64,000 nucleotides of DNA, taken from NCBI RefSeq assembly GCF_000223985.1, contig NZ_AFWV01000017.1:1-64000 (forward strand). The letters are read 5' to 3'. Source of the stretch: Thiocapsa marina 5811. Its GTDB lineage: Bacteria; Pseudomonadota; Gammaproteobacteria; Chromatiales; Chromatiaceae. The translations under genes were made by a program, and so were the position numbers. Within the stretch, counting starts at the first letter, position 1. Every line of letters begins with the position of its first letter. Positions 1-64,000 of this stretch are shown here, one piece after another. Under the pieces are notes generated by a model that was not told where the DNA came from, did not search any database, and was given only the letters and a program-made list of their open reading frames with translations.

Positions 1-130
1 ATTGCGTGAACGGACAATGGAACTACCTCGTCGATCCAAATGGGTTCGCTTGTTAAAATGTTTAACTAGTTTTTGAACCGTTACTTTCACTATTGCTCAA
101 AGAACTCTTTTTCGACATCTGTTTTTCCTC

Positions 131-484
131 TCAATTGAGAATACGAATTTGCAGGGCGTTGTAGTCGTGCCCGAATTCGACTTTGACCTTCCCGCCACAC
201 TTGATATTGATCACCGAGCCAATCGTAGCTTTACGCAATTCAAGGGCGGTTTTAATGTAGCCGTTGACCCACACCGACCAAATATCGTCGTTCTTCTCTT
301 GGACAACGATCACGTCCTGCATGACGCCAGAAACGTTCGGTCTCGTTTCCATGGCTTTGATTATGCCGGTCAATTGTTCTCCATCCAGACAGCGCCAATA
401 GGGCGGATAGCTTTCGGATGATAACGAATGCTGGAATCGGGCGATTTTGCCTTTCTCCTCATCACTCAGCGGCTTTTTCACCAT
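131..484 (-). CDS. Hypothetical protein, 117 aa
   Basis: I do not recognise this protein. The ATG at 484 is preceded on the minus strand by AGAGGAG at good spacing, which supports a real gene. The product is soluble and mixed-charge, with no signal peptide or membrane segment; the second half is rich in Val/Ile and probably beta-stranded. It is the leftmost gene in the window and shares strand with the maintenance genes to its right, but about 570 bp and a terminator separate it from them. Positions 1-130 hold only AT-rich DNA with nothing I can identify. Confidence 0.6.
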   Translation of the reverse strand: MVKKPLSDEEKGKIARFQHSLSSESYPPYWRCLDGEQLTGIIKAMETRPNVSGVMQDVIVVQEKNDDIWSVWVNGYIKTALELRKATIGSVINIKCGGKVKVEFGHDYNALQIRILN

Positions 485-1052
485 CGCGTTTCTCCTCTAA
501 AAATGATGCGCGAACGCAACAATAGGTCAAGGGATAGGTGACCGGCGAAGAAGTCGAGGTATGAGCAAGAGGATCACTAGCGCATCGCCTTGGGTGAGAT
601 GATAGAAGGAAGCGCGGCAGAGTCAAGAGCAAAACCGAAAGAAACTTGCATTGAGCACGAATCGGCAACCCAATCGCAAGCCACAGATTACGCGAATGAT
701 TTTAACTGGATTCATTAACTAGCGTTAACACCAGCGATACTTGAAATCGTTATTAAGAGATCTCCACTTCACCCTATTAGTTGGTCGTTAAGTGCATTAT
801 TCGACTGTATACTCCCGTGACATTTCGGCTCGTTTTTTTGATTCGTTATTTTGACCGGATCGACCGAAAGAACACGATAAGTGCTTGTCGAGGGTTGCCG
901 ACCCCGCCCGGACTGCCCTGCTAAGGGGCTTGAGCACGCCGTTGACCTCTATCTCGCACCAGCAGCACCAGGGCTTGGCGTAAGGTTCCAACGGTCGACT
1001 TCCCTGCTCAGTGCACGCCGTGCACTGGATCGGGCGTACTACCGACAGCCAC
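485..1052. other. Intergenic region without a supported gene
   Basis: Reading frames here are short and lack ribosome binding sites. The only structure seen is a pair of GTGCAC hexamers at 1011 and 1020, nine bases apart, matching arrays at 10,793 and 23,788. A promoter for the gene ending at 131 should lie here but I cannot place it. Confidence 0.5.
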
Positions 1053-1082
1053 AAAAAAAAGGACTCACGCTTGCGTGAGTCC
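1053..1082 (-). terminator. Rho-independent terminator after the VWA gene
   Basis: On the minus strand a perfect stem (GGACTCACGC / GCGTGAGTCC around a short loop) is followed by eight T residues. It begins 12 bp past the stop codon of the VWA gene and closes the leftward operon that starts near 5311. Confidence 0.9.
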
Positions 1083-1093
1083 AGCGACGAGCC

Positions 1094-2875
1094 TCATCTA
1101 AGGAGCAACTTCTCGGCGACCTTGAACAGCTCGTTCTTCAGATCGGCAATATCGTCGATCCGTACCGCGACGGGAAACAGCCGGCCTACATAGACACCGA
1201 TGCCGACCCCGATACACTCGATTCCGGCTTGGGTGGCGCGGGTGACCAGATCCTTGGCACTAAGCACGTCGTTGGGCGCACCATCGGTCAAGGTCAGGAG
1301 CACTTTGCGGTCTTCGGACCGAGACAGCAGGTCCGCAGCCCCGAACCAAAGTGCTCCGGTCATGGGCGTGCCTCCCCTGGCGTCCTGCACGAAGGCACCG
1401 GCTCGGCTGGCGACCCGCTCTCCATGGCCGAGAATCGCCGTCACGTTCTGATCTTGACCCCGAAGACCAGGGAATGCCGAGACGGCCCGCGAAACATGAT
1501 TGATTGGCTCCAACGCAAGAGCCAACGCCATTGCAGCATCCAGTGCGATTCGGTCTTGCCCGCCAGCCATCGAACCCGATAAGTCCACCAGCAGATGCAG
1601 CGCCGTGTTTGGTGCGACCTTGTCGTTCTTGGTCCTGAAGATACGCGGGTCACCGACACCGGCCCGATGCAGGCGCGCCGGGCTCAAGTCGCGACCGCGT
1701 TGCACGGTGCGATGACGAGTCAGAGTGCGGGCTTGGACCAGCCCCTGAAGACGGGCGGTTAGTTTTGAGGAGTGGATCTTGACGCGCTGTAGGGCGGTTC
1801 GACCCACGTGAGGATTACCGACATAGTGCTCCTTGGTCGGCAGCAGTGTCGGCGACGAAATGCTCTCGGCACTGAGAGTTTCGGCAACGGTCGCAAAGAC
1901 ATCTTCGGGAAGTTCCTCCTCGGTGGCGTTCAGTGCGGACTGAAGGGCATTCTTGATATCGGAACCTACAGGCTGAGCGTCTGAAGTTTGGCTCTCGGCG
2001 CCTTGAGCTGGATTCTCGGTGCTTTGAGCTGGATTCTCGGTGCTTTGCTGTTCGCCCCCGGAACCATCATCTATGTCCTCCCCTTGTGGATTGTCAGTGT
2101 CGGATTCCGTGCCATCAGCACCATCATCCGCGCCCTCCCCTTCTTGATTCTCAGCTTCGGATTCTTCGCCTTCGGAACCTTGAGCTGATTGCTCGTGCTC
2201 CTGATCGTCATCTTCTGAGTGCTTGTCGTCCTCTGATGTTGTCGGGTGGGGTGTTGGGTTCTGTGCCTCCTCCTCGACCAATGACACAATCTTCCGGGCC
2301 AGCGCCATGGAGTCAGTGGTACTCGCCAGCGTCGGGATCTCGGTCAGAAGTCCATGTAGCCGATGAACAAACCTCGTACCCAGCACTCGGCGCATCACTT
2401 TATCTGCTTGCTTCGCATGGGTGCGCAGTGCCTTCTGATGACGGTACCGATGTCGGCTCAGATGAAGGAGGCCGTTGCCGAAGATCTCGACGGGATCGGC
2501 TTGAGCGTTTACTGGAACCAACGTGTTGTCCGCAATCAGTGCGTCCATGACGCTGTCGAGAGTGGTACGCGTACCGGGATAAATCCTAATCATGGCATTC
2601 TCAATCCGGACATCTTCCAAGATGCCCTCGACGAATCGACCGAGCGGCTGAGTATGTCGGGACAGGGTAAAGTCCGTGAAGCGAACATGACCGGCCTCGT
2701 GGGCGAGATACCCGTAGGCGAGGCTTTTGGCGGTGTCGGCAACGGCGGGTATTTGGATGACCTTACCGTTGGTCTTCGCCTCGTTACCGCCGATCGCAAT
2801 TTGCACTCCGAACTTGCGCCCGTAGGCTGCGGCAACGATGGGCAGTGCGTTGGTGAGTGTCGAGTTGCTGTTCAT
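1094..2875 (-). CDS. CobT-like VWA-domain protein
   Basis: This is a 593-residue protein of the type that pairs with MoxR/CobS-like AAA ATPases. An HEAGH motif near residues 59-63 resembles a metalloprotease-like helix. The middle is a long acidic Glu/Asp/Gln-rich linker containing a duplicated STENPAQ heptad. The C-terminal von Willebrand A domain carries the MIDAS motif DLSGS from about residue 431, then GGTPM and TDGAP. I chose the ATG at 2875 because AAAGGTG sits six bases before it; an upstream GTG at 2884 is worse placed. It is last in a leftward run with DUF3150, WGR and AAA genes. True cobaltochelatase activity is unlikely, as no cobalamin genes are nearby. I infer that the AAA protein remodels a target through this adaptor. 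Confidence 0.85.
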   Translation of the reverse strand: MNSNSTLTNALPIVAAAYGRKFGVQIAIGGNEAKTNGKVIQIPAVADTAKSLAYGYLAHEAGHVRFTDFTLSRHTQPLGRFVEGILEDVRIENAMIRIYPGTRTTLDSVMDALIADNTLVPVNAQADPVEIFGNGLLHLSRHRYRHQKALRTHAKQADKVMRRVLGTRFVHRLHGLLTEIPTLASTTDSMALARKIVSLVEEEAQNPTPHPTTSEDDKHSEDDDQEHEQSAQGSEGEESEAENQEGEGADDGADGTESDTDNPQGEDIDDGSGGEQQSTENPAQSTENPAQGAESQTSDAQPVGSDIKNALQSALNATEEELPEDVFATVAETLSAESISSPTLLPTKEHYVGNPHVGRTALQRVKIHSSKLTARLQGLVQARTLTRHRTVQRGRDLSPARLHRAGVGDPRIFRTKNDKVAPNTALHLLVDLSGSMAGGQDRIALDAAMALALALEPINHVSRAVSAFPGLRGQDQNVTAILGHGERVASRAGAFVQDARGGTPMTGALWFGAADLLSRSEDRKVLLTLTDGAPNDVLSAKDLVTRATQAGIECIGVGIGVYVGRLFPVAVRIDDIADLKNELFKVAEKLLLR

Positions 2876-2981
2876 TTGATGCACCTTTTGTTAGGTGCGG
2901 AAGCTGACGACCCTTGCGGGGTCGAAAGACCCCCGCAAAGTCGAAGAATAGGACCCGGTTGTTGGCCAGGTCCAAGAGCGG

Positions 2982-3956
2982 CTAAAAGTAGAAGCTAGTA
3001 TTTTCGGGTTTCACAAACGGCCGTTTCGACGGAATGATTGGATCCATATCGGCATCGGCATCGGCATCCTTTCCGAAATTGTCGACCGATGGCGGAAAAT
3101 TCGCCGTAGCAATTGCTTCCGTTGTCGCATCCATCAGGCTAAGTTGCCCAGCGCCATGCAACGACATTAAGCTGGAATCAGACAGCAACAGCGCCAGACC
3201 CATGCCTTCGTTGAAGATCGGACCCTCAATGGCTCCTGATTCCGGCAAACGACGCGTCCAGTCATCCAGTGTTTTGACGATCGGAGCAATTCGAATATCG
3301 AGAAACGACAGACACGCCAATTTCTCTCGAATGCGGGCGAATGTCGCCAGTGACTTACGATGCAGCTTCTGCCGACCGGCAAAACTACCTTCCAAGTCCC
3401 GCGCCATCAGTTCGATCTCTCCGAAGAGGGAATCACCGAGACCGGCAACCTCTTCATGCAGCGTCCCTGCATTGTCGGAGGGGTTGATTTGGATCAGTTG
3501 AAACCCGAATTTCAGGCGATTGGCAACGGATTCGGCGGGCTCGATTGCCCGTCGTATCGGAGCTTCCCAAGCGGGCAAACTTTCGATCCATTGCGCAAGC
3601 GCCGAATCGTAGTTCTTGAGAAACACGTCGGATGCTTGGTCGTACTCGGCCTTGAGCCGATACAGTTCGGACGCCACCGCATCAGCTTCGTTGTTGGGAA
3701 CGGCAAATCCGCTCAGAAACCGCGTGCCGACACCAAGACAGATCCGTTCGGCGTTTTGCTTGAGCCGGAAAAACGGCTTCAGCAGTTCCGGATCGCAAAT
3801 GCGCTTTGATCCAAGCGTGATCAGCTCTTCCGGAGGCGTTTCGCCAGGCGAGAGATTGAGGTCTTCCGCACTCAGCTTTTTCCGTCCCGACCAGATTCGA
3901 ACATCCAGTACAACGAGCGTAATCTGATCGGTAATGGTTGTTGTCGAGGTCGTCAT
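2982..3956 (-). CDS. DUF3150 family protein
   Basis: This 324-residue soluble protein begins with a segment (VVLDVRIWSGRKKL) that I associate with DUF3150, a family found on phages and plasmids beside CobS/CobT-like genes. The assignment rests on memory of the family and on the neighbours. The ATG at 3956 has GGAG seven bases upstream; the longer GTG-type start at 3983 lacks this. A helical central part contains Glu-rich heptads, and an Asp-rich patch near the C-terminus precedes the terminal residues FYF. The WGR protein next door also ends in FYF. Function unknown. Confidence 0.7.
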   Translation of the reverse strand: MTTSTTTITDQITLVVLDVRIWSGRKKLSAEDLNLSPGETPPEELITLGSKRICDPELLKPFFRLKQNAERICLGVGTRFLSGFAVPNNEADAVASELYRLKAEYDQASDVFLKNYDSALAQWIESLPAWEAPIRRAIEPAESVANRLKFGFQLIQINPSDNAGTLHEEVAGLGDSLFGEIELMARDLEGSFAGRQKLHRKSLATFARIREKLACLSFLDIRIAPIVKTLDDWTRRLPESGAIEGPIFNEGMGLALLLSDSSLMSLHGAGQLSLMDATTEAIATANFPPSVDNFGKDADADADMDPIIPSKRPFVKPENTSFYF

Positions 3957-4037
3957 GTGTGATCTCCGACCCTCACGACGCACGCGCCCGCCTTGCGGCG
4001 AACGTGGCGCCGCTCGGGTTTTGGTTGGTGGTGGTGG

Positions 4038-4358
4038 CTAGAAGTAGAATCCGCCGTCCTCGGAACCGAGGAGGTTCGAGAGGTCAACGGCTGGTTTGGT
4101 ATTGCGGCGGTTGGAGGGAGTGAGCTTTACGTGCGCGCCCGACTCATCGAGCATGACGATGCCGACCTTGACATAGCCCTTGCGGACTTTCTGTAACGCA
4201 CGCTCCCATGCTTCGCGCAGCGGCTTGACTTGCGCGTGACGAAGCTGGTTTTGCGGACCCCAACGAATCTCGGCGTCTCCGGTGCCGAGATCGCAGTAGG
4301 CCCACTCCTTGGCGGTTCCGTTCGGATGCGTGAATCGGTAGAGTTCAAACGCCTTCAC
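4038..4358 (-). CDS. WGR-domain-like small protein
   Basis: This 106-residue protein has the hallmarks of a WGR-like domain: an N-terminal ELYRF strand, a KEWAYC strand and an EIRWGP turn. Such domains are thought to bind nucleic acid or protein partners. The GTG start at 4358 overlaps the stop of the AAA ATPase gene by four bases (GTGA), indicating translational coupling and a shared role. The C-terminus ends in GGFYF, matching the FYF end of the DUF3150 protein. Size and context fit an accessory factor of the AAA/VWA complex, which is inference. Confidence 0.65.
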   Translation of the reverse strand: MKAFELYRFTHPNGTAKEWAYCDLGTGDAEIRWGPQNQLRHAQVKPLREAWERALQKVRKGYVKVGIVMLDESGAHVKLTPSNRRNTKPAVDLSNLLGSEDGGFYF

Positions 4359-5311
4359 GGTGTCGCCTCCCAGTAGTCGCCGAACACGTCGGCGGCAATT
4401 CGGTGGATGGCTTCACGTTGCTCCGGTTCTGCTCTGGCGGTCAGTGCTTGCTCCAGGGCGTAGTGAAAGACATTCGGCGCACCCTTGAACGTCAAACTCA
4501 GCGATGCCCAACGCACCAGCGTGCGAGTGCTCATGGTCACGGTCAGCTCGCCGGCCTCCCGGTCCGAGCCCAGAAAAAGGCGTCGAACTTCTTCGGCGAC
4601 GTGAAGCATCTTCTCGACGATAGTCTCCGGCATGCTCGGCACAGCACTCAGAACGACCTGCTTCTCGATCACGGCATCCGGATAGCCGACGTGAATCACA
4701 CGAAAGCGATCCATAAAGGCCAGATTCTGGCGAAGCACGCCTTGGTACAGACCGGAACCGTCACCGGAGCCGGCACTGTTGCCGGTGGCGAACACCCGAA
4801 ACTGCGGATGCGGCTTGATGACCTCTCCACCGTTCTCGGCGATAACCAAGGGTTGACCTTCCAGAATATCGTTCAGGCCGGCCAGCTCGGACGGGTCCAT
4901 CAGGTCCGACTCGTTGAGGATGAGTAGATGCCCGTCGCGTGCAGCGACGGACAACGGACCATGCACGAACTGCGTCGAGCCGTTGATCAGCACGAATTGA
5001 CCGACAAGCGCACCGATCTCCATGCGTCCGTGACACGTCACCGACTGCACGGGCCAATTCAGCCGCGCGGCAACCTGGTTGATCAGGGAGGTCTTACCCG
5101 CACCGGTAGGACCGGTCAGAAACATCCCGTCACCACCGGCGTCGTGCAGGTAGGCCAGCACGTCGCGCAGCAGCTCGGGGCGAAACACATAGGGCTTGCG
5201 GACGGGAATCTGCGGATGGGTGTCGTCGGCGAAACCCTGGACCTCAAGTCCGGGGCGCGCGTTGACACCGAAGGTCGTCGCAACATCGTAGCGTTGTGTC
5301 TGAATCATCAT
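4355..5311 (-). CDS. CobS/MoxR-like AAA ATPase
   Basis: This 318-residue ATPase has a Walker A motif GPTGAGKTS at about residues 66-74, a Walker B-like LLILNESD in which the usual Asp before Glu is Asn, a sensor-like FATGNS and a downstream arginine-rich segment. Overall it resembles CobS and other dynein-related AAA proteins. Tandem ATGs lie at 5311 and 5308, neither with a strong ribosome site. It is first in the leftward run AAA, WGR, DUF3150, VWA. AAA plus VWA pairs usually remodel or activate a third protein, here unknown. The Asn in Walker B may be a family trait or may slow hydrolysis. Confidence 0.85.
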   Translation of the reverse strand: MMIQTQRYDVATTFGVNARPGLEVQGFADDTHPQIPVRKPYVFRPELLRDVLAYLHDAGGDGMFLTGPTGAGKTSLINQVAARLNWPVQSVTCHGRMEIGALVGQFVLINGSTQFVHGPLSVAARDGHLLILNESDLMDPSELAGLNDILEGQPLVIAENGGEVIKPHPQFRVFATGNSAGSGDGSGLYQGVLRQNLAFMDRFRVIHVGYPDAVIEKQVVLSAVPSMPETIVEKMLHVAEEVRRLFLGSDREAGELTVTMSTRTLVRWASLSLTFKGAPNVFHYALEQALTARAEPEQREAIHRIAADVFGDYWEATP

Positions 5312-5435
5312 GGTGGATGTCCAACAGTCGGGCGTTTACAAACGAAAATGCGCAAGTCAAAGCGACTGCGCCGTTCGATTCCGCAAACAGCGAAACTAAT
5401 CAGACATCTACATATAAAAAGCCGAAATACGGAGT

Positions 5436-5463
5436 AAAAAAACGACTCTCTTGCGGGAGTCGT
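5436..5463 (-). terminator. Rho-independent terminator
   Basis: On the minus strand, GACTCCCGCAAGAGAGTC forms a stem-loop followed by seven T residues. It lies about 20 bp beyond the stop of the Cas4-like nuclease gene and separates that operon from the AAA/VWA operon. Confidence 0.85.
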
Positions 5464-5485
5464 CAAGGGGGGTCGAGCGGTCTTC

Positions 5486-6373
5486 CTAAGCGGCTATGGA
5501 TTGTTGCGCGGTCTTCTGTGACGCCTGAAATTGGTCACAAAACGCAGCACAGGGACAAAAGCGTTCACACCGAATGGATTCACCCGAACGCACCTGTAGC
5601 GCACTTCCAGGCGTTGCCTCAACCAGCGTTTCGGCCTCTTCACGCGTCGTAAACACACGAAGAGCCCGTGAGCGACCGGGTTTGACGACAGCATAGGTTG
5701 CGTCTTTTTCCCACCGCTCAGCCGGCGTACACTCCGGCAATGTTTGCTCGGTTTCCGCCTGTTGATGCAGTTTCACACGCGAGACAATGTAGTCCTCGGT
5801 GTCGACCAGATCCCAGACCGGAACCTCGATCCGGACAACCGGAATCGCTGGATAGGACGGATCACGCAGCGCTTGTGCCGATTGCCAGTCTCGCAACACG
5901 GCGATGATTTCCAGGCGATCGACGCGGTACCGATTCAGCGCGAGAAGATACCGCAGCACATTGAGTTGTTTCTCCCACTCCGGTTTTACACCGTTCAGAA
6001 CGCCGTAGACCGACGTGACTTTGTAGTCCGAGAGCAACCCGATCGCGGTATCAAAGCGATCGAATTGGCCGGAGACGTTCCAGCCGTTGATGTCGACGGA
6101 CATGCGTTGCTCCGTCAGAACGTCCTCGTTGTCGGTATTCCAGGCGAGGACCTGATGCAATGCCGATCCGAGCAAGGCCCAAAGCTGATCGGTGACATCG
6201 GCGGTCAGTTGTTCCCCGTAACGTTTCTGAAGTTGTACGATACGGGGAGAGTCGATCAAGCGCGTGACACTGATCGCGTTGCGCTTCGAATCGATGGGTT
6301 GGCGGACGTTCTCAAGAAAGCGCACCGCGTTGCGGAAGGTTTCCGGTAGCGCATGGACATTGGTGATGTTCAT
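5486..6373 (-). CDS. Cas4-like PD-(D/E)xK nuclease
   Basis: This 295-residue protein has a restriction-nuclease-like core: an acidic residue in GQFDRFD (about 103-108) followed by SDYK (about 115-118), fitting D...DxK. Four cysteines close together near the C-terminus (C269, C273, C275, C279) recall the iron-sulfur ligands of Cas4/AddB-type nucleases. The usual single N-terminal ligand cysteine is not visible, so the cluster arrangement may differ. No cas genes or CRISPR repeats are present; in this setting such nucleases usually belong to phage or plasmid recombination modules. It is the last gene of an operon of four, closed by the terminator at 5436-5463. Confidence 0.75.
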   Translation of the reverse strand: MNITNVHALPETFRNAVRFLENVRQPIDSKRNAISVTRLIDSPRIVQLQKRYGEQLTADVTDQLWALLGSALHQVLAWNTDNEDVLTEQRMSVDINGWNVSGQFDRFDTAIGLLSDYKVTSVYGVLNGVKPEWEKQLNVLRYLLALNRYRVDRLEIIAVLRDWQSAQALRDPSYPAIPVVRIEVPVWDLVDTEDYIVSRVKLHQQAETEQTLPECTPAERWEKDATYAVVKPGRSRALRVFTTREEAETLVEATPGSALQVRSGESIRCERFCPCAAFCDQFQASQKTAQQSIAA

Positions 6374-6427
6374 CGATGTGAGTCTCCGAAGGGTTCGGGA
6401 TGCCCTTCCGTGGGCTGTGAAATTGAC

Positions 6428-7213
6428 TTATCCGGCGCGATTCTCGATCGGACGCTGCTGCTCGGAGGCCCAGGCGTTCAGATTCTGCCAAAGCTGCGAC
6501 GCTTGTTGAGCGGTCAGATCGGACAGCCGAGTGACACTCCATTTGCGTCGCGTCCAATTCAGGACGCGGGTTTCTTGAAGGTTTAACGCATGGATTCGCG
6601 TTTGCAGGCGTTGCACCTGCTCGACCGTGATGGTCGAAATGCTCGAAGAGGCGGCAGGTTTGATTGAACGAACGACGGATGCTTCGGCGGGCATGTCTTC
6701 GATGTCTTGAGTAAAGACTTCAGACAAACCACCGAGTCGCAGTACCGCGTCGATGTGAGCGGATTTCTCCGCCATCTTCAGCGCCTTGTTCAGGTCGCCG
6801 TAGTCCTTTTTCAGACTGCGTGCACCGACACCTTGCGCAAGGACGCGAGACGTCGTGTCGACGAGCTGGCAATGCACGACGACATACTCGGGTATGACGC
6901 CTTGCGCCAACAGCGAATCCAGATCCTGAAAGGTGAAGCGCCCGACAACGCCGAGCATTCCGGCAATCTTTTCGGCACCCGGTTTCCAAAGTGACTTCTT
7001 CGCGTTGCCGTTCTTCGTCGGAATAATTCCGAAATCGACACCCTCCGTAAGCGCCGAACGAATCCAGCTCAACAGCATGGCTCGATTGTTGGACCGCCGT
7101 TCGAGACCCTCCTTAAAAAGTTCGATTGGAAGATCCAGTGGCGATGCCAAGTCGACCGACTGTCCGACCTCGTTCTCGGACATCTGCGGTATAAGATTCA
7201 GCTCTTGTGACAT
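6428..7213 (-). CDS. Conserved phage/plasmid-type protein, possible recombination partner
   Basis: This 261-residue soluble protein carries WKPGAEKIAGMLG from about residue 76, a signature I associate with uncharacterised phage and plasmid proteins that sit beside Cas4-like exonucleases. The central part (VVVHCQLVDT, GVGARS, NKALKMAEKSAHIDAVLRLGG) resembles the layout of single-strand annealing proteins. The C-terminal 80 residues form a separate module. The ATG at 7213 overlaps the upstream gene by 16 bases. I infer a role in homologous recombination with the adjacent nuclease, but no family name can be given with certainty. Confidence 0.6.
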   Translation of the reverse strand: MSQELNLIPQMSENEVGQSVDLASPLDLPIELFKEGLERRSNNRAMLLSWIRSALTEGVDFGIIPTKNGNAKKSLWKPGAEKIAGMLGVVGRFTFQDLDSLLAQGVIPEYVVVHCQLVDTTSRVLAQGVGARSLKKDYGDLNKALKMAEKSAHIDAVLRLGGLSEVFTQDIEDMPAEASVVRSIKPAASSSISTITVEQVQRLQTRIHALNLQETRVLNWTRRKWSVTRLSDLTAQQASQLWQNLNAWASEQQRPIENRAG

Positions 7214-7452
7214 AGCGATACTCCTTCATCCGTTATGATGGCATTGAGTTCAGTCGGAAATCGTGACAGCTCCGCTTGATCAAGGTCTAAGTCTTGCGTT
7301 TGATCGGCGAAAAGCGACAGTCGGAAACTTCCCGAGACGCTGTGAATCAGAATCTCACGGGCGTAGAACAGACGCTTGTTGTCTCGGCAGAAATAACTGC
7401 GAACGCAACCCAGATCGATGTTCTGAACATCGTGGACATTTAGACTGAGCAT
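7198..7452 (-). CDS. Hypothetical protein, 84 aa
   Basis: I do not recognise this small protein. It contains a predicted beta-rich N-terminal half (FCRDNKRLFYAREILIHS) and no membrane segment. It is embedded in an overlapping operon: its start shares one base with the stop of the upstream gene (TGATG), and its end overlaps the next gene by 16 bases. That packing is the main evidence that it is translated. It may be an accessory protein of the nuclease/recombination module. Confidence 0.6.
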   Translation of the reverse strand: MLSLNVHDVQNIDLGCVRSYFCRDNKRLFYAREILIHSVSGSFRLSLFADQTQDLDLDQAELSRFPTELNAIITDEGVSLCHKS

Positions 7453-7637
7453 CAGAAGGACTCCTTCTCCGAAGCAGACGTTGAAGACACTGAGTTCTTC
7501 CAGCCAGGCAAATCGTCGATCATTGATCGATCTCTTGACTTGCCTTCTTCCTCTGGTTCCCGAGGATCGTCCAGAACAGCGTCGGATAATTCGGGTAATC
7601 GGTCATGCATATCCAGCCAGCACTTGATTCGAGACAT
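7452..7637 (-). CDS. Hypothetical protein, 61 aa
   Basis: I do not recognise this small acidic protein. I take the ATG at 7637 (MSRIKCWL) and not the longer start at 7667, because the longer form would run into the terminator hairpin at 7655-7694. It overlaps the next gene by one base and heads the operon of four genes ending with the Cas4-like nuclease. Confidence 0.5.
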   Translation of the reverse strand: MSRIKCWLDMHDRLPELSDAVLDDPREPEEEGKSRDRSMIDDLPGWKNSVSSTSASEKESF

Positions 7638-7654
7638 AATTTGAATCTCCAACC

Positions 7655-7694
7655 AAAAAAGCCGCACGACACCGAAACGGCGTCAATGCGGCTT
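7655..7694 (-). terminator. Rho-independent terminator or leader hairpin
   Basis: On the minus strand, AAGCCGCA pairs with TGCGGCTT, with a further imperfect inner stem (GAC-CCG / CGG-GTC), followed by TTTTTT. It lies downstream of the XRE gene and 18 bp upstream of the next gene, so it could terminate the regulator transcript or attenuate the nuclease operon. Confidence 0.8.
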
Positions 7695-7861
7695 TCTTGA
7701 ATAGCAGAAGGGATTGGGGTTTGGACGATAATGGTACCGTCCATTACTATATTTACATATTACTCGGCCAATTCCTGCGTGTGACAACAACGACGTGATG
7801 ACATCGTGTAGATGTGATGGCCAATCATCTGATGCTGAGCATCGCAGAATAGTGCCAACAA

Positions 7862-8071
7862 CTACGCCGGTGATGCGTTCAACACCCGTGCGATCGCTTC
7901 CACGTCTTCGAGTGCGGGGCGTCGGATGCCCTGCTCGTAGTTCGCCAGTCGACTCGGACTGATTGATCCATCTAAACGTGCACTGACATCCTCGCGCGTT
8001 AATCGGGCATGATCACGCGCTGTGCGAAGACGCTCACCCATCACTTGATCCCGCGATTGTACTTTGTGCAT
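7862..8071 (-). CDS. XRE-family regulator, probably truncated by an amber codon
   Basis: This 69-residue helix-turn-helix protein has a Cro/CI-type fold (GERLRTARDHARLTREDV, then SRLANYEQGIRRP). The ATG at 8071 has GGAGG eight bases upstream. It is clearly related to the regulator at 30,080-30,391 of the same element: both share the spacing of SxSR, NxExGxRRP and the following E. The paralogue continues with SAAWLLKLE where this one stops after ASPA. The stop is TAG, and reading through gives LLALF next, so TGG to TAG is a likely nonsense change. The DNA-binding part is intact and may still function. Confidence 0.75.
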   Translation of the reverse strand: MHKVQSRDQVMGERLRTARDHARLTREDVSARLDGSISPSRLANYEQGIRRPALEDVEAIARVLNASPA

Positions 8072-8077
8072 CGTCAC

Positions 8078-8375
8078 ATCCTCCCCGTGTATGTCGCGGT
8101 GACATCCACTTTCTAAATGTGTGCGTTGTGAAATCGATTATCTCGATCGATCAGCCCCTTGTCCCTAACCTGCTACAATCGCTTCAGCCATCTGCGGTCT
8201 TTGTCAGGTGGATGATTCGGCAACGTGCTCGTGTCTTCTGCACGTTGATCTGACATCGACGATGCATCCGTTCGTCTCGTCGGTTGACTGGGTCATGTCT
8301 GCCGGACTGAGCGACGTGGACCTTTCGTCTGACGGATCGACCGTTGGTGTTCGACTTGTCACGTTAGAACGGGCA
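8078..8375. other. Intergenic region without a supported gene
   Basis: No reading frame here has a convincing start or composition. It contains the upstream region of the XRE gene and runs into the terminator of the DUF3102 gene. Confidence 0.5.
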
Positions 8376-8404
8376 CAAGAAAGCCGCCCTTTGTGAGGGC
8401 GGCT
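8376..8404 (-). terminator. Rho-independent terminator after the DUF3102 gene
   Basis: On the minus strand a perfect AGCCGCCC / GGGCGGCT stem with a seven-base loop is followed by TTCTT. It lies about 25 bp past the DUF3102-gene stop. Confidence 0.75.
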
Positions 8405-8428
8405 GGTTGGGTGAGATTCGAGGATCGC

Positions 8429-9589
8429 TTACGCGGCTTCCTTCCGGTTCTCGTCCTTCAGTTCTTCCTTAAGAAGTGTTTCCAACAGGATAATGCGAAC
8501 AGCTTTCGGATACTCATGCCATTTCGGCTTCATCGTCTCCTCCCAGAGGTGGTACAAGGCATCCCCCTGCTGTTTTTCCTTCTCTGAAAGGTTCGTCGAA
8601 TCAAGACCACGCGAGCGCAGATCCGCCAGCTCTTCAAGCGCCTGTGTTGGGCTCGGAAGGCGGACAATTCCGTGCTTGGCCAGATCCGCCTGGTCAGTTG
8701 GCGTGTTTGCGTCCTCGGTCGTTGGAGCGATCGCCTCCGTGTGCTCCGCTGCTGGTGGATCTTGACGTTCCTCGGTCCCAAGCGCTGTTGGTTCGGCCTG
8801 ATCCGTGTCTGGCCGATGCATCACGGCCGTCTGCTCCGTCCCTGTTACAGCACTGGCCGAAGCCTGGGCCGATCCGGTGGCAGTTGCTGTTGTCGCATCC
8901 GCTTCTGGTTCATTGGTCACCTGAGTGGATGAACCACCGTCATCCGGTGCCGTCGGTGGCACTGAATCACTTGTGGTTTCGGTGCTCGTCGTCGCAGTCG
9001 GCTGCTCCTGTTTGGCCGGCTGATCCAACGCTGGAATCAGCCCGATCCAAAACGCTCTGTCGTGCAGATCGACTTTATCCCCTGCATTGATCCGAGCTTG
9101 CACCTGCTGGACGGCGGTTAGAACGAGGTTCTTATCCTTGACACTCGCCAGGAGATTCAGCAGCGCGACACTGCCCGGCAAAAACGAACTGTAGTTCGGA
9201 TTTGCCAGCGTCGGGTGTTCGGCAATTCGTTTGTACTTCTCGGCTTGGCGTGCACCGAATTGGATCTTGGTCTTGATCATCTTTGTAAAATTGCCATGAC
9301 CCAAGGCTTCCTTGGCTTGGGAAAGTTGCGTTCCGATCTCGATGATGGCGCTGACACCCTTCGCGTGAGCCGTGTTGATCTTAGCGGCCCACATTTCGAT
9401 CTTCGCCTCAGGTTCTTCGATCGTCTCGGTTGGAGACACTGACGCTTGCGCAGCCGTCGTCTCGTCTGGTGCGATCAGAGAGGGGACAGAACCGAAGCAA
9501 GAGCTGGTGTTCTCCGGCAATGCGGAGGACATCGCTTCGGCCAGGACAGACTTCTTACCTAAGTAGGGAGTAGACTCTTTGTTAAGCAT
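8429..9589 (-). CDS. DUF3102-like protein with a long disordered linker
   Basis: This 386-residue protein has a helical domain at about residues 60-150 (IEMWAAKINTAHAKGVSA, then IGTQLSQAKEALGHGNF) that resembles DUF3102, a family of phage and plasmid proteins that may bind DNA. Residues from about 195 to 300 are a Thr/Ala/Glu/Gln-rich linker typical of disordered tethers. A short helical C-terminal module follows. A possible promoter lies on the minus strand near 9640-9675 (TTATCA, 18 bp, TATAGT). A terminator follows the gene. The gene stands alone, between the XRE regulator and a long gene-free stretch. Confidence 0.7.
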   Translation of the reverse strand: MLNKESTPYLGKKSVLAEAMSSALPENTSSCFGSVPSLIAPDETTAAQASVSPTETIEEPEAKIEMWAAKINTAHAKGVSAIIEIGTQLSQAKEALGHGNFTKMIKTKIQFGARQAEKYKRIAEHPTLANPNYSSFLPGSVALLNLLASVKDKNLVLTAVQQVQARINAGDKVDLHDRAFWIGLIPALDQPAKQEQPTATTSTETTSDSVPPTAPDDGGSSTQVTNEPEADATTATATGSAQASASAVTGTEQTAVMHRPDTDQAEPTALGTEERQDPPAAEHTEAIAPTTEDANTPTDQADLAKHGIVRLPSPTQALEELADLRSRGLDSTNLSEKEKQQGDALYHLWEETMKPKWHEYPKAVRIILLETLLKEELKDENRKEAA

Positions 9590-10270
9590 GGAAAATATCT
9601 CACTGGCCGTTGATGCCCATCGGCCAAAAAAAAATGAGATACACTATAGAAAGGAGGGCAAACCTTTGATAATCCAGCCACCGCATGACGGTCACTGACG
9701 ATATAAGGCTTATTTGTTAATTGGGTGACTTAGTTCCCGAGAAGGGTTGTCACCGCTTATATAATGCTCGGCTTGGCCGAGCCAGATGGGAAAGTGTGAT
9801 TAGAGAATCACTACCATCAGTTTAGTCCGTCGTCTGTCGTTGTCAAGCCGACATTTGTTGTTTTGACGCAACTCCACCGCTTCGCGTTCCTGCGTCGGCA
9901 GTGTAGCCGAATCGGCGAAAGCGGGCCTCAAACCTGATGACTGTCGGCTGGCACATTGCGACGATCAGTGTACACACTGTCCTACCCGTCATATCACCTC
10001 GCATAAATTATGGATCATATGTCGGGACATAGCGCTTCGGAAAGGACAGCATGTTGAACTGAATCTTTTCTCTACCTCGCAACCAACACTCGGTCGGCTT
10101 CGGATGCACTGCATGTCAGAATCGCAAGTATCGCTCCGGTCGTTTTTTTGAACTTATATCGAAGGTTCAAAGATGGTTCGTCGCCCTGCGATGCCCGCAG
10201 AAGGTAACCTTTAGTTTCAAATCCGCCGTTCGATCACCATCGTCCTGGATCTTGCCAAAAGGAGTAGTCA
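9590..10270. other. Long intergenic region, no intact gene
   Basis: Nothing coding is supported. A poly-A run (9627-9635) and the candidate minus-strand promoter of the DUF3102 gene lie at the left end. The strong Shine-Dalgarno-like AAAGGAGGG at about 9650 is followed only by a ten-codon frame. Confidence 0.5.
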
Positions 10271-10730
10271 ATGAATCCACCAAGTATTCCTAACAGACTT
10301 CGCTTCCTGTTGGCAACCGCCCTACTCTTTTCAGTAACTGCTCCTTACGCCCAGCACAATGCTAACATGCAATCTCTGGATGATTGGCAAACGTTCTGCC
10401 CGACTATGATGACATTGAACAGCCACTGGAGATTCATTTCGGGCTACTAAAAGATCGCCCAGCCTTCATACCCGGCCCGACAGACAGCGTTTTATATCGG
10501 GAGTATGTCGAAGGAATGCCGTTACATAAATGGCACAGTATCATCGAACTCGGCAAGAGCCTGGCTTCGGGCTAAGCGATTTCGTACTGACGTCCCCAAT
10601 GGGCATCGAGCAAACAGCAGTTATCGACTTCCTTAAATGGTGTACGGATGAACTGCGGTTGCGTCGGGCGGAACTGGTTCAGCTCGTTTTTGTGCCAGCC
10701 GCTAACTGTCGTCGGCCGTTTCAGAAGTAG
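10271..10730 (+). pseudogene. Frameshifted exported-protein gene
   Basis: AAAAGGAG precedes the ATG at 10271, and the first 27 codons encode a good signal peptide (RFLLATALLFSVTAPYA, then QHN). That frame ends at 10450. Protein-like sequence continues in a second frame (from about 10384: YDDIEQPLEIHFGLLKDRPA, to 10575) and then a third (from about 10560: SDFVLTSPMGIEQTA, to 10730). Each step moves the frame the same way, as expected for a gene with two small indels. The intact product would be about 150 residues, exported. Family unknown. Sequencing error is the alternative explanation. Confidence 0.6.
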
Positions 10731-10792
10731 CCGACCGGTCGATCGAGTTGAACCTGCTGCTGGTGCTTACCCCTGACCCTCGCGGCATTCTT

Positions 10793-10825
10793 GTGCACGT
10801 TGTGCACTTGGTGCACTTGGTGCAC
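10793..10825. repeat. Four GTGCAC hexamers at 9-bp spacing
   Basis: GTGCAC occurs at 10793, 10802, 10811 and 10820, exactly nine bases apart (GTGCACNNN). The same periodic pattern occurs at 1011-1025 (two copies) and 23,788-23,811 (three copies, inside a gene). Palindromic hexamers at fixed spacing could be protein-binding iterons. The region 10,826-10,907 up to the Res stop codon shows no clear terminator. Confidence 0.6.
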
Positions 10826-10907
10826 TGTCCACGGCAGTTTTCGGGTCGAAGCTAAAAGGATGCAAAGGTCCTGCGTCCTGCGCATAAACGATTCGCTCAC
10901 GTTTGGC

Positions 10908-13900
10908 TTAGCTGGAAGCCGGGCTAACTAAATCCATCAGCTTGGCAAAATCGGTAACGACATCGTACTTCACCTTATCCTCGGTGATGCGCTGGCCGAT
11001 CTCATCGAAGAACTTCCGCGCACAGGCGATCTTGGTCTGCTCGATCTCGCGCAATTTCATCGACGACATGCTACCCTTGGTCTCGGCGACGAAGTAGATG
11101 TGCCGCACGCTCCCGGCGCGGAATGAAATCGCCCAGTCCGGGTTATAGTCACCGACCGGTGTCGGAATCAGGAAGCCGCGGGGCAGTTTGGCGTAGACCA
11201 CCACTTCGGTGCTGGTATCCAGCTCGTTGACAAAACCCCGCTCGACATTGGAATCGACGATGGCGTAGTCGTAGATATGGTGCTTCAGCTTGGCCGTGGC
11301 GCGGGAGAAATCCTGCCCGGTCTGGCTGGCTGTGAAGATGTCGACGTCATAGTGTTCGTCGACCTCGTCATAGGCCAAGCGCTCGATTACCATGGCGGCC
11401 TTCTGCTCGGTGATCAGCCGTGAGGCTTCGGCGATGAAGTGCTCCGGGTTCTGCGGGAACTGATGGAACACGGCGGGCTGGATACCGCTTAGAATATCAG
11501 CCACGGTCTGTCGAACGAGCTGGGTGTTTTCGGCGACCTTGCCCAAGAGGTCATAACTCACCCGCGAGTGGATGGAGTCGCCCTGTTCGGTCGTCGTTTC
11601 CGAGACCTTGAAGCCATCCCCTTTGCGCAACTGCTCGTCGGTTAGCCCATCCTGCTGCAGGCCTTTCTGCACGATGTACTGCAGTGGCGTGACTCGTAGC
11701 TGGCGATCGAGTGCGCTGATGCACTTGTCGACCAGCTCATCGGATTCGAAGTCAACGCGATAAACGGCCTTGCGGTTGATGCGTTGCCAGAGTTCCTGAA
11801 AGGCATGCTTCTCGAAGTTGGCGTTGAGCGGATTGGTCTTTGGTTTGCGACCATCCTCGGGTGTCGGCAGCTGCTTTTCGCTGAAGACACTGTCGATGAG
11901 CTCGAAGATCTGGTCGGCGTGGGGCTGTAGGTCAGCCGGTAGTGCTGCCAGAGTGCCCGCTGCCTTGGCCTCGTGATAGGCATCGGCAACGTGATCGGAA
12001 TCGTCTGTATAGTCGTTCTTGACCAGATAGCGGTAGAGCTGTTTCGCCATTGCAGGGGTCAATTCGACCGGCCCCTGCTTGGTCTGCAGCACCTTGCCGG
12101 TGAAATAGGTTTCAGTGGCCTGCCGCGGGCGCGAGGATAGGGTCTCGACGATCTCCTGCTGCAAGCCCGCGACGAAGTCCTTGTAGCTTTCGCTGGCGAC
12201 CACGGTCAGCACGTTGATGTCATGCACCAAGCCCGGGTGGTCCATGCGGTCGCCCTGCTGGTCAACGCTCAGCCGCAGCCCGCGCCCGACCTCTTGCCGG
12301 CGGGAGATGCTGTTGTCGCTGTGCTTGAGCATGCACATCACGAAGACGTTCGGGTTATCCCAGCCTTCGCGCAGTGCCGAGTGAGAGAAGATGAAGCGTA
12401 CCCGTTTCTTGGCGCTGTCCTCCGGGCTGTCGTGCGGGCCAGGGAACGCCAGTAGGCTCTCCTTGTCCCTCAGGATCAGGTCGTAGGCGTCGACATCGTC
12501 GGAGTCGACGGATCGGGCACCAACCTCCGGGTCCTTGAGGCGTTTGGTCTTCTTATCGATCGCGAAATAGCCCTGATGGGTCTTGGCTGGGTCGATCTCG
12601 CCGAGGTACTTGCGGTAGTCCTCGTTGTCGATGGCCAGCTCGGACAGATACTCATCCTTGAGCAGCGCGTATTCCTCCTCGAAGACCCGGGCATACTCGC
12701 CTTTTTCGTCGGCCTGACCGTAGTCGCGGTACTTGATCACCTCGTCAATGAAGAACAGCGACAGCACCTTGATGCCCTGGGCGAAGAGCTGCTTCTCCTT
12801 GTCCAGATGGGCCTTGATCGTCTCGCGGATCTGAATGCGGCGAATGTCGCGCTCCGAGACATCACCGTTGGCCTCGCCCGCCGCCAGCACGACGCCATTG
12901 GTGAACTCGACGCTGTCGATGTTGTAGTCGATTTGACTGATGGTAAAGCCTTTGTACTGGTCCAGCCCACCGGACGCCACGAACAGGTCATCGCGGAAGC
13001 GCAGCCGGCGTAGCTGCCGCTTGATCTCGCCGGACTTCAGCTTGACCTCCAGCTCGATGCGCGCCACCGGTGCCTGCTTCGAGATGTCGATGCCTTCGAG
13101 GTAAAGATAGGCATTGGTCCCTGCGAGCCCGCGGGTCTGGATGCCGCGCACGGCGATCTTCTTGACCAGCTTCTGGTTGAATGCATCCAGCGCATCCAGC
13201 CGATGCACGCGGTGGTGTTGGGTGCGATGGGTGGCTGAGTAGCGCAGGATAAATAGCGGCTTGAACTGGGGCAGCGCCTCCAAGGTCGCCTTGCCTTCCA
13301 TCTTCTGCGGCTCGTCGATGATCAGGATCGGCCGATTCGAGGCGATCACGTCGATCGGCTTGCGCGATTGGAAGTCGTCCAGCTCCAGATAGATGCGGCG
13401 GTTGTCGGCCCCGCGCGCGTTGAACGCCTGGATGTTGATGACCATCACGTTGATGCCAGCGTCTGAGGAGAAGCTCTCAAGCTGATGCGGATTCTTAGAG
13501 TTGTAGACGAAAAACCGCGCCTTCTTGCCGTAGCTCTCGGTGAAGTGCTCGGCGGTGATCTGCAGCGATTTATAGACCCCTTCGCGGATGGCGATCGAGG
13601 GCACCATGACGATGAACTTCGACCAGCCATAGCGCTGGTTCATCTCGAAGAGGGTCTTGATATAGCAGTAGGTCTTGCCGGTGCCGGTCTCCATCTCGAC
13701 GTCGAGGTGAATCGGCGTGGCGGCGAACGCTTGCTTCCTGTACGCGGCCGTTGCTGGGACGCGGGCGCCCTTCTTGTCAAAGGCCATGAAGTCCGACAGC
13801 GACGATGAAACCGGCAGGTTCTGCCGGCGCTGGACCTTCTGGATGTTCTCGAGGATCTGCGCATCGCTCAACGTGAGATCGGCGTTCTTGAAGCCCTCAT

Positions 13901-14039
13901 CGAAGGTGCTGACCTGCGCCGTGCGGCCAGGGTCGATGCGATAGGTCAGGCCAGCGGTCATCGGCTGGCCGGCGAAACAGTCCACGACTGACTCGACGGC
14001 GTTGGTCTGGTAGGGCTGGACCTTGAATTTAAGCTTCAT
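10908..14039 (-). CDS. Type III restriction-like Res subunit (helicase-nuclease)
   Basis: This 1043-residue protein has the full layout of a type III restriction Res subunit. A superfamily 2 ATPase has ETGTGKT (K122), a DEPQ Walker B near residue 243 and a YSATH motif. Conserved helicase motifs follow ([23 protein letters not shown]). A C-terminal PD-(D/E)xK nuclease has NPDWA (D968) and AETK (E986, K988). The ATG at 14039 has GAGG seven bases upstream; TTG at 14045 is less likely. It is the last gene of the five-gene operon, eight bases after mod. Known enzymes of this family translocate along DNA and cut with Mod. All catalytic residues look intact. Confidence 0.9.
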
Positions 14040-14047
14040 GGCCAACC

Positions 14048-16063
14048 TCAGATCGATTTGACTTCAGTGGACGGCGAAAGCTGGCGGAAGATCTGTTCGA
14101 CGTTGATCTTCACTGCATCCGAGACGAAACCCTTGTCGCGAAAGATAATGCGCAGGGGCTCATGGCCGGCCAGCTCCTTGACCAGATCCTCGGTTACGCC
14201 AGGCTCGAAGCAGGCGACCAGGGCGTTGTCGTCGACGAAGAAGACCATCTTGCCCTGAATGGTCTCGCGGCGGATGGGCAGGGTCAGGTCCACGCCCCAG
14301 TCGACCAACACCTGGAACAGCAGATCCTCTGCGGTGCGATCTTCCTTGACGTTGTCCACCATGTCGAGCAGATCCGCTTGTTTGACCTCGTCGGGGCGGT
14401 AGTACACGTCCTTCATGTTTGAGGTGTCAACCTTGAGAACGCGGAAGCCGACATCGCGGTTCCAGTCGGGGTGGCAGTCGCCTTCAATTACTTTCTTGCC
14501 GGCGCGACGAATACGTTCCTTCGAAATTTCTGCGACTGTGGCTGGACGATCGCGAGCTTCAAGGAAACGTATCGCGTTCTTGGTGATCTTTTTTGCGGCG
14601 CCGGTCGCAACCTTAAGGCTTTCCTCCAAGCTCTCCGCAATCTGAATCATGTGAAATGCGCAACGGCTTCCCTGTATGCGATTCAGTTCAAATACGGCGT
14701 GCGCCGTCGTCCCAGATCCACCGAAGAAATCAAGAACGATGTCGTTTCCTCTGACTTTCATTGCTTTAAAGAGTTCTGCAAGAAGGAACTCATCCTTTGG
14801 ATTTGTGAAGACTTTTTCTCCAAAAAGCGTTCGAAGCCTTTTCGATGCAGCGCGGCCATCTAAAAAGCGCATGCTTGTAAGGCTAACCGTCTCTGTACTT
14901 TTCAGATAGGTTTTAAGGCAAGGTACCGTTGTCTCATCTTTGCCAAAGTGGACCCTGTCTTCCGAGATAAGCGAAAGAAGATGTTCCTTCGGGCAAGACC
15001 AGCCTCGCGATGGCTCTTTAACCGGTCGCTTGGTGATTGGGTGGTCGATCGAATACACATATTGGCCGTCGTTTGGGCCAGAAATGTCAGCTGGAAAATA
15101 AACCCCCCTGTCATCCATCCAGCTATAGTGTTTGCTGTCATAGATCGGGTTTGAGGGCGGGAATTCCTTATACCACTCTAGTGCAGCTTTGTGGATCGCA
15201 TCCCACTCTTTTCCATACGTAGATAGAAATCCACCAAAAGCCTTATATATTTCATCAAGCCCAGCCTTTCTCTCGGTCCAGTCTCCTGGATTTGTTTCCT
15301 TATCCTTCACATAGACAACGAAGTACTCATGCTGGATCGAGATATAGGCTTGGTCATTCTTGCTGCTATTTTTCCATACAATTTCGCCGCAAAAGTTTTT
15401 GGCGCCAAATATTTCGTCACAGACTTTCTTTAGGTTTGCATGCTCTTTCTCATCAACGGAGATCACTATAATCCCCTCTTGGCACAAAAGGTTGCGAGAA
15501 ATGAGAAGACGACTATAAATCATGCTAAGCCATTCAGAATGAAACCGACCTTCGGTTTCTCTGAGGGCGAGCAGCCTATTTCCGTCGTTATCGTGCTGCA
15601 TTGAGCGCTTTAAGAACTCCGTGGATCCTTGCGCAAAATCGTCCTGATAAACGAAATCCCTACCGGTATTGTATGGGGGGTCAATGTAGATTAATTTAAT
15701 CACACCTAGATAAGCTTCCTGAAGAAGCTTTAAGCCCTCAAGGTTATCACCCTCAATAAAGAGATTGCGTGAACTTTCGAAGTTAGAGCTTTCTTCGAGA
15801 GACGGTCGGAGAGTTTTTGCAATCGGAGCATTTGCGATGATAATGGCCTCTTTTTTGCTTGGCCAATCCAACCTATACCGTTCCTGTGGCCCATCTACAA
15901 TGTGGTCGCTCAACTCCTGCTTGAGCTGATCGAAGTCCACCGACAAACGCAGCTTCCCCGTTGAGTCGTCGCGCGCCTCGGTCACGCAGCCGGGGAAAAG
16001 CTCGCGGACCTTCGCGATGTTTTCCTGGCTCAGATCGGGGCTGTGCATCTTCAGTTTGTCCAT
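14048..16063 (-). CDS. Type III-like Mod adenine methyltransferase
   Basis: This 671-residue protein has DPPYNTG (from about residue 128) before [12 protein letters not shown] (about residue 447), the motif order of beta-class N6-adenine methyltransferases such as type III Mod. The stretch between, about residues 150-440, should include the target-recognition region. Base composition is mosaic: roughly 14,500-15,880 is much AT-richer than both ends of the gene and than all neighbours in the operon, as if the recognition core had been exchanged. It lies eight bases before res and ten bases after the DUF4391 gene. It should protect host DNA and set specificity for the complex. Confidence 0.9.
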
Positions 16064-16073
16064 GCTTGTTCTC

Positions 16074-16835
16074 TCAATCGTTCGTCGCGGCGGTGTCGGT
16101 ATGTCCCGCAGTTAACCGCTCAAGTTCTAGTTTCGCCGCGCGTAGCTCCGCATTGATCGCCACGCGCCTGTTGAATTGCTTCTCCCGCGATAGCCTCGCC
16201 TTGATTCCCTCGACTTCACGGGCCTTCGCCTCGATGGCTTCTGCCTGCGCAATGCGGGCCTCCAGCGACATAGGCTCAGCTTGCGTCTCGGGATTGGCAT
16301 ATCCTTGCGGCACCTCGGCCACGCCAGAAGTAGCGCCGGGCATCAACCGCGCAGTCTGTCTCTCGACCAACGGGCTCAGAAGCCGCTCATAGAGCGCGCC
16401 AAGATTCATCGCCACCGGCAGCGGCGCACGGGGCACCTTCTCAAGCAGCCAATCCGCTTCGAAGTAGTCGCCGACGACCCAACGCGCGCGGTCGGCTCCG
16501 CTTCTTCGTTTCCAGGCGGCGACCAGCTTGATGCGGCTGCCATGGCTCAGCTCAAAAATCAGCGGAAAGGGGATGGCCTTGTCGATTGCGCGCAGCAGAT
16601 CCCGGTCGAGCACCGCCGTCTTCTGAGCAATGCGGAAGATCTGGATTTCTGCGACTGCGTCCGTGGCTGCGAGGTTGATGGTCTCAGGCGCAAGTTTGTG
16701 CGACCAGATGATCAGCTCGACCTCGCGCACGAAGCCCTCCTTGAGTGCCCGGCTGGCGCCGGCATGTTCGTAAATCTTGGCCTTCGGGATCACTCGACCG
16801 TAAGCGGCGGCATCCGGCCAGGCATACAGGGTCAC
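16074..16835 (-). CDS. DUF4391 family protein
   Basis: This 253-residue protein matches DUF4391 as I remember it: an N-terminal alpha/beta domain beginning LYAWPDAAAYGRVIPKAKIY, a conserved central KLVAAWKRR, and a C-terminal coiled coil of about 55 residues with repeated Ala/Glu/Arg. The family occurs next to helicase and type III-like restriction genes; its function is unknown to me. The GTG start overlaps the stop of the helicase gene by four bases (GTGA), so translation is coupled. I infer a structural or adaptor subunit bridging helicase and Mod/Res. Confidence 0.8.
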   Translation of the reverse strand: MTLYAWPDAAAYGRVIPKAKIYEHAGASRALKEGFVREVELIIWSHKLAPETINLAATDAVAEIQIFRIAQKTAVLDRDLLRAIDKAIPFPLIFELSHGSRIKLVAAWKRRSGADRARWVVGDYFEADWLLEKVPRAPLPVAMNLGALYERLLSPLVERQTARLMPGATSGVAEVPQGYANPETQAEPMSLEARIAQAEAIEAKAREVEGIKARLSREKQFNRRVAINAELRAAKLELERLTAGHTDTAATND

Positions 16836-19800
16836 GCGCTGCCCCCCTCAATCACGAGAAAAGCGATTAGCTCAAAATCATCCAGCCCCTGGATGGTGGT
16901 GGTCAGCGCTGTGGTGCGGCCACCGCCGAAGAGGCTGTCGATGTCCTGCTCCTCCTTGACCTCGATCATCGAGTGGATGGCCTGGCTGAGCAGCTCGGAG
17001 TAGCGCTCCATGCGACGGCCGTCCCCGGTACGTTCGTTGAACAGCCGGCACAGCGCCCTGACTGGCTCGGACTGGCCCTTGCAACTGGCGCGGATCAGGT
17101 CGAGCAGGCGCTTGACCTCGGTGTGGTCGGCGATGATCTCGCCATCGTCGCCGATGTAGACCAGATAGAACGGGTGCAGGCGGTTCTGCTGACTGACGTT
17201 GACGCTCTCGTGAATGTTCTTCAGCGCGAAGATGGCACCGGGATGCAGCCCCATCGGTGCCTGCGCGGGTACGATGGCGTGCAGGCCAAAGGGCAGCTGA
17301 TCCAGCTCGCCATGGGCCTTGACGTACTGCAGCAGGTCCATGCGGAAGTCGTTCAGGCCCAGGTCGGTGATCGAGACGCCGGCCTTGGCGTCTTCGAGCT
17401 CGATGATCTCGTCTTGCATGCGCTTAAGCTGGTCCTTGCGGTAGGCGATGTCGTTGCTCTTGGCGGTCAGCACATTGTCGTCGCCGGTGGCGGTGACGTC
17501 GGCGATGACCATGCGGTTCTCGACCCGCTCCTTGAGGTTGATGTACTCATCGAGGCTGATGTCCGGCCAGTAGTTGATGAGCTGGATGCGGGCGTTGGGT
17601 GACCCGATGCGGTCGATGCGGCCGAAGCGCTGGATGATGCGGACCGGGTTCCAGTGGATGTCGTAGTTGATCAGGGTGTCGCAGTCCTGCAGGTTCTGCC
17701 CCTCGGAGATGCAATCGGTGCCGATCAGCAGATCCAGCTCGTGCGGCTCGTCGGGCAGGACCAACGCCTTCTCTTTGGACCGGGGCGAGAACAGGGTTAG
17801 CACAGATTGATAGTCGTAGGCGCCCTTGAGCGTGGTCTTGGGCGCGCCGGAGCCGGTGACGCGACCGCTGTGCAGACCCCGCTCGCGCTGCAGCCAGGGT
17901 GCGAGATGGTTGAAGAGATAGTTGGCGGTGTCGGCGAAGGCGGTGAATAGCAGCACCTTGCGGTTGCCGGTGTTGAGCGGCTGGTCGATCTTTGCGAGCA
18001 GGGCCTGTTTGAGATGCTGAAGTTTGCTGTCGTCCTCGGGTGCGACCTTGTCCATCGAGGCGAGTAGTTCGTCGATCAGAGCCAGATCGGCGCGCAGCTC
18101 GCGCTGCCAGGAGAGCCGGTCCATGTCGGCGAGGTGGATCTGGATCTTTTTGCCGACGGTGAAGTCGCCAAGGCCGTTGAGGTCGTCGTCGTCCGGGTCG
18201 AAGCCGGCGAGGTCTGCATCGAAAGCTGCGTCGATGCTCGTGCCGGGCTGAGCGCCGCCGGTGGTCTCGAATCGCTCGATGGCCTCGAGCGTGTCGCTGA
18301 TCTTGCCGAGCAGGGCGCGCAGGGTGAGGCGAAAGGCCTCGACCGAGCTTTCCAGGCGCTTGAGCAGGTTGGTGGTCATCAGCGCTTGCAAGCTGCGCTC
18401 GCGATCGACCTGCCGCAGCCGACCGCGACCGCCCGACGTCTGGGTGTCGTAGAGCGCCTCGTAGTGAGCAAGCCGCGAGGGCAGGATGTAGCTGACCGGG
18501 GCGTAGACGGCGAGCTTGAGCGCAGTCAGTCGCTCAAAGATCGCATTCAGGTCCATCACATCGTGGCGCGCGGTGATCGGGCAGTGATGCGATTGGGGCT
18601 TGAGGCGCTCAGGAAAGGGGCCGATGTCGCGGGTGTCGTAGAAGGTCTCGATGTGGCGCCGCGAGCGGGCGATGGTGACCGCGTCGAGCAGCTCAAAGAA
18701 ATCGAAGTCCAGGGTTTTAAGGATGCGGGCGGCGGTGCGCTTGTCCGGCGGTAGTTGCGACCAGCTGTTGAAGGCCTTCTGGGCTTGGCGAAAGATCTCC
18801 TCGACGCTGTTCTTGCTGCGCAGCTGTTGCGAAAGGGTCTCGGATTGGCCTTCATAGGCGAGCGCGAGCTGATTGCGCAGGTCGGTGAAGCGGTTGTTGA
18901 CCGGAGTGGCGGAGAGCATCAGTACCTTGGTCTTGACGCCTTCGCGGATGACCTTGTTCATCAGCTTCTGGTAGCGGGTCTCGCGATCCTTGTAGACCTC
19001 GTTGTTGCGGAAGTTGTGTGATTCGTCGATGACGACGAGATCGTAGTTGCCCCAGTTCACCCGGTTCAGAGGGATGCCGAAGGACTCGCCGCGGGTGCGC
19101 GAGAGATCGGTATGGCAGAGGACGTCGTAGTTGAAGCGGTCCTTGGCGAAGAGGTTGGTCTTGAGATTGGTGTTGAAATTGCGCCAGTTGTCGGCGAGCT
19201 TCTTTGGGCAGAGCACCAACACTGCACGGTTGCGCAGCTCGTAGTATTTGATGACGGCGAGCGCAGTGAACGTTTTGCCGAGGCCGACACTGTCGGCCAG
19301 GATGCAGCCGTTATAGGTCTCGAGCTTGTTGATGATGCCGGTGGCGGCATCGCGCTGGAAGTTGAACAGCTTCTGCCAGACCAGGCTGTCCTGATAGCCG
19401 GTGCGATCATTGGGCAGCACGTCCTCGTCGATATCGTCGAGGAACTCGCGGAAGATGTTGTAGAGCATCAGGAAGTAGATGCGCTCCGGCGCATTCTCCT
19501 GATAGACCGATTCGATATGGCTGCAGATCGCGTCGGTGACGTCGGCGAGTTGCTCGGGGTCGCGCCAGATCTGCTCGAACAGCTGCAGGTAACTGTTGGT
19601 GTGCGCGGCTTCGTCGAAGCGGTTGACGAAGTTGGAGACCGCATCGCCCTTCTGATAACCGAGGTCGGCCAAGGTGAAGCCGTTCAGCGGCATGTAGGCT
19701 GCATTGCAGGCGTCGTTGCTGACGTGGGCAAACGCCTGCATCGGCGCCTGGGTGCGGTTGGACTTGAAGCAGGCCTTGCGGCGAATCCAATCCGCGCACT

Positions 19801-20119
19801 CGCGGGCGATGGCGCGCTGCGTGAGCTTGTTACGCAGGTGAATCTCGAATGCCGTGCCGTAGAGGCTGGTCTCGCGGCCGAGCTTCGGGATGAAGAACTC
19901 GCGTCGCTCCTTGCGGAGACGGTCGGTGACCTCGGCGGCGACAAAAGTAGGCGCGGTGAAGATGAACTGCAGGCTCTCAACCTTCGAGAACTCGGCCTTC
20001 AACGCCTCGAAGGCGTACAACGAGAAGCAGGAGGCGGCGATCTTCAATCGCGCGCCTGGCAGCAGTGTTTCCTTGAGGTCGTCACCGAGCAGCGTGTTGG
20101 TGTTGTCGAGGAGCTTCAT
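16832..20119 (-). CDS. Large SNF2/HepA-type helicase
   Basis: This 1095-residue superfamily 2 ATPase has an N-terminal domain of about 250 residues that resembles the PLD-like N-termini of related helicases but lacks a clear HxK pair. The motor has DSVGLGKT (K near 282), a DESH box near 363, SATPVNNR and a C-terminal helicase half (TDCISEGQNLQDCD, then QRFGRIDRIGS). It overlaps its neighbours by four bases on each side (ATGA with the exonuclease, GTGA with DUF4391), so it is built into the operon. The likely role is DNA translocation or remodelling for the adjacent modification-restriction enzymes, which is inferred from position. Confidence 0.85.
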   Translation of the reverse strand: MKLLDNTNTLLGDDLKETLLPGARLKIAASCFSLYAFEALKAEFSKVESLQFIFTAPTFVAAEVTDRLRKERREFFIPKLGRETSLYGTAFEIHLRNKLTQRAIARECADWIRRKACFKSNRTQAPMQAFAHVSNDACNAAYMPLNGFTLADLGYQKGDAVSNFVNRFDEAAHTNSYLQLFEQIWRDPEQLADVTDAICSHIESVYQENAPERIYFLMLYNIFREFLDDIDEDVLPNDRTGYQDSLVWQKLFNFQRDAATGIINKLETYNGCILADSVGLGKTFTALAVIKYYELRNRAVLVLCPKKLADNWRNFNTNLKTNLFAKDRFNYDVLCHTDLSRTRGESFGIPLNRVNWGNYDLVVIDESHNFRNNEVYKDRETRYQKLMNKVIREGVKTKVLMLSATPVNNRFTDLRNQLALAYEGQSETLSQQLRSKNSVEEIFRQAQKAFNSWSQLPPDKRTAARILKTLDFDFFELLDAVTIARSRRHIETFYDTRDIGPFPERLKPQSHHCPITARHDVMDLNAIFERLTALKLAVYAPVSYILPSRLAHYEALYDTQTSGGRGRLRQVDRERSLQALMTTNLLKRLESSVEAFRLTLRALLGKISDTLEAIERFETTGGAQPGTSIDAAFDADLAGFDPDDDDLNGLGDFTVGKKIQIHLADMDRLSWQRELRADLALIDELLASMDKVAPEDDSKLQHLKQALLAKIDQPLNTGNRKVLLFTAFADTANYLFNHLAPWLQRERGLHSGRVTGSGAPKTTLKGAYDYQSVLTLFSPRSKEKALVLPDEPHELDLLIGTDCISEGQNLQDCDTLINYDIHWNPVRIIQRFGRIDRIGSPNARIQLINYWPDISLDEYINLKERVENRMVIADVTATGDDNVLTAKSNDIAYRKDQLKRMQDEIIELEDAKAGVSITDLGLNDFRMDLLQYVKAHGELDQLPFGLHAIVPAQAPMGLHPGAIFALKNIHESVNVSQQNRLHPFYLVYIGDDGEIIADHTEVKRLLDLIRASCKGQSEPVRALCRLFNERTGDGRRMERYSELLSQAIHSMIEVKEEQDIDSLFGGGRTTALTTTIQGLDDFELIAFLVIEGGSA

Positions 20120-20532
20120 CCTGGGAGCTTCAAATCGCGCTTGGACATGCGCAGGTCTTGCTCGGTGTCAAGAACGCACTGATTGAAGCTAGCGGTGGAG
20201 AGTGGCATCTCAAACGAATCGAACAAGAACTCGCTCATCCGCGCGCGACAGAAGCATGTGCCATTATGCGCGACCAGGGGATAGTCGCCGACGAAGTCCG
20301 CAATCTCGGACATGAGCGGCTTTGCGGGAGGTGCTTCGCGCACCATGGTTTTGCTGATTCCGGTGAGATACTCGATGAACGAGGGGATGCGCCGACCGGC
20401 GTTCATGAGGCTTTGGTACTGATCGACGATGCGACCATCGCGGATCAAGACTGCGGCGATCTCCGTCGCACGATCCCCGTAATCCGGCGACAGGCCGGTG
20501 GTCTCGAAGTCGATCACAACAACCGGTTCCAT
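20116..20532 (-). CDS. Truncated DnaQ-like 3'-5' exonuclease
   Basis: The first 100 residues match DEDD exonucleases of the DNA polymerase III epsilon type: VVIDFETTGLSP (Exo I Asp and Glu), then TGIS and YPLVAHN at the start of Exo II. After HN the expected FD with the second catalytic Asp is missing and an unrelated tail of about 40 residues follows. At 138 residues it is shorter than the usual domain of about 170-180 and lacks Exo III. The ATG at 20532 follows GAGGAGGA, an excellent ribosome site. Its stop overlaps the helicase start (ATGA), so its translation probably feeds the helicase even if it is inactive as a nuclease. Confidence 0.7.
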   Translation of the reverse strand: MEPVVVIDFETTGLSPDYGDRATEIAAVLIRDGRIVDQYQSLMNAGRRIPSFIEYLTGISKTMVREAPPAKPLMSEIADFVGDYPLVAHNGTCFCRARMSEFLFDSFEMPLSTASFNQCVLDTEQDLRMSKRDLKLPG

Positions 20533-20696
20533 TCCTCCTCCTCGTTGCCCCTGATTTCCTTGCTGTTCAAGGATGTCGATCCGTTCCATGACATGGCGAA
20601 GGCGAACCGACCGGCACGAACGGTTCCAATAGTGCACGACTGTCCACGGAACACAAACGCTGTCGCAAGCATAGCACTGTCGGTCATACTCTACCC

Positions 20697-20975
20697 ATGA
20701 TGATGCCTGACCTTGGTCAACTACTCGACCCCGCAAGATTCCCCAACATGTCCCCGCAGATGGGCGCTATTTTGGGGTATCTGTTCGAGCGCGCCTACAC
20801 GACGCCCGCGTTGGCCGAGTTGTCGGTAACGCCCGACGGTCACCTCGTCGGGAGGACCCAAGTTTCGGGCGACAACGGCCACACCCTCTACCTGGGCCGT
20901 GAAACCGATCTGCGCGCCAATCTTCGACGTCTCGGTATCGCTGCGGGGCTGAACCAGATGAGTGGACGGCGTTAG
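20697..20975 (+). CDS. Hypothetical protein, 92 aa
   Basis: I do not recognise this protein. It starts with three Met codons and has a helical first half (MGAILGYLFERAYTTPALAEL) and a beta-like second half (HTLYLGRETDLRANLRRLG). No ribosome site is obvious. It diverges from the exonuclease-led operon, with 164 bp between the two starts, so it shares that promoter region and could be a regulator or small partner. Composition is like the operon and unlike the AT-richer flank. Confidence 0.5.
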   Translation: MMMPDLGQLLDPARFPNMSPQMGAILGYLFERAYTTPALAELSVTPDGHLVGRTQVSGDNGHTLYLGRETDLRANLRRLGIAAGLNQMSGRR

Positions 20976-21271
20976 CAGAACGTGTGCGCGTGCGGATCGG
21001 ACTTAACTTGGGCGACTTCGATCCTGAGGGGCGGATATAACATCGTTGGGGATGGACTGTGAAGATTCTCTGACGCCTTTACGGTTTCAGCCTTAAAGTG
21101 CAACTCACCCGGATCTTGTCGATTGGCGGCTCGACGCGCGTTGCGGTCGGTTCGGCAGCTCCCGTGGACGACGGTCCACGACATGTAGCGACCGTCCGAG
21201 TCGTCACCCGATATGTCGGCAGGCAGACACAAACCGGACGTTCGGTGAGCTGGCACAACCGCCAGCCATCG

Positions 21272-21341
21272 ACGCGTCGTTCAGTCGACGCGTATCCGGA
21301 CTTTCAGTCCGTGATGCAAACCCACCGGCTTTAGCAGGTGG
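21272..21341 (+). mobile_element. IS200/IS605-end-like hairpin cluster (no transposase)
   Basis: Three hairpins follow each other: ACGCGTCG-TTCAGT-CGACGCGT (21272-21293, perfect 8-bp stem), CGGAC-TTTCA-GTCCG (21297-21311) and CCACC...GGCTTTAGC...GGTGG (21322-21341). Loops of TTCAG/TTTCAG and a GGCTTTAGC core are typical of IS200/IS605-family ends and TnpB-associated guide RNAs. No tnpA or tnpB is present in the window. This may be a decayed end or a stand-alone mini-element. The call rests on pattern memory only. Confidence 0.4.
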
Positions 21342-21379
21342 TTGTTTAATATAGTAATTTTGATTGCCACTCTGCACAA

Positions 21380-23098
21380 ATGAGGATTAGTTCACGCGAC
21401 ATGACATGCGGGCACCTGGCCGCTCCCGGCACGGAGGTCAACTCGCCATCGGCCTTCGGGTCATACTTGAAGGACCATGCCGTCAGGCTGCCTCAGGACT
21501 GCTCGCTAAAGCAGATGGTGGAGTGGGGCTGGATCTCTCCTATTCTCCGAGTTGCCCTCTCGCGTTCCGCGCTGGATTCCTGGAATAACTTCCCGGTGTC
21601 CCCAATGGTCGGCACGGAGTCGTGCCTTGCTGATGACCGCTGGACTCTGACGCTTTGGAGCAACGTGGTCACATCGCAGGTGGGGCTAAAGCCGGGAAAT
21701 GGCGAACCGATGTGGTGGACACACTTCCTGGATGATCTGGGTGAGCCACTCACGCAAGAGGTCTTGAAACACGTCATAGACCCCGCGAACCCGATGCTGC
21801 GACCGCAGCCATTCCAGCAAACATCATCTGGACGGGAGATCGCTCCATGGATCGATTTCTTTGCCTACTGGCAGTCATACCAGGTGGCCGAGCTATTAGG
21901 GGCGGTCTCGTTTGTGATCCGAGCTACTCCGGAGTTCAACGAGAGAACTGCCGGCGGTGAGGAGTTCCGCCTAGCCCTCATTGATGCGCAGGTTAGGCGA
22001 GTGAAATCTAGGTGGCAAAAAAGGAGGTCAACGTACGAGTGGCTGTCACGGTTCCGAGTGATCTTGGCCGCGTGGTCCAGCACCAAACGCCCTTGGTCCG
22101 ATGTCGAGACGGCGGCCCACGCGCTTGCTGCGAAGTACCGACTGACGGGCCCGCGGGTCGTCACGAAGATCCGCAATGTTCTCTTGGTTACCTGGCAAGA
22201 CTGGGCCAACGTGGACGATGTCGCTCTTCCAGGCGGCTACAAACTACGGGCGCTTCTCAGGCAGGACATCGAGTACGCCCTGGTCTTGGCAGAGATCCTT
22301 TCGGGCTCTGAGGTTGATTTTCTGGCTCCCTTTTGGACCAACTCTGACCGCCGAAGCCGTCGATGGGCGCAACTGATCGACGCCTTGCCCTGGGAAGCTG
22401 AGCTTGCGAGGTATCACTTCCCGGACCTGGCGATGATGTACCTAGAGAGTCATGTTACTGTCGTCCCCTCTTCCTTCAGCCTTGATGCTGAGGAGATTCG
22501 CAGCGTTATCTCGGCTTACTGGAGCCGGTCTCGTCCGCTGAGGCGCTTCTGCTTGGCTTTCTACAGGCTCCACAAGGAGCTGAGCGACGAAGATCTTGGC
22601 GCAGAGCAGGGGGTAGTGCGATCGAACGAGCGGATCGAACAGCTTCTCCTAACTGTCCTGAATGCAGAGAAATTGTTGGTTTCGATCGCTCAAAATCGGA
22701 ACGGAGGCAGCGGAGATCGCAAAACACGAAAAATCGCCAAGGACCAACTCAATTTCACCCTCGGCAAATTCCGACTGCACGGTAACGACGTCGGGCGAAA
22801 GTCGAGGGAGGCTGCAAAGAGGTTACTCGATGCGTATGCTGACCTATACGACCTTGGCAGTCGTGGAGATCGCATCTTCGTTTCAGCCGACGCTGTGGAA
22901 TCAGGGTCAGTTCAAGCGGACTACTTCGTGGCGGCTTTTGTGAACTTCGTCATAGTCCGAAACTATGCGGCTCACCACGACAGTCTTGACAGTCAGCTTG
23001 TCTTCAGGAATGAGTGTGATGTAGGCGAACACCAAGGACGCGTCGCACTGCGCAGCGTGCTTTCCGTGGTGATTACTTGCCTACAGCTTGACCGCTGA
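21380..23098 (+). CDS. Large protein with C-terminal HEPN-type Rx4H motif
   Basis: This 572-residue soluble protein is unlike anything I can name over its first 480 residues, which are rich in Trp and charged residues. Near the C-terminus FVIVRNYAAHH gives R527-N-Y-A-A-H532, the Rx4H signature of HEPN ribonucleases, with hydrophobic helices on both sides (ADYFVAAFVNF before, SVLSVVITCLQL after), as in Apea-like HEPN domains. It lies within the accessory region beside the restriction-type operon, on the opposite strand. The ATG at 21380 has no strong ribosome site; a TATAGT box is about 30 bp upstream. A single-gene abortive defence role is plausible but inferred. Confidence 0.65.
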   Translation: MRISSRDMTCGHLAAPGTEVNSPSAFGSYLKDHAVRLPQDCSLKQMVEWGWISPILRVALSRSALDSWNNFPVSPMVGTESCLADDRWTLTLWSNVVTSQVGLKPGNGEPMWWTHFLDDLGEPLTQEVLKHVIDPANPMLRPQPFQQTSSGREIAPWIDFFAYWQSYQVAELLGAVSFVIRATPEFNERTAGGEEFRLALIDAQVRRVKSRWQKRRSTYEWLSRFRVILAAWSSTKRPWSDVETAAHALAAKYRLTGPRVVTKIRNVLLVTWQDWANVDDVALPGGYKLRALLRQDIEYALVLAEILSGSEVDFLAPFWTNSDRRSRRWAQLIDALPWEAELARYHFPDLAMMYLESHVTVVPSSFSLDAEEIRSVISAYWSRSRPLRRFCLAFYRLHKELSDEDLGAEQGVVRSNERIEQLLLTVLNAEKLLVSIAQNRNGGSGDRKTRKIAKDQLNFTLGKFRLHGNDVGRKSREAAKRLLDAYADLYDLGSRGDRIFVSADAVESGSVQADYFVAAFVNFVIVRNYAAHHDSLDSQLVFRNECDVGEHQGRVALRSVLSVVITCLQLDR

Positions 23099-23492
23099 CG
23101 GAGGGCACTCAAAGGCATCACCAGAGTTCTCCGGGATCGTGGCGTCGGTTTCCTTCTCCGTGCAGCTACGAGCTGGCGTGGAGGGCGCGCTATTGGGACA
23201 TTCCGTCAAGCCCCCCGAGTTTTATGCCGAATGACTGTTCTTCGAATCAAACCCGCCATTCGTTTGGAGATTCGGAACGTCTTCTTCGGCCGTCGAGATT
23301 CGCTCGCAGGGTCGACTGCGGCAGTCCGCAACGCGTCCACAACGATATCTTCACACCAAGCGCCGACCGATAGCTCTGACACAGTGTAGACGGTCCTGTA
23401 AATTAGACAAAAACCAGGAACCGCGTTACCGCAGATTAATACTTACGGTCAAGATACCATCAGTTACAGCAAACGAATCCTCGCTACAACAA
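23099..23492. other. Intergenic region between convergent genes
   Basis: No supported gene. Apart from the terminator at its right end I see no structure here. Confidence 0.5.
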
Positions 23493-23523
23493 TAAAAAGC
23501 GAGACCGTTTTTCACGGTCTCGC
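23493..23523 (-). terminator. Rho-independent terminator
   Basis: On the minus strand GCGAGACCG pairs perfectly with CGGTCTCGC around a seven-base A-rich loop and runs into TTTTTATT. It starts ten bases past the stop of the membrane-protein gene. Confidence 0.9.
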
Positions 23524-23533
23524 GTAACACAAA

Positions 23534-24637
23534 TTATCCTGTCAACGAACGACGCAACATCCGCCGCCAAGGCAACCACAGCGTAACCGCCAGGATCAAC
23601 ATGCCATACAGAACCGAGTGCGGAAGATGAACCAAGAGACGGGCAACCTTCTGGACCACCTCACCCTTGTACGCAATCTTCGTACCGCGAGCCGAATACT
23701 TGACGAATCGAGCCGGTCCCACGCGATCGAGCAGACGCAGCCCGTTCGGTCCATAGGTTGCCGCCAGCCGGACGGTCTCGGCAGACTGTGCACTTGGTGC
23801 ACGTCGTGCACTGACCAGGAAGGTCTCGCCGCCCAGGCGAAACAAGGTACGGGTCGCACCTCCGAAGGTCTCGCCGGCCTGAGCTAACCGAAACAGAGAT
23901 TCTGCGTTCCGGGTGCCACTCAACAAACTGAGACCTCCTCGAACAGTCGCCAAGCGCCGGACGTTTTCCAGAATCTCCGCAACAGAGTCGATACTGCCGG
24001 TTTTACGCACCGTCTTTGCGCCCGAGATCAACGACTCACTCAGCCACGCCGGTAGATGTCCAACCCGACAAGCCTGTTTCAACATCGTCACGGAAGATTT
24101 TATCATGCTGCTGACAACAACCGACGGCGCAGCAGCTCCGGCGGTGCCAACTGTCGCAACCGTGCTCGCCACTTGACCCGCCGTTGCAAACAGACCGATC
24201 GTGGACAACGCAACAATCACCTGGTCTACGGAATCTCCCCACACCCAATGTCCACCTTGAAGAACCAGATCACGAATGTCGCCGATCACCAGAAGATCCG
24301 ACACGACACCTGAAATCTGACCAAGGGATTCGTCGCTGGTGCCTTCGAGTAACCCCTCCGTCACCTTCTCTGCTTGATATGCCAGACTCGCCCTCGTCGT
24401 CGCAATCTCCTCGTTCAGTGCCAGTGCTGTCGGATCACTCAGTACATACTCATAGTTTAGAAAGAACTCCAGATACTCCGCCGCTTCAGCAAACCGACCG
24501 TCCATCATCAGCGCTTTCGTCTCGGGTACCGGATCAATGCGTGTCAACGCCAGTAACGCCAGTTGCGAATGTTGCCAAATTACCAACACGACCAGCATAC
24601 TCAGTAGCAGGGTAAACCAACGCAGAAACCGAAGCAT
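23534..24637 (-). CDS. Membrane-anchored protein of unknown function
   Basis: This 367-residue protein has one N-terminal transmembrane helix (FTLLLSMLVVLVIWQ), a weakly hydrophobic middle (VALSTIGLFATAGQVASTV) and a C-terminal helix (VLYGMLILAVTLWL) followed by Arg-rich WRRMLRR. The segment VVSDLLVIGDIRDLV resembles pre-toxin segments of polymorphic toxins, but no toxin domain is recognisable. The ATG at 24637 has GGAGG eight bases upstream, better placed than the GTG at 24646. Three GTGCAC hexamers at 9-bp spacing lie inside the gene (23,788-23,811) and encode SARRAPSAQ. It has its own terminator. Confidence 0.6.
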   Translation of the reverse strand: MLRFLRWFTLLLSMLVVLVIWQHSQLALLALTRIDPVPETKALMMDGRFAEAAEYLEFFLNYEYVLSDPTALALNEEIATTRASLAYQAEKVTEGLLEGTSDESLGQISGVVSDLLVIGDIRDLVLQGGHWVWGDSVDQVIVALSTIGLFATAGQVASTVATVGTAGAAAPSVVVSSMIKSSVTMLKQACRVGHLPAWLSESLISGAKTVRKTGSIDSVAEILENVRRLATVRGGLSLLSGTRNAESLFRLAQAGETFGGATRTLFRLGGETFLVSARRAPSAQSAETVRLAATYGPNGLRLLDRVGPARFVKYSARGTKIAYKGEVVQKVARLLVHLPHSVLYGMLILAVTLWLPWRRMLRRSLTG

Positions 24638-24660
24638 CGCGTTCACCTCCGAATGATCTG

Positions 24661-24686
24661 AAAAAGAAAGCGTTCATGTAGAACGC
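24661..24686 (-). terminator. Rho-independent terminator after radC-like gene
   Basis: On the minus strand GCGTTC and GAACGC form a short stem followed by TTTCTTTTT, between the RadC-family gene and the membrane-protein gene. Confidence 0.75.
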
Positions 24687-24724
24687 CTTTGTAATAAGCC
24701 GCTGTTTGAACGGAGGAATCTTGG

Positions 24725-25228
24725 TTAGACCAGGCCCCGTTCGGCCAAACTGACGATGCTGCCGTCGCCGATGATCATGTGATCCAGCACACGTACATCG
24801 ATAAGACTCAGCGCCTCACGAAGACGTTGTGTGATGCGAAGATCTGCTTGGGACGGTTCAGAAACACCGGAGGGATGGTTATGCGCGAAGATGACAGCAG
24901 CGGTATTGGTTGTCAGAACCTTTCGAACGACTTCACGGGGATGCACACTTGAGCCGTCGATGGTGCCCCGAAACAACTCTTCGTAACGAATGACACGGTG
25001 TCGGTTATCCAGATACATCACGGCGAAGACTTCATAGGGAAGTCCGTAGAGATGGAGTTTGAGATAGTCCCGTGTGGCTTCTGGGCTTGTCATCGCAACA
25101 CCACGAACGCGGTAGGTGCGTTCCAGGCATTGAATGGCCCTTTCGACCAAGGATTGTTCTTCGGGAGATAAATCAGCGCGTCGAAGCGCTTGGGGTTCCA
25201 ACGTGAGAGAACGCGGAATACGTTTCAT
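24725..25228 (-). CDS. RadC/JAB-domain protein
   Basis: This 167-residue protein is a RadC-family JAB/MPN protein: [25 protein letters not shown] and the metal-binding HNHPSG followed by SQADLRIT, giving the HxH...D set. It lacks the N-terminal helix-hairpin-helix of chromosomal RadC, as is usual for versions on phages and integrative elements. Despite the name, no role in recombinational repair is established for the family; the domain suggests a metal-dependent isopeptidase or nuclease-like activity. AGAGGTC precedes the ATG at 25228. It is a single gene between two terminators. Confidence 0.9.
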
Positions 25229-25371
25229 CGTAGACCTCTTTGATTGAACGGCGAATGTTATGCAGAGTTATATCTACATATTCGCAGTCCGAAACCACAG
25301 AGCGCTGGCTTGAGACTTAAATAGTATTCCAGCGATTAGTTGGAACGCAGATTGGTATATTCCTCCGGCAT

Positions 25372-25393
25372 AAAAAACCCGCCGAAGCGGGTT
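25372..25393 (-). terminator. Rho-independent terminator
   Basis: On the minus strand AACCCGC-TTCG-GCGGGTT is followed by a T run, closing the Sel1/exported-protein operon about 210 bp beyond its last stop codon. The interval 25,394-25,601 shows no gene. Confidence 0.85.
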
Positions 25394-25601
25394 CTCATCA
25401 GAGCGGGATATTCTAAGCCAACCTATCCTCTTTACGGGTTGAGTCGGGACATTATCGTAGACGTAGCGGTAGGGCTATACATAGAGGTTTCACTGACGCC
25501 CCGGATTTGCTTTAGCAATCGAGTTTAAAGAAACCAAACAGTGCATCAATCGGCTCTCGCTAGTGTTTGGATTCGAGGTTCACAATCGGCTATCGCAGCC
25601 G

Positions 25602-28193
25602 TCAAACTGGATTGAGACAGAAGTTTCCCCAACGCTCAAGGTGCCCGCGAACGTCCCTACGCAGGTCGTCGGGAAATGTCGGGTCGTCTATGACGAAACG
25701 GCCAATGCGGCAATAACGATCACCTACATCCGGATCGTCCCGCAAGAAATAAGCGACCGTCATCTGATTCTTGATGCGAAAACTAGGGTCAGAGATATAA
25801 TGTTCGTCAAGAATCCGCTTCGCCTCATCGACACGCTTGTCACGCAACAAAGCTGTCACGACATAACGGTGTATTGCCTCGTTGTCACAAGCATTTGCCG
25901 CCGTGACCAAGGCGTCTGCGGTAAGATTGCAGAAGTCGGGCGCGATCTCGCTCCTCTCCGTACTACCTGCACAAGCCAGCAGCGCAAAACAAGTGCCTGG
26001 TTGGGGATACTCGCGCTGATCAAGATACTCAAGCCAATCTCCCTCAAGTCTCTCTAGCTCCTCGGGCGCATCAGCATCAGTGCCAGACAGATAACGCACA
26101 AAAGTTTCGAGCAAGCGAGACTGATCATCGTCTCGAACCATCCTCAACATTGCGGCGGACGCCACCGCACTGTTAAAACGATCATTCGCGAGATCGTCGT
26201 CGATTAATTGCATATAGGCTTGTGTCAAGCGCTCTCCGGCAAGGTCATCTCGATCAACGTCAGCGATTGAAACATACGCGTAGTTGAGGATCTGAAGTAC
26301 CGTGTTGAGATGCTCAGGCTTCTGTATCTGATCCGCAAATCCGATGAAGGTTTGGACAGCCTGACCGGCGAATCTCGGATCGTCGAGTGCTCGCTCGGCA
26401 TAGACAACCATGCGATAGTAGCTGGACAGAGCATGCTGAATCCAAAAGCCCTGAAGCATTTCTGAATCCGTATGATCTTTTGACAAAAAATTTTCATAAC
26501 GCGCTTGTGCACGGGTAAAGTCATTTTCCGCCGCACTCAGACTACCTCTATCTCCGGTGCCGAGATAAACATCGTACTGTTTCAAGCCGGACTGGAGGGC
26601 GTCGTCGAACTGTGCCTCTTGGAGCGCCAATCCGTAATCCTGTTTGAGATCGACCAAGAGCAGTGACTTAGAGAGACCTGCGAATCCAGCATCCATTACT
26701 GACCCGAGATGATCTATGCGGTTATCCATTCTTACGCTGAGTTCATCTATTTGACTGGACAACTCTTGACTACGACGGTCCAACATCTCCATTATGAGAG
26801 CTGCGCGATAGTTGACATTCTCGCCGAGAGTCTTAAGTTCCTCGTCGAGATGGGTTTGCATTCCCTGGATATGTGTATCGATCTTGTTGTCCAGATATGA
26901 ATCCACCATGACGGCGCTGATAGCTGCTGTCGCAACCACGATCGCAGTCGGCGAAACCATCGCAGCCGCCATTGGAAGCGAACGACCTGCTATAAGAAGC
27001 GTCCCGCCCGCGAGTTTGCCCGCCGGACCCGCTTTCGATCCCAGGTTGGCACCGAAGTAACGGCGGATCTGTTGCATCAGTGGAGTCTTGCGAAGCTCGG
27101 AGGCAACGGGCCTTTTGACCGGCGGCCGAGGTGCCGTAGGATCGGCCGTGTGTCTGATACTGAGTTTGGAGTCGGGCGACGTGGAGGTTGAACTGCCGGC
27201 GACGTTAGGCATGCTGGGCACCTTCGCACCCGCAGGCGGCTTCGCATACTCTGTGGCGAGCCCCATGGCTTTATTCATATTTCCGGTGCTTTCCAATTCC
27301 TGGATCGCAGCCTTGTACGCATTCTCTGTGCACAGACGACCATTTCCACAGAGGTTCCTGACTTCATCCTTCACCAGTCGGCGAAATGGGCCGCTTTCCC
27401 GTAAGTATTTCCAATTTAGGTTGCGAATCTCGCGAGGCTGGCCAGAAGGGTTTCCAAACCCATCAAGGGGTTGCGCATCGACCGAAAAACGCCCGTCCTG
27501 TGACCGTACCCGTATCAGTTGATTGGTATAATTTTGGCTCGCTATATCCCGCTCTACTCGCCTTAATTGCTCATTCGCCTGCCGGTTGAGCGCTAAGAGT
27601 TCGCTCCGACGACGCTGGATCAGGTCATTCAGTGCAGTAGTATCTTTACCAACGGCTCGTTCCAATAGCCTTTCTTCAACAGGAGAAAGCGCTGGATTCA
27701 GATTACGGAGGTGCACTGCCAGCTTCTCAGTATCTTGCTTTCCGACGACCTCGCCACCTGTCAGGCCAGACAAGATGCGTTCCACATTTGCTTGCCGCTT
27801 CGTTGCCCGGTCGATCTGGACTAGGTTATAGCCGTGCGAACCCTGTGTGATCTGGTAAGTGTTTCCGCCGAGATGCTGGGGAGTGATGCCATGCTTCTTC
27901 AAAAGCGACTGTTCATCGACATTCAGTTTGAGCTTTTGCGTCTGTTGGCTTCCGCCGGCCTTGACCTCCGTAACGTGTAGCACTTCGCGGCCATCGACGC
28001 GATCGTAGTAGAGAAAATCCATCCCATGTCGGCCATGTTTGACTTCGACGATCGTGCGCTCATGACCGCCTGTAGCGTGGCGGGCCATGCCTTCACCAAT
28101 CTCTCCCATCGATGTTTGCGGTGACGCAAAAGCCGCGGACGTTCCAACAACCATGGCGACGACTAGCCATATCTTGAGTGTATTCCCTCGCAT
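25602..28193 (-). CDS. Large exported protein with nuclease-like N-terminal motif
   Basis: This 863-residue protein starts with a signal peptide (KIWLVVAMVVGTSAAFA). Soon after, HGMDFLYYDR (D59) followed by VTEVKAG (E76, K78) fits a PD-(D/E)xK nuclease core as in exported toxins. A helical region follows, then a hydrophobic stretch near 395-430 (PMAAAMVSPTAIVVATAAISAVM), coiled coil (TLGENVNY to RMDNRIDHLG) and a TPR-like helical C-terminus with several Cys. I chose the ATG at 28193 because AAGGAGGG precedes it and the signal peptide begins there. It follows the Sel1 gene by 13 bp. An exported effector or a periplasmic defence protein are both possible; the family is unknown to me. Confidence 0.6.
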   Translation of the reverse strand: MRGNTLKIWLVVAMVVGTSAAFASPQTSMGEIGEGMARHATGGHERTIVEVKHGRHGMDFLYYDRVDGREVLHVTEVKAGGSQQTQKLKLNVDEQSLLKKHGITPQHLGGNTYQITQGSHGYNLVQIDRATKRQANVERILSGLTGGEVVGKQDTEKLAVHLRNLNPALSPVEERLLERAVGKDTTALNDLIQRRRSELLALNRQANEQLRRVERDIASQNYTNQLIRVRSQDGRFSVDAQPLDGFGNPSGQPREIRNLNWKYLRESGPFRRLVKDEVRNLCGNGRLCTENAYKAAIQELESTGNMNKAMGLATEYAKPPAGAKVPSMPNVAGSSTSTSPDSKLSIRHTADPTAPRPPVKRPVASELRKTPLMQQIRRYFGANLGSKAGPAGKLAGGTLLIAGRSLPMAAAMVSPTAIVVATAAISAVMVDSYLDNKIDTHIQGMQTHLDEELKTLGENVNYRAALIMEMLDRRSQELSSQIDELSVRMDNRIDHLGSVMDAGFAGLSKSLLLVDLKQDYGLALQEAQFDDALQSGLKQYDVYLGTGDRGSLSAAENDFTRAQARYENFLSKDHTDSEMLQGFWIQHALSSYYRMVVYAERALDDPRFAGQAVQTFIGFADQIQKPEHLNTVLQILNYAYVSIADVDRDDLAGERLTQAYMQLIDDDLANDRFNSAVASAAMLRMVRDDDQSRLLETFVRYLSGTDADAPEELERLEGDWLEYLDQREYPQPGTCFALLACAGSTERSEIAPDFCNLTADALVTAANACDNEAIHRYVVTALLRDKRVDEAKRILDEHYISDPSFRIKNQMTVAYFLRDDPDVGDRYCRIGRFVIDDPTFPDDLRRDVRGHLERWGNFCLNPV

Positions 28194-28206
28194 CTCATTG
28201 CCCTCC

Positions 28207-29451
28207 TTAGAACTCCTGTACATCGCCCGGTGATGCAACTGCAAGTTGTCCGTCGCGCATGATCAAAGTTTGGCGATACTCACCGCCCTCACGAGATGTA
28301 ATCTTGAGGATAGTGCCATTGTTTAGGCGTGCCTTCGAGACAAGAGCAGATGTCTTCGTTCTGATAAACCGAGGCTCGTCGACAGGCTCCACCCATGAGA
28401 TCGGAAGCGCTGCACCGTCCAGGGACAGTTCACGGACCAAGAAATCGGTCGTAAGTTCCAATTGAGTGTTCACTACCGCGTCGTCGCCGGATTCTGAGCC
28501 CGATTCGCCTTCGAACCGCGCATTGATCGTAATAGTATTACCTTCACGAATAGTCGGCTCGACAGTAAACGTACCCGCATTGGGGTGAAGCATCCGCTTA
28601 TCATCGGACAGAAAAATGACATAGGTACCGGGCTCCATGATGCGATTCTTCCCGTCGGACCGCAGCGCCAAAGGGCTTTCGAGCACGCCGCGGCGCGCGG
28701 GTAGTTGATGCCACTTCTGAAATCTGGGTTGGCCATTTCGAGTAGCCGCCTCAGCAAATATATTCAAAGCGACCTCGAAATCCTGCTTAACCTCCCGGCC
28801 AGCCAAGTGACATGCACCCAACATCACCTGAGAATCCGCATCTCCCTGCTCAGCAGCCTTGCTTAACCACTTTACGGCTTGAGTATCATCTTGTTCGACT
28901 CCGCGACCCTCGCCATACATGATCCCGAGTAAGCGCTGGGCATCCGAACTACCCTCCTCCGCTGCTTCAGCGTACCAGAGCGCCGCCCTACCGTCGCTCT
29001 GACGGACTCCGGAACCGGCTTCATACATCGTCCCGAGAAGGTACTTAGCGAAGGTATTCCCCTGTTTAGCCGATTCGTTATACAACCTAGCTGCCTTAGA
29101 AAGATCCTGTGGGACTCCGGAACCGGCCGCGTACATGATCCCGAGAAGGTATTGGCCGACTGGGTTCCCTTGTTCAGCGGCCTTACGGTACCACTGTACG
29201 GCTTGAGACTCGTCCCGAGGAACTCCTTTACCGTTTTGGTATGCGAGGCCAAGGGCGACTTGTCCGAGAGCATCTCCGTTCTCAGCCTTAGCGCGGGTTT
29301 CCCGTAATTCAAACGCTGCCTCTACAGATCCCGAAGTTACCTCCGAATATACGGTAGCCGATAACATACAAACCACTAAGATAAACGAAACTTTTCTTCC
29401 CCCGCACGCCATCTTCTGATAAACGGTACGGTAGTCTTTTGAAGTAGGCAT
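28207..29451 (-). CDS. Exported Sel1-repeat protein
   Basis: This 414-residue protein has an N-terminal signal-like helix (VSFILVVCMLSATVYS) and about five Sel1/TPR-like repeats between residues 59 and 235 (for example AVQWYRKAAEQG). A beta-rich C-terminal domain of about 170 residues follows that I cannot name. The start may be the ATG at 29451 or at 29412; the latter gives a more normal signal peptide, and neither has a strong ribosome site. The stop is followed at once by GGAGGG serving the next gene, so the two are co-translated. Sel1 proteins are protein-interaction scaffolds and some are periplasmic immunity proteins. Confidence 0.75.
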   Translation of the reverse strand: MPTSKDYRTVYQKMACGGRKVSFILVVCMLSATVYSEVTSGSVEAAFELRETRAKAENGDALGQVALGLAYQNGKGVPRDESQAVQWYRKAAEQGNPVGQYLLGIMYAAGSGVPQDLSKAARLYNESAKQGNTFAKYLLGTMYEAGSGVRQSDGRAALWYAEAAEEGSSDAQRLLGIMYGEGRGVEQDDTQAVKWLSKAAEQGDADSQVMLGACHLAGREVKQDFEVALNIFAEAATRNGQPRFQKWHQLPARRGVLESPLALRSDGKNRIMEPGTYVIFLSDDKRMLHPNAGTFTVEPTIREGNTITINARFEGESGSESGDDAVVNTQLELTTDFLVRELSLDGAALPISWVEPVDEPRFIRTKTSALVSKARLNNGTILKITSREGGEYRQTLIMRDGQLAVASPGDVQEF

Positions 29452-30079
29452 CTTTGGCTGTCCATGGATGCAATCACGATATGCACCCGATTGGTTCGAT
29501 AATCAGTAGCAAGCGATCTATTTCTCTAAACAGATCGAAGCACCCTGGTGTCTATTTGCATTTTTGAACTTTTACTCGCCGACAATTGCGGTGCCTTCGG
29601 AAAACAATAACCGCAACTGAGCGATACGTGCTGCTGATGATTATTATTTCTCCAGGCGGTTTGGCTTGTCCTGGCGTCATGAGGTTCGTTACCTCCGGAA
29701 CATGTGCGGAGAATGTAGCACCTGATTCTCTGGCAACTGTCGAGTGCGTCACACGTTTGCACCCTACTACCGTCCCACTCCCAGCTCGTCAATCTCTATC
29801 TAACGACCCTGTTCGATCGACACCCGCACGGGCCACAAACCGGCTGAGGAACACCTCACGTCAGCCCAGTCCCAAGGCCCACCTACGTCCGCCGTTGAAA
29901 AGCCCCCGTAGGAATCCCCGTACAAGGAGAAACGCAGGCTCTAAACATGAAGACAGCCTCGACGGCCTCGCGAATCGGCCTAAACATGTCAAAAAGTGTA
30001 CTAACGAAACTCTTGCTGGCATCCTTAGGACACATTATGCTTTGCTCTCGATGCCCGAACAAACAAGGAGAGTCATCAT
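29452..30079. other. Intergenic region between divergent genes
   Basis: No supported gene in 628 bp; reading frames overlap on both strands without ribosome sites. Promoters for the leftward Sel1 operon and the rightward XRE gene should lie here but I cannot assign them. Confidence 0.5.
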
Positions 30080-30391
30080 ATGAACAGAGAGTTATCGAGA
30101 TCGGAACAGATTGGTCAGCGTCTCACATCAACACGGATTCGCAACGGATGGAGTATCGAGGAACTCGCACTGCACACAAACGGCACAATATCCAAATCGC
30201 GCATCTCAAATTTCGAAGCCGGTCTTCGTCGTCCGGATATCGAGATTGCCGAGATTCTCGCCACGACCTTCGGTGATGTCTCGGCGGCATGGTTGTTGAA
30301 GTTGGAGAAAAGTCCGGACTCTTCAGCACAACGCCCGAAAGACGAACCCACCAAGATCGCTGGTCAGGGATCGGTGCGGGGTTTTCTGTAG
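30080..30391 (+). CDS. XRE-family regulator
   Basis: This 103-residue Cro/CI-type helix-turn-helix protein (IGQRLTSTRIRNGWSIEEL, then SRISNFEAGLRRPD) has AAGGAG nine bases before the ATG. It is paralogous to the regulator at 7862-8071 and retains the WLLKLE segment missing there. The C-terminal 30 residues are a Ser/Pro/Lys tail. It is the only rightward gene in this part of the element and probably controls element genes. Operator sequences were not identified, though the GTGCACNNN arrays are candidates. Confidence 0.85.
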   Translation: MNRELSRSEQIGQRLTSTRIRNGWSIEELALHTNGTISKSRISNFEAGLRRPDIEIAEILATTFGDVSAAWLLKLEKSPDSSAQRPKDEPTKIAGQGSVRGFL

Positions 30392-30500
30392 TGTAGCCAT
30401 CGTGAGCGGTCGACTTAATGTCGTGCCGCTCCTGATCGACGTAGATTCTTTGGTGCTTCTCGGGTCGAACGGCGAATATTCAGGCGCACCCACCATTCCC

Positions 30501-31061
30501 TTAGACACGTCGACCGACAGTGGCGTCAACGAGATCAGTCACGTTCACCGGAACCTTCTCAGGCTCAGCAACAGTCAGCGCGTTCTTCTCGACTGCGAAG
30601 TGGTCAATTTTCCGGTCCCAAGTGATCAGGTATTCCCACGGAAGTGTAGACTCAAGATGAGTAATTAGCGGATATGGCATCTGGACGGCCGAGTCAGAAG
30701 GCGTCGAGAATCGTCCAAATTTACTCCGAAAGTCCTCTTCGTACTTTCTTGGAATGAATATCCACGGCCTTACCGCCCATTCGGAAGGCACACTAGAATC
30801 ACGACGAATGGAATCAGCGACTTCTTGCCAACAACTGCGCCAATCGGCCAGGCGAGATATCAGTGCGTAGGCATTTGAGGAGTACGTGATTTCACACAAA
30901 TAGATGCTCTTCTCCTTCAGATCTACTGCTACCGAATCACAGTACCAGTGTCTCCCTTTTTTAAGTTTACCCTCATCCAACGATATCAGGTATTGTGGAT
31001 TCACGAAAATGGAGCGCTTTGCTCGAAGGTACTCAATTACGACGCCCTGAAAGTAATCCAT
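30501..31061 (-). CDS. Hypothetical protein with possible restriction-nuclease-like fold
   Basis: This 186-residue protein is not recognised. CDSVAVDLKEKSIYLCEIT has the spacing of a PD-(D/E)xK core (Asp, 12 residues, E-x-T), but the catalytic Lys position is Thr, so activity is doubtful. The N-terminus resembles a small helical lead-in and the rest is Trp-rich. GGGG precedes the ATG at 31061. It converges with the XRE gene on one side and lies among small genes next to the integrase on the other, a common site for cargo. Confidence 0.5.
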   Translation of the reverse strand: MDYFQGVVIEYLRAKRSIFVNPQYLISLDEGKLKKGRHWYCDSVAVDLKEKSIYLCEITYSSNAYALISRLADWRSCWQEVADSIRRDSSVPSEWAVRPWIFIPRKYEEDFRSKFGRFSTPSDSAVQMPYPLITHLESTLPWEYLITWDRKIDHFAVEKNALTVAEPEKVPVNVTDLVDATVGRRV

Positions 31062-31173
31062 ACGATTCCCCCAGCAACGATTGTGGGCACGTTTTCCTTC
31101 CTGAGAATCTTGAAACTGACTCTGCCTCGTTCAGCCTCGATAGTTGCATGACACAACATTGGATCGTGTTCCT

Positions 31174-31569
31174 TCAGTCATGTGGTCCTATAGCAACTCC
31201 TTTGCTCCAATAACTTGCTGGATCGCTACCTTTTGGATAATCATGACAGAGGCTCTGGCGTGCACTCGGCAAAGCAATAAGTCTCGCCTCGACATTACCG
31301 TCTGCCGAAATGAAATCCTGTGCCTCTACTCGGGTGAGGGGAATCACGGTCCAATGCTGAGGATCTTCACCAGCAACCCAATCGATTCTCTCAGTGAAAA
31401 CTGATAAGTACTGTTGTGCACACTGAGTGCAGGAACGAATCTTGATCATGAAATGCGACTCATCCACGAGTTCAACATCTGTTTTCATGCTCGTGAGCGC
31501 TTCCCAAGCGGACTCTGCGGACGAAGGCCAGCAGGCGATACAACCAAAAGCATTGGTTTCTTTATTCAC
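31174..31569 (-). CDS. Hypothetical Cys-pair protein, 131 aa
   Basis: I do not recognise this protein. Two cysteine pairs, CIAC near the N-terminus and CTQC about 35 residues later, suggest a zinc ribbon. The rest is soluble and Trp-containing. The start is GTG at 31569 with a weak GAGAG upstream. It is in line with the gene ending at 30501, with 112 bp between. Confidence comes from composition and the paired Cys motifs. Confidence 0.5.
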   Translation of the reverse strand: MNKETNAFGCIACWPSSAESAWEALTSMKTDVELVDESHFMIKIRSCTQCAQQYLSVFTERIDWVAGEDPQHWTVIPLTRVEAQDFISADGNVEARLIALPSARQSLCHDYPKGSDPASYWSKGVAIGPHD

Positions 31570-31611
31570 GATACTACTCTCTGTTCGCCCAAGTTATTCT
31601 CGCCGGAAGTA

Positions 31612-31809
31612 TCAACTCGTTACTTTATTCGCCAGATTGACACTCGCCTGTTTGGCTGTCTCACGATCGACCTGTTCCTGCTGCTGTACTTCCTGCAACC
31701 CACGTTGCCTTTGCTGAATCTCTCCGGGCGACAGGTTCGGGTCCGTATGGTCTTTGAGCACCGGCTTTATATATCGAAAATCGTCGATCTGACTCGGCTG
31801 CGCCCTCAA
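31612..31809 (-). CDS. Small Gln/Glu-rich protein, 65 aa
   Basis: Unrecognised. Its start overlaps the stop of the upstream gene by four bases (ATGA), which is the best evidence for translation. The second half is a Gln/Glu-rich helix (IQQRQRGLQEVQQQEQVDRE) likely to form a coiled coil. Coupling to the upstream protein suggests they act together. Confidence 0.5.
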   Translation of the reverse strand: MRAQPSQIDDFRYIKPVLKDHTDPNLSPGEIQQRQRGLQEVQQQEQVDRETAKQASVNLANKVTS

Positions 31810-32168
31810 AGGTTACGCCCTTTGATTGAGGCCAGAAAGACGGTTTCGTGCTGGATGCACTGCTTGCGGCAAATGAATGGCGTCGCTGTCTTGCTTCGCA
31901 TTATCTTGCGGACCTGAGATCGCGCCGTTGTTTTCCCTAACCGGGATGTGCTGCTCCCGTGCGTAAAAAGAACGTAGCGTGTTGACGGATTGTTTATTGC
32001 TTTTTGGAGCGCGTCTATTGTTCTCTCAGAGACGTTGGCCATCTTTTCGTAATACGGAATCGGCGGCCCTAGCTCCCTCGGTTCGCGGTAATCATGGTGA
32101 AAATCTACCACGACAACACCAGGCAGGCTTTGATACGCTGACCAACTGCCCTGTCCTTTGATAAACAT
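31806..32168 (-). CDS. Hypothetical protein, 120 aa
   Basis: I recall similar uncharacterised proteins on integrated elements but no name. A buried strand (GVVVVDFHHDY) and a second strand with a His/Ser-rich turn (YVLFTHGSSTSRLGKTTARS) resemble a small alpha/beta nucleotide- or phosphate-binding fold. A basic segment and two Cys follow. It is coupled to the 65-residue gene downstream by an ATGA overlap. A toxin-antitoxin-like pair is possible but only the gene layout supports it. Confidence 0.5.
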   Translation of the reverse strand: MFIKGQGSWSAYQSLPGVVVVDFHHDYREPRELGPPIPYYEKMANVSERTIDALQKAINNPSTRYVLFTHGSSTSRLGKTTARSQVRKIMRSKTATPFICRKQCIQHETVFLASIKGRNL

Positions 32169-32257
32169 TCACCTATCCTGCTTGCTCAGCATCCAGAATG
32201 TCGACGTGCATCTTCGGGTAATCGAAGGGATCGTTAACCGACCGTGGCTCAGCTCTC

Positions 32258-32594
32258 TTAGTTCTGGTTCGAAAACCCGTCGGGCAATTCTCTGAAAGCA
32301 CAGCAAAAATTCGCAATGTTCAACATCGCGGTCTGCGTGTGCTTGGCTGGATCGTAGGTAAATTCAGATGGCCCGTCAGGCGGACGGAAGGTCGTTGCGA
32401 CCTGGGGAAAGGGTGGGAAATCGGAAGACTGCGCGAATCGGGACACTGATCTGGTTCCATGTGCATCCTGTACACCCACTACACCATGCGATGTCCGGCT
32501 CGGCGATTACCAACGGGAGTTGCCGAAACCGGATGTCCTTGGTCGATGCCTCATGATCGACGAGGTGGCCACTGTTGGGCAGCAACAGGGCCAC
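32258..32594 (-). pseudogene. Possible frameshifted small gene with CxxCxxC
   Basis: One minus-strand frame from GTG at 32594 (after AAGGTGAC) reads HLVDHEASTKDIRFRQLPL and CSGCTGCTW. Protein-like sequence then continues in another frame (FPPFPQVATTFRPPDGPSEF onward to 32258). Joined, they would give a protein of about 110 residues with a possible metal site. Each half alone is weak, so this is tentative. The remaining DNA to the integrase (32,595-32,709) shows nothing. Confidence 0.35.
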
Positions 32595-32709
32595 GTCACC
32601 TTAGCGTAGGTGAAGATACTTCCGTGTCAACGTTTGGAGTGTGCAAACGGTCGCAAAACTGATCTACCGCAAGACGTGGCTCGGGATCGTCAAAGTTGGG
32701 TTTTTGAAG

Positions 32710-33912
32710 TCATTGTTTCTCAATACTTTCCGTAGTTCTGACTTGGGTACACCAGTTTGCCCATTCCTCCATCATCTTGCGCCGCTTCTCGAACAGATCG
32801 CCCCGACGGTAAGCCGCTTCAACTCTGCTCTCGATCGCATGCGCTAGCGCCATCTCGCAGACGTCCCTTGGAAAACTGGAGACCTCCCCCGCCCAATCTC
32901 TGAAGCTGCTTCGGAACCCATGAGGCACGTAGGCTCCTCTTGTGCCACCAACGCCATAGTCCATGCCACGCATAAGTTGCAACAAGGCCATGTTGCTGAT
33001 CGGCTTTTCGTTTTTAGCGCCTGGGAACAGATATGGGTTTCCTTCTACCCTCGGGAGCGCCTTCAAAACAAGCAACGCAGCTTCGGTCAGTGGTACGCGG
33101 TGTTCACGTTCCATTTTCATCCGCACGGGGGGAATGGTCCAGACGCCGCTATCCTGGTCAATCTCCGACCATGTGGCGCGGATCACCTCACCGGTTCGAC
33201 AAGCGGTGAGGATCAGCAATCTTAGGGCCAGAGCGGACACCCCTGGTTTGGCGTACAACTCCGTCATAAATTCAGGCACATCCGTGTATGGCATTGCGGG
33301 GTAGTGGGTCACCCGTTTCACTTTGCGCGGACTCGGCAATAGCGTGTCGAGGTGGCCCTTCCAGCGAGCTGGGTTTTCGCCGGTGCGAAATTTTCGAGCT
33401 GTCGCCCAGTCTAGAACACGCTCGATTCGACCTTGCACCCGCGAGGCTGTCTCGGTTTTCGTTGTCCAGATCGGTTGAAGAACCTTCAGAACATCCTCAG
33501 TGACGATTTGGTTGATTGTCTTGGTACCGATGAGAGGGTACACAAATGTACCGAGAGACTGATTCCACTGGTAAAGATGTTTCTCGTTTCGCCAACCTGG
33601 GCTGTGCGCTGCGATGTACTGCTCCGCGGACGCTTCGAAGGTCGGTAACCCGGTTGGCTTTCTGGCACGTGTAACGACTGGGTCCAAGCCCTGCGCAACG
33701 GCCTTGCGGCTTTCCTGTGCCTTGTCTCTTGCATCCGATAGCGAAACTGTCGGATATGACCCGAGACCCAACTCTCGACGCTTGCCATCCACCGTAACCC
33801 GTAGAACCCATTTCCGCCCTCCACTTGGAGAGACAACCAGACGCAGACCGTCCCCGTCTTCGTGCTTGCCCGGTCCCGCTGTCTGTACCTTGCGCGCTGT
33901 CAGTTTGCCCAT
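32710..33912 (-). CDS. P4-type tyrosine integrase
   Basis: This 400-residue site-specific recombinase has an N-terminal DUF4102-like arm-binding domain (MGKLTARKVQ, then DGLRLVVSPSGGRKWVLR), a core-binding SAM-like domain and a catalytic domain. The catalytic residues are Arg in TACRTGEVIRATW, HxxR in HGFRSSFRDW and the nucleophilic Tyr in RVEAAYRRG. I chose the ATG at 33912 because GTAGAGGC precedes it and family members begin at this point; the frame stays open upstream as far as 34113 across the attachment site. The gene points away from the right border, typical of P4-like integrases that use the 3' ends of tRNA or tmRNA genes. Confidence 0.95.
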   Translation of the reverse strand: MGKLTARKVQTAGPGKHEDGDGLRLVVSPSGGRKWVLRVTVDGKRRELGLGSYPTVSLSDARDKAQESRKAVAQGLDPVVTRARKPTGLPTFEASAEQYIAAHSPGWRNEKHLYQWNQSLGTFVYPLIGTKTINQIVTEDVLKVLQPIWTTKTETASRVQGRIERVLDWATARKFRTGENPARWKGHLDTLLPSPRKVKRVTHYPAMPYTDVPEFMTELYAKPGVSALALRLLILTACRTGEVIRATWSEIDQDSGVWTIPPVRMKMEREHRVPLTEAALLVLKALPRVEGNPYLFPGAKNEKPISNMALLQLMRGMDYGVGGTRGAYVPHGFRSSFRDWAGEVSSFPRDVCEMALAHAIESRVEAAYRRGDLFEKRRKMMEEWANWCTQVRTTESIEKQ

Positions 33913-34077
33913 GTTGCCTCTACCATTGCCTGGAGGCTTAGAATCAAGCGGCGGCAGTCCCCCACTTGGTCCCCCATTTAGACAAGGATTATAGCGAAAC
34001 CTAGCGAACGCTGGCGACTTATCTATGAATATTTTTCCGGTACTTATGATCTTTAACGGCCAACTGCGGAAGCCATA

Positions 34078-34103
34078 TTGGTGGACCTCGGCTCCACCAA
34101 ATA
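34078..34103 (+). other. Putative attachment site with tmRNA 3'-end sequence
   Basis: CGGCTCCACCA at 34089-34099 matches the acceptor and CCA end expected of a gammaproteobacterial tmRNA gene (ssrA). It also forms one arm of a perfect 8-bp palindrome, TTGGTGGA / TCCACCAA (34078-34100). No tmRNA body lies to its left, so this would be the duplicated 3' end, with the intact gene at the far, unseen border. The target is inferred from this short match and the integrase type. Confidence 0.5.
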
Positions 34104-34133
34104 GCCCTTCCATGTTATCCGCAGATATCGAGG

Positions 34134-34160
34134 AGCCCGCCTAAGTGCGGGTTTTTCTTT
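34134..34160 (+). terminator. Rho-independent terminator, plus strand
   Basis: CCCGC-CTAAGT-GCGGG is followed by TTTTTCTTT. No plus-strand gene ends nearby, which fits a terminator left over from the RNA gene whose 3' end forms the attachment site. Confidence 0.75.
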
Positions 34161-34169
34161 GCCTGGAGT

Positions 34170-34514
34170 CTGTTTCTGCCGGGCGCTTCGGAGATCAGCG
34201 CCGGCGACAGCGTGGACGATGCGGTGCGTCAAGCCGCCGAGGCGCTGGCCTTCCACGTCGCCGGACTCGAGGAGGACGGCACACCGATTCCGCCGCCCCG
34301 CACCCTGGAGGCCATTCAAGCCGCCGGCGAGGACTGGATCGAGCGGGAGGGTGCGATAGTCGCCCTAGTCCCGCTGCTGCCCTCGCCCGAGATCGACCAG
34401 CGCGTCAACGTCAATCTGCCCAAGCGCCTGTTGGCCGAGATCGACGCGGTCTCGCGCAGCCGATCCACCTTTTTGGAACAGGCCGCCCGCGACAGCCTGC
34501 ATCGCCAATCCTGA
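34170..34514 (+). pseudogene. hicB: 5'-truncated hicB antitoxin remnant
   Basis: The open frame reads LFLPGASEISAGDSVDDAVRQAAEALAFH, then a C-terminal ribbon-helix-helix (RVNVNLPKRLLAEIDAVSR). This matches HicB antitoxins, but the first 25-30 residues of the domain and the start codon are gone. The break lies at 34,140-34,170, right at the terminator and attachment site, so element insertion or an earlier rearrangement removed the 5' end. No hicA toxin gene is present. A GTG at 34212 could give a 100-residue fragment. Confidence 0.7.
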
Positions 34515-34557
34515 TTCTGGAAGCGCATCGGCTGCGACACTTGTTGAAATCTTCTAG

Positions 34558-34995
34558 TCAAGTAGACTCAGGATCGCACCGATCATTGCTCCCCGAGAAT
34601 AGCCGCACCAGGGCCGTTTGTGTCTCTGCCGTCAGGCGTGCGAGCTCGGGGAGATCGGAGGTCAGACCATCCAGGTCGCCGCGGCGTCCGGCCTGCTCCA
34701 TCTTTAGCGCCAATTCCCCCAGCCGGCAGGCGCCGAAGGTCAAGGCGCTTCCCTTGAGCGCATGTGCCTCGTGGCAGGCGGCGGCCGAGTCGCGGGCGGA
34801 GACCGCGGCTTCGATCCGACATCGCCGCCGCTCCGACTCTGTTCGGAACAGGCCCAGAAGGTCCGTCACGGACTCCCGCCCCAAATCATCGTCCAGTCGC
34901 GAAAGCACCGCGAGATCGAGCAGCGACGTGTCGGCGGGTGTTGCGAGCGAGCCGGCAGCATCTTTATCCACGGGCTGCGTGACCTCCTCGTTCAT
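34558..34995 (-). CDS. Hpt-domain phosphotransfer protein
   Basis: This 145-residue cytosolic protein has a single histidine phosphotransfer domain. AHALKGSALTFGACRLGELAL carries the phospho-accepting His followed by KGSA. The ATG at 34995 fits; longer frames upstream are unsupported. No kinase or regulator is adjacent. The hybrid kinase at 57,608-58,969 ends in a receiver domain without an Hpt, so this protein could serve it, but they are 23 kb apart and the link is speculative. Confidence 0.8.
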   Translation of the reverse strand: MNEEVTQPVDKDAAGSLATPADTSLLDLAVLSRLDDDLGRESVTDLLGLFRTESERRRCRIEAAVSARDSAAACHEAHALKGSALTFGACRLGELALKMEQAGRRGDLDGLTSDLPELARLTAETQTALVRLFSGSNDRCDPEST

Positions 34996-35717
34996 GCGCG
35001 TGCGCCGAACATGGCGGCGCCCGGATCGCGAGCACGGCCGGCTCGGGACGCCGCATCGGGACGGGCTGCCGATTGCTCCGGGGCGAACGTGATCACCGGA
35101 GACGGGATGACGCCCGGGTGGTCGAATGTGGTCGAGGGCCGTGCTTCGGCAATAGACATCGCGGCGTGCCTCCATCGCAACTGGGGCGAGAACCTGTGCG
35201 CGGCAACGCGAGCCCCGGTGTCGGGGAGACGCATGGACGCGCACGCCTTCGGGCGATGATACGCCATTCGACACCGCGCTCGCCTTTCGGTATCGGGCCC
35301 TCTCGACAATTCCGAATCTGCCGCCCGCCGCGATGACCCGGGCAGCAGACCCCGCATCCGGACCGCCGAGGAGCCTGGTTTGAAATCGCCCGCAGCCGGC
35401 ATGGAACCTCGGGCGGTCGGTCCAGCGCTCGGTATAATGCCGGCCGACGCCGATGCAGCACCCGGAAATCGACGTGCACGGCGCTTGAATCGAGCCCCCT
35501 TGACCTCATCGACAAGGAGCGATCGAGCAGTCGGGTGACGAGCGGCCCGAAAACCGGCCCGTGACCATGATCGCGGCGCGGGAGGCGCGATCGGAAATAA
35601 CGATCCGATCGATACAAACAATCCATTTTTCTTATCACAAAGAGCCCGCTATTCTGCATTCCATCGACGCAGATCAGCCACCCTCAACCGTATCACTCAA
35701 CCTTGGAGATTGACCCC
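34996..35717. other. Intergenic region, promoter side of the Hpt and peroxiredoxin genes
   Basis: About 720 bp of GC-rich DNA without a supported gene. The right end turns AT-rich (35,590-35,660), marking the likely promoter of the peroxiredoxin gene. I cannot identify a specific regulator site. Confidence 0.5.
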
Positions 35718-36461
35718 ATGTTCGAGAATCGCATCGGAAGCCGTGTCCCGCAGGTCACCTTTCACACCCGTCAGGGCCACGAATGGGTCGACGTGACCAC
35801 CGACGACGTCTTCAAGGGCAAGACAGTCGTCGTCTTCTCCTTGCCGGGCGCCTTCACACCGACCTGCTCATCCTCGCATGTGCCGCGTTACAACCAGCTG
35901 GTTCCGACCTTCAAAGAGCACGGCGTCGACGAGGTCGTCTGTATGTCGGTGAACGACACCTTCGTCATGAACGAATGGAAGAAGGCCCAGCATGCCGACA
36001 ACGTCACCTTCATCCCGGACGGCAACGGCGAGTTCACGGATGGGATGGGGATGCTGGTCGACAAGGACGATCTGGGCTTCGGCAAGCGGTCCTGGCGTTA
36101 CTCGATGCTCGTGCGCGACGGCGTCGTCGAGCAGATGTTCATCGAGCCCGAGGTCGAAGGCGACCCCTACGGTGTCTCCGACGCCGATACCATGCTCGCC
36201 TATTTGGCACCGGAAGCGGCCAAGCCGCTCGACGTCACCGTCATGACCCGCGACGGATGCCCCTTCTGCGTCAAGGCGAAAGAGGCCCTGCGCAACGCCG
36301 GGATCGACTACGAAGAGCTGGTGCTGAACCGTGACTACACCGAGCAGACCCTGCGCGCCGTCGCCAACGCCGCAACCGTGCCGCAGGTCTTCGTCAACGG
36401 CAAGCTGATCGGTGGATCGGAGGCCGTCGAGGCTTGGCTGAAGGAGCATCAAGCCGCTTAA
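35718..36461 (+). CDS. Peroxiredoxin-glutaredoxin fusion
   Basis: This 247-residue enzyme has an N-terminal Prx5-type peroxiredoxin with the peroxidatic Cys in [13 protein letters not shown] and a C-terminal glutaredoxin with CPFC ([16 protein letters not shown]). Such hybrids reduce peroxides with glutathione directly, the glutaredoxin domain recycling the peroxiredoxin. The ATG at 35718 ([11 protein letters not shown]) is the normal family start; the frame extends to an upstream TTG. The next gene encodes glutathione reductase, giving a complete NADPH-glutathione-peroxide route. Confidence 0.95.
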
Positions 36462-36551
36462 GGCCGACTCGGCGAGATCGACGGGCGATCCGGCTGCGGC
36501 CGGGTCGCCCGATCCCAGAGGGATTCGAAGACAGGACCGGGAGTCAAGAAA

Positions 36552-37928
36552 ATGAGTCAGCATTTCGACCTGATCGCCATCGGAGGCGGGAGCGGCGGCT
36601 TGGCCGTGGCCGAGAAAGCCGCGCAGCTCGGACGCCGCGTCGCCGTGGTCGAGACAGGAAAGCTCGGCGGCACCTGCGTGAACGCCGGCTGTGTCCCCAA
36701 GAAGGTCATGTGGTACGGCGCCAACCTCGCGGCGGCTGTCGCCGACGCTCCGGGTTACGGCATCAAGGTCCAATCCGAGGGAATCGACTGGTCCACGCTT
36801 GTCGCCGGACGCAACCGCTACGTCGCCGATATCAACGGCTACTGGGACGGCTACGTCGAGCGCCAAGGCATTACACGCATTCAAGGTCAGGCGCGTTTCG
36901 TCGACGCCCGGACCATCGCTGTCGGGGACGATCACTACAGCGCGGATCACATCGTCATCGCGACCGGCGGTCGCCCGATCGTACCGCGGATGCCGGGTGC
37001 CGAGCTTGGCATCACCTCGGACGGTTTCTTCGCGTTGGAGTCTCAACCCAAGCGCGTCGCCATCATCGGCGGTGGTTACATCGGCGTGGAGCTCGCCGGG
37101 GTCTTACGCGCTCTCGGGACCGAGGTCACCATCGTGGCACTCGAGGATCGCGTGCTGTTTCTCTTCGACCCCATGATCAGCGAAACCCTCGCCGAAAACA
37201 TGGGCGCGGACGGGATCCAAATGCGGCTCGAATTCGAGGTTGCTGCGCTCGAGAAAAACGCCGACGGCCTCGCACTGGTCGCACGCGACGGGGAGCGCCT
37301 GGGCGGTTTCGACACCCTCCTCTGGGCAGTCGGGCGTACGCCGAACACGCGCGAGCTGAATCTGGAGGCCGCAGGCGTCACGATGCAGCCCAACGGCATC
37401 ATCCCGGTTGATGCCTATCAGAATACGAACGTCTCGGGCATCTATGCCATCGGCGACGTGATCGGTCGCGAGCCCTTGACCCCGGTCGCCATCGCCGCCG
37501 GACGTCGCTTGGCCGAGCGTCTGTTCGGCGGCAAGCCGGATTTGAAGCTCGACTACGACAATGTCCCGACCGTCGTCTTCGCTCATCCGCCGATCGGCAA
37601 GGTGGGCTTGACCGAGCCCGAGGCGCGCGAGCATTTCGGCGACACCCTGACGATCTACGAGACCAGCTTCACCCCGATGCGCTACGCACTGAACGCGCAC
37701 GGACCCAAGACCGCCATGAAGCTGGTCTGCGTCGGTCCCGAGGAGCGGGTCGTCGGCATCCACGCGATCGGCGACGGTGTCGACGAGATGATGCAGGGCT
37801 TCGGCGTAGCGGTGAAGATGGGTGCGACCAAGGCCGATCTGGATTCCACCGTGGCGATCCACCCCAGTAGCGCCGAGGAACTGGTCACCCTCAAGGAGCC
37901 AGTCAGACGTCCGGGACAGGGCTTCTGA
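36552..37928 (+). CDS. gor: Glutathione reductase
   Basis: This 458-residue flavoenzyme has an N-terminal FAD site ([14 protein letters not shown]), the redox-active disulfide in [13 protein letters not shown], an NAD(P)-binding [11 protein letters not shown] and the C-terminal dimerisation domain with the active-site His in [11 protein letters not shown]. It keeps glutathione reduced, using NADPH. It follows the peroxiredoxin-glutaredoxin gene by 90 bp on the same strand and is probably co-transcribed. Length and motifs are normal. Confidence 0.95.
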
Positions 37929-37946
37929 TCCTAGATCCGGCAATCA

Positions 37947-38087
37947 GAACCGCAAAGGCGCAAAGGGCGCAAAGGAAAACAAGACGTTGCAATGCGAACG
38001 ACGTTCACCCTTTCGGTGAAGAGCATCATTGAAGCAAGGCATTGAACGCCTCTACGTTCTTTGTGCTCTTTGTGTTCTTTGCGGTTC
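37947..38087. repeat. MITE-like inverted repeat, about 141 bp
   Basis: The left end GAACCGCAAAGGCGCAAAGG and the right end, whose complement reads GAACCGCAAAGAACACAAAG, are imperfect inverted repeats of about 28 bp. The interior also contains a short palindrome around TTCACCCTTTCGGTGAA. Ends of this sequence are familiar as dispersed repeats in gammaproteobacteria. No gene lies inside. The remaining 260 bp to dusA show no gene. Confidence 0.7.
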
Positions 38088-38347
38088 AACGACTCTTTTT
38101 AGGCTGATCGCGAGGGCTCCGGTCGAGCGATCCCGACCCTCGAAATGGCGGTTGATTGCGAGCAGCGCAGTCACGGCAGGACAACTCCTCGACCGCGCGA
38201 AACGCGGAGATCGCCACCGGGCCTGCCCGCGTGCTCGCGCAAGCTGCGAGATTTCTCGCCCCTCGTCCTAAGCCGGTACCCGCCGGCGCCGTACGCGGAT
38301 AGACTAGCGACGTCTGTCGGTTTCACCGGCCCATCCAATACGCCCCG

Positions 38348-39352
38348 TTGCAAGGCACGTCTTTGACTTCCCTCCCCGCACCCTTGCTGGACCGCCGCCT
38401 GTCTGTCGCACCCATGTTGGACTGGACGGATCGGCACTGCCGGTATTTTCTGCGCCTCATCAGCCGGCACACCCTGCTCTACACCGAGATGGTGACCACG
38501 GGTGCGCTGATTCACGGGGAGCGGGAGCGCTTTCTCGCCTTCGATGCGGCAGAGCACCCGGTCGCGCTGCAGCTCGGCGGATCGGACCCGCGGGACATGA
38601 CGCACTGCGCACGGATGGGCGCCGATCGGGGCTACGACGAGATCAACATCAATGTCGGTTGTCCGTCGGATCGGGTCCAGAACGGGCGGTTCGGCGCCTG
38701 CTTGATGGCCGAGCCGAGTCTGGTCGCGGACTGCGTGGCGGCGATGAAGGATGCCGTCGCGGTGCCGGTGACCGTCAAGACCCGCATCGGGATCGACGAT
38801 CGCGACAGCTACGACGAGCTCTTGGACTTTGCCGGCACGGTGACCGAGGCCGGCTGCGATGCGCTCGTCGTGCACGCGCGCAAGGCCTGGCTCGCCGGGC
38901 TGAGTCCGAAGGAGAACCGCGACATCCCGCCTCTGCGCTACGAGGTCGTCGAGCGGCTCAAGCGCGATCTGCCGCATCAGACCATCGCGATCAACGGGGG
39001 CATCAAGACCCTGGACGAGACCGCAGGGTTTCTCAAGACGCTCGACGGTGTGATGATCGGGCGCGAGGCCTATCACAACCCCTGGATTCTCGCCGAGGCC
39101 GACCGGACGATCTTCGGGGATGCCCGTCGGGCGCCGACACGCAACGAGATCCTCGACGCCTTCCTGCCCTATGTGGAGCGCGAGCTTGCGGGAGGCACAC
39201 CCTTGAGCGCCATGAGCCGGCACATCCTCGGTCTCTTCCAAGGCCAACCCGGCGCGCGCGCGTGGCGACGCCATCTGAGCGAGCAGGCACACCGTCCGGG
39301 CGCGGGGGTCGAGGTCCTGACCGCGAAGCTGCCGCCCGAGCCGCGGCCTTAG
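38348..39352 (+). CDS. dusA: tRNA-dihydrouridine(20/20a) synthase
   Basis: This protein of about 334 residues is a TIM-barrel flavoenzyme that reduces uridines in the tRNA D-loop. It shows the DusA signature: APMLDWTDRHCRYF and TEMVTTGALIHG, then INVGCPSDRVQNGRFGACLM with the catalytic Cys, and VHARKAWLAGLSPKENR. Only TTG codons are available at the 5' end (38348, 38363); I list the first, while the second is equally plausible. The EamA gene follows by 24 bp. Confidence 0.9.
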   Translation: MQGTSLTSLPAPLLDRRLSVAPMLDWTDRHCRYFLRLISRHTLLYTEMVTTGALIHGERERFLAFDAAEHPVALQLGGSDPRDMTHCARMGADRGYDEININVGCPSDRVQNGRFGACLMAEPSLVADCVAAMKDAVAVPVTVKTRIGIDDRDSYDELLDFAGTVTEAGCDALVVHARKAWLAGLSPKENRDIPPLRYEVVERLKRDLPHQTIAINGGIKTLDETAGFLKTLDGVMIGREAYHNPWILAEADRTIFGDARRAPTRNEILDAFLPYVERELAGGTPLSAMSRHILGLFQGQPGARAWRRHLSEQAHRPGAGVEVLTAKLPPEPRP

Positions 39353-39376
39353 TCGACGGATCTACCGCGAGGCGCC

Positions 39377-40252
39377 ATGGACTGGGTCAGCCTCTCCCTG
39401 CTCTGCGCCTTCTCCCTGGCGAGTGCGGACGCCGCGACCAAGGCCTGGCTGCAAGGCTTCTCGGCCCGCGAGCTGGTCGTGGTGCGCTTCGGTGTCGCCG
39501 GGCTCCTGATGACACCGCTGCTGGTCGGCATGCCGCCGCTGCTGGACCTGCCGCCTGCTTTTTGGGGGTGGATCGCGGCCCTCATCCCGCTCGAGATCGC
39601 CGCGATGCTGCTCTACATGGCGGCGATCCGCGATCATCCGCTCTCGCTCACCCTGCCCTACTTGGCCTTCACCCCGGTGTTCGTCATCGCCGTGGCGTGG
39701 GTGCTGCTCGGCGAGGAGGTCAGCCCGCACGGCGCGGCGGGGGTCGGGTTGGTGGTGGCCGGCGCCTGGCTGCTCAACAGTCGGCATGCCAAACGCGGCG
39801 ACTGGCGAAGCTGGACACGTCCGTTCGCGGCGATCGTCGAGGAGCCCGGCTCGCGGATGATGCTGGCGGTGGCCGCCATCTATGCCCTGACCGCCACCCT
39901 GGGCAAAGGCGCTATGCGACACATGGACCCGGAGTTTTTCGGGGCCTTCTACTTCGCCCTGCTCGGCGCGGCCGTTTGCCTTCTGATCCTGTTGCCGCGT
40001 CCTCGGCTTCTCCTCGAGCTGGCCCGCCGACCGCTGCCGGTGCTGCTCGTCGGCGTCCTGATGGGGTTGATGGTCTACACGCACTTCCTTGCCGTGCAGC
40101 AGGTCGAGGTGGCTTACATGATCGCCGTGAAACGCACCAGCCTGCTCTTCGGCATCCTCTACGGCGTCCTGGTCTTTCGCGAGACCGGGCTCTCGACCCG
40201 TCTGCCGGGCGGCGTGCTGATGCTCGCCGGTGTGGCGCTCATTGCTCGGTAG
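39377..40252 (+). CDS. EamA-family (DMT) transporter
   Basis: This 291-residue inner-membrane protein has about ten hydrophobic helices in two EamA halves, the second beginning near AAIYALTATLGKG. The family exports small metabolites, but the substrate cannot be told from sequence. Its 3' end overlaps the convergent APH-AAA gene by 14 bp. It follows dusA closely on the same strand. Confidence 0.85.
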   Translation: MDWVSLSLLCAFSLASADAATKAWLQGFSARELVVVRFGVAGLLMTPLLVGMPPLLDLPPAFWGWIAALIPLEIAAMLLYMAAIRDHPLSLTLPYLAFTPVFVIAVAWVLLGEEVSPHGAAGVGLVVAGAWLLNSRHAKRGDWRSWTRPFAAIVEEPGSRMMLAVAAIYALTATLGKGAMRHMDPEFFGAFYFALLGAAVCLLILLPRPRLLLELARRPLPVLLVGVLMGLMVYTHFLAVQQVEVAYMIAVKRTSLLFGILYGVLVFRETGLSTRLPGGVLMLAGVALIAR

Positions 40253-41855
40253 GCGCGCTCACCGAAACGAAGGCCGCCTCGATGCGTTCGAGCAACGCGT
40301 CCAACGAGGGTGTTCGGCTGGTGTCGATGAAGACCGCGTGGGCACGCTCGTCGGATGCCAAGGGCTCGAGCGCCAGCCGTTGGCGCTCGAGAACCCGCAC
40401 GTCGGCGTCCGAGACATCCTGTTTCTCGGCACGCCGGGAAATGATGCGGCGACGCAGCACATCCAGGGGGGCATCGAGCGCCAGGATCGCGACCGGGATG
40501 CGCTGCCGCCGAGCCAAGTCCCAAAACAGTGCTCGCCGCGCCGCGCGGATGAAGGTCGCATCGACCAAGACGTCGTAACCGCAGCCGAGGATCGTCTCTG
40601 CCAGACGCAGCAGACGGGCGTAGGTCCATTCGGTCGCGGTCGGAAAATAGATCCCGGCATCGAGCGACGCACGGGTGGACACGGTCTCGGAGATGCCGAA
40701 GAGACGCTTGCGCTCGATGTCCGAGCGCAAATGGATCAAGGGGAGTGCCTCGCGAAGCAGTCTCGCCATGTAGCTCTTTCCGGATCCGGACAGTCCGCAT
40801 GCAATCAACAGGCGCGGCGATCGGGTGCAGGTGTAGGACTCGGCAAGCTCCAGATAACGGATGCAGGTCGAGCGATCGCGGGCCTCTTGTGCCGGATCCA
40901 GATCCGCCTGCCCGAGACGAATGGCCATGACCTTCGCCCGAACCAGCGCGCGATAGACCTTGTGAAGATCCAGCAGGGACAACAGCTCGTAGTCGCCGCT
41001 GCGCTCCAGATAGCGGTTCAAAAAGCGCCGCGCCAGCGGCTCCGCGCCGGATTCATCCAGGTCCATGATCAGGAAAGCGATCTCGCTCGCCGTGTCGATC
41101 CAGCGCAGGAAGGGGTTGAACTCGATCGCGTCGAAGATGCGGATCTGACCGTCGACCAAGGCGATGTTGCCCCGATGCATGTCTCCGTGACACTCGCGCA
41201 CGAAGCCGTCGCGCCGCCGCCGTTCGATCATTGGAGTTAGGGCTTGCCAGCGCGCGCGTGTCCAGGCGTCGAGGCGATCCAGACGCTCGCGGGGATCCGG
41301 CAGCAGGGCCCGGGCGCGAATCTGCACCAGATTCTCGACCATGGGCGCAAGCACGGCCTCGGGAGTGCCGAAAGGACTCTCGGGATCGGCGACCGGGATC
41401 CGGGCGTGAAACTCGGCAATCTCCACGGCCAAGCGATCGATCAGCTCCCCGGAGAGCTCCTGACGGTCGAGCAATGCCTCTTGCGGGAAACGGTGCATCT
41501 GCACGGCATACTCCTGCACCGGACCGGTTCCGCCGATACGCGGCGCGTTTGCGGTGCCGGTGACGGCAACCACGCCCAGATAGAGATCCGGCGCGAGACG
41601 CCGATTCAGCCGCAGCTCCTCCTCGCAACAGCGGCGACGGCGTTCCAGCGTGGAGAAGTCGAGAAAACCCAGATCGATCGGCTTCTTGAGCTTGTAGGCA
41701 AACGCACCCGCGAGAAAAACATGCGAGATGTGCGTCTCGATGTGCTCGACCGGATCGGCAGGGTGCGGATAGGCCTCCGGTCGCATCAGCGCTTGCATCA
41801 GGCACGGGAAGGCGTCGATGTCCACGGGGCAGCTACCCTTATCCGTCCGGTACAA
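40239..41855 (-). CDS. Fusion of aminoglycoside-phosphotransferase-like and P-loop kinase domains
   Basis: This 538-residue protein has an N-terminal half with the APH/choline-kinase fold: CHGDMHRGNIALVDG holds the catalytic HGDxHxxN set and IRIFDAIEFNP the metal-binding Asp. The C-terminal half is a P-loop kinase-like domain with ACGLSGSGKSYMARLL, like zeta-toxin or gluconate-kinase-type enzymes. This two-domain architecture is common in proteobacteria and its substrate is unknown. It probably phosphorylates a small molecule. It does not by itself imply drug resistance. Confidence 0.85.
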   Translation of the reverse strand: MYRTDKGSCPVDIDAFPCLMQALMRPEAYPHPADPVEHIETHISHVFLAGAFAYKLKKPIDLGFLDFSTLERRRRCCEEELRLNRRLAPDLYLGVVAVTGTANAPRIGGTGPVQEYAVQMHRFPQEALLDRQELSGELIDRLAVEIAEFHARIPVADPESPFGTPEAVLAPMVENLVQIRARALLPDPRERLDRLDAWTRARWQALTPMIERRRRDGFVRECHGDMHRGNIALVDGQIRIFDAIEFNPFLRWIDTASEIAFLIMDLDESGAEPLARRFLNRYLERSGDYELLSLLDLHKVYRALVRAKVMAIRLGQADLDPAQEARDRSTCIRYLELAESYTCTRSPRLLIACGLSGSGKSYMARLLREALPLIHLRSDIERKRLFGISETVSTRASLDAGIYFPTATEWTYARLLRLAETILGCGYDVLVDATFIRAARRALFWDLARRQRIPVAILALDAPLDVLRRRIISRRAEKQDVSDADVRVLERQRLALEPLASDERAHAVFIDTSRTPSLDALLERIEAAFVSVSAPTEQ

Positions 41856-41957
41856 AACCTTACGTCAATCGACCTTGAACTGAGTATAAGCGTTCTTTAA
41901 TATCCCGAAGGATATTCGCCCTTCCCCAACCCGCAATCCGAACCTTTGGAGATGTTC

Positions 41958-42158
41958 ATGTCTATCGAGCGCATCGTCTTTGCCGTCGCCGGCGCCTTCA
42001 TCCTGATCTCGCTCCTGCTCGCACACTACGTCAGCCCCTACTGGATGTGGTTCACCGCCTTCGTCGGCCTGAATCTCTTCCAGTCGGCCTTCACCGGATT
42101 TTGCCCGTTGGCGCTGATCCTGAAGAAGATGGGCAAGAAGACCGGTCCCGCCTTCTGA
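41958..42158 (+). CDS. YgaP-like DUF2892 membrane protein
   Basis: This 66-residue protein has two transmembrane helices ([17 protein letters not shown] and [20 protein letters not shown]), followed by [13 protein letters not shown]. It matches the DUF2892 domain found alone or fused to rhodanese (YgaP). GGAG is positioned before the ATG at 41958. Such proteins are often linked to sulfur metabolism, which would suit a sulfur bacterium, but nothing here proves it. A composite repeat begins seven bases after the stop. Confidence 0.85.
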
Positions 42159-42165
42159 GCCCCCA

Positions 42166-42359
42166 CTGAACCGCGTCCGGAGCGATCAACATCGCTTCGT
42201 CCTTTGCCTTGACCTCGTGCCACACGGCAGCCTCGGCGAGACGCGGTTCAGAAAAACACAAGATATTCATCACTTGAATCGCGTCGGCGCGGACCGCGCA
42301 TGAACCTTGGGCGTTGCGGCAAAACGCCGCGGTCGCCTGTCGAAACGGACGCGATTCAA
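42166..42359. repeat. Composite intergenic repeat, 194 bp (copy 1)
   Basis: There are two 86-bp units: 42166-42251 with perfect ends CTGAACCGCGTC / GACGCGGTTCAG, and 42274-42359 with perfect ends TTGAATCGCGTC / GACGCGATTCAA. They are separated by 22 bp of AT-rich spacer. The layout matches copies at 57,406 and 58,981. It lies between two convergent genes, and its right end contains the rimO stop codon. Confidence 0.85.
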
Positions 42360-43681
42360 TCGGTAACTGGCTGCGCCCAGAGATCATGCTCGCCCGCATC
42401 CGTGATCTCGACCTCGATGAAATCCCCCGGATCCAGCTCCCACGCACCCGCGATGATCACCTCGCCGTCGATCTCGGGTGCGTCGGCGTAGCTGCGGGCG
42501 ATCACCTCGTCCTCTCCGACCTCGTCGACCAGCACGGTCAGCCGCTGACCGATGCGCTCGGCGAGCTTCGACCGGCTGATCTCCGCCTGCACGGCCATGA
42601 AGCGCTCGACCCGCTCGAGCTTGACCGGCTCCGGGACAGGATCGGGCAGCGCGTTGGCCGTCGCGCCCTCGACCGGCGAATAGGGGAAACAGCCCACACG
42701 GTCCAGTTGCGCTGCGCGCAGGAAGTCGAGCAGCTCCTCGAACTCGGCCTCGGTCTCGCCCGGAAAACCGACGATGAAGGTGCTGCGCATGACCAGATCC
42801 GGGCACTGCTCGCGCCAGCGCGAGAGCCGATCGAGCACCTTCTCGGTCGCCGCCGGACGGCGCATCGCCCTTAGGATCGGCTCGCTGCCGTGCTGCAGCG
42901 GCATGTCGAGATAGGGCAGGATCAGCCCCTCCGCCATCAGCGGGATCAGCGCGTCCACATGCGGATAGGGATAGACATAGTGCAGCCGGACCCAGGCTGG
43001 CAGCTCGCCGAGCGCGCGCGCCAGGTTGAGCGTGTCGGTCTTGATCGGCCGACCCCTCCAAAAATCGGGCCGATAGCGTAGATCCAACCCGTAGGCGCTG
43101 GTGTCTTGCGAGATGACCAAGAGCTCGCGCACCCCCGACTCCACCAGCCGCTCGGCCTCCGCGAGCACCTCGCCGATCGGGCGGCTCGCCAGATCGCCGC
43201 GCAGGCTCGGGATGATGCAGAAGCTGCACCGATGGTTGCAGCCCTCCGAGATCTTCAGGTAGGCAAAATGCCGCGGCGTGAGCTTCACGCCCTGCGGCGG
43301 CACCAGACTGACGAAGGGATCATGCGGCGCCGGCAGCTGCGCGTGCACCGCCGCCATCACCTCGTCGAGTGCATGCGGACCGGTGACCGCGAGGACCTCC
43401 GGATGGGCCTTGCGAACGATCTCGGCACGCGCACCCAGACAACCCGTCACGATGACGCGACCGTTGGCATGCAGCGCCTCGCCGATCGCATCCAGCGACT
43501 CCTCGACCGCATCGTCGATAAAGCCGCAGGTGTTGACGATGACCAGATCGGCATCCTCGTAGCTCGGCGGGATGCCGTAACCCTCCGCACGCAGCTGCGT
43601 GAGGATCCGCTCCGAATCCACCGTCGCCTTGGGACAGCCGAGGCTCACGAATCCGATCTTGGGGGTTTGGGTCATCGACAT
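42356..43681 (-). CDS. rimO: Ribosomal protein S12 methylthiotransferase
   Basis: This 441-residue radical SAM enzyme methylthiolates an Asp of ribosomal protein S12. It has an N-terminal UPF0004 domain ([33 protein letters not shown], three cluster Cys), a radical SAM core with CNHRCSFC and a C-terminal TRAM domain. The ATG at 43681 is followed two codons later by another. The final codon is followed by TGA that belongs to the inverted end of the composite repeat, so the repeat provides the stop. Confidence 0.95.
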
Positions 43682-44418
43682 AGGGTCAACCGAGATCTAT
43701 TAACGTTCAAAAAAACGACAATCGGCGAGCAGTCGCTCGGAGGACACTGCGAGGGCCTTGGCCCGCACGGCCAAGGTCCGCACAGCGGATCCTCCGGGGC
43801 TCGGCGCGGTTCAACACGAAGATCAGGGCGCGATCGTCTGCCTCGGCCTGCATCCCGTGCACCTGCTCGACGGGTGCGCCACGGCGACAGAGGTTGCCCG
43901 ACGACAAGCGACTGGGAAATCTCTTCCGTCGCGCGATCGACGAACGCCGGCACCGACATCCGGGTCTCCGCAAGGGCCAGGACCCTCTCCCGGTGGTACG
44001 CCATGTTACGCGTCCCGTCGGCGGAAGCGAAACGGACCTAAACCGCGTCCCCGCCAAGAGTCCGCGGGTGTTGTCACTGGCTTTACTTCAAGCAGATTCT
44101 CAGATTGAAACGCGCGGACCGTGCCGGATGATCCCACCGTCGCCATTCCGCCGAGCACCTCCGCTGGCCTCGTTCGGCTTGATGCTTCCCTTCTGCCCGG
44201 AATCGGCCACAATCCGTCGCACGTCAAGTCAAACCGAGTGACTCCTCAACACGCGTTGCGGACGCTGTCGGTCACGCTCCGGACACCTGTTGACGACCCG
44301 GATCTACCCGTCACGCAAGCCACGCGAGCGCCCGCTGTGGTGAGGTCAGCAGACGGCCGTCTCGGTTCGTTTGGTCCTACGGGCATAAAGAAAGACCGAC
44401 CCAGCGACCCCTCGATGT
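43682..44418. other. Intergenic region with repeat remnants
   Basis: No supported gene in 737 bp. At 44038 a repeat end (CTAAACCGCGTCCCCGCCAA) closely matches the left end of the unit at 59,090, but no matching right end follows, so it is a truncated copy. A lone GGCGCGGTTCAA at 43803-43814 may be a second remnant. The region sits beside two toxin-antitoxin pairs and looks like a rearrangement hotspot. Confidence 0.55.
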
Positions 44419-44955
44419 TTAGGATCGGTTGCTCTGATCGAACGCGTCCAAGCGGGGAAAGAGTTTCCGCAATACCCTCTCCGGCAATAGGAGTCGGTCG
44501 GATCGGCCCGGAAGGGCCGTAAAGCCGAAGTGCCGATAGAATGCCGCCGCCGATGGATCCTTGGCGTCGACCAACAGCGCAGCAACCGCCAGAACACGGC
44601 TGGCTTGAATGACCTTTTTGCAGGCGTCGGACAGCATGATCGAACCGAGTCCTCGGCCCTTGAAGGTCTCGTCGACGGCTAAGCGCCCGAGCAACGCCAC
44701 CGGCACCGGATAGCGGGGAAGCTTGCGTGCCAACGCCAAGGGTAAGTCCTCCACACTCACGCTTCCTGCGCTCAAGGAGAAGAATCCTGCCGGCCGGCGT
44801 GGTTCATCCCGAGGCGTGGCGACAAACACCCGCGCCACACCTCGGCGCACATCCTGCGAGGCATAACGCCGCAAATAGACGTCTAGATCCTGTTGAGGGC
44901 AGTGAAAGGCGTCCTTCTCGACCGCGTCATCGAGCGGCCGGATGAGATAGCTCAC
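44419..44955 (-). CDS. GNAT acetyltransferase toxin (TacT-like)
   Basis: This 178-residue GCN5-type acetyltransferase has the acetyl-CoA site in LAVDETFKGRGLGSIMLSDA and ends in FYRHFGFTALPG. It follows a DUF1778 gene with an ATGA overlap, the standard arrangement of TacA-TacT/AtaR-AtaT toxin-antitoxin pairs. Such toxins acetylate the amino acid on charged tRNA and block translation. Which tRNA is targeted cannot be read from the sequence. All expected motifs are present. Confidence 0.85.
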   Translation of the reverse strand: MSYLIRPLDDAVEKDAFHCPQQDLDVYLRRYASQDVRRGVARVFVATPRDEPRRPAGFFSLSAGSVSVEDLPLALARKLPRYPVPVALLGRLAVDETFKGRGLGSIMLSDACKKVIQASRVLAVAALLVDAKDPSAAAFYRHFGFTALPGRSDRLLLPERVLRKLFPRLDAFDQSNRS

Positions 44956-45236
44956 GAACGCTCGACCTGTTCGGCATGACGTTCCACCGCGCGCTGCAAG
45001 GCGGTATTGGGTCCATCGGGGGCATCGAGCGCGGCCAAGAACGCCTGGAAGTCCTCGACTCGTAGGGTGATCGATTCCTGCTGCTGCACGATTCGCTCGG
45101 CCGCCGCAATGGCCCGGGAGAGGACGAACTCGGACAGGTTGACTCGCGCGTAGCCGGCCGCTTTGTCAAGCAGCTGTCGGGTACGCTCGTCGCAGCGAAT
45201 ATGCAGGCGGCTGTCTTTGTTGGCGGTCTGGCTCAT
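44952..45236 (-). CDS. DUF1778 antitoxin (TacA-like)
   Basis: This 94-residue protein has an N-terminal ribbon-helix-helix (RLHIRCDERTRQLLDKAAGYARV, split here by its turn) followed by the conserved NLSEFVLSRAIAAAERI. The C-terminal part should wrap the acetyltransferase. The ATG at 45236 (MSQTANKD) is the family start; a longer frame upstream is unsupported. It overlaps the toxin gene by four bases and probably represses the pair through DNA binding. Confidence 0.85.
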   Translation of the reverse strand: MSQTANKDSRLHIRCDERTRQLLDKAAGYARVNLSEFVLSRAIAAAERIVQQQESITLRVEDFQAFLAALDAPDGPNTALQRAVERHAEQVERS

Positions 45237-45659
45237 CGTGGACTCCGGAGTCGGAAGGCAGTAAAGTGTGCGCCGTACGTACGCACATGGCAAGCCGGCG
45301 GCGTGCATCGTCATTGCGCTGATCGGGATGGGAATCGCAAGAGGTTCTCCGGCGAAGACACGAAGACACGACGTGGTCCTCTCGCCCGATCAGCGGTCAC
45401 GGGGCTCAGGTATCGTGACGGCGTGGAATCTAGCCGAAGCTGATGCTCAGCCGACGCGCTCCTAAGGCAGCAAAACGCGCGTTGCGGACGCTGGCGCGCA
45501 TGCTCCGGATAAGCCGGTTAAGATCCGATCCGGTCAGCTGCGCTCACCCCACGAGCGACCGCCGCAGCGTCGTGAGCAGACGGACATGTTCGGTTCGTCT
45601 TGCCTTACGGGCAAAATCTGGCAGATCAGGGGACTCCCGGCTGCCGGAGTAACGGAGCA
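45237..45659. other. Intergenic region between two toxin-antitoxin pairs
   Basis: No supported gene. The short repetitive stretch GGCGAAGACACGAAGACACGA (45,353-45,373) recalls MITE ends like that at 37,947, but no partner end is seen. Confidence 0.4.
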
Positions 45660-45989
45660 TCAAGCATGAGCTTGGTGTTCCGGTTCGACCGACAGCCGCA
45701 TGCCCATTGTTTTCAGCACGGCAAGCAACGTTTTCAGTGTCGGGTTGCCCTTGGGTGACAGGGAGCGGTACAACGACTCCCGGCTGATGCCGGCCTCGGC
45801 CGCCACCGCCCCCAAGCCGCCATGGGCTTCCGCCACGGTGCGGAGCGCCAAGAGACCGGCGGCTCGCTCGTCGGGATCGTCGAGCGACTCCATCGCTGCT
45901 TTCAGGTACGCGACCGCCAGTTCCCGGTCGGCGCGCAGTTCGGCGATCTCGCGCTCATGGTGTGAGACCACGCCTTTCAATTGATTCAT
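45660..45989 (-). CDS. HTH antitoxin (HigA-like addiction module antidote)
   Basis: This 109-residue protein has an N-terminal helical arm and a Cro/CI-type helix-turn-helix: GLGAVAAEAGISRESLYRSL, then PTLKTLLAVLKTMGMRLSV. This pattern matches the putative addiction module antidote family. I chose the ATG at 45989 (MNQLKG), which overlaps the toxin gene stop by four bases. The toxin-first order is usual for HigB-HigA-type modules. It probably neutralises the toxin and represses the operon. Confidence 0.85.
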   Translation of the reverse strand: MNQLKGVVSHHEREIAELRADRELAVAYLKAAMESLDDPDERAAGLLALRTVAEAHGGLGAVAAEAGISRESLYRSLSPKGNPTLKTLLAVLKTMGMRLSVEPEHQAHA

Positions 45990-46309
45990 GTTTGTCTCCG
46001 TTTCCACTCTGACCACAGCGTCTTGGCGCGCTTGATGTCCGATACCTGGGAACTCTTGTCTCCGCCGCACAAGAGCAGGACAACCGATGCTCCGTAGCGG
46101 CCACAGTACACGCGGTATCCGGCACCGACGTGCACACGCAACTCGATGACACCTTCACCGACCGGCTCGCTGTCGCCGAAGTTACCCGACTGCACTTGCC
46201 GCAAACGAACGCGAATCCGTGCTTGTGCCACCCTATCGCGCACGCCGTCCAACCATTCCGTGAATGGTTCGCGGCCGTCCTCGCGCTGATACCGAAAGAG
46301 CTCTATCAT
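45986..46309 (-). CDS. RelE/HigB-like toxin (addiction module killer)
   Basis: This 107-residue protein belongs to the RelE/ParE superfamily branch called phage-derived killer proteins. It begins IELFRYQREDGREPFTEWL, has RIRVRLRQVQSGNFGD, VHVGAGYRVYCGRYG and VLLLCGGDKSSQ, and ends in the conserved IKRAKTLW region. The ATG at 46309 is preferred over a GTG two codons upstream. It is coupled to the HTH antitoxin gene by an ATGA overlap. Members are predicted mRNA interferases; activity here is not proven. Confidence 0.85.
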   Translation of the reverse strand: MIELFRYQREDGREPFTEWLDGVRDRVAQARIRVRLRQVQSGNFGDSEPVGEGVIELRVHVGAGYRVYCGRYGASVVLLLCGGDKSSQVSDIKRAKTLWSEWKRRQT

Positions 46310-46869
46310 GGACACAAGTGTAACTTAAAAGCTACTTCTGCGCAGTGCAAAAAGACCTTGGAGCGCAAGACGGGGCCGGCATGCGCCCGGGCTGCGGCGA
46401 TCCGCGCGGCCCAGGCTGCCGGATGGGGTACCTTTCGGTTTCATCTCGCTACGCATTGGCCCAAGGCAGCATCTGATCTGTGCTTGATGCACGACTGCGT
46501 CCTAACGTCGACTTCACAATGGTCTTCAGCCACTCGGAGTCGTCCATTAACGGACCGTTTTGGATCGCAACCAGCCCAACCGCAGCGTGAGCGCCAGCGT
46601 CCGCAGTGCGTCCGGAACGGTCGCTCAGGTCGAGGCGCCGGGCAGCAGGTCTGGGTCGAAAACGGCCCCTTCCACCAACTCTCGGCCGGCGCCGCAGTGC
46701 GGAAACATCGCGAAAAGTTAAGTTACCCCCCTTCAGAGCCGAGGGCTTATCTCACTGAGTCAGGTGAGCGAAACTTAGAAAGCCGTGACGAGAGTATGTT
46801 GGAAACAACACGCGGGACGCGCTCGCCGTTGGACTCGCTCGGAACTCAGCCCCTTGCTCGGGACGCGGT
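46310..46869. other. Intergenic region with a degenerate repeat at its right end
   Basis: No supported gene in 560 bp. At 46861-46873 GGACGCGGTTCAA is a right end of the 86-bp repeat family, and the preceding bases (CCCCTTGCTCGG) resemble the unit ending at 57,491, but the left end is eroded. The uspA stop codon lies within this repeat end. Confidence 0.5.
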
Positions 46870-47733
46870 TCAACGCAGGAGCAAGGTCGGTATCTTGGCC
46901 GATCGCAGCAGGTCCGAGGTCTTGCTGCCGAACAAGAGGCTACGCAGCGGCGAATGACTGTAGGCGCCCATGATCAGCATGTCGATCTCATGCTCGCGGA
47001 CATGTCCGGCGATGATGCCCTCCGCGTCGCCCGGGATCAGCGCGGACTCGACCTCGAATCCACCGCTCTCGAGTGTCGTCTTGGCCCATTCCAACTGGCG
47101 TGGACCGTCCTTGCGGCTCTTTCCGGACATCAACAGATGGATGGGCAACCCCCGAAACAGCGGGCTGGATGCGATCATCTCCACCCCGCGGCGGGTCATG
47201 GTGCCGCCGTCGAAGGCGATCATCGCCCGCCGCGGCTCTTGGAAACCCTGGGTGACGGCCAGGATCGGCTGCTTGAGGGCACGCACCATGCGCTCGACAT
47301 TGCGGCCCAGGTCGCGCTGTGTCGTCTCCGCCGACTCGCCGCGCCGTCCGAGGACGAACAGACGCACGCTCGGCTGCTGCTCGACGAGCACCTCCTCCAG
47401 GTCGCCGTAGCGTTGACGCACATCCGGCGACGGCACCCCCGCCGCCATGGCGCGCTCGCGCAAACGATTGAGGAAAAGCCGACCCTGCTCGCGCACCTCC
47501 TTGCTGCGTGCGGCGTCCTCCTCGGACAGCTCGGTCAGAAGGTGTTGATGCGCGTTCACACCGATGGCCCCGCTCCGGTCTTTACCGGTGGAGATCTCGG
47601 TCTGACGATGGATGATGTGCAGCAACTCCATCGGTGCCCCCGTCCGACGCGCAGCCCAAGCCGCTGCATCGGTCACATTGTCGGCGAAGTGCGAATGATC
47701 GACGCACGCCAACACCTTTTTTTCGTTTTGCAT
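46870..47733 (-). CDS. Tandem universal stress protein
   Basis: This 287-residue cytosolic protein has two UspA domains. The first begins KVLACVDHSHFADNV; the second ends with the nucleotide-binding MGAYSHSPLRSLLFGS, followed by the C-terminal IPTLLLR strand. It is upstream of nothing in its own direction except repeat DNA, and its TGA stop falls within a repeat end. The SulP transporter gene lies upstream on the same strand with about 185 bp between. SulP and UspA genes occur together in many proteobacteria. Confidence 0.9.
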   Translation of the reverse strand: MQNEKKVLACVDHSHFADNVTDAAAWAARRTGAPMELLHIIHRQTEISTGKDRSGAIGVNAHQHLLTELSEEDAARSKEVREQGRLFLNRLRERAMAAGVPSPDVRQRYGDLEEVLVEQQPSVRLFVLGRRGESAETTQRDLGRNVERMVRALKQPILAVTQGFQEPRRAMIAFDGGTMTRRGVEMIASSPLFRGLPIHLLMSGKSRKDGPRQLEWAKTTLESGGFEVESALIPGDAEGIIAGHVREHEIDMLIMGAYSHSPLRSLLFGSKTSDLLRSAKIPTLLLR

Positions 47734-47836
47734 GGAGAATTCCCCTGTTCAAACGCCCCCGTGACACAGTGCGTCGGTCTCGCACGGGCTTCAGGCTCCT
47801 GACTGACGACGGCTCGACGAGACCCGGTTATTCCAT

Positions 47837-47922
47837 CTGAACCGCGCCGCGCCGACACCGTCTGTGTGAAACGAGGCCGATCACATCCGGCAACCCGTCA
47901 TGTGACTCCGAGCGCGGTTCAG
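47837..47922. repeat. 86-bp intergenic repeat unit
   Basis: The ends are CTGAACCGCGCC and the near-inverse GAGCGCGGTTCAG. The reverse complement resembles the unit at 42,166-42,251 through the right half (for example CCTCGT..CACAC). Length is exactly 86 bp, like other units. The sulP stop codon (47919-47921) lies inside its right end. A more degraded neighbour may precede it (47,748-47,832). Confidence 0.7.
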
Positions 47923-49394
47923 TGCCCCATCAGCTGCTCGACGGCATCCGGTTTGTCGTGCACCGCAAAACGATCCACCAGCGTTGCGCTTGCCTCGTTG
48001 AGGCCCACGACCTCGACCTCGGTACCCTCGCGGCGGAATTTGAGAACCACCTTGTCCAGGGCACTCACCGCAGTGATGTCCCAGAAATGCGCCCGACTGA
48101 CGTCGATGCGCACCTTCTCGATCACCTCTTTGAAATCGAAGGAGGCGACGAAGCGATCGGCCGAGGCGAAGAACACCTGCCCCGTCACGACATAGACGCG
48201 CAAACGCCCTTCGTGCAGTGCCATCGAGCCGATATGCAGGATCTGTCCGACCCGATGGGCGAAGAAAAACCCGGAGAGCAGCACGCCGACCAGGACGCCT
48301 TTCGCCAGATCGTGGGTAGCCACCACGACGATCACGGTCGCGATCATGACGACGTTGGCGTTGAGCGGATGCTCGCGCAGGTTGCGGATCGATGCCCAGT
48401 TGAAGGTACCGATGGAGACCATGATCATCACGGCCACCAGGGCGGCCATCGGAATCATCGCGACCACGTCGCCCGCGAACACCACCATCAAGAGCAGAAA
48501 GACACCGGCGACGAGCGTGGAGAGACGTCCGCGACCGCCCGATTTCACGTTGATCACCGATTGCCCGATCATGCCGCAGCCGGCCATCCCGCCGATGAAT
48601 CCGGAACCGATGTTGGCGACGCCCTGACCGACACACTCGCGGTTCTTGTCGCTGTTGGAGTCGGTCAGGTCATCGACGATCGAGGCGGTCATCATGGACT
48701 CGAGAAGACCGACCGCGGCGAGCGTTGCCGAAACCGGGAAGATGATCTGCAGCGTCTCCCAGGTCAGCGGGATGTCGGGAAACAGGAAGATCGGCAGACT
48801 ATCGGGCATTTGGCCCATGTCGCCGACGGTGCGGATGTCCAGATCCAACGCGATCGAGACCCCCGTCAAGATCACGATGGTCACCAACGGGGACGGAACG
48901 ACCTTCGTGAGATACGGGAAGAGGTAGATGATGCCGAGACCCGCGGCCACCATCGCGTACACCTCCCAGCTCATCCCGATCAGCTCGGGCAGTTGAGCCA
49001 TGAAGATGAGGATGGCCAGCGCATTGACGAAGCCGGTGATGACCGAGCGCGACACGAAACGCATCAGGTTTCCGAGACGCAGGGCACCGGCGAGGATCTG
49101 CAGGATGCCGGTCAGGATGGTCGCGGCCAGCAGATACTGCAGTCCGTGCTCCTTCACCAAGACCACCATCAGCAACGCCATCGCCCCGGTGGCCGCCGAG
49201 ATCATGCCCGGACGGCCGCCGACGAACGCGGTGACGGTGGCGATCGCAAAGGAGGCGTAAAGACCCACTTTGGGATCGACGCCGGCGATGATCGAGAAGG
49301 CGATGGCTTCCGGGATCAGGGCGAGCGCGACCACGAGGCCGGCGAGAAGATCGTTTCGAACATTGGAGAGCCAGTCCTGGCGCAAGGATTTCAT
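47919..49394 (-). CDS. SulP-family anion transporter
   Basis: This 491-residue inner-membrane protein begins [21 protein letters not shown] with the SulP pattern [14 protein letters not shown], has about ten to twelve hydrophobic helices and a C-terminal STAS domain of about 100 residues ([16 protein letters not shown], then [15 protein letters not shown]). SulP proteins carry sulfate, bicarbonate or other anions; the substrate cannot be fixed from sequence, and bicarbonate or sulfate are both reasonable in an autotrophic sulfur bacterium. I take the ATG at 49394, where family similarity begins. Confidence 0.9.
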
Positions 49395-49899
49395 GGTTTC
49401 AATTCCGTTTCTGATGCCTGTCGGGACGGCCGAAGAGGACGAAACAACAGGTGGCCGAGCGGCTGCTCGCGAACCGAGGAAGAGGTCGGCGTCGGATCGG
49501 ATCCTGGAATCGGTCTGCAGCACGGCTCGAGCCGATGCGGGCGGCGGCCACACGAACCGTCGGAGACGTCGACTCGGAGAGGGATGGGGCTACACCGGGA
49601 AGGCTCTCGTTGGCTGTAAAGACGGCTTTCGCCGAACGCGGCGGCCGAAAAGCCTGATATCGGCGACCAAGAGCGCCGAGATGCTATCGGAACGACGCGC
49701 ATCGATCAATGACCCCGGACGCCCCCTCCGGCGATCGGTCCGGCGACGCGACCCAAACCGGAATCGGTCCGGATGAAACCTCGACACGCCTTGATCACAC
49801 CTCCGAACTAGGTGAGGATACTCAGGATTGAGAACCCCGATACTGAGCCCGCCTGCTCCCGCAAGGGGCGCCCCGCCGAGACAAATCAACAGGTGCCGG
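49395..49899. other. Intergenic region between divergent genes
   Basis: About 500 bp with no supported gene; it should hold the sulP promoter. Nothing specific is recognised. Confidence 0.45.
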
Positions 49900-50040
49900 A
49901 TGAGAGGATGTAAGCTCTGCCGATACAGGACGGTCTGCAACGATCTCCCCGGGGTCTGCATTCTGCTCATCTATGTCGCGATCTTCGTGGTGGTGACCGC
50001 GCTCGGCTACCTGTTCGTGACGCAGGAGCTGCTGCAATGA
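49900..50040 (+). CDS. Small Cys-rich membrane protein, 46 aa
   Basis: The frame from ATG 49900 encodes CKLCRYRTVC then a single strong transmembrane helix (VCILLIYVAIFVVVTALGYLF). AGGTG lies five bases upstream of the ATG. The closely spaced cysteines before the helix suggest a metal or disulfide site. I do not know the family. A longer frame from a TTG at 49828 adds a Pro-rich unlikely leader. Confidence 0.5.
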   Translation: MRGCKLCRYRTVCNDLPGVCILLIYVAIFVVVTALGYLFVTQELLQ

Positions 50041-50122
50041 CGAGCGTGGGCAAAGTCGTACATCGCCGAGGGTCGATCGCGGCCGGCGGCTGGACGCTGG
50101 TGGCTGGAGGCATTTCGGAACG

Positions 50123-50884
50123 ATGAAACATCCTGTCGTGCTCGTCGGTGTCGGCGAGATGGGCGGCGTCTTCGCGCGCGGCCTTCTCAAGCTCGGCCAT
50201 CCCGTCTTCCCCGTGCTGCGCGGGGCGTCGCTCACTGCGGCCGCCGCCCAGCTGCCCGAGCCGCAGCTCGTATTGATCGCGGTCGGAGAGGCCGACCTGG
50301 CCGCGACCCTAGGCGCCGTTCCGCCGCCATGGCGAGGGCGTCTCGGCCTGCTCCAGAACGAGCTGCTGCCGAGCGACTGGACCGACTGCGTCGAGCCGAC
50401 CGTGATCTCGGTCTGGTTCGAGAAGAAGCCGGGGCGGGACCACAAAGTCATCATCCCCTCCCCCGTGTATGGTCCTCGGGCGGATCTGCTCGCCGATGCC
50501 CTGGCGACCCTGGCGATCCCCGCTCGACGCTTGAGCAGCGCCGACGAGCTCGTCTTCGAGCTGGTCCTCAAGAATCTCTTCATCCTGACGACCAACATCG
50601 CAGGGCTGCGCACGGGCGGAACGGTCGAGACCCTGTGGTCGCGGCATCGCGCCTTTGCCGAGGAGGTCGGCCATGAGGTGATCGATCTTCAGGAGGCCAT
50701 GACCGGGCGTCGATTCGATCGCGATGCGCTCTTCAATGCGCTCGGCGTCGCCTTCGCGGGTGATCCCGAGCACGCCTGCATGGGTCGCAGCGCACCGGCA
50801 CGCCTCGCCCGAGCGATCCGCAACGGCGAGACCTATGGCCTGGAGTTGCCGGTCCTGCACGCGATCGCCGCCGAGCAGGCATGA
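50123..50884 (+). CDS. NAD(P)-binding ketopantoate-reductase-like protein
   Basis: This 253-residue protein has an N-terminal Rossmann start (VVLVGVGEMGGVFARGLLKLGHPV) and a helical second half with VLKNLFILTTNIAGL, similar to the ApbA/PanE superfamily but shorter than true PanE (about 300 residues). The substrate is unknown. Its stop overlaps the fkpB start (ATGA), so it heads a tight rightward operon with fkpB, then ispH and thiO. Confidence 0.65.
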   Translation: MKHPVVLVGVGEMGGVFARGLLKLGHPVFPVLRGASLTAAAAQLPEPQLVLIAVGEADLAATLGAVPPPWRGRLGLLQNELLPSDWTDCVEPTVISVWFEKKPGRDHKVIIPSPVYGPRADLLADALATLAIPARRLSSADELVFELVLKNLFILTTNIAGLRTGGTVETLWSRHRAFAEEVGHEVIDLQEAMTGRRFDRDALFNALGVAFAGDPEHACMGRSAPARLARAIRNGETYGLELPVLHAIAAEQA

Positions 50885-51426
50885 GCCGCGCCGTGACCGA
50901 CGCCACCCCGCCCGAGAGCCCGCCTGCAAACGGGGCCGTGAACGAGACCGAGAGCGTGACGGGCGCGCTCCTCGCCCCCGGTCGCGCCGTCGAGCTGCAT
51001 CTTGAGGTCCGATTCCAGGACGGCTTCGTCGCACTCTCCACCTTCGACGCCGACCCGATCGCCTGCACCATCGGCGACGGCACCCTGACACCGGCGTTCG
51101 AGTCGACACTCCTCGGTCTTGCCCCCGGCAGCGAGACCTATGTCGTCGCCCATGGCTCCGAGCTCTTCTCGCCCTATGACGAGGCCAATATCCACTGGAT
51201 GGAGCGCGACGATTTCCCGCCCGACATCGCGCCCGTACCCGGCCTGGTCGTCGCCTTCGAGACGCCCGGCGGGCACGAAACCAGCGGGGTCGTCCTGGCC
51301 GCAGAGGCCGATCGCGTGCAGGTCGACTTCAACCACCCGTTCGCCGGGCGTTCCTTGACCATCCGCGTTCGGCTCTTGTCCGTGGCCGAATCCGAGCCCC
51401 CGCTCGAGCGTGCCCCCGGGACGTGA
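50881..51426 (+). CDS. fkpB: FKBP-type peptidyl-prolyl isomerase
   Basis: This 181-residue protein is a SlyD/FkpB-type FKBP with an inserted flap. [20 protein letters not shown] and the ending [16 protein letters not shown] are typical (NHPLAG box). It carries an N-terminal extension of about 30 residues. The FkpB-IspH gene order is well known in gammaproteobacteria and supports the symbol. It overlaps the upstream gene by four bases and ends 34 bp before ispH. Confidence 0.9.
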
Positions 51427-51460
51427 ATTTTCCCGATCGATCCCCTATCCTCTGGACACT

Positions 51461-52405
51461 ATGAACATCCTCCTCGCCAATCCCCGTGGGTTCTGTGCCG
51501 GTGTCGACCGCGCCATCGAGATCGTCGATCGCGTGCTCGAGCTCTACGGAGCGCCCGTCTATGTCCGGCATGAGGTGGTCCATAACCGCTTCGTCGTCGA
51601 CGGTCTCAAAGAGCGCGGCGCCGTCTTCGTGGAGGAGGTGGACGAGGTCCCGGACGGGGCGACACTCATCTTCAGCGCACACGGCGTCGCCCAAGAGGTC
51701 CGGCGCGCGGCGGAAGGGCGCAACCTGCGTGTCTTCGACGCGACCTGTCCGCTCGTGACAAAGGTTCATCTGGAGGTCGCGCGGCACTGCAAGAACGGGA
51801 TCGAGGTGATCCTGATCGGTCATGCCGGCCATCCCGAGGTCGAGGGCACCATGGGCCAGTGTCTGAGCGACGGCGGGGCGATGCATCTCGTGGAGTCGGT
51901 CGCCGACGTCGCCGGGCTCGAGATCAAGGACCCGTCGCGGGTGGCCTATGTGACCCAAACCACACTGTCGGTCGACGACACGAGCGGGATCATCGACGCA
52001 CTGCGTGAACGCTTCCCCGAGATCCAAGGGCCGAAGAAGAGCGACATCTGCTACGCGACCCAGAACCGACAGGACGCGGTCCGCGATCTCGCCGCACGCT
52101 GCGATCTGCTGCTGGTTGTGGGCTCGGCCAACAGCTCCAACTCCAACCGGCTGCGCGAGCTGGCGGAGAAGCAGGGCTGCACCGCCTATCTGATCGACGG
52201 TCCCGAGGACATCCGCCGCGACTGGCTGAGCGCCGCGCCGCGGGTCGGGCTCACCGCCGGGGCCTCCGCCCCCGAGGTGCTGGTCGAGCAGGTCATCGCC
52301 CAGCTCCAGGCTTGGGGCGTCGCCGGGGTCGAAGAGCAGGACGGCATCCGCGAGCAGGTCGTCTTCCCCCTGCCGCGCGAGCTCGGCGCGAGGGCGGCAT
52401 CATGA
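51461..52405 (+). CDS. ispH: 4-hydroxy-3-methylbut-2-enyl diphosphate reductase
   Basis: This 314-residue iron-sulfur enzyme carries out the last step of the MEP isoprenoid pathway. All three cluster cysteines are present in [21 protein letters not shown] and [12 protein letters not shown], with conserved HEVVHN and SAHGV. The ATG at 51461 gives the standard start [11 protein letters not shown]. It overlaps thiO by four bases (ATGA). Isoprenoid supply would feed carotenoid, quinone and pigment synthesis. Confidence 0.97.
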
Positions 52406-53487
52406 GCGATGTCCTCGTCGTCGGCGGCGGCATCATCGGTCTCCTGACCGCACGGGAGCTGGCCGAGGCCGGGGCCGATGTCACCTTGATCGAGATGGGC
52501 GAGACCGGCCGCGAGTCATCCTGGGCCGGCGGCGGCATCATCTCGCCGATCTACCCCTGGCGTTATCCGGAAGCGGTGACGGCACTCGCGACCTGGAGCC
52601 AGCACGCCTATCCGGAGCTGGCCGAGGCGCTGCTTCGGGAAACCGGGATCGATCCCGAGCTGACCCCGAGCGGCATGCTGGTGCTGGATATGGAGGAGCA
52701 CTCGCTCGCCGTGTCCTGGGCCGAGCGCCATGGCCATCCGATCGAAGCGGTCGAAGGCGCACACCTGCACGAGATCGAGCCTCAGCTCGGAACCGGTCTC
52801 ACCCGCGGACTCCTGCTGCCGCGCATCGCGCAGGTGCGCACGCCGCGCCTGACCAAGGCGGCTCGCCGCTCGGTGGAAGAACGCATCCAGCTGCGCGAAA
52901 ACGAAGAGGTCTTGGAGCTTCTCGTCGACAGCGGTCAGGTCACCGGGGTACGGACCCCGGACGGCGCCATCCAGGCACGCCGGGTCGTCATCTGCACCGG
53001 CGCCTGGACCGCCAGGCTGCTCGAGCAACTCGGCGAAACACCGGACATCGCGCCGGTACGCGGTCAGATGATCCTCTTCTACGGCAAGCCCGGTCAGATC
53101 AACCACATCACCCTGCACCGCGAGCAGTACCTCATTCCGCGGCGCGACGGACGGATGTTGTTCGGGAGCACACTCGAGCACACCGGATTCGTCAAAACGA
53201 CGACCGCCGAGGTCAAAGAGGCGCTCTACCGTGCGGCCTTCGAGATGTTCCCCGTTCTGAAACGCACCCCCATCGAAGACCATTGGGCGGGGTTGCGACC
53301 CAGCTCGCCGAGCGGCATCCCCTTTATCGGGGCCTATCCGGGTGTGGATGGCCTCTTTATCAATGCCGGACACTTCCGTAACGGCTTGGTCACCGGCCCC
53401 GCCTCTGCGCGCCTCGCGACCGATCTGATCCTGGGGCGCACCCCGATCCTGGACCCGGCCCCTTACGCGGTGGATGCCGCGCGCTGA
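52402..53487 (+). CDS. thiO: Glycine oxidase (thiamine synthesis)
   Basis: This 361-residue FAD-dependent amine oxidase has the dinucleotide site [18 protein letters not shown], then [21 protein letters not shown], and the C-terminal [15 protein letters not shown]. It oxidises glycine to dehydroglycine for the thiamine thiazole ring. No thiS or thiG is adjacent. The ATG at 52402 overlaps ispH. The family assignment is good, though related D-amino acid oxidases are hard to separate by eye. Confidence 0.85.
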
Positions 53488-53652
53488 CCGGCTTACTCTG
53501 CTATAGCACAACAGGTATCTCAGCTTCGCTGCGCCTCGCTACCGCAGGGAACAACGCACCAACTTACCGGTGACCGGATTGCGCCTGCCGCCCGAGCAGC
53601 AAAGAGCTATACTCAGCCCTTTATTTAGCTCCATGGCAAGGGCACCATAATC

Positions 53653-53922
53653 ATGCGTCCATCAACCCAGATCAAGCCGATCAGTCTTCTCAAGACGCAA
53701 ACCGCCCAAGTCATCCGTCGCGTATGCGAGGATCGTGAGCCCCTAATCATCACTCAAAACGGCGAAGCCAAGGCCGTGATCCTGGATATCCAGTCCTATG
53801 AAGACCAGCAAGACACGGTTGCTTTGCTGAAGATACTCGCCCTAGGCAGTCGGCAGATCGCCGCAGGGGAGGTCAAACCGGCAGGCGAGGTGTTCGAGAG
53901 ACTCCGCAAGCTCGAACGGTGA
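53653..53922 (+). CDS. Orphan Phd/YefM-type antitoxin
   Basis: This 89-residue protein matches Phd/YefM antitoxins: an N-terminal DNA-binding part ([15 protein letters not shown], then [21 protein letters not shown]) and a C-terminal toxin-binding helix ([10 protein letters not shown]). The partner toxin is absent. Two bases past the stop, an ATG at 53925 opens a frame that stops after six codons, within the tsaD 5' region, as if the toxin gene had been deleted. It may still repress its own promoter or neutralise related toxins elsewhere. Confidence 0.85.
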
Positions 53923-53941
53923 TCATGTGCACAACAGGATC

Positions 53942-54970
53942 GTGAGACGTGTCCTCGGGATCGAGACCTCCTGCGACGAAACCGGCATCGCCGTCTACGA
54001 CGGCGAGCGCGGTCTCGTCGCGCAAGCCGTCTACAGTCAGATCGAGATCCATGCCCAATACGGCGGTGTCGTCCCTGAACTGGCCTCGCGCGATCACGTG
54101 CGCAAGACACTGCCGCTGATCCGGCAGGTGCTTGAAGAATCGGGGCTCGATCCCGCGTCGATCGACGGCGTGGCCTACACCGCCGGGCCCGGCCTGGTCG
54201 GGGCACTCCTGGTCGGCGCGGCCTTGGGGCGAAGCCTCGCCTGGGCCTGGGGCGTGCCGGCCGTCGGCGTCCATCACATGGAGGGGCATCTGCTCGCGCC
54301 CCTGCTCGAAGACCCGGCGCCCGCCTTCCCCTTCGTAGCACTCCTGGTCTCGGGCGGACACACTCAACTGGTCGACGTGACCGGGGTGGGCCGCTACCGC
54401 ATCCTGGGCGAATCGCTCGACGACGCCGCCGGGGAGGCATTCGACAAGACCGCGAAGATCCTCGATCTGCCCTACCCCGGCGGACCGGAGCTCGCCAAGC
54501 TCGCCGAGCGCGGCAACCCCGAGCGTTTCCGTTTCCCGCGCCCCATGACCGACCGACCGGGCCTCGACTTCAGCTTCAGCGGACTCAAGACCTTCGCACT
54601 CAATACCGTTCGCGAGACCCTTCCCGAGGCGCTCGACCCGGACCAGGCCCGAGCCGACATCGCCCGCGCCTTCGAGGAGGCCGTCGTCGACACCTTAGTG
54701 ATCAAATGTCGCCGCGCCCTGCAGGAGACCGGCCATCGACGCCTGATCCTCGCCGGAGGCGTCAGCGCCAACCGCAGACTGCGCGAGCGCATGAACGCCG
54801 CCGTCACCGCCGCGGGCGGGGAAACCTTCTACCCCAGACCCTCTCTCTGTACCGACAACGGGGCAATGATCGCCTACGCCGGCTGGCAGCGCCTGCGCGC
54901 GGGCCATGTCGAACCACTCGCCTTCAAGCCCCGGGCACGTTGGCCGATGGAAGAGCTGACCCCCGCCTAA
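53942..54970 (+). CDS. tsaD: tRNA threonylcarbamoyladenosine transferase subunit
   Basis: This 342-residue ASKHA-fold enzyme is needed for t6A37 in ANN-decoding tRNAs. It begins [14 protein letters not shown] and contains the metal-binding HHMEGH, plus [13 protein letters not shown] and [14 protein letters not shown]. The GTG at 53942 gives the standard start; a GTG five codons earlier is possible. The start lies only 19 bp after the Phd antitoxin stop, in the place where a toxin gene would be expected. Confidence 0.97.
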
Positions 54971-55296
54971 GGTCTACCGAGCCACCTCCGGGATCCTCTC
55001 GCCAACAGGGTCGCTCCATCCGTACCTGAAACGCAAAGCGGCCCAGTAAAGACGTCCACGTAAAGCCCCTATTCGATCGACGAATATCCTTATTGAAACA
55101 ACATTGATTTCGGCCACGACTGAACCGGCACCGAACCGATGCAGAATCGCGTGAATCCCATTCACGAAACAAGGAATACGACTCGGCGCATCGACTGACC
55201 GATAGAGCCGTCATCGAGACCGACAAACAGATAGTGTGCAAACCAAACAGGCATTATGATACGGCGCCTTCTAATCATTCATCCTAACCGGAGGAC
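54971..55296. other. Intergenic region upstream of aqpZ
   Basis: About 325 bp, AT-richer than the flanking genes, without a supported gene. It should contain the aqpZ promoter. Confidence 0.5.
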
Positions 55297-56040
55297 ATGT
55301 CGATGCCATTGATGACACGTGCGCTCGCCGAGCTGATCGGCACCTTTTGGCTTGTACTCGGCGGCTGCGGAGCCGCCGTCTTCGCCGCTGGCGTTCCCGA
55401 TGTCGGAATCGGCTATTTGGGCGTCTCTTTCGCCTTTGGCCTGACCGTCTTGACGATGGCCTATGCCATCGGTCATATCTCCGGCTGCCATCTGAACCCC
55501 GCCGTCTCGCTGGGACTCGCCGTGGGCGGCCGCTTCCCCTTCTCCGATCTTCCGGTCTATGTCATCGCCCAGGTCCTCGGGGCCATCGCCGCAGCCTTCC
55601 TGATTTGGTTCATCGCCTCGGACATGGGGATGCACAAAGAGGGGCAAGCAACCTTCACGCTCGCCGCCAACAGCCTGGCCGTCAACGGCTACGACAGCCT
55701 CTCACCGCAGGGCTACGGCATGATCGCCGGACTGGTGACCGAGATCGTCATGACCGCGATGTTCCTCTTCATTATCCTGGGCGCGACCGACAAGCGCGGC
55801 ATCGGCACCCATGCGGGTCTCGCCATCGGCCTGGCGCTCACGCTGATCCATCTGATCTCGATCCCGATCACCAACACCTCGGTCAACCCGGCGCGCAGCA
55901 CCGGACCGGCTTTGGCGCTGCTCACCGGCGGAGAAGGTCAGGCGGCGAGCCAGCTCTGGCTGTTCTGGGTAGGTCCGCTGGTCGGCGCGGCAATCGCTGG
56001 CGTGGTGTATCGTCTTTTCGAGCAAAAACATACGGCTTGA
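55297..56040 (+). CDS. aqpZ: Aquaporin Z
   Basis: This 247-residue channel has six transmembrane helices and both pore NPA motifs ([16 protein letters not shown] and [14 protein letters not shown]). The selectivity-filter Arg after the second NPA is present. The ATG at 55297 has GGAG six bases upstream. Length and motifs fit water-selective AqpZ and not a glycerol facilitator. It is a single gene, followed by two strong palindromes. Confidence 0.95.
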
Positions 56041-56089
56041 CGCGAGCAATCACGTTGGGACGCGACGCCCCTCGCGCTCGCGACCGACC

Positions 56090-56150
56090 GCCGACCGCTC
56101 GATCGGTACCGATCGAGCGGTCGGCGCAATTCGCCTCGAAGGCTTCGAGG
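56090..56150. terminator. Perfect 36-bp palindrome plus second hairpin
   Basis: Positions 56090-56125 form a perfect 36-bp palindrome centred on GGTACC (arm GCCGACCGCTCGATCGGT). A second hairpin CCTCGAA-GGC-TTCGAGG follows at 56134-56150. No T run follows either. They could terminate aqpZ transcription by a non-canonical route, protect mRNA ends, or bind a dimeric protein. Confidence 0.6.
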
Positions 56151-56276
56151 AGCGGACCTCGGCCGCCGATCGGACCAACGGCAGCAGAAGACCGCGTGCA
56201 GCCTGACCTCGCCACTCCTTTGCGGCTTCGATCCCCGCCTGTAGGATGAGTCGTCATCCAGAGGCCGAGAGACAGC

Positions 56277-56636
56277 ATGCAGCAGGAACCGCTACCGATC
56301 CCCTTGACCGACCTACGCCGTCGCGTCAACGTCGCACGTCATCTGATTCGAGCCGTCTTGACGGAGTTGGTCGGCCCGGTAGAGCTCGCGTTTGACTTCT
56401 ACCGCGAGTGGAATGGATGCTGGCGCGTACGCGTCGAGATCAAGGACCCGATCAACGGACGACTGGAGTTCACCCTGATGGACACCCCGGGCGGCGGAAT
56501 GCTCGCACTGCCCCGCCCTCTACCCGAACGCTGGCGCCTGGAGACCGGAATCCCGGCAACCGACGGCACACGCTGGACCCTGGATACGCAAGGGCACCTC
56601 CGGCCCTTCGTGCCGCCGAATGCAAAATCGCCATAG
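56277..56636 (+). CDS. Hypothetical protein, 119 aa
   Basis: I do not recognise this family. The protein is soluble, with a helical N-terminus (TDLRRRVNVARHLIRAVLTEL) and a beta-rich remainder containing several Trp and Pro (EWNGCWRVRVEIKDP). GAGAGACAGC precedes the ATG at 56277. It stands alone; the region to the H-NOX gene (56,637-56,880) holds no gene and probably that gene's promoter. Confidence 0.6.
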   Translation: MQQEPLPIPLTDLRRRVNVARHLIRAVLTELVGPVELAFDFYREWNGCWRVRVEIKDPINGRLEFTLMDTPGGGMLALPRPLPERWRLETGIPATDGTRWTLDTQGHLRPFVPPNAKSP

Positions 56637-56880
56637 CCAGCCTATGGAGTCCGGTGCGCGCCGTCGATCGGCGACGCCTTTTCGCGAGGATTCTGCTCCA
56701 GTCTTGCGGCTTGCGCTGCCGGTCGCCTGGATCGCACTTCGGACGCACGGAGCCTGTGGCGCGAGGCGCTCGGAGAAGAGTGATGACTACCCTAGCGTTG
56801 CCGGATTCCGTTAGGATTGGCCGAGGAGAAGAATCGGCTATCGGCCTCGTCGTCACAACCAGCCCGAGGGGATCACGCTC

Positions 56881-57444
56881 ATGAAAGGCGTTGTATTCGT
56901 TGAGTTTCTCGAAATGGTCGAGGCCCAGTTCTCCCCCGAGATGGCGGATGACATCATCGACGCCAGTGATCTTCCCTCGGGCGGTGCCTACACGAGCGTC
57001 GGCACCTATAGTCATGGCGAGATGGTTGCTCTGGTCGGAGCCCTGTCCGAGCGCACGGGCACCCCGGCACCAACCTTGATTCGGGCGTTCGGAGAGTTCT
57101 TGTTCGAGCGGTTTCACGTCCATCACGGTGACTTCTTCCACGGTATCGACGATAGCCTGGATTTTCTCGAGCGGATCGAGGACGTGATCCATGTTCAGGT
57201 GCGCAAGCTCTATCCGAATGCGGAGCTGCCTCGCTTCGAGATCGAGCGACCGGACCCGGATCACCTGCGTATGCTCTATCGCTCCGACCGGCACATGGGC
57301 GATTTGGCCGAGGGCCTGATTCGTCAGTGCATCGCGCACTTCGGGACGCCCGTCGTCATCGAGCGACATGATCTGGACGACAAGGGCGGGCTCGTGCGCT
57401 TCGAGTTAAGCCGCGTCCAGAGCGAGATGCTCACTTTCGAGTGA
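56881..57444 (+). CDS. H-NOX heme nitric-oxide sensor
   Basis: This 187-residue cytosolic heme sensor matches bacterial H-NOX proteins: the proximal heme ligand His104 (in IEDVIHVQVRKLYP) and the heme-propionate motif YxSxR at Y133-S135-R137. H-NOX proteins of this type bind NO and inhibit a partner kinase. The hybrid kinase gene lies 163 bp downstream. The frame enters the composite repeat at 57406, so residues 176-187 (LSRVQSEMLTFE) and the stop are repeat-encoded, just where normal H-NOX proteins end. The heme core is intact. Confidence 0.92.
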   Translation: MKGVVFVEFLEMVEAQFSPEMADDIIDASDLPSGGAYTSVGTYSHGEMVALVGALSERTGTPAPTLIRAFGEFLFERFHVHHGDFFHGIDDSLDFLERIEDVIHVQVRKLYPNAELPRFEIERPDPDHLRMLYRSDRHMGDLAEGLIRQCIAHFGTPVVIERHDLDDKGGLVRFELSRVQSEMLTFE

Positions 57445-57600
57445 GCTCGACGTTTCGTGCATCCATGACCCTTAGCGGGGACGCGGTTTAAAAGTTTTAT
57501 ATTTTTTAAAACGTTAAACCGCGCCGACTCCAACGGTCGTCAAGTCTGCCGGGGTCGATCCCATCCAAAAACATCGCATAGCGCGCTGGGCGCGGTTTAA
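57406..57600. repeat. Composite intergenic repeat, 195 bp (copy 2)
   Basis: Unit one is 57406-57491 (ends TTAAGCCGCGTC / GACGCGGTTTAA), the spacer is 57492-57513 (AT-rich) and unit two is 57514-57600 (ends TTAAACCGCGCC / GGCGCGGTTTAA). The whole is the inverted counterpart of 58981-59175. Unit one matches the complement of 59090-59175 at about 70 of 86 positions by eye. It covers the H-NOX 3' end and stops eight bases before the kinase ATG, so it also occupies the kinase leader. Confidence 0.9.
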
Positions 57601-57607
57601 GCTGACC

Positions 57608-58969
57608 ATGACCGAGACGCAAACAGATCCGGATCGGCTGCTGCGGCGCGCCGAACGCGAGCGACGTGCCCGCAAGGAGGCGGAACGACTCTTGGAAGAG
57701 AAAAGCCTTGAGCTCTACGAGGCAAATCAGGCATTGCAACGCCAGGCCGCTGCGTTGGAGGAGCAGGTACAGACGCGCACGGCCGAGCTGCACGCGGCAC
57801 TCGAGCGAGCCGAGGAGGCGGTCCGCGCGAAGAGCGACTTTCTGGCGGTGATGAGCCATGAGATCCGCACGCCGCTGAATGCGGTCATCGGCATGTCCGA
57901 GCTCCTGTCGCTCGAGTCTTTGGCGCCCGAGCATCAGGAACAGGTTTCGCTGATTCACGATAACGGGCGCAATCTGCTCGCGTTGATCAACGACATCCTC
58001 GATTTCTCCAAGATCGAGGCAGGAAAACTGCAACTGGAGCAGGAAGTCTTCGATCCTGCCGATCTCTTGCAGAGCACCCTGCGCTCGTTCGAGGCACAAG
58101 CAGCTCCTCGCGGCGTGCGACTTCATAGTCAGCTTATGCCTCTGCCGCAGTGGGTCGTCGGAGATCGCCTTCGTTTGAGGCAGGTGCTCGCCAATCTCAT
58201 CGGCAACGCGTTGAAATTCACCCTGCGCGGAGAGGTGCGCCTCGAGGCGGAAGCGAACGAGATGCCCGACGGCTGGCGCCTGCAAGTGCGCGTCGTGGAT
58301 AGCGGCATCGGCATGAACGCCGAGCAGCAGGCGCGTCTGTTCCAGCCGTTTTCCCAGGCGGATGCATCGACCAGCCGACATTTCGGAGGCACCGGACTCG
58401 GGTTGGCCATTTGCCATCGGCTGGTGCACGAGATGGGCGGAGAGATTGCCTGCCGCAGCGCCCCCGGAGAAGGGTCCGTTTTCGCGTTCGATGTACAGCT
58501 TCAGCGGGCTAGCGACGTGCCGAGCGCCCGCGATGGCGCCGATGACGAGACCCTCTGTCGATGCACGGCGCCAAGCATTCGCCTTCTGATCGTCGATGAC
58601 AATCCCGTCAACCGATTGCTTGCACGGCGCATGGCCGAGCGCCTCGGACATCAGTCGGAGATTGCCGCCTCAGGTCCCGAAGCACTGGAGATGGTTCAGC
58701 AGAACGACTACGACGTGATTTTGATGGACTTCATCATGCCCGAGATGGACGGCCTCGAGACCACGCAGCGGATCCGTGCGCTGGATCTGCCCCGCCAGCC
58801 GCGCATCGTTGCCCTCACCGCGAATGCCTTCCCGGAGGATCGGGCCAAGGCGCTGGAGGCCGGCATGGCCGGCTTTATCAGCAAACCCTTGCGTCTCGAG
58901 CAGCTTCGACTCGAGTTGTGCTCGATCTGTCTCGCGAAGCACGCGCAGGGTTCCTCCGTCGTGCCCTAA
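57608..58969 (+). CDS. Hybrid histidine kinase, probable H-NOX partner
   Basis: This 453-residue cytosolic kinase has no membrane segment. An N-terminal coiled coil (about residues 15-75) leads to HisKA with VMSHEIRTPLN (His84), an ATPase domain with LANLIGNALKFT, DSGIGM and GGTGLGL, and a C-terminal receiver (LLIVDDNPVN, phospho-acceptor Asp374 in ILMDFIMPEMDG). There is no sensor domain, as expected when a separate H-NOX protein provides sensing. There is no Hpt domain, so onward phosphotransfer needs another protein. The gene is bracketed by two inverted 195-bp repeats. Confidence 0.9.
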   Translation: MTETQTDPDRLLRRAERERRARKEAERLLEEKSLELYEANQALQRQAAALEEQVQTRTAELHAALERAEEAVRAKSDFLAVMSHEIRTPLNAVIGMSELLSLESLAPEHQEQVSLIHDNGRNLLALINDILDFSKIEAGKLQLEQEVFDPADLLQSTLRSFEAQAAPRGVRLHSQLMPLPQWVVGDRLRLRQVLANLIGNALKFTLRGEVRLEAEANEMPDGWRLQVRVVDSGIGMNAEQQARLFQPFSQADASTSRHFGGTGLGLAICHRLVHEMGGEIACRSAPGEGSVFAFDVQLQRASDVPSARDGADDETLCRCTAPSIRLLIVDDNPVNRLLARRMAERLGHQSEIAASGPEALEMVQQNDYDVILMDFIMPEMDGLETTQRIRALDLPRQPRIVALTANAFPEDRAKALEAGMAGFISKPLRLEQLRLELCSICLAKHAQGSSVVP

Positions 58970-58980
58970 TCCGTGCGATC

Positions 58981-59175
58981 TTAAACCGCGCCCGGCGCGG
59001 TCTGCGTAGTTTGTTGAATTGGCTTGGCCGCAGCGGCCCCGATCATTGTCGGAGCCGGCGCCGTTTAAGATTTTGAAAAATATAACATTCTAAACCGCGT
59101 CTCTGCGAAGAGCGGTGGATGCACCCAACTTCGAGTTCACGCGAAAGTGAGCATCTCGCTCTGGACGCGGTTTAG
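58981..59175. repeat. Composite intergenic repeat, 195 bp (copy 3, inverted)
   Basis: Unit one is 58981-59068 (TTAAACCGCGCC ... GGCGCCGTTTAA), the AT-rich spacer is 59069-59089 and unit two is 59090-59175 with perfect ends CTAAACCGCGTC / GACGCGGTTTAG. Its reverse complement aligns end to end with copy 2, spacer included. It fills most of the space between the convergent kinase and serS genes. Confidence 0.9.
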
Positions 59176-59210
59176 GTCACATCGCCGGGCCTCGCGCCTC
59201 CTCGCGGAGG

Positions 59211-60795
<1,585 letters not shown>

Positions 60796-60799
<4 letters not shown>

Positions 60800-61170
60800 A
60801 GCGACCTCCCGAGGATCACCCCGACCCAACAGACAACAATACAGAGCCAAACGCTGACAAGCATATTGAGAAAGGCCGTCAGCAAGGACCCCTCCTCCAA
60901 TAGATTCAGCGTCTCGATCGAAAAGGTGGAAAACGTCGTAAAAGCGCCGAGAAAGCCGATCAGGATCGCACCGCGCCATTCGGGCGCCCAACTCAAGCGC
61001 TCGATCAAGAGGACGAACAAGAGGCCCATCAGGAAAGAGCCGAGCAGATTGACCGCCAAGGTCCCCCAAGGAAAGCCCCGGCCGAGCCACGCGTAAACAC
61101 CGTTCGACATCCCGTAGCGTGCCAGTGCACCGAGTGCCCCGCCGGCGGCAATCGCAAAAAGCTGAAGCAT
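60796..61170 (-). CDS. crcB: Fluoride exporter CrcB/FluC
   Basis: This 124-residue inner-membrane protein has four transmembrane helices. GGALGALARYG, GTLAVNLLGSFLMG and GFLGAFTTFSTFS are family signatures, including the Asn and Phe residues of the dual-topology fluoride channel. It works as an antiparallel dimer. No fluoride riboswitch is visible directly upstream, because the preceding methyltransferase gene ends seven bases before the start codon. Confidence 0.95.
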
Positions 61171-61177
61171 CGAAGAC

Positions 61178-61756
61178 CTACTTCAGAAAGCCCATCGTGA
61201 AATCACCGCTCAGATAGCCTTCCTTCAAATGCGGCTCCGCATCCAACTCCAGTGCCAAGCCGTGAAGATCGCGCGGCTGCTGATAGTTATAGCTACCCGG
61301 ACCGTCCGTTCCCTTCAACAAATTGAAGATGAAACCGTGCCGGGATGCAGCAAAGCAACGGCGGATAAACTCCCACGTCTCCTCGCGGGTCAGGTTATTC
61401 ATGGCACCGCTGCAAAGATAGTAGTCGGCGTGCGGAAGCCGATCCTCCAAGACATTGCAGACCCGGATCTCGCATCCGGTGCGACGGCGTGCGGCCTCCA
61501 CCATCGGTTCCATCACATCCAGTCCGATGTAGCGCCCGGGCAGGCTGTTGCATCGATCGAGGTAGCGATGGAGATCGCCGAATCCGCAGCCCGCATCGAC
61601 CAGGGTCAACTCGGACAGATCCTCGGGCAGGATCTCGCGCAGCACCTTGAAGCGCAGCTCTTGGCTTTGGGTCGACTGCCACTGCACGCCTTTGGCGGTC
61701 TCGCCGTGCGAGGTGAGCGAGTCGAGATAGAAGCTGGTGTTGTCGAGTCTCGGCAT
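61178..61756 (-). CDS. Class I SAM-dependent methyltransferase
   Basis: This 192-residue protein has a Rossmann-type SAM site, VDAGCGFGDLHRYLD (motif I), followed by YIGLDVMEPMVEAAR (motif II) and YYLCSGAMNNLTREE. The substrate is unknown. I prefer the ATG at 61756 (MPRLDNTSFYL), where the conserved fold begins; the frame is open to 61864. The gene is in line with crcB and probably co-transcribed with it. Confidence 0.75.
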   Translation of the reverse strand: MPRLDNTSFYLDSLTSHGETAKGVQWQSTQSQELRFKVLREILPEDLSELTLVDAGCGFGDLHRYLDRCNSLPGRYIGLDVMEPMVEAARRRTGCEIRVCNVLEDRLPHADYYLCSGAMNNLTREETWEFIRRCFAASRHGFIFNLLKGTDGPGSYNYQQPRDLHGLALELDAEPHLKEGYLSGDFTMGFLK

Positions 61757-61891
61757 CGGTGGAAGCGATTGGGGTGTCGATCGAGGAAATGAACCGTCCG
61801 GGCGCATTCGAGCGCCGGGGATTCGGATCTGCGCCGGCTGCGGCGAGGAGCGAGCCGCATTCAACCGGTGCGGCGCGGAATCGGCGCGGCC

Positions 61892-62506
61892 TCAGACCCT
61901 CGAGAGGTTTTGGATTGCAGCGACGGCGGCTTTCCCGGCCGCATCGATGTCGGCCTCGCGCCCGGCCAGGGTCAGACGCCCGAATGCACCGACCGCACGC
62001 ACGTCGATCAGGGTGACGTTCGATGCCTTTTCCGCCTCGTTGGCGGCATACACGACATAGCCGGCGGGCTCGGTCTCCAAAAAGAACATGCTCTGGCCGG
62101 GCAGGATCATGGATCCACGACGATCCTGCCGATTGATCAGGACCGCGTGGTCCGGGGTAATCGAGCGGATCGTCTCCCTCCAAGCGATTCGGCAGGTCTT
62201 GCGGGCGCCCTCGGTCGCATCGAGCGCGTTCAAGACCGCTCGACCGGCGTCCAGGACGTCGCTCTGATCGCGGTGGTGGATGACCATGGATCCGAAGGCA
62301 CGCTCCACCACCTGCTGGCCGAGATGGACACGCGTCGCCTTCAGTGCGATATCCGTCAGTCGATGGACCGCCATCCCCGGCGCAACCTCGATCCAGAGAC
62401 AGGCGTCCCCCGGCACCGGCAGAAAGCCTTGCGAGACGGTGCCCAAATACTCGGCGAGCTGCGGCTGAAGCGAATCGATGAAGACGTAGGTCCGTAGCTC
62501 GATCAT
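61892..62506 (-). CDS. CsoS1D-like tandem BMC shell protein
   Basis: This 204-residue protein contains two BMC-type repeats and closely recalls CsoS1D of alpha-carboxysomes: [47 protein letters not shown], then [32 protein letters not shown] and [13 protein letters not shown]. CsoS1D forms gated trimers thought to admit metabolites such as RuBP. No cso operon or RuBisCO gene is in the window, so the gene is detached from its usual cluster. Its ATG overlaps the upstream glycosylase gene stop (ATGA). Confidence 0.85.
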
Positions 62507-63231
62507 TGGGTCTCTTCTGATGCTGTTGTCCCGCGCCGACGCCGATGCGAGCTGCGCGATGAAGTGGATGAATCCGAGGGACTCGGCGCTGCCGCGGCGC
62601 AGGTCCGGCGCAATGCGCAACGCTCGCATGCGGGACGCGTCCGACAGACCTCTTTGCCCTGCGACACGATGAGCGCATGGTACTCCTTGAGCATCGGCAC
62701 GTCAGGGCCGAGTGCCTGCTCGAAGCCACGACGAATGACCTCGTAGGTCTCTCCGCCGGCGAGCAAACCCAGGCGTTCGAAGATCCGGCGCGTGTAGGCA
62801 TCGACGACGAAGACGGGGCGGTCGAACGCGTAGAGCAGGATATCGTCCGCGGTCTCGGGGCCGATCCCTTTGATCGCCAAGAGGCGAGCGCGCAGATCGG
62901 GCGTCGCCAATGCAGCCAGCCCGGGATGCCCGCCGGCCTCCAGATAGGCCGCGCAAAAACCGCGCACCCGTTGCGACTTGACGTTGAAATACCCGGAGGG
63001 TCGCAGCGCGTCGGCAAGCTCAGGCGGATCCAAAGCGAGGATCGACTCGGCATCGAGCGAAGAGCGCAAACGCAGACGCTCCAATGCGCGCTCGACGTTC
63101 GTCCAGGCGGTATTTTGCGTCAGGATGGCCCCGATCATCACCTCGAAGGCGCTCTGCGCGGGCCACCAGTCCTGCTCGCCGAAGGCCTCGAGCAGCATCC
63201 CATACACGCGCAGCAGCTGCTCGGCGTTCAC
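62503..63231 (-). CDS. HhH-GPD DNA glycosylase, MagIII-like
   Basis: This 242-residue endonuclease III-type protein has [16 protein letters not shown], a helix-hairpin-helix [18 protein letters not shown] and the catalytic Asp in [10 protein letters not shown]. The Lys used by bifunctional endonuclease III (in GRKTA) is replaced by Glu (GPETA), as in monofunctional 3-methyladenine glycosylases of the MagIII type. A C-terminal cluster C-x5-C-x2-C-x5-C is one residue tighter than the standard spacing. The GTG start at 63231 directly abuts the glgC stop. A basic Ser/Arg-rich tail ends the protein. Confidence 0.8.
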
Positions 63232-64000
63232 TCAGGGGCTCTTGGTCACGACCACCACACCCTTCTCGGAGACGGTGAAACGCTCGCGATCGCTCTTCGG
63301 ATCGTGACCGATCTGCATCCTCGGCGGGATCTCCACGTCCTTCTCGACGATGCAGTTGCGCAGGTGCGCGCCCTCTCCGATCGTCACGCCGTTGAACAGG
63401 ATGGAGGCCTCCACGATGGCCCCGTCCTGGACCCGCACCTTCGGAAAGAGGACCGAGTGATTGACCCCGCCCCCGCTGATCACGGTGCCGGCGGCCAGCA
63501 TGGAGTTGACGAAGATGCCCTCGTTCCCGCTCGTTGCGCCCGGAACCGTGCGGGCCGGCGGATACTGACCCTGATAGGTGTGGATGTTCCAGTCGGCCTG
63601 ATAGAGATCCAGAGGCGGCTCGGCGCGCAACAGGGCCATATTCGCCTGGTAATAGGCGTCGATCGAGGCGAGATCGCACCAGTAGCGATCCGGGGTCACG
63701 CGCCCGCGGTCCTGGCCGAAACGATAGGCGACAACGCGGCGATCGGCGACGACGGGGGCGACGATATCCAGCGCCAAATCCGTGTCGGCAACCACGCCGT
63801 CATCCCGGCGGGCCTGATCCAGACGCATCATCTCTTCGAGCAGGAAATCACGATCGAAGACATAGACGCCCATGGTCTCCAAGCGCTCGGCCTCTTCCGG
63901 CACGGGTGCAGCGAGGGCATTCTCGACCGGCGGCGATGCCGGTCGACCGAAACCGGCGATGCGCTCGCCCTCGGTCAGCTCGACACACGCCTGTGTTCCC
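63232..64000 (-). CDS. glgC: Glucose-1-phosphate adenylyltransferase, C-terminal part
   Basis: The frame runs off the right edge, so the N-terminal pyrophosphorylase start is missing. Visible are ACVELTEGERIAGF, the glucose-1-phosphate region ETMGVYVFDRDFLLEEM and YRFGQDRGRVTPDRYWCDLA, and the C-terminal left-handed beta helix with NSMLAAGTVISGGGVNHSV. It makes ADP-glucose, the committed step of glycogen synthesis. Translation is adjacent to the glycosylase gene (TGAGTG), so it heads the visible part of the leftward operon. Confidence 0.95.
   Translation of the reverse strand, partial: GTQACVELTEGERIAGFGRPASPPVENALAAPVPEEAERLETMGVYVFDRDFLLEEMMRLDQARRDDGVVADTDLALDIVAPVVADRRVVAYRFGQDRGRVTPDRYWCDLASIDAYYQANMALLRAEPPLDLYQADWNIHTYQGQYPPARTVPGATSGNEGIFVNSMLAAGTVISGGGVNHSVLFPKVRVQDGAIVEASILFNGVTIGEGAHLRNCIVEKDVEIPPRMQIGHDPKSDRERFTVSEKGVVVVTKSP

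Follow-up and report, generated by a model that had tools for sequence, protein, structure and literature searches.

Sequence comparison across bacterial and archaeal genomes identified a conserved cassette of four genes, encoding an SNF2/RapA-like ATPase, a DUF4391 protein and the type III restriction-modification (RM) subunits Mod and Res, in the window, a 64,000-nucleotide stretch of the Thiocapsa marina 5811 genome. We put the chance at roughly one in two that this is a four-gene mobile RM cassette, in which a type III enzyme and a nuclease-dead SNF2 motor would be joined through DUF4391.

Gene layout and the Mod/Res core

Coordinates and family scans agree with the original prediction on the five genes of the operon, their short overlaps and their gaps (Table 1). 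The exonuclease-like ORF and SNF2 overlap in ATGA (20116–20119), SNF2 and DUF4391 overlap in GTGA (16832–16835), a 10-base gap separates DUF4391 from mod, and mod and res are adjacent on the same strand, 8 bases apart, as a type III system requires. This spacing suggests a single transcript for all five genes; a scan of 20000–21400 returned no promoter-like site. The gene names are borne out by matches to RNase_T (N-terminal part only), SNF2-rel_dom/Helicase_C, DUF4391, N6_N4_Mtase/MTase_III, and ResIII with RE_endonuc/REase_III, respectively. For res, the mechanically called ORF starts at TTG 14045 and would encode 1045 aa.

Table 1. Features of the operon in the window (positions in nucleotides of the whole stretch).
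Feature	Position	Strand	Remarks
Gene order: exonuclease-like ORF, SNF2, DUF4391, mod, res	20532..10908	-	
Exonuclease-like ORF	20116..20532	-	ATG 20532, stop 20116
SNF2/RapA-like ATPase gene	16832..20119	-	1095 aa
SNF2 PLD-like N-terminal region, residues about 1-205	19505..20119	-	without HxK...D...GSxN nuclease motif
SNF2 motor core, residues about 245-855	17555..19387	-	DSVGLGKT, DESH, QRFGRIDRIGS motifs
DUF4391 gene	16074..16835	-	253 aa, GTG start
DUF4391 C-terminal helical region, residues about 191-250	16086..16265	-	alignment and AlphaFold2 model
mod	14048..16063	-	type III adenine methyltransferase, 671 aa
Mod variable core, residues about 200-520	14504..15466	-	exchanged, putative specificity module
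res	10908..14039	-	type III restriction subunit, 1043 aa from ATG 14039
Res C-terminal endonuclease domain	about 10950-11309	-	YNPDWA...ETK (PD-(D/E)xK) motif

The original prediction had counted an exonuclease-derived peptide as part of the operon. By homology, this ORF is a truncated copy of a gene that is intact elsewhere in the genome: its DEDDh (DnaQ-like) homology stops at about 20264, and G000:C54:212023-212298 holds an intact paralogue (86% across residues 1–92). Given this truncation, we regard the 4 bases that it shares with SNF2 as an incidental overlap. No close relative was found in the other loci searched, and we reject this gene fragment as a cassette component. Other exonuclease matches are distant only: in L079 the matching gene lies upstream of SNF2, at a distance of about 1.7 kb, and in L040 an intact dnaQ-like gene sits immediately upstream of an HKD-type SNF2. 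Locus L217 carries an annotated 3'-5' exoribonuclease downstream.

By sequence, Mod and Res are EcoP15I-like. Mod matches EcoP15I Mod (E 6e-81; PADLOC MTase_III, 686 bits), has the N6/N4 methylase domain of a type III Mod, and contains DPPYNTG and [11 protein letters not shown], which we take to be its methyltransferase motifs. Res matches EcoP15I Res (E 3.7e-64; PADLOC REase_III, 1082 bits) with the endonuclease motif PDWA...ETK aligned, and joins an SF2 helicase core to a C-terminal PD-(D/E)xK endonuclease domain, the architecture of a type III Res.

The Mod core, presumed to include the target-recognition domain, is the part that changes between cassettes. It lies in an AT-rich stretch (about 14.55–15.9 kb) of 43–50% GC, compared with about 60% in the flanking genes. 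When three cassettes were compared with that of E. coli L022, SNF2 was 98.7–99.9% and Res 99.8–99.9% identical, whereas Mod-core bins fell as low as 5–42%, and the core is likewise exchanged in the comparison with Lamprobacter and Halochromatium. In the L022 comparison, DUF4391 is 91–92% identical in L293 and L294, where it may have moved along with the exchanged Mod tract, and 97.8% identical in L295 although the Mod core there is exchanged, which leaves DUF4391 unsupported as a specificity partner of Mod. With SNF2, Res and the L295 DUF4391 nearly constant around a changing Mod core, the earlier proposal of extra target sensing is not supported where it concerns target sequence, and target specificity is best read as residing in Mod. 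The Mod C-terminus was also considered as a docking surface specific for SNF2 and DUF4391; since the plain Mod of L275 retains this end equally, at 62%, it is not cassette-specific, and we reject the role.

Linkage of the four genes across genomes

The distribution of the cassette was assessed by a DUF4391 scan over 84,980 species genomes, from which the 80 best loci were kept. All four genes were present in 71 of these 80; eight of the nine incomplete loci end at a contig end, and in the remaining one, L108, SNF2 is reduced to a short remnant. Of 123 complete loci, a count in which some records appear twice, 121 keep the order SNF2-DUF4391-Mod-Res, indicating linkage above chance. The complete loci include Pseudomonadota, Bacillota, Actinomycetota and at least one archaeon; Methylotuvimicrobium alcaliphilum 20Z (L019) is another carrier of the cassette. 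These counts bear out the original prediction that SNF2 and DUF4391 belong with Mod and Res, which hinged on the genes being neighbours in other genomes. Most loci were located via DUF4391, and the 80 retained ones resemble the window's locus most closely; the figures therefore overstate the closeness of this linkage, and they describe loci that contain DUF4391.

The association was also seen from the SNF2 side. On plasmids, DUF4391 matches fall in 38 records, and comparing the lists by eye shows that these records also fill the first 38 ranks for SNF2. Among 299 sampled genomes, 17 carried SNF2 at E <= 1e-100 and 16 of these were DUF4391-positive, the 17th (G428) being of the HKD/methyltransferase type described below. 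Apart from contig-cut loci, the SNF2-DUF4391 pair was never seen without Mod or Res. Individual exceptions to the full arrangement are L071, where DUF4391 lies at a contig edge and no Mod/Res is found in 9.6 kb, L215, with no Res within 5.3 kb, and L232, where no DUF4391 match rises above threshold.

Two mobile defence modules might simply have come to lie side by side, sharing no function, and the other defence-type genes inserted in the cassette (Schlafen/AlbA_2, GmrSD, Fic) would be in keeping with this. Such passive co-localisation is already disfavoured, and we regard it as highly improbable: the gene order recurs in all but two of the complete loci, bacterial and archaeal, the genes overlap or abut, and SNF2 relatives split by both HKD state and partner.

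Mod/Res pairs without SNF2 and DUF4391 also exist, so the SNF2-DUF4391 pair looks accessory to Mod/Res. In a Res tree, from whose plain class L280, L281 and L285 were set aside as their contigs end just upstream of Mod, the Res proteins of plain pairs branch within those of the cassettes (6 label changes, a value as low in 26 of 500 shuffles), which suggests that the SNF2-DUF4391 module was lost or gained repeatedly. Plain pairs also speak against SNF2-DUF4391 as a regulator of the type III enzyme, one that might, for instance, hold Res inactive until a new host is methylated. The cassette is found on plasmids and is thus mobile, which would call for establishment control of this kind, and small HTH or WYL genes lie directly upstream of SNF2 in several loci. 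A 1095-residue ATPase would nevertheless be a costly regulator, and we consider this role quite unlikely.

The SNF2 ATPase, its relatives and DUF4391

The SNF2 protein combines conserved motor motifs with a PLD-like region that lacks its nuclease motif. Across 39 aligned sequences the three motor motifs are invariant or almost so, and mean column identity is 78%; the predicted structure (pLDDT 60.5) is of too low quality for a structure search. By pattern and by alignment, the HKD motif is absent from the window's SNF2. It is missing in 134 of 134 cassette SNF2 loci, whereas 7 of 7 SNF2 relatives adjoining an Eco57I-type methyltransferase gene keep it (60 and 5 groups, respectively, at about 90% identity). 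All 134 motif-less SNF2 genes share their locus with DUF4391, Mod or Res, DUF4391 presence being judged by profile throughout this tally. One change on the SNF2 tree is enough to account for the split; the branch between HKD and motif-less proteins has a support of 67, and long branches lead to two of the HKD rows.

The HKD-SNF2/methyltransferase pairs (L039, L040, L204, L230, L231, L239 and L240, with L238 recognized by eye) have an SNF2 homologous to that of the window (42% identical in L039), but their HKD motif is intact and one methyltransferase stands in place of DUF4391, Mod and Res. As L238, L239 and L240 were found via a methyltransferase search, their methyltransferase partner does not count as independent evidence, whereas their HKD state does. 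Scans of viral contigs with the HKD-type SNF2 gave no match. The N-terminus of these methyltransferases appears to resemble DUF4391 weakly: the three tested match the DUF4391 Pfam family at E 8e-5, 3e-4 and 6e-3, below the Pfam cut-off, and hhalign gave E 1.2e-4 with a probability of 55% in one profile comparison and 9% in the second. The methyltransferase alignment omits L238 and L240, neither of which has a DUF4391-like N-terminus by eye.

DUF4391 itself was assigned by Pfam (PF14335, E 2e-50). Its AlphaFold2 model (mean pLDDT 87.4) predicts an alpha/beta core (residues 1–165) followed by two long C-terminal helices that carry the conserved motif EKQFNRKVELN, and we propose the helical region as a docking element. 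Foldseek returned no solved fold at E <= 0.001, the rows of a second structure comparison (VIA-align) align almost solely the C-terminal helices, and no PDB sequence matched up to E 1. Within the open-licence PubMed Central literature, DUF4391 is named in no paper besides PMC7784981, where an enrichment table gives it one line.

The features of SNF2 could also describe a separate second defence effector acting outside the Mod-Res enzyme, such as a translocase halting the replication or transcription of phages while Mod methylation guards self. Intact motor motifs in a highly conserved protein would suit such an effector, as would the different methyltransferase partnered by SNF2 relatives and the other defence-type genes that the cassette collects. 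However, the nuclease motif is missing in exactly the loci that carry Mod/Res, which suggests that SNF2 shares work with Mod/Res, and the SNF2-DUF4391 pair keeps company with Mod or Res wherever contigs are complete. We therefore consider a separate effector unlikely.

Known systems and a proposed two-motor enzyme

Type III RM enzymes methylate one strand of an asymmetric site and cut about 25–27 bases downstream from one site of an inverted pair; their usual form is two genes, with no further conserved subunits. We know of no SNF2 or DUF4391 partners of EcoP15I. The cassette shares with EcoP15I (Mod2Res1; structure 4zcf) homologous Mod and Res, adjacent mod and res genes and the PD-(D/E)xK motif in Res, and differs in its two extra genes. 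Because SNF2 and DUF4391 are co-conserved, departing from the two-gene form, we file it as a type III variant rather than a plain member.

Other systems share single elements. The best PADLOC match of SNF2 is C3a139 'HKD+Snf2' (PDLC01075; 409 bits, residues 178–1089), a family that accompanies type III CRISPR loci, whose intact HKD motif sets it apart from the window's SNF2 and those of all 134 cassette loci examined; no CRISPR family occurs among the Pfam matches of ten neighbouring proteins scanned. As no PADLOC 2.0.0 model matches DUF4391 and SNF2 matches only this HKD-named family, a catalogue of this kind sees mainly the type III pair. As described in PMC12839542, DUF499-centred BREX-related type 2 systems have a Swi2/Snf2 helicase with an N-terminal HKD nuclease and an N6-methyltransferase; they are centred on the DUF499 ATPase and the HKD effector, neither of which was found here, where a type III Res is present. 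No DUF499/BrxC ATPase or PglZ was detected among the five operon proteins and the ten neighbours. ARMADA type II (PMC12458937) and DISARM with its DrmD likewise place a RapA/SNF2-like helicase and a methyltransferase in one operon, but this operon has no YprA-family helicase or PglX-like methylase. A YprA-family helicase (DrmAB, ArmC) is the best match of none of the five operon proteins and was absent from the ten neighbours scanned, and the DISARM DrmD model scores 148.7 bits against an NCBI curated cut-off of 610. In a figure legend of the CoCoNuT paper (PMC11090510), the defence genes found nearby include SWI2/SNF2, PLD and Mod/Res; the paper does not name DUF4391. Searches of the open-licence PubMed Central literature found no description of the SNF2-DUF4391-Mod-Res arrangement, which may nevertheless be catalogued elsewhere.

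For the four-gene cassette we infer a complex in which Mod would recognize and methylate the target and Res would translocate and cut, as in EcoP15I, while DUF4391 would act as an adaptor tethering SNF2, a dsDNA motor with a PLD-like N-terminal nuclease that lacks its catalytic motif, to the Mod-Res enzyme. The motor may give the complex access to DNA or clear its path, perhaps by carrying Mod/Res along the phage genome or by removing proteins bound there, and with its help Res could cut where two converging sites are missing or blocked. Specificity would stay in Mod, the core being exchanged between cassettes with SNF2 and Res unchanged. We also infer a direction of change and an ancestry for DUF4391: the ancestral module was probably simpler, the same SNF2 with a working PLD nuclease plus a single Eco57I-type methyltransferase whose N-terminus was DUF4391-like, and on joining Mod/Res, cutting would have been handed to Res and the PLD site would have decayed.

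A broader reading, which we hold tentatively and consider rather doubtful, is a widespread two-motor class of type III enzymes. The SNF2 translocase would have come from an autonomous PLD-nuclease/methyltransferase restriction system, losing its nuclease and keeping its motor; it and DUF4391, split off the methyltransferase of that system, would be stable third and fourth Mod-Res subunits. Two-motor complexes may roughly equal plain type III systems in frequency: of 37 Res-positive genomes in the phylum sample of 299, 18 are also DUF4391-positive (counted per genome, not per operon). If this reading is true, they would restrict DNA by rules unlike those of EcoP15I. Should SNF2 and DUF4391 prove to be subunits, many systems now classed as 'type III RM' would be a different machine, and activity would be overlooked in assays that use only the Mod/Res of such operons. 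The absent SNF2 nuclease motif together with the presence of Res offers a testable case of one restriction system rebuilt from another's parts, and DUF4391 gains a concrete setting.

Composition and linkage of the cassette

The five reading frames of the original prediction were re-found in the window sequence at the stated spacing, with two four-base overlaps and gaps of 10 and 8 bases. Family scans identified the products as a partial RNase_T, an SNF2-like helicase, DUF4391, and the type III subunits Mod and Res; the last four make up the cassette. By whole-genome search, the only DUF4391 gene and the only RE_endonuc domain in the window's genome are those at this locus. Mod, Res and SNF2 each found a match in PADLOC 2.0.0, SNF2 as C3a139 (the family 'HKD+Snf2'); DUF4391 had no match there. 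No extra genes are inserted between the cassette genes in the window's copy.

SNF2 and DUF4391 had been proposed to belong with Mod/Res, and comparison across genomes bore this out. Pfam DUF4391 scored above cut-off in 13/369 genomes of the class and 23/398 of the phylum, the window's genome counted in both. A named species collection yielded 422 stretches encoding a DUF4391 relative; among the best 80 of the 422, all four genes are present in 71, and at contig ends Res is missing in seven and SNF2 in one. In L108, SNF2 is reduced to a short piece (64 bits) ahead of DUF4391. Complete cassettes also occupy 14 of 20 IMG/VR loci (four are cut by contig ends), 8/14 further loci of the class, 14/22 of the phylum, and 16 of the 17 plasmid loci fetched (L215 lacks Res within 5.3 kb). 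The two other IMG/VR loci, L105 and L106, have a short C-terminal match only; it covers DUF4391 residues 201–239, and the other cassette genes are absent. Incomplete class and phylum loci are contig ends, save L038 (broken DUF4391), L039 and L040 (HKD-type, retaining the HxK...D...GSxN nuclease motif of PLD-like proteins) and L071, where DUF4391 lies at the contig edge and Mod/Res are absent from the next 9.6 kb; in L035, the contig stops 1.3 kb beyond Mod.

The order SNF2-DUF4391-Mod-Res is kept in 121 of 123 complete loci; of the exceptions, Lamprobacter (L107) merely carries an extra Mod fragment, and L034 is truly rearranged. Certain records entered the set twice through different collections; L087 and L140 are one such record, which shows that an IMG/VR contig can be bacterial. 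A long SNF2 frame is present in 118 of the complete loci; removing near-identical copies leaves 111, and grouping at ~90% identity gives 52 groups. The 38 plasmid records that match DUF4391 also take the first 38 places in the SNF2 ranking (lists compared by eye). Annotated hosts include Methylotuvimicrobium, Phaeobacter, Mycolicibacterium, Weissella and the archaeon Methanomethylovorans. Taken together, SNF2, DUF4391, Mod and Res are one unit.

Dependence within this unit was read from phylum samples of 299 genomes. The window's SNF2 is matched at E <= 1e-100 in 17/299 genomes, 16 of them also DUF4391-positive; related Res occurs in 37/299, of which 18 are DUF4391-positive when counted per genome, including three (G369, G455, G536) with Res and DUF4391 on different contigs. 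Twenty regions with Res outside known cassettes were fetched, leaving out G489, G370 and G434. In G437, G224, G628, G418, G644, G549 and G519, a Mod/Res pair, or Res with a partial Mod, has several kb of sequence upstream and neither extra gene; Mod is only a weak fragment in G224 and the Res frame is short in G418. G638 has another helicase in place of the SNF2-DUF4391 module, and the remaining regions are contig ends. In the Res tree, plain-pair Res are interspersed among cassette Res, with six changes. Plain pairs are seen in several genomes, and Mod/Res can therefore stand without SNF2 and DUF4391; the module without Mod or Res was not seen in the loci examined, contig-end loci set aside. 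The G638 helicase, a 953-residue frame scoring 61–70 bits to SNF2, precedes and abuts Mod, making another helicase-Mod-Res arrangement (L282).

Additional genes enter between Mod and Res or between DUF4391 and Mod. One inserted family is found in 24 loci (two are repeats of the same record), and its one tested member is a Schlafen AlbA_2 protein. Rarer insertions encode GmrSD, RhuM, Fic, a DUF4917/AbiH-like protein and PLD-like proteins; a further one comprises an ATP-dependent endonuclease with DUF2130. On an Acinetobacter gerneri plasmid (L217), the cassette directly adjoins Tn7-like transposition genes (TnsA, Mu-type transposase, TniB, TniQ).

Coordinates of the window features and comparison loci
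Locus	Feature	Position
Window	Cassette, minus strand	10908-20119
Window	Exonuclease-like ORF	20116-20532
Window	CobT/VWA, DUF3150, CbbQ-type AAA	1097-5311
Window	Long ORFs	21380-23098; 25605-28244
L040	dnaQ-like and HKD-type SNF2 genes	5289-6038 and 1818-5144
L071	DUF4391 gene	2-859
L089	Second Mod gene or piece	7439-11757
L136	Second Mod gene or piece	10734-15295
L217	Cassette and transposition genes	2235-7847
L238	HKD-type SNF2 gene set	3250-9913
L281	Second Mod gene or piece	4281-8256
L282	Helicase-Mod-Res	6635-14973

The exonuclease frame and the cassette surroundings

The exonuclease peptide, predicted as an operon component, proved to be a fragment. Its DnaQ-like homology spans the first ~92 residues, over which it is 86% identical to an intact 221-aa paralogue elsewhere in the genome; DNA similarity to the paralogue ends at 20264, inside the frame, and cassette DNA similarity to Lamprobacter modestohalophilus starts at 20125, close to where SNF2 begins. 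Since the exonuclease is truncated, the ATGA overlap is taken as an accident. Among 167 fetched loci with frames, window included, there are no close exonuclease relatives and two distant matches, L079 and L040, the latter an intact dnaQ-like gene. Because both lie upstream of SNF2, on the same strand, such a gene may have served as a landing place more than once. The HKD-type SNF2 gene of L040 starts 145 bases past its dnaQ-like gene, and the window SNF2 likewise starts 145 bases past the end of exonuclease homology, possibly by chance or possibly from a common landing place.

The window also holds a run of consecutive CobT/VWA, DUF3150 and CbbQ-type AAA genes, a set known from large plasmids and integrative elements, which may mark the cassette's carrier. 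Two long ORFs near the cassette (572 and 880 aa) have no Pfam match at E 0.001.

The proteins and their HKD-type relatives

The methylase core of Mod and the helicase core of Res match those of EcoP15I, and the Res alignment reaches the endonuclease motif. DUF4391 is predicted (pLDDT 87.4) to form an alpha/beta domain with two long C-terminal helices bearing a conserved EKQFNRKVELN stretch; structure searches returned no solved fold resembling it. By alignment, SNF2 keeps its motor motifs, and its N-terminal region is the counterpart of its family's PLD/HKD part, with the HxK...D...GSxN pattern absent.

Of 141 loci whose SNF2 frame is long, 134 lack the pattern, and each of these also carries DUF4391, Mod or Res. 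The other seven have the pattern and are each adjoined by an Eco57I-type methyltransferase; L238 (Parabacteroides), assigned by eye, makes an eighth such locus. At ~90% identity, these are 60 groups without and five with the pattern. L238, L239 and L240 were found through their methyltransferases, so for these three the HKD state alone counts as independent evidence. In a tree of 61 SNF2 sequences, the split is one change (support 67). The methyltransferase N-terminal region is likely homologous to DUF4391, judging from sub-threshold Pfam matches (E 8e-5, 3e-4 and 6e-3 in the three tested) and from hhalign of six of the eight (L238 and L240 left out), which gave E 1.2e-4 and 55% probability with a broad DUF4391 alignment and 9% with a narrower one. 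The L238 plasmid set, an upstream RNA-binding-domain gene, HKD-type SNF2, N-6 methylase and downstream TIR-domain gene, is a candidate second system.

Mod exchange and a proposed mechanism

Between the window and the cassettes of Lamprobacter and Halochromatium, identity is 27–30% over Mod residues 200–520 and 89–90% in Res; Lamprobacter SNF2 reaches 93%. The window Mod core sits inside an AT-rich stretch, and a similar core occurs in L116 (Amaricoccus) and L134 (Novosphingobium), at 76% over the whole Mod. The E. coli reference cassette, L022, was matched in 10/5,426 E. coli genomes, with 10/11 places on plasmids. Three of these cassettes are 98.7–99.9% identical to L022 in SNF2, 99.8–99.9% in Res and 90.8–97.8% in DUF4391, and 5–42% in Mod-core bins (residues ~200–440). 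Type III systems are known to exchange the target domains of Mod; here, such exchange speaks for SNF2, DUF4391 and Res serving more than one target. The cassettes or pairs in L281, L089 and L136 include a second Mod gene or piece, perhaps a stored alternative specificity.

The components are known families. We found no description in the open-access literature searched of the four-gene arrangement, the missing HKD motif or the link to HKD-SNF2/methyltransferase pairs. A figure legend (PMC11090510) lists SWI2/SNF2, PLD and Mod/Res among the genes neighbouring CoCoNuTs, in detail too scant for comparison with the cassette. We rate the cassette as a variant of type III restriction-modification not found described before in that literature. 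It would act as a Mod-Res enzyme with an extra motor, in which Res would be the sole nuclease, DUF4391 an adaptor and SNF2 an ATP-driven translocase or remodeller; our best guess is that the motor would move the complex or clear proteins off phage DNA.
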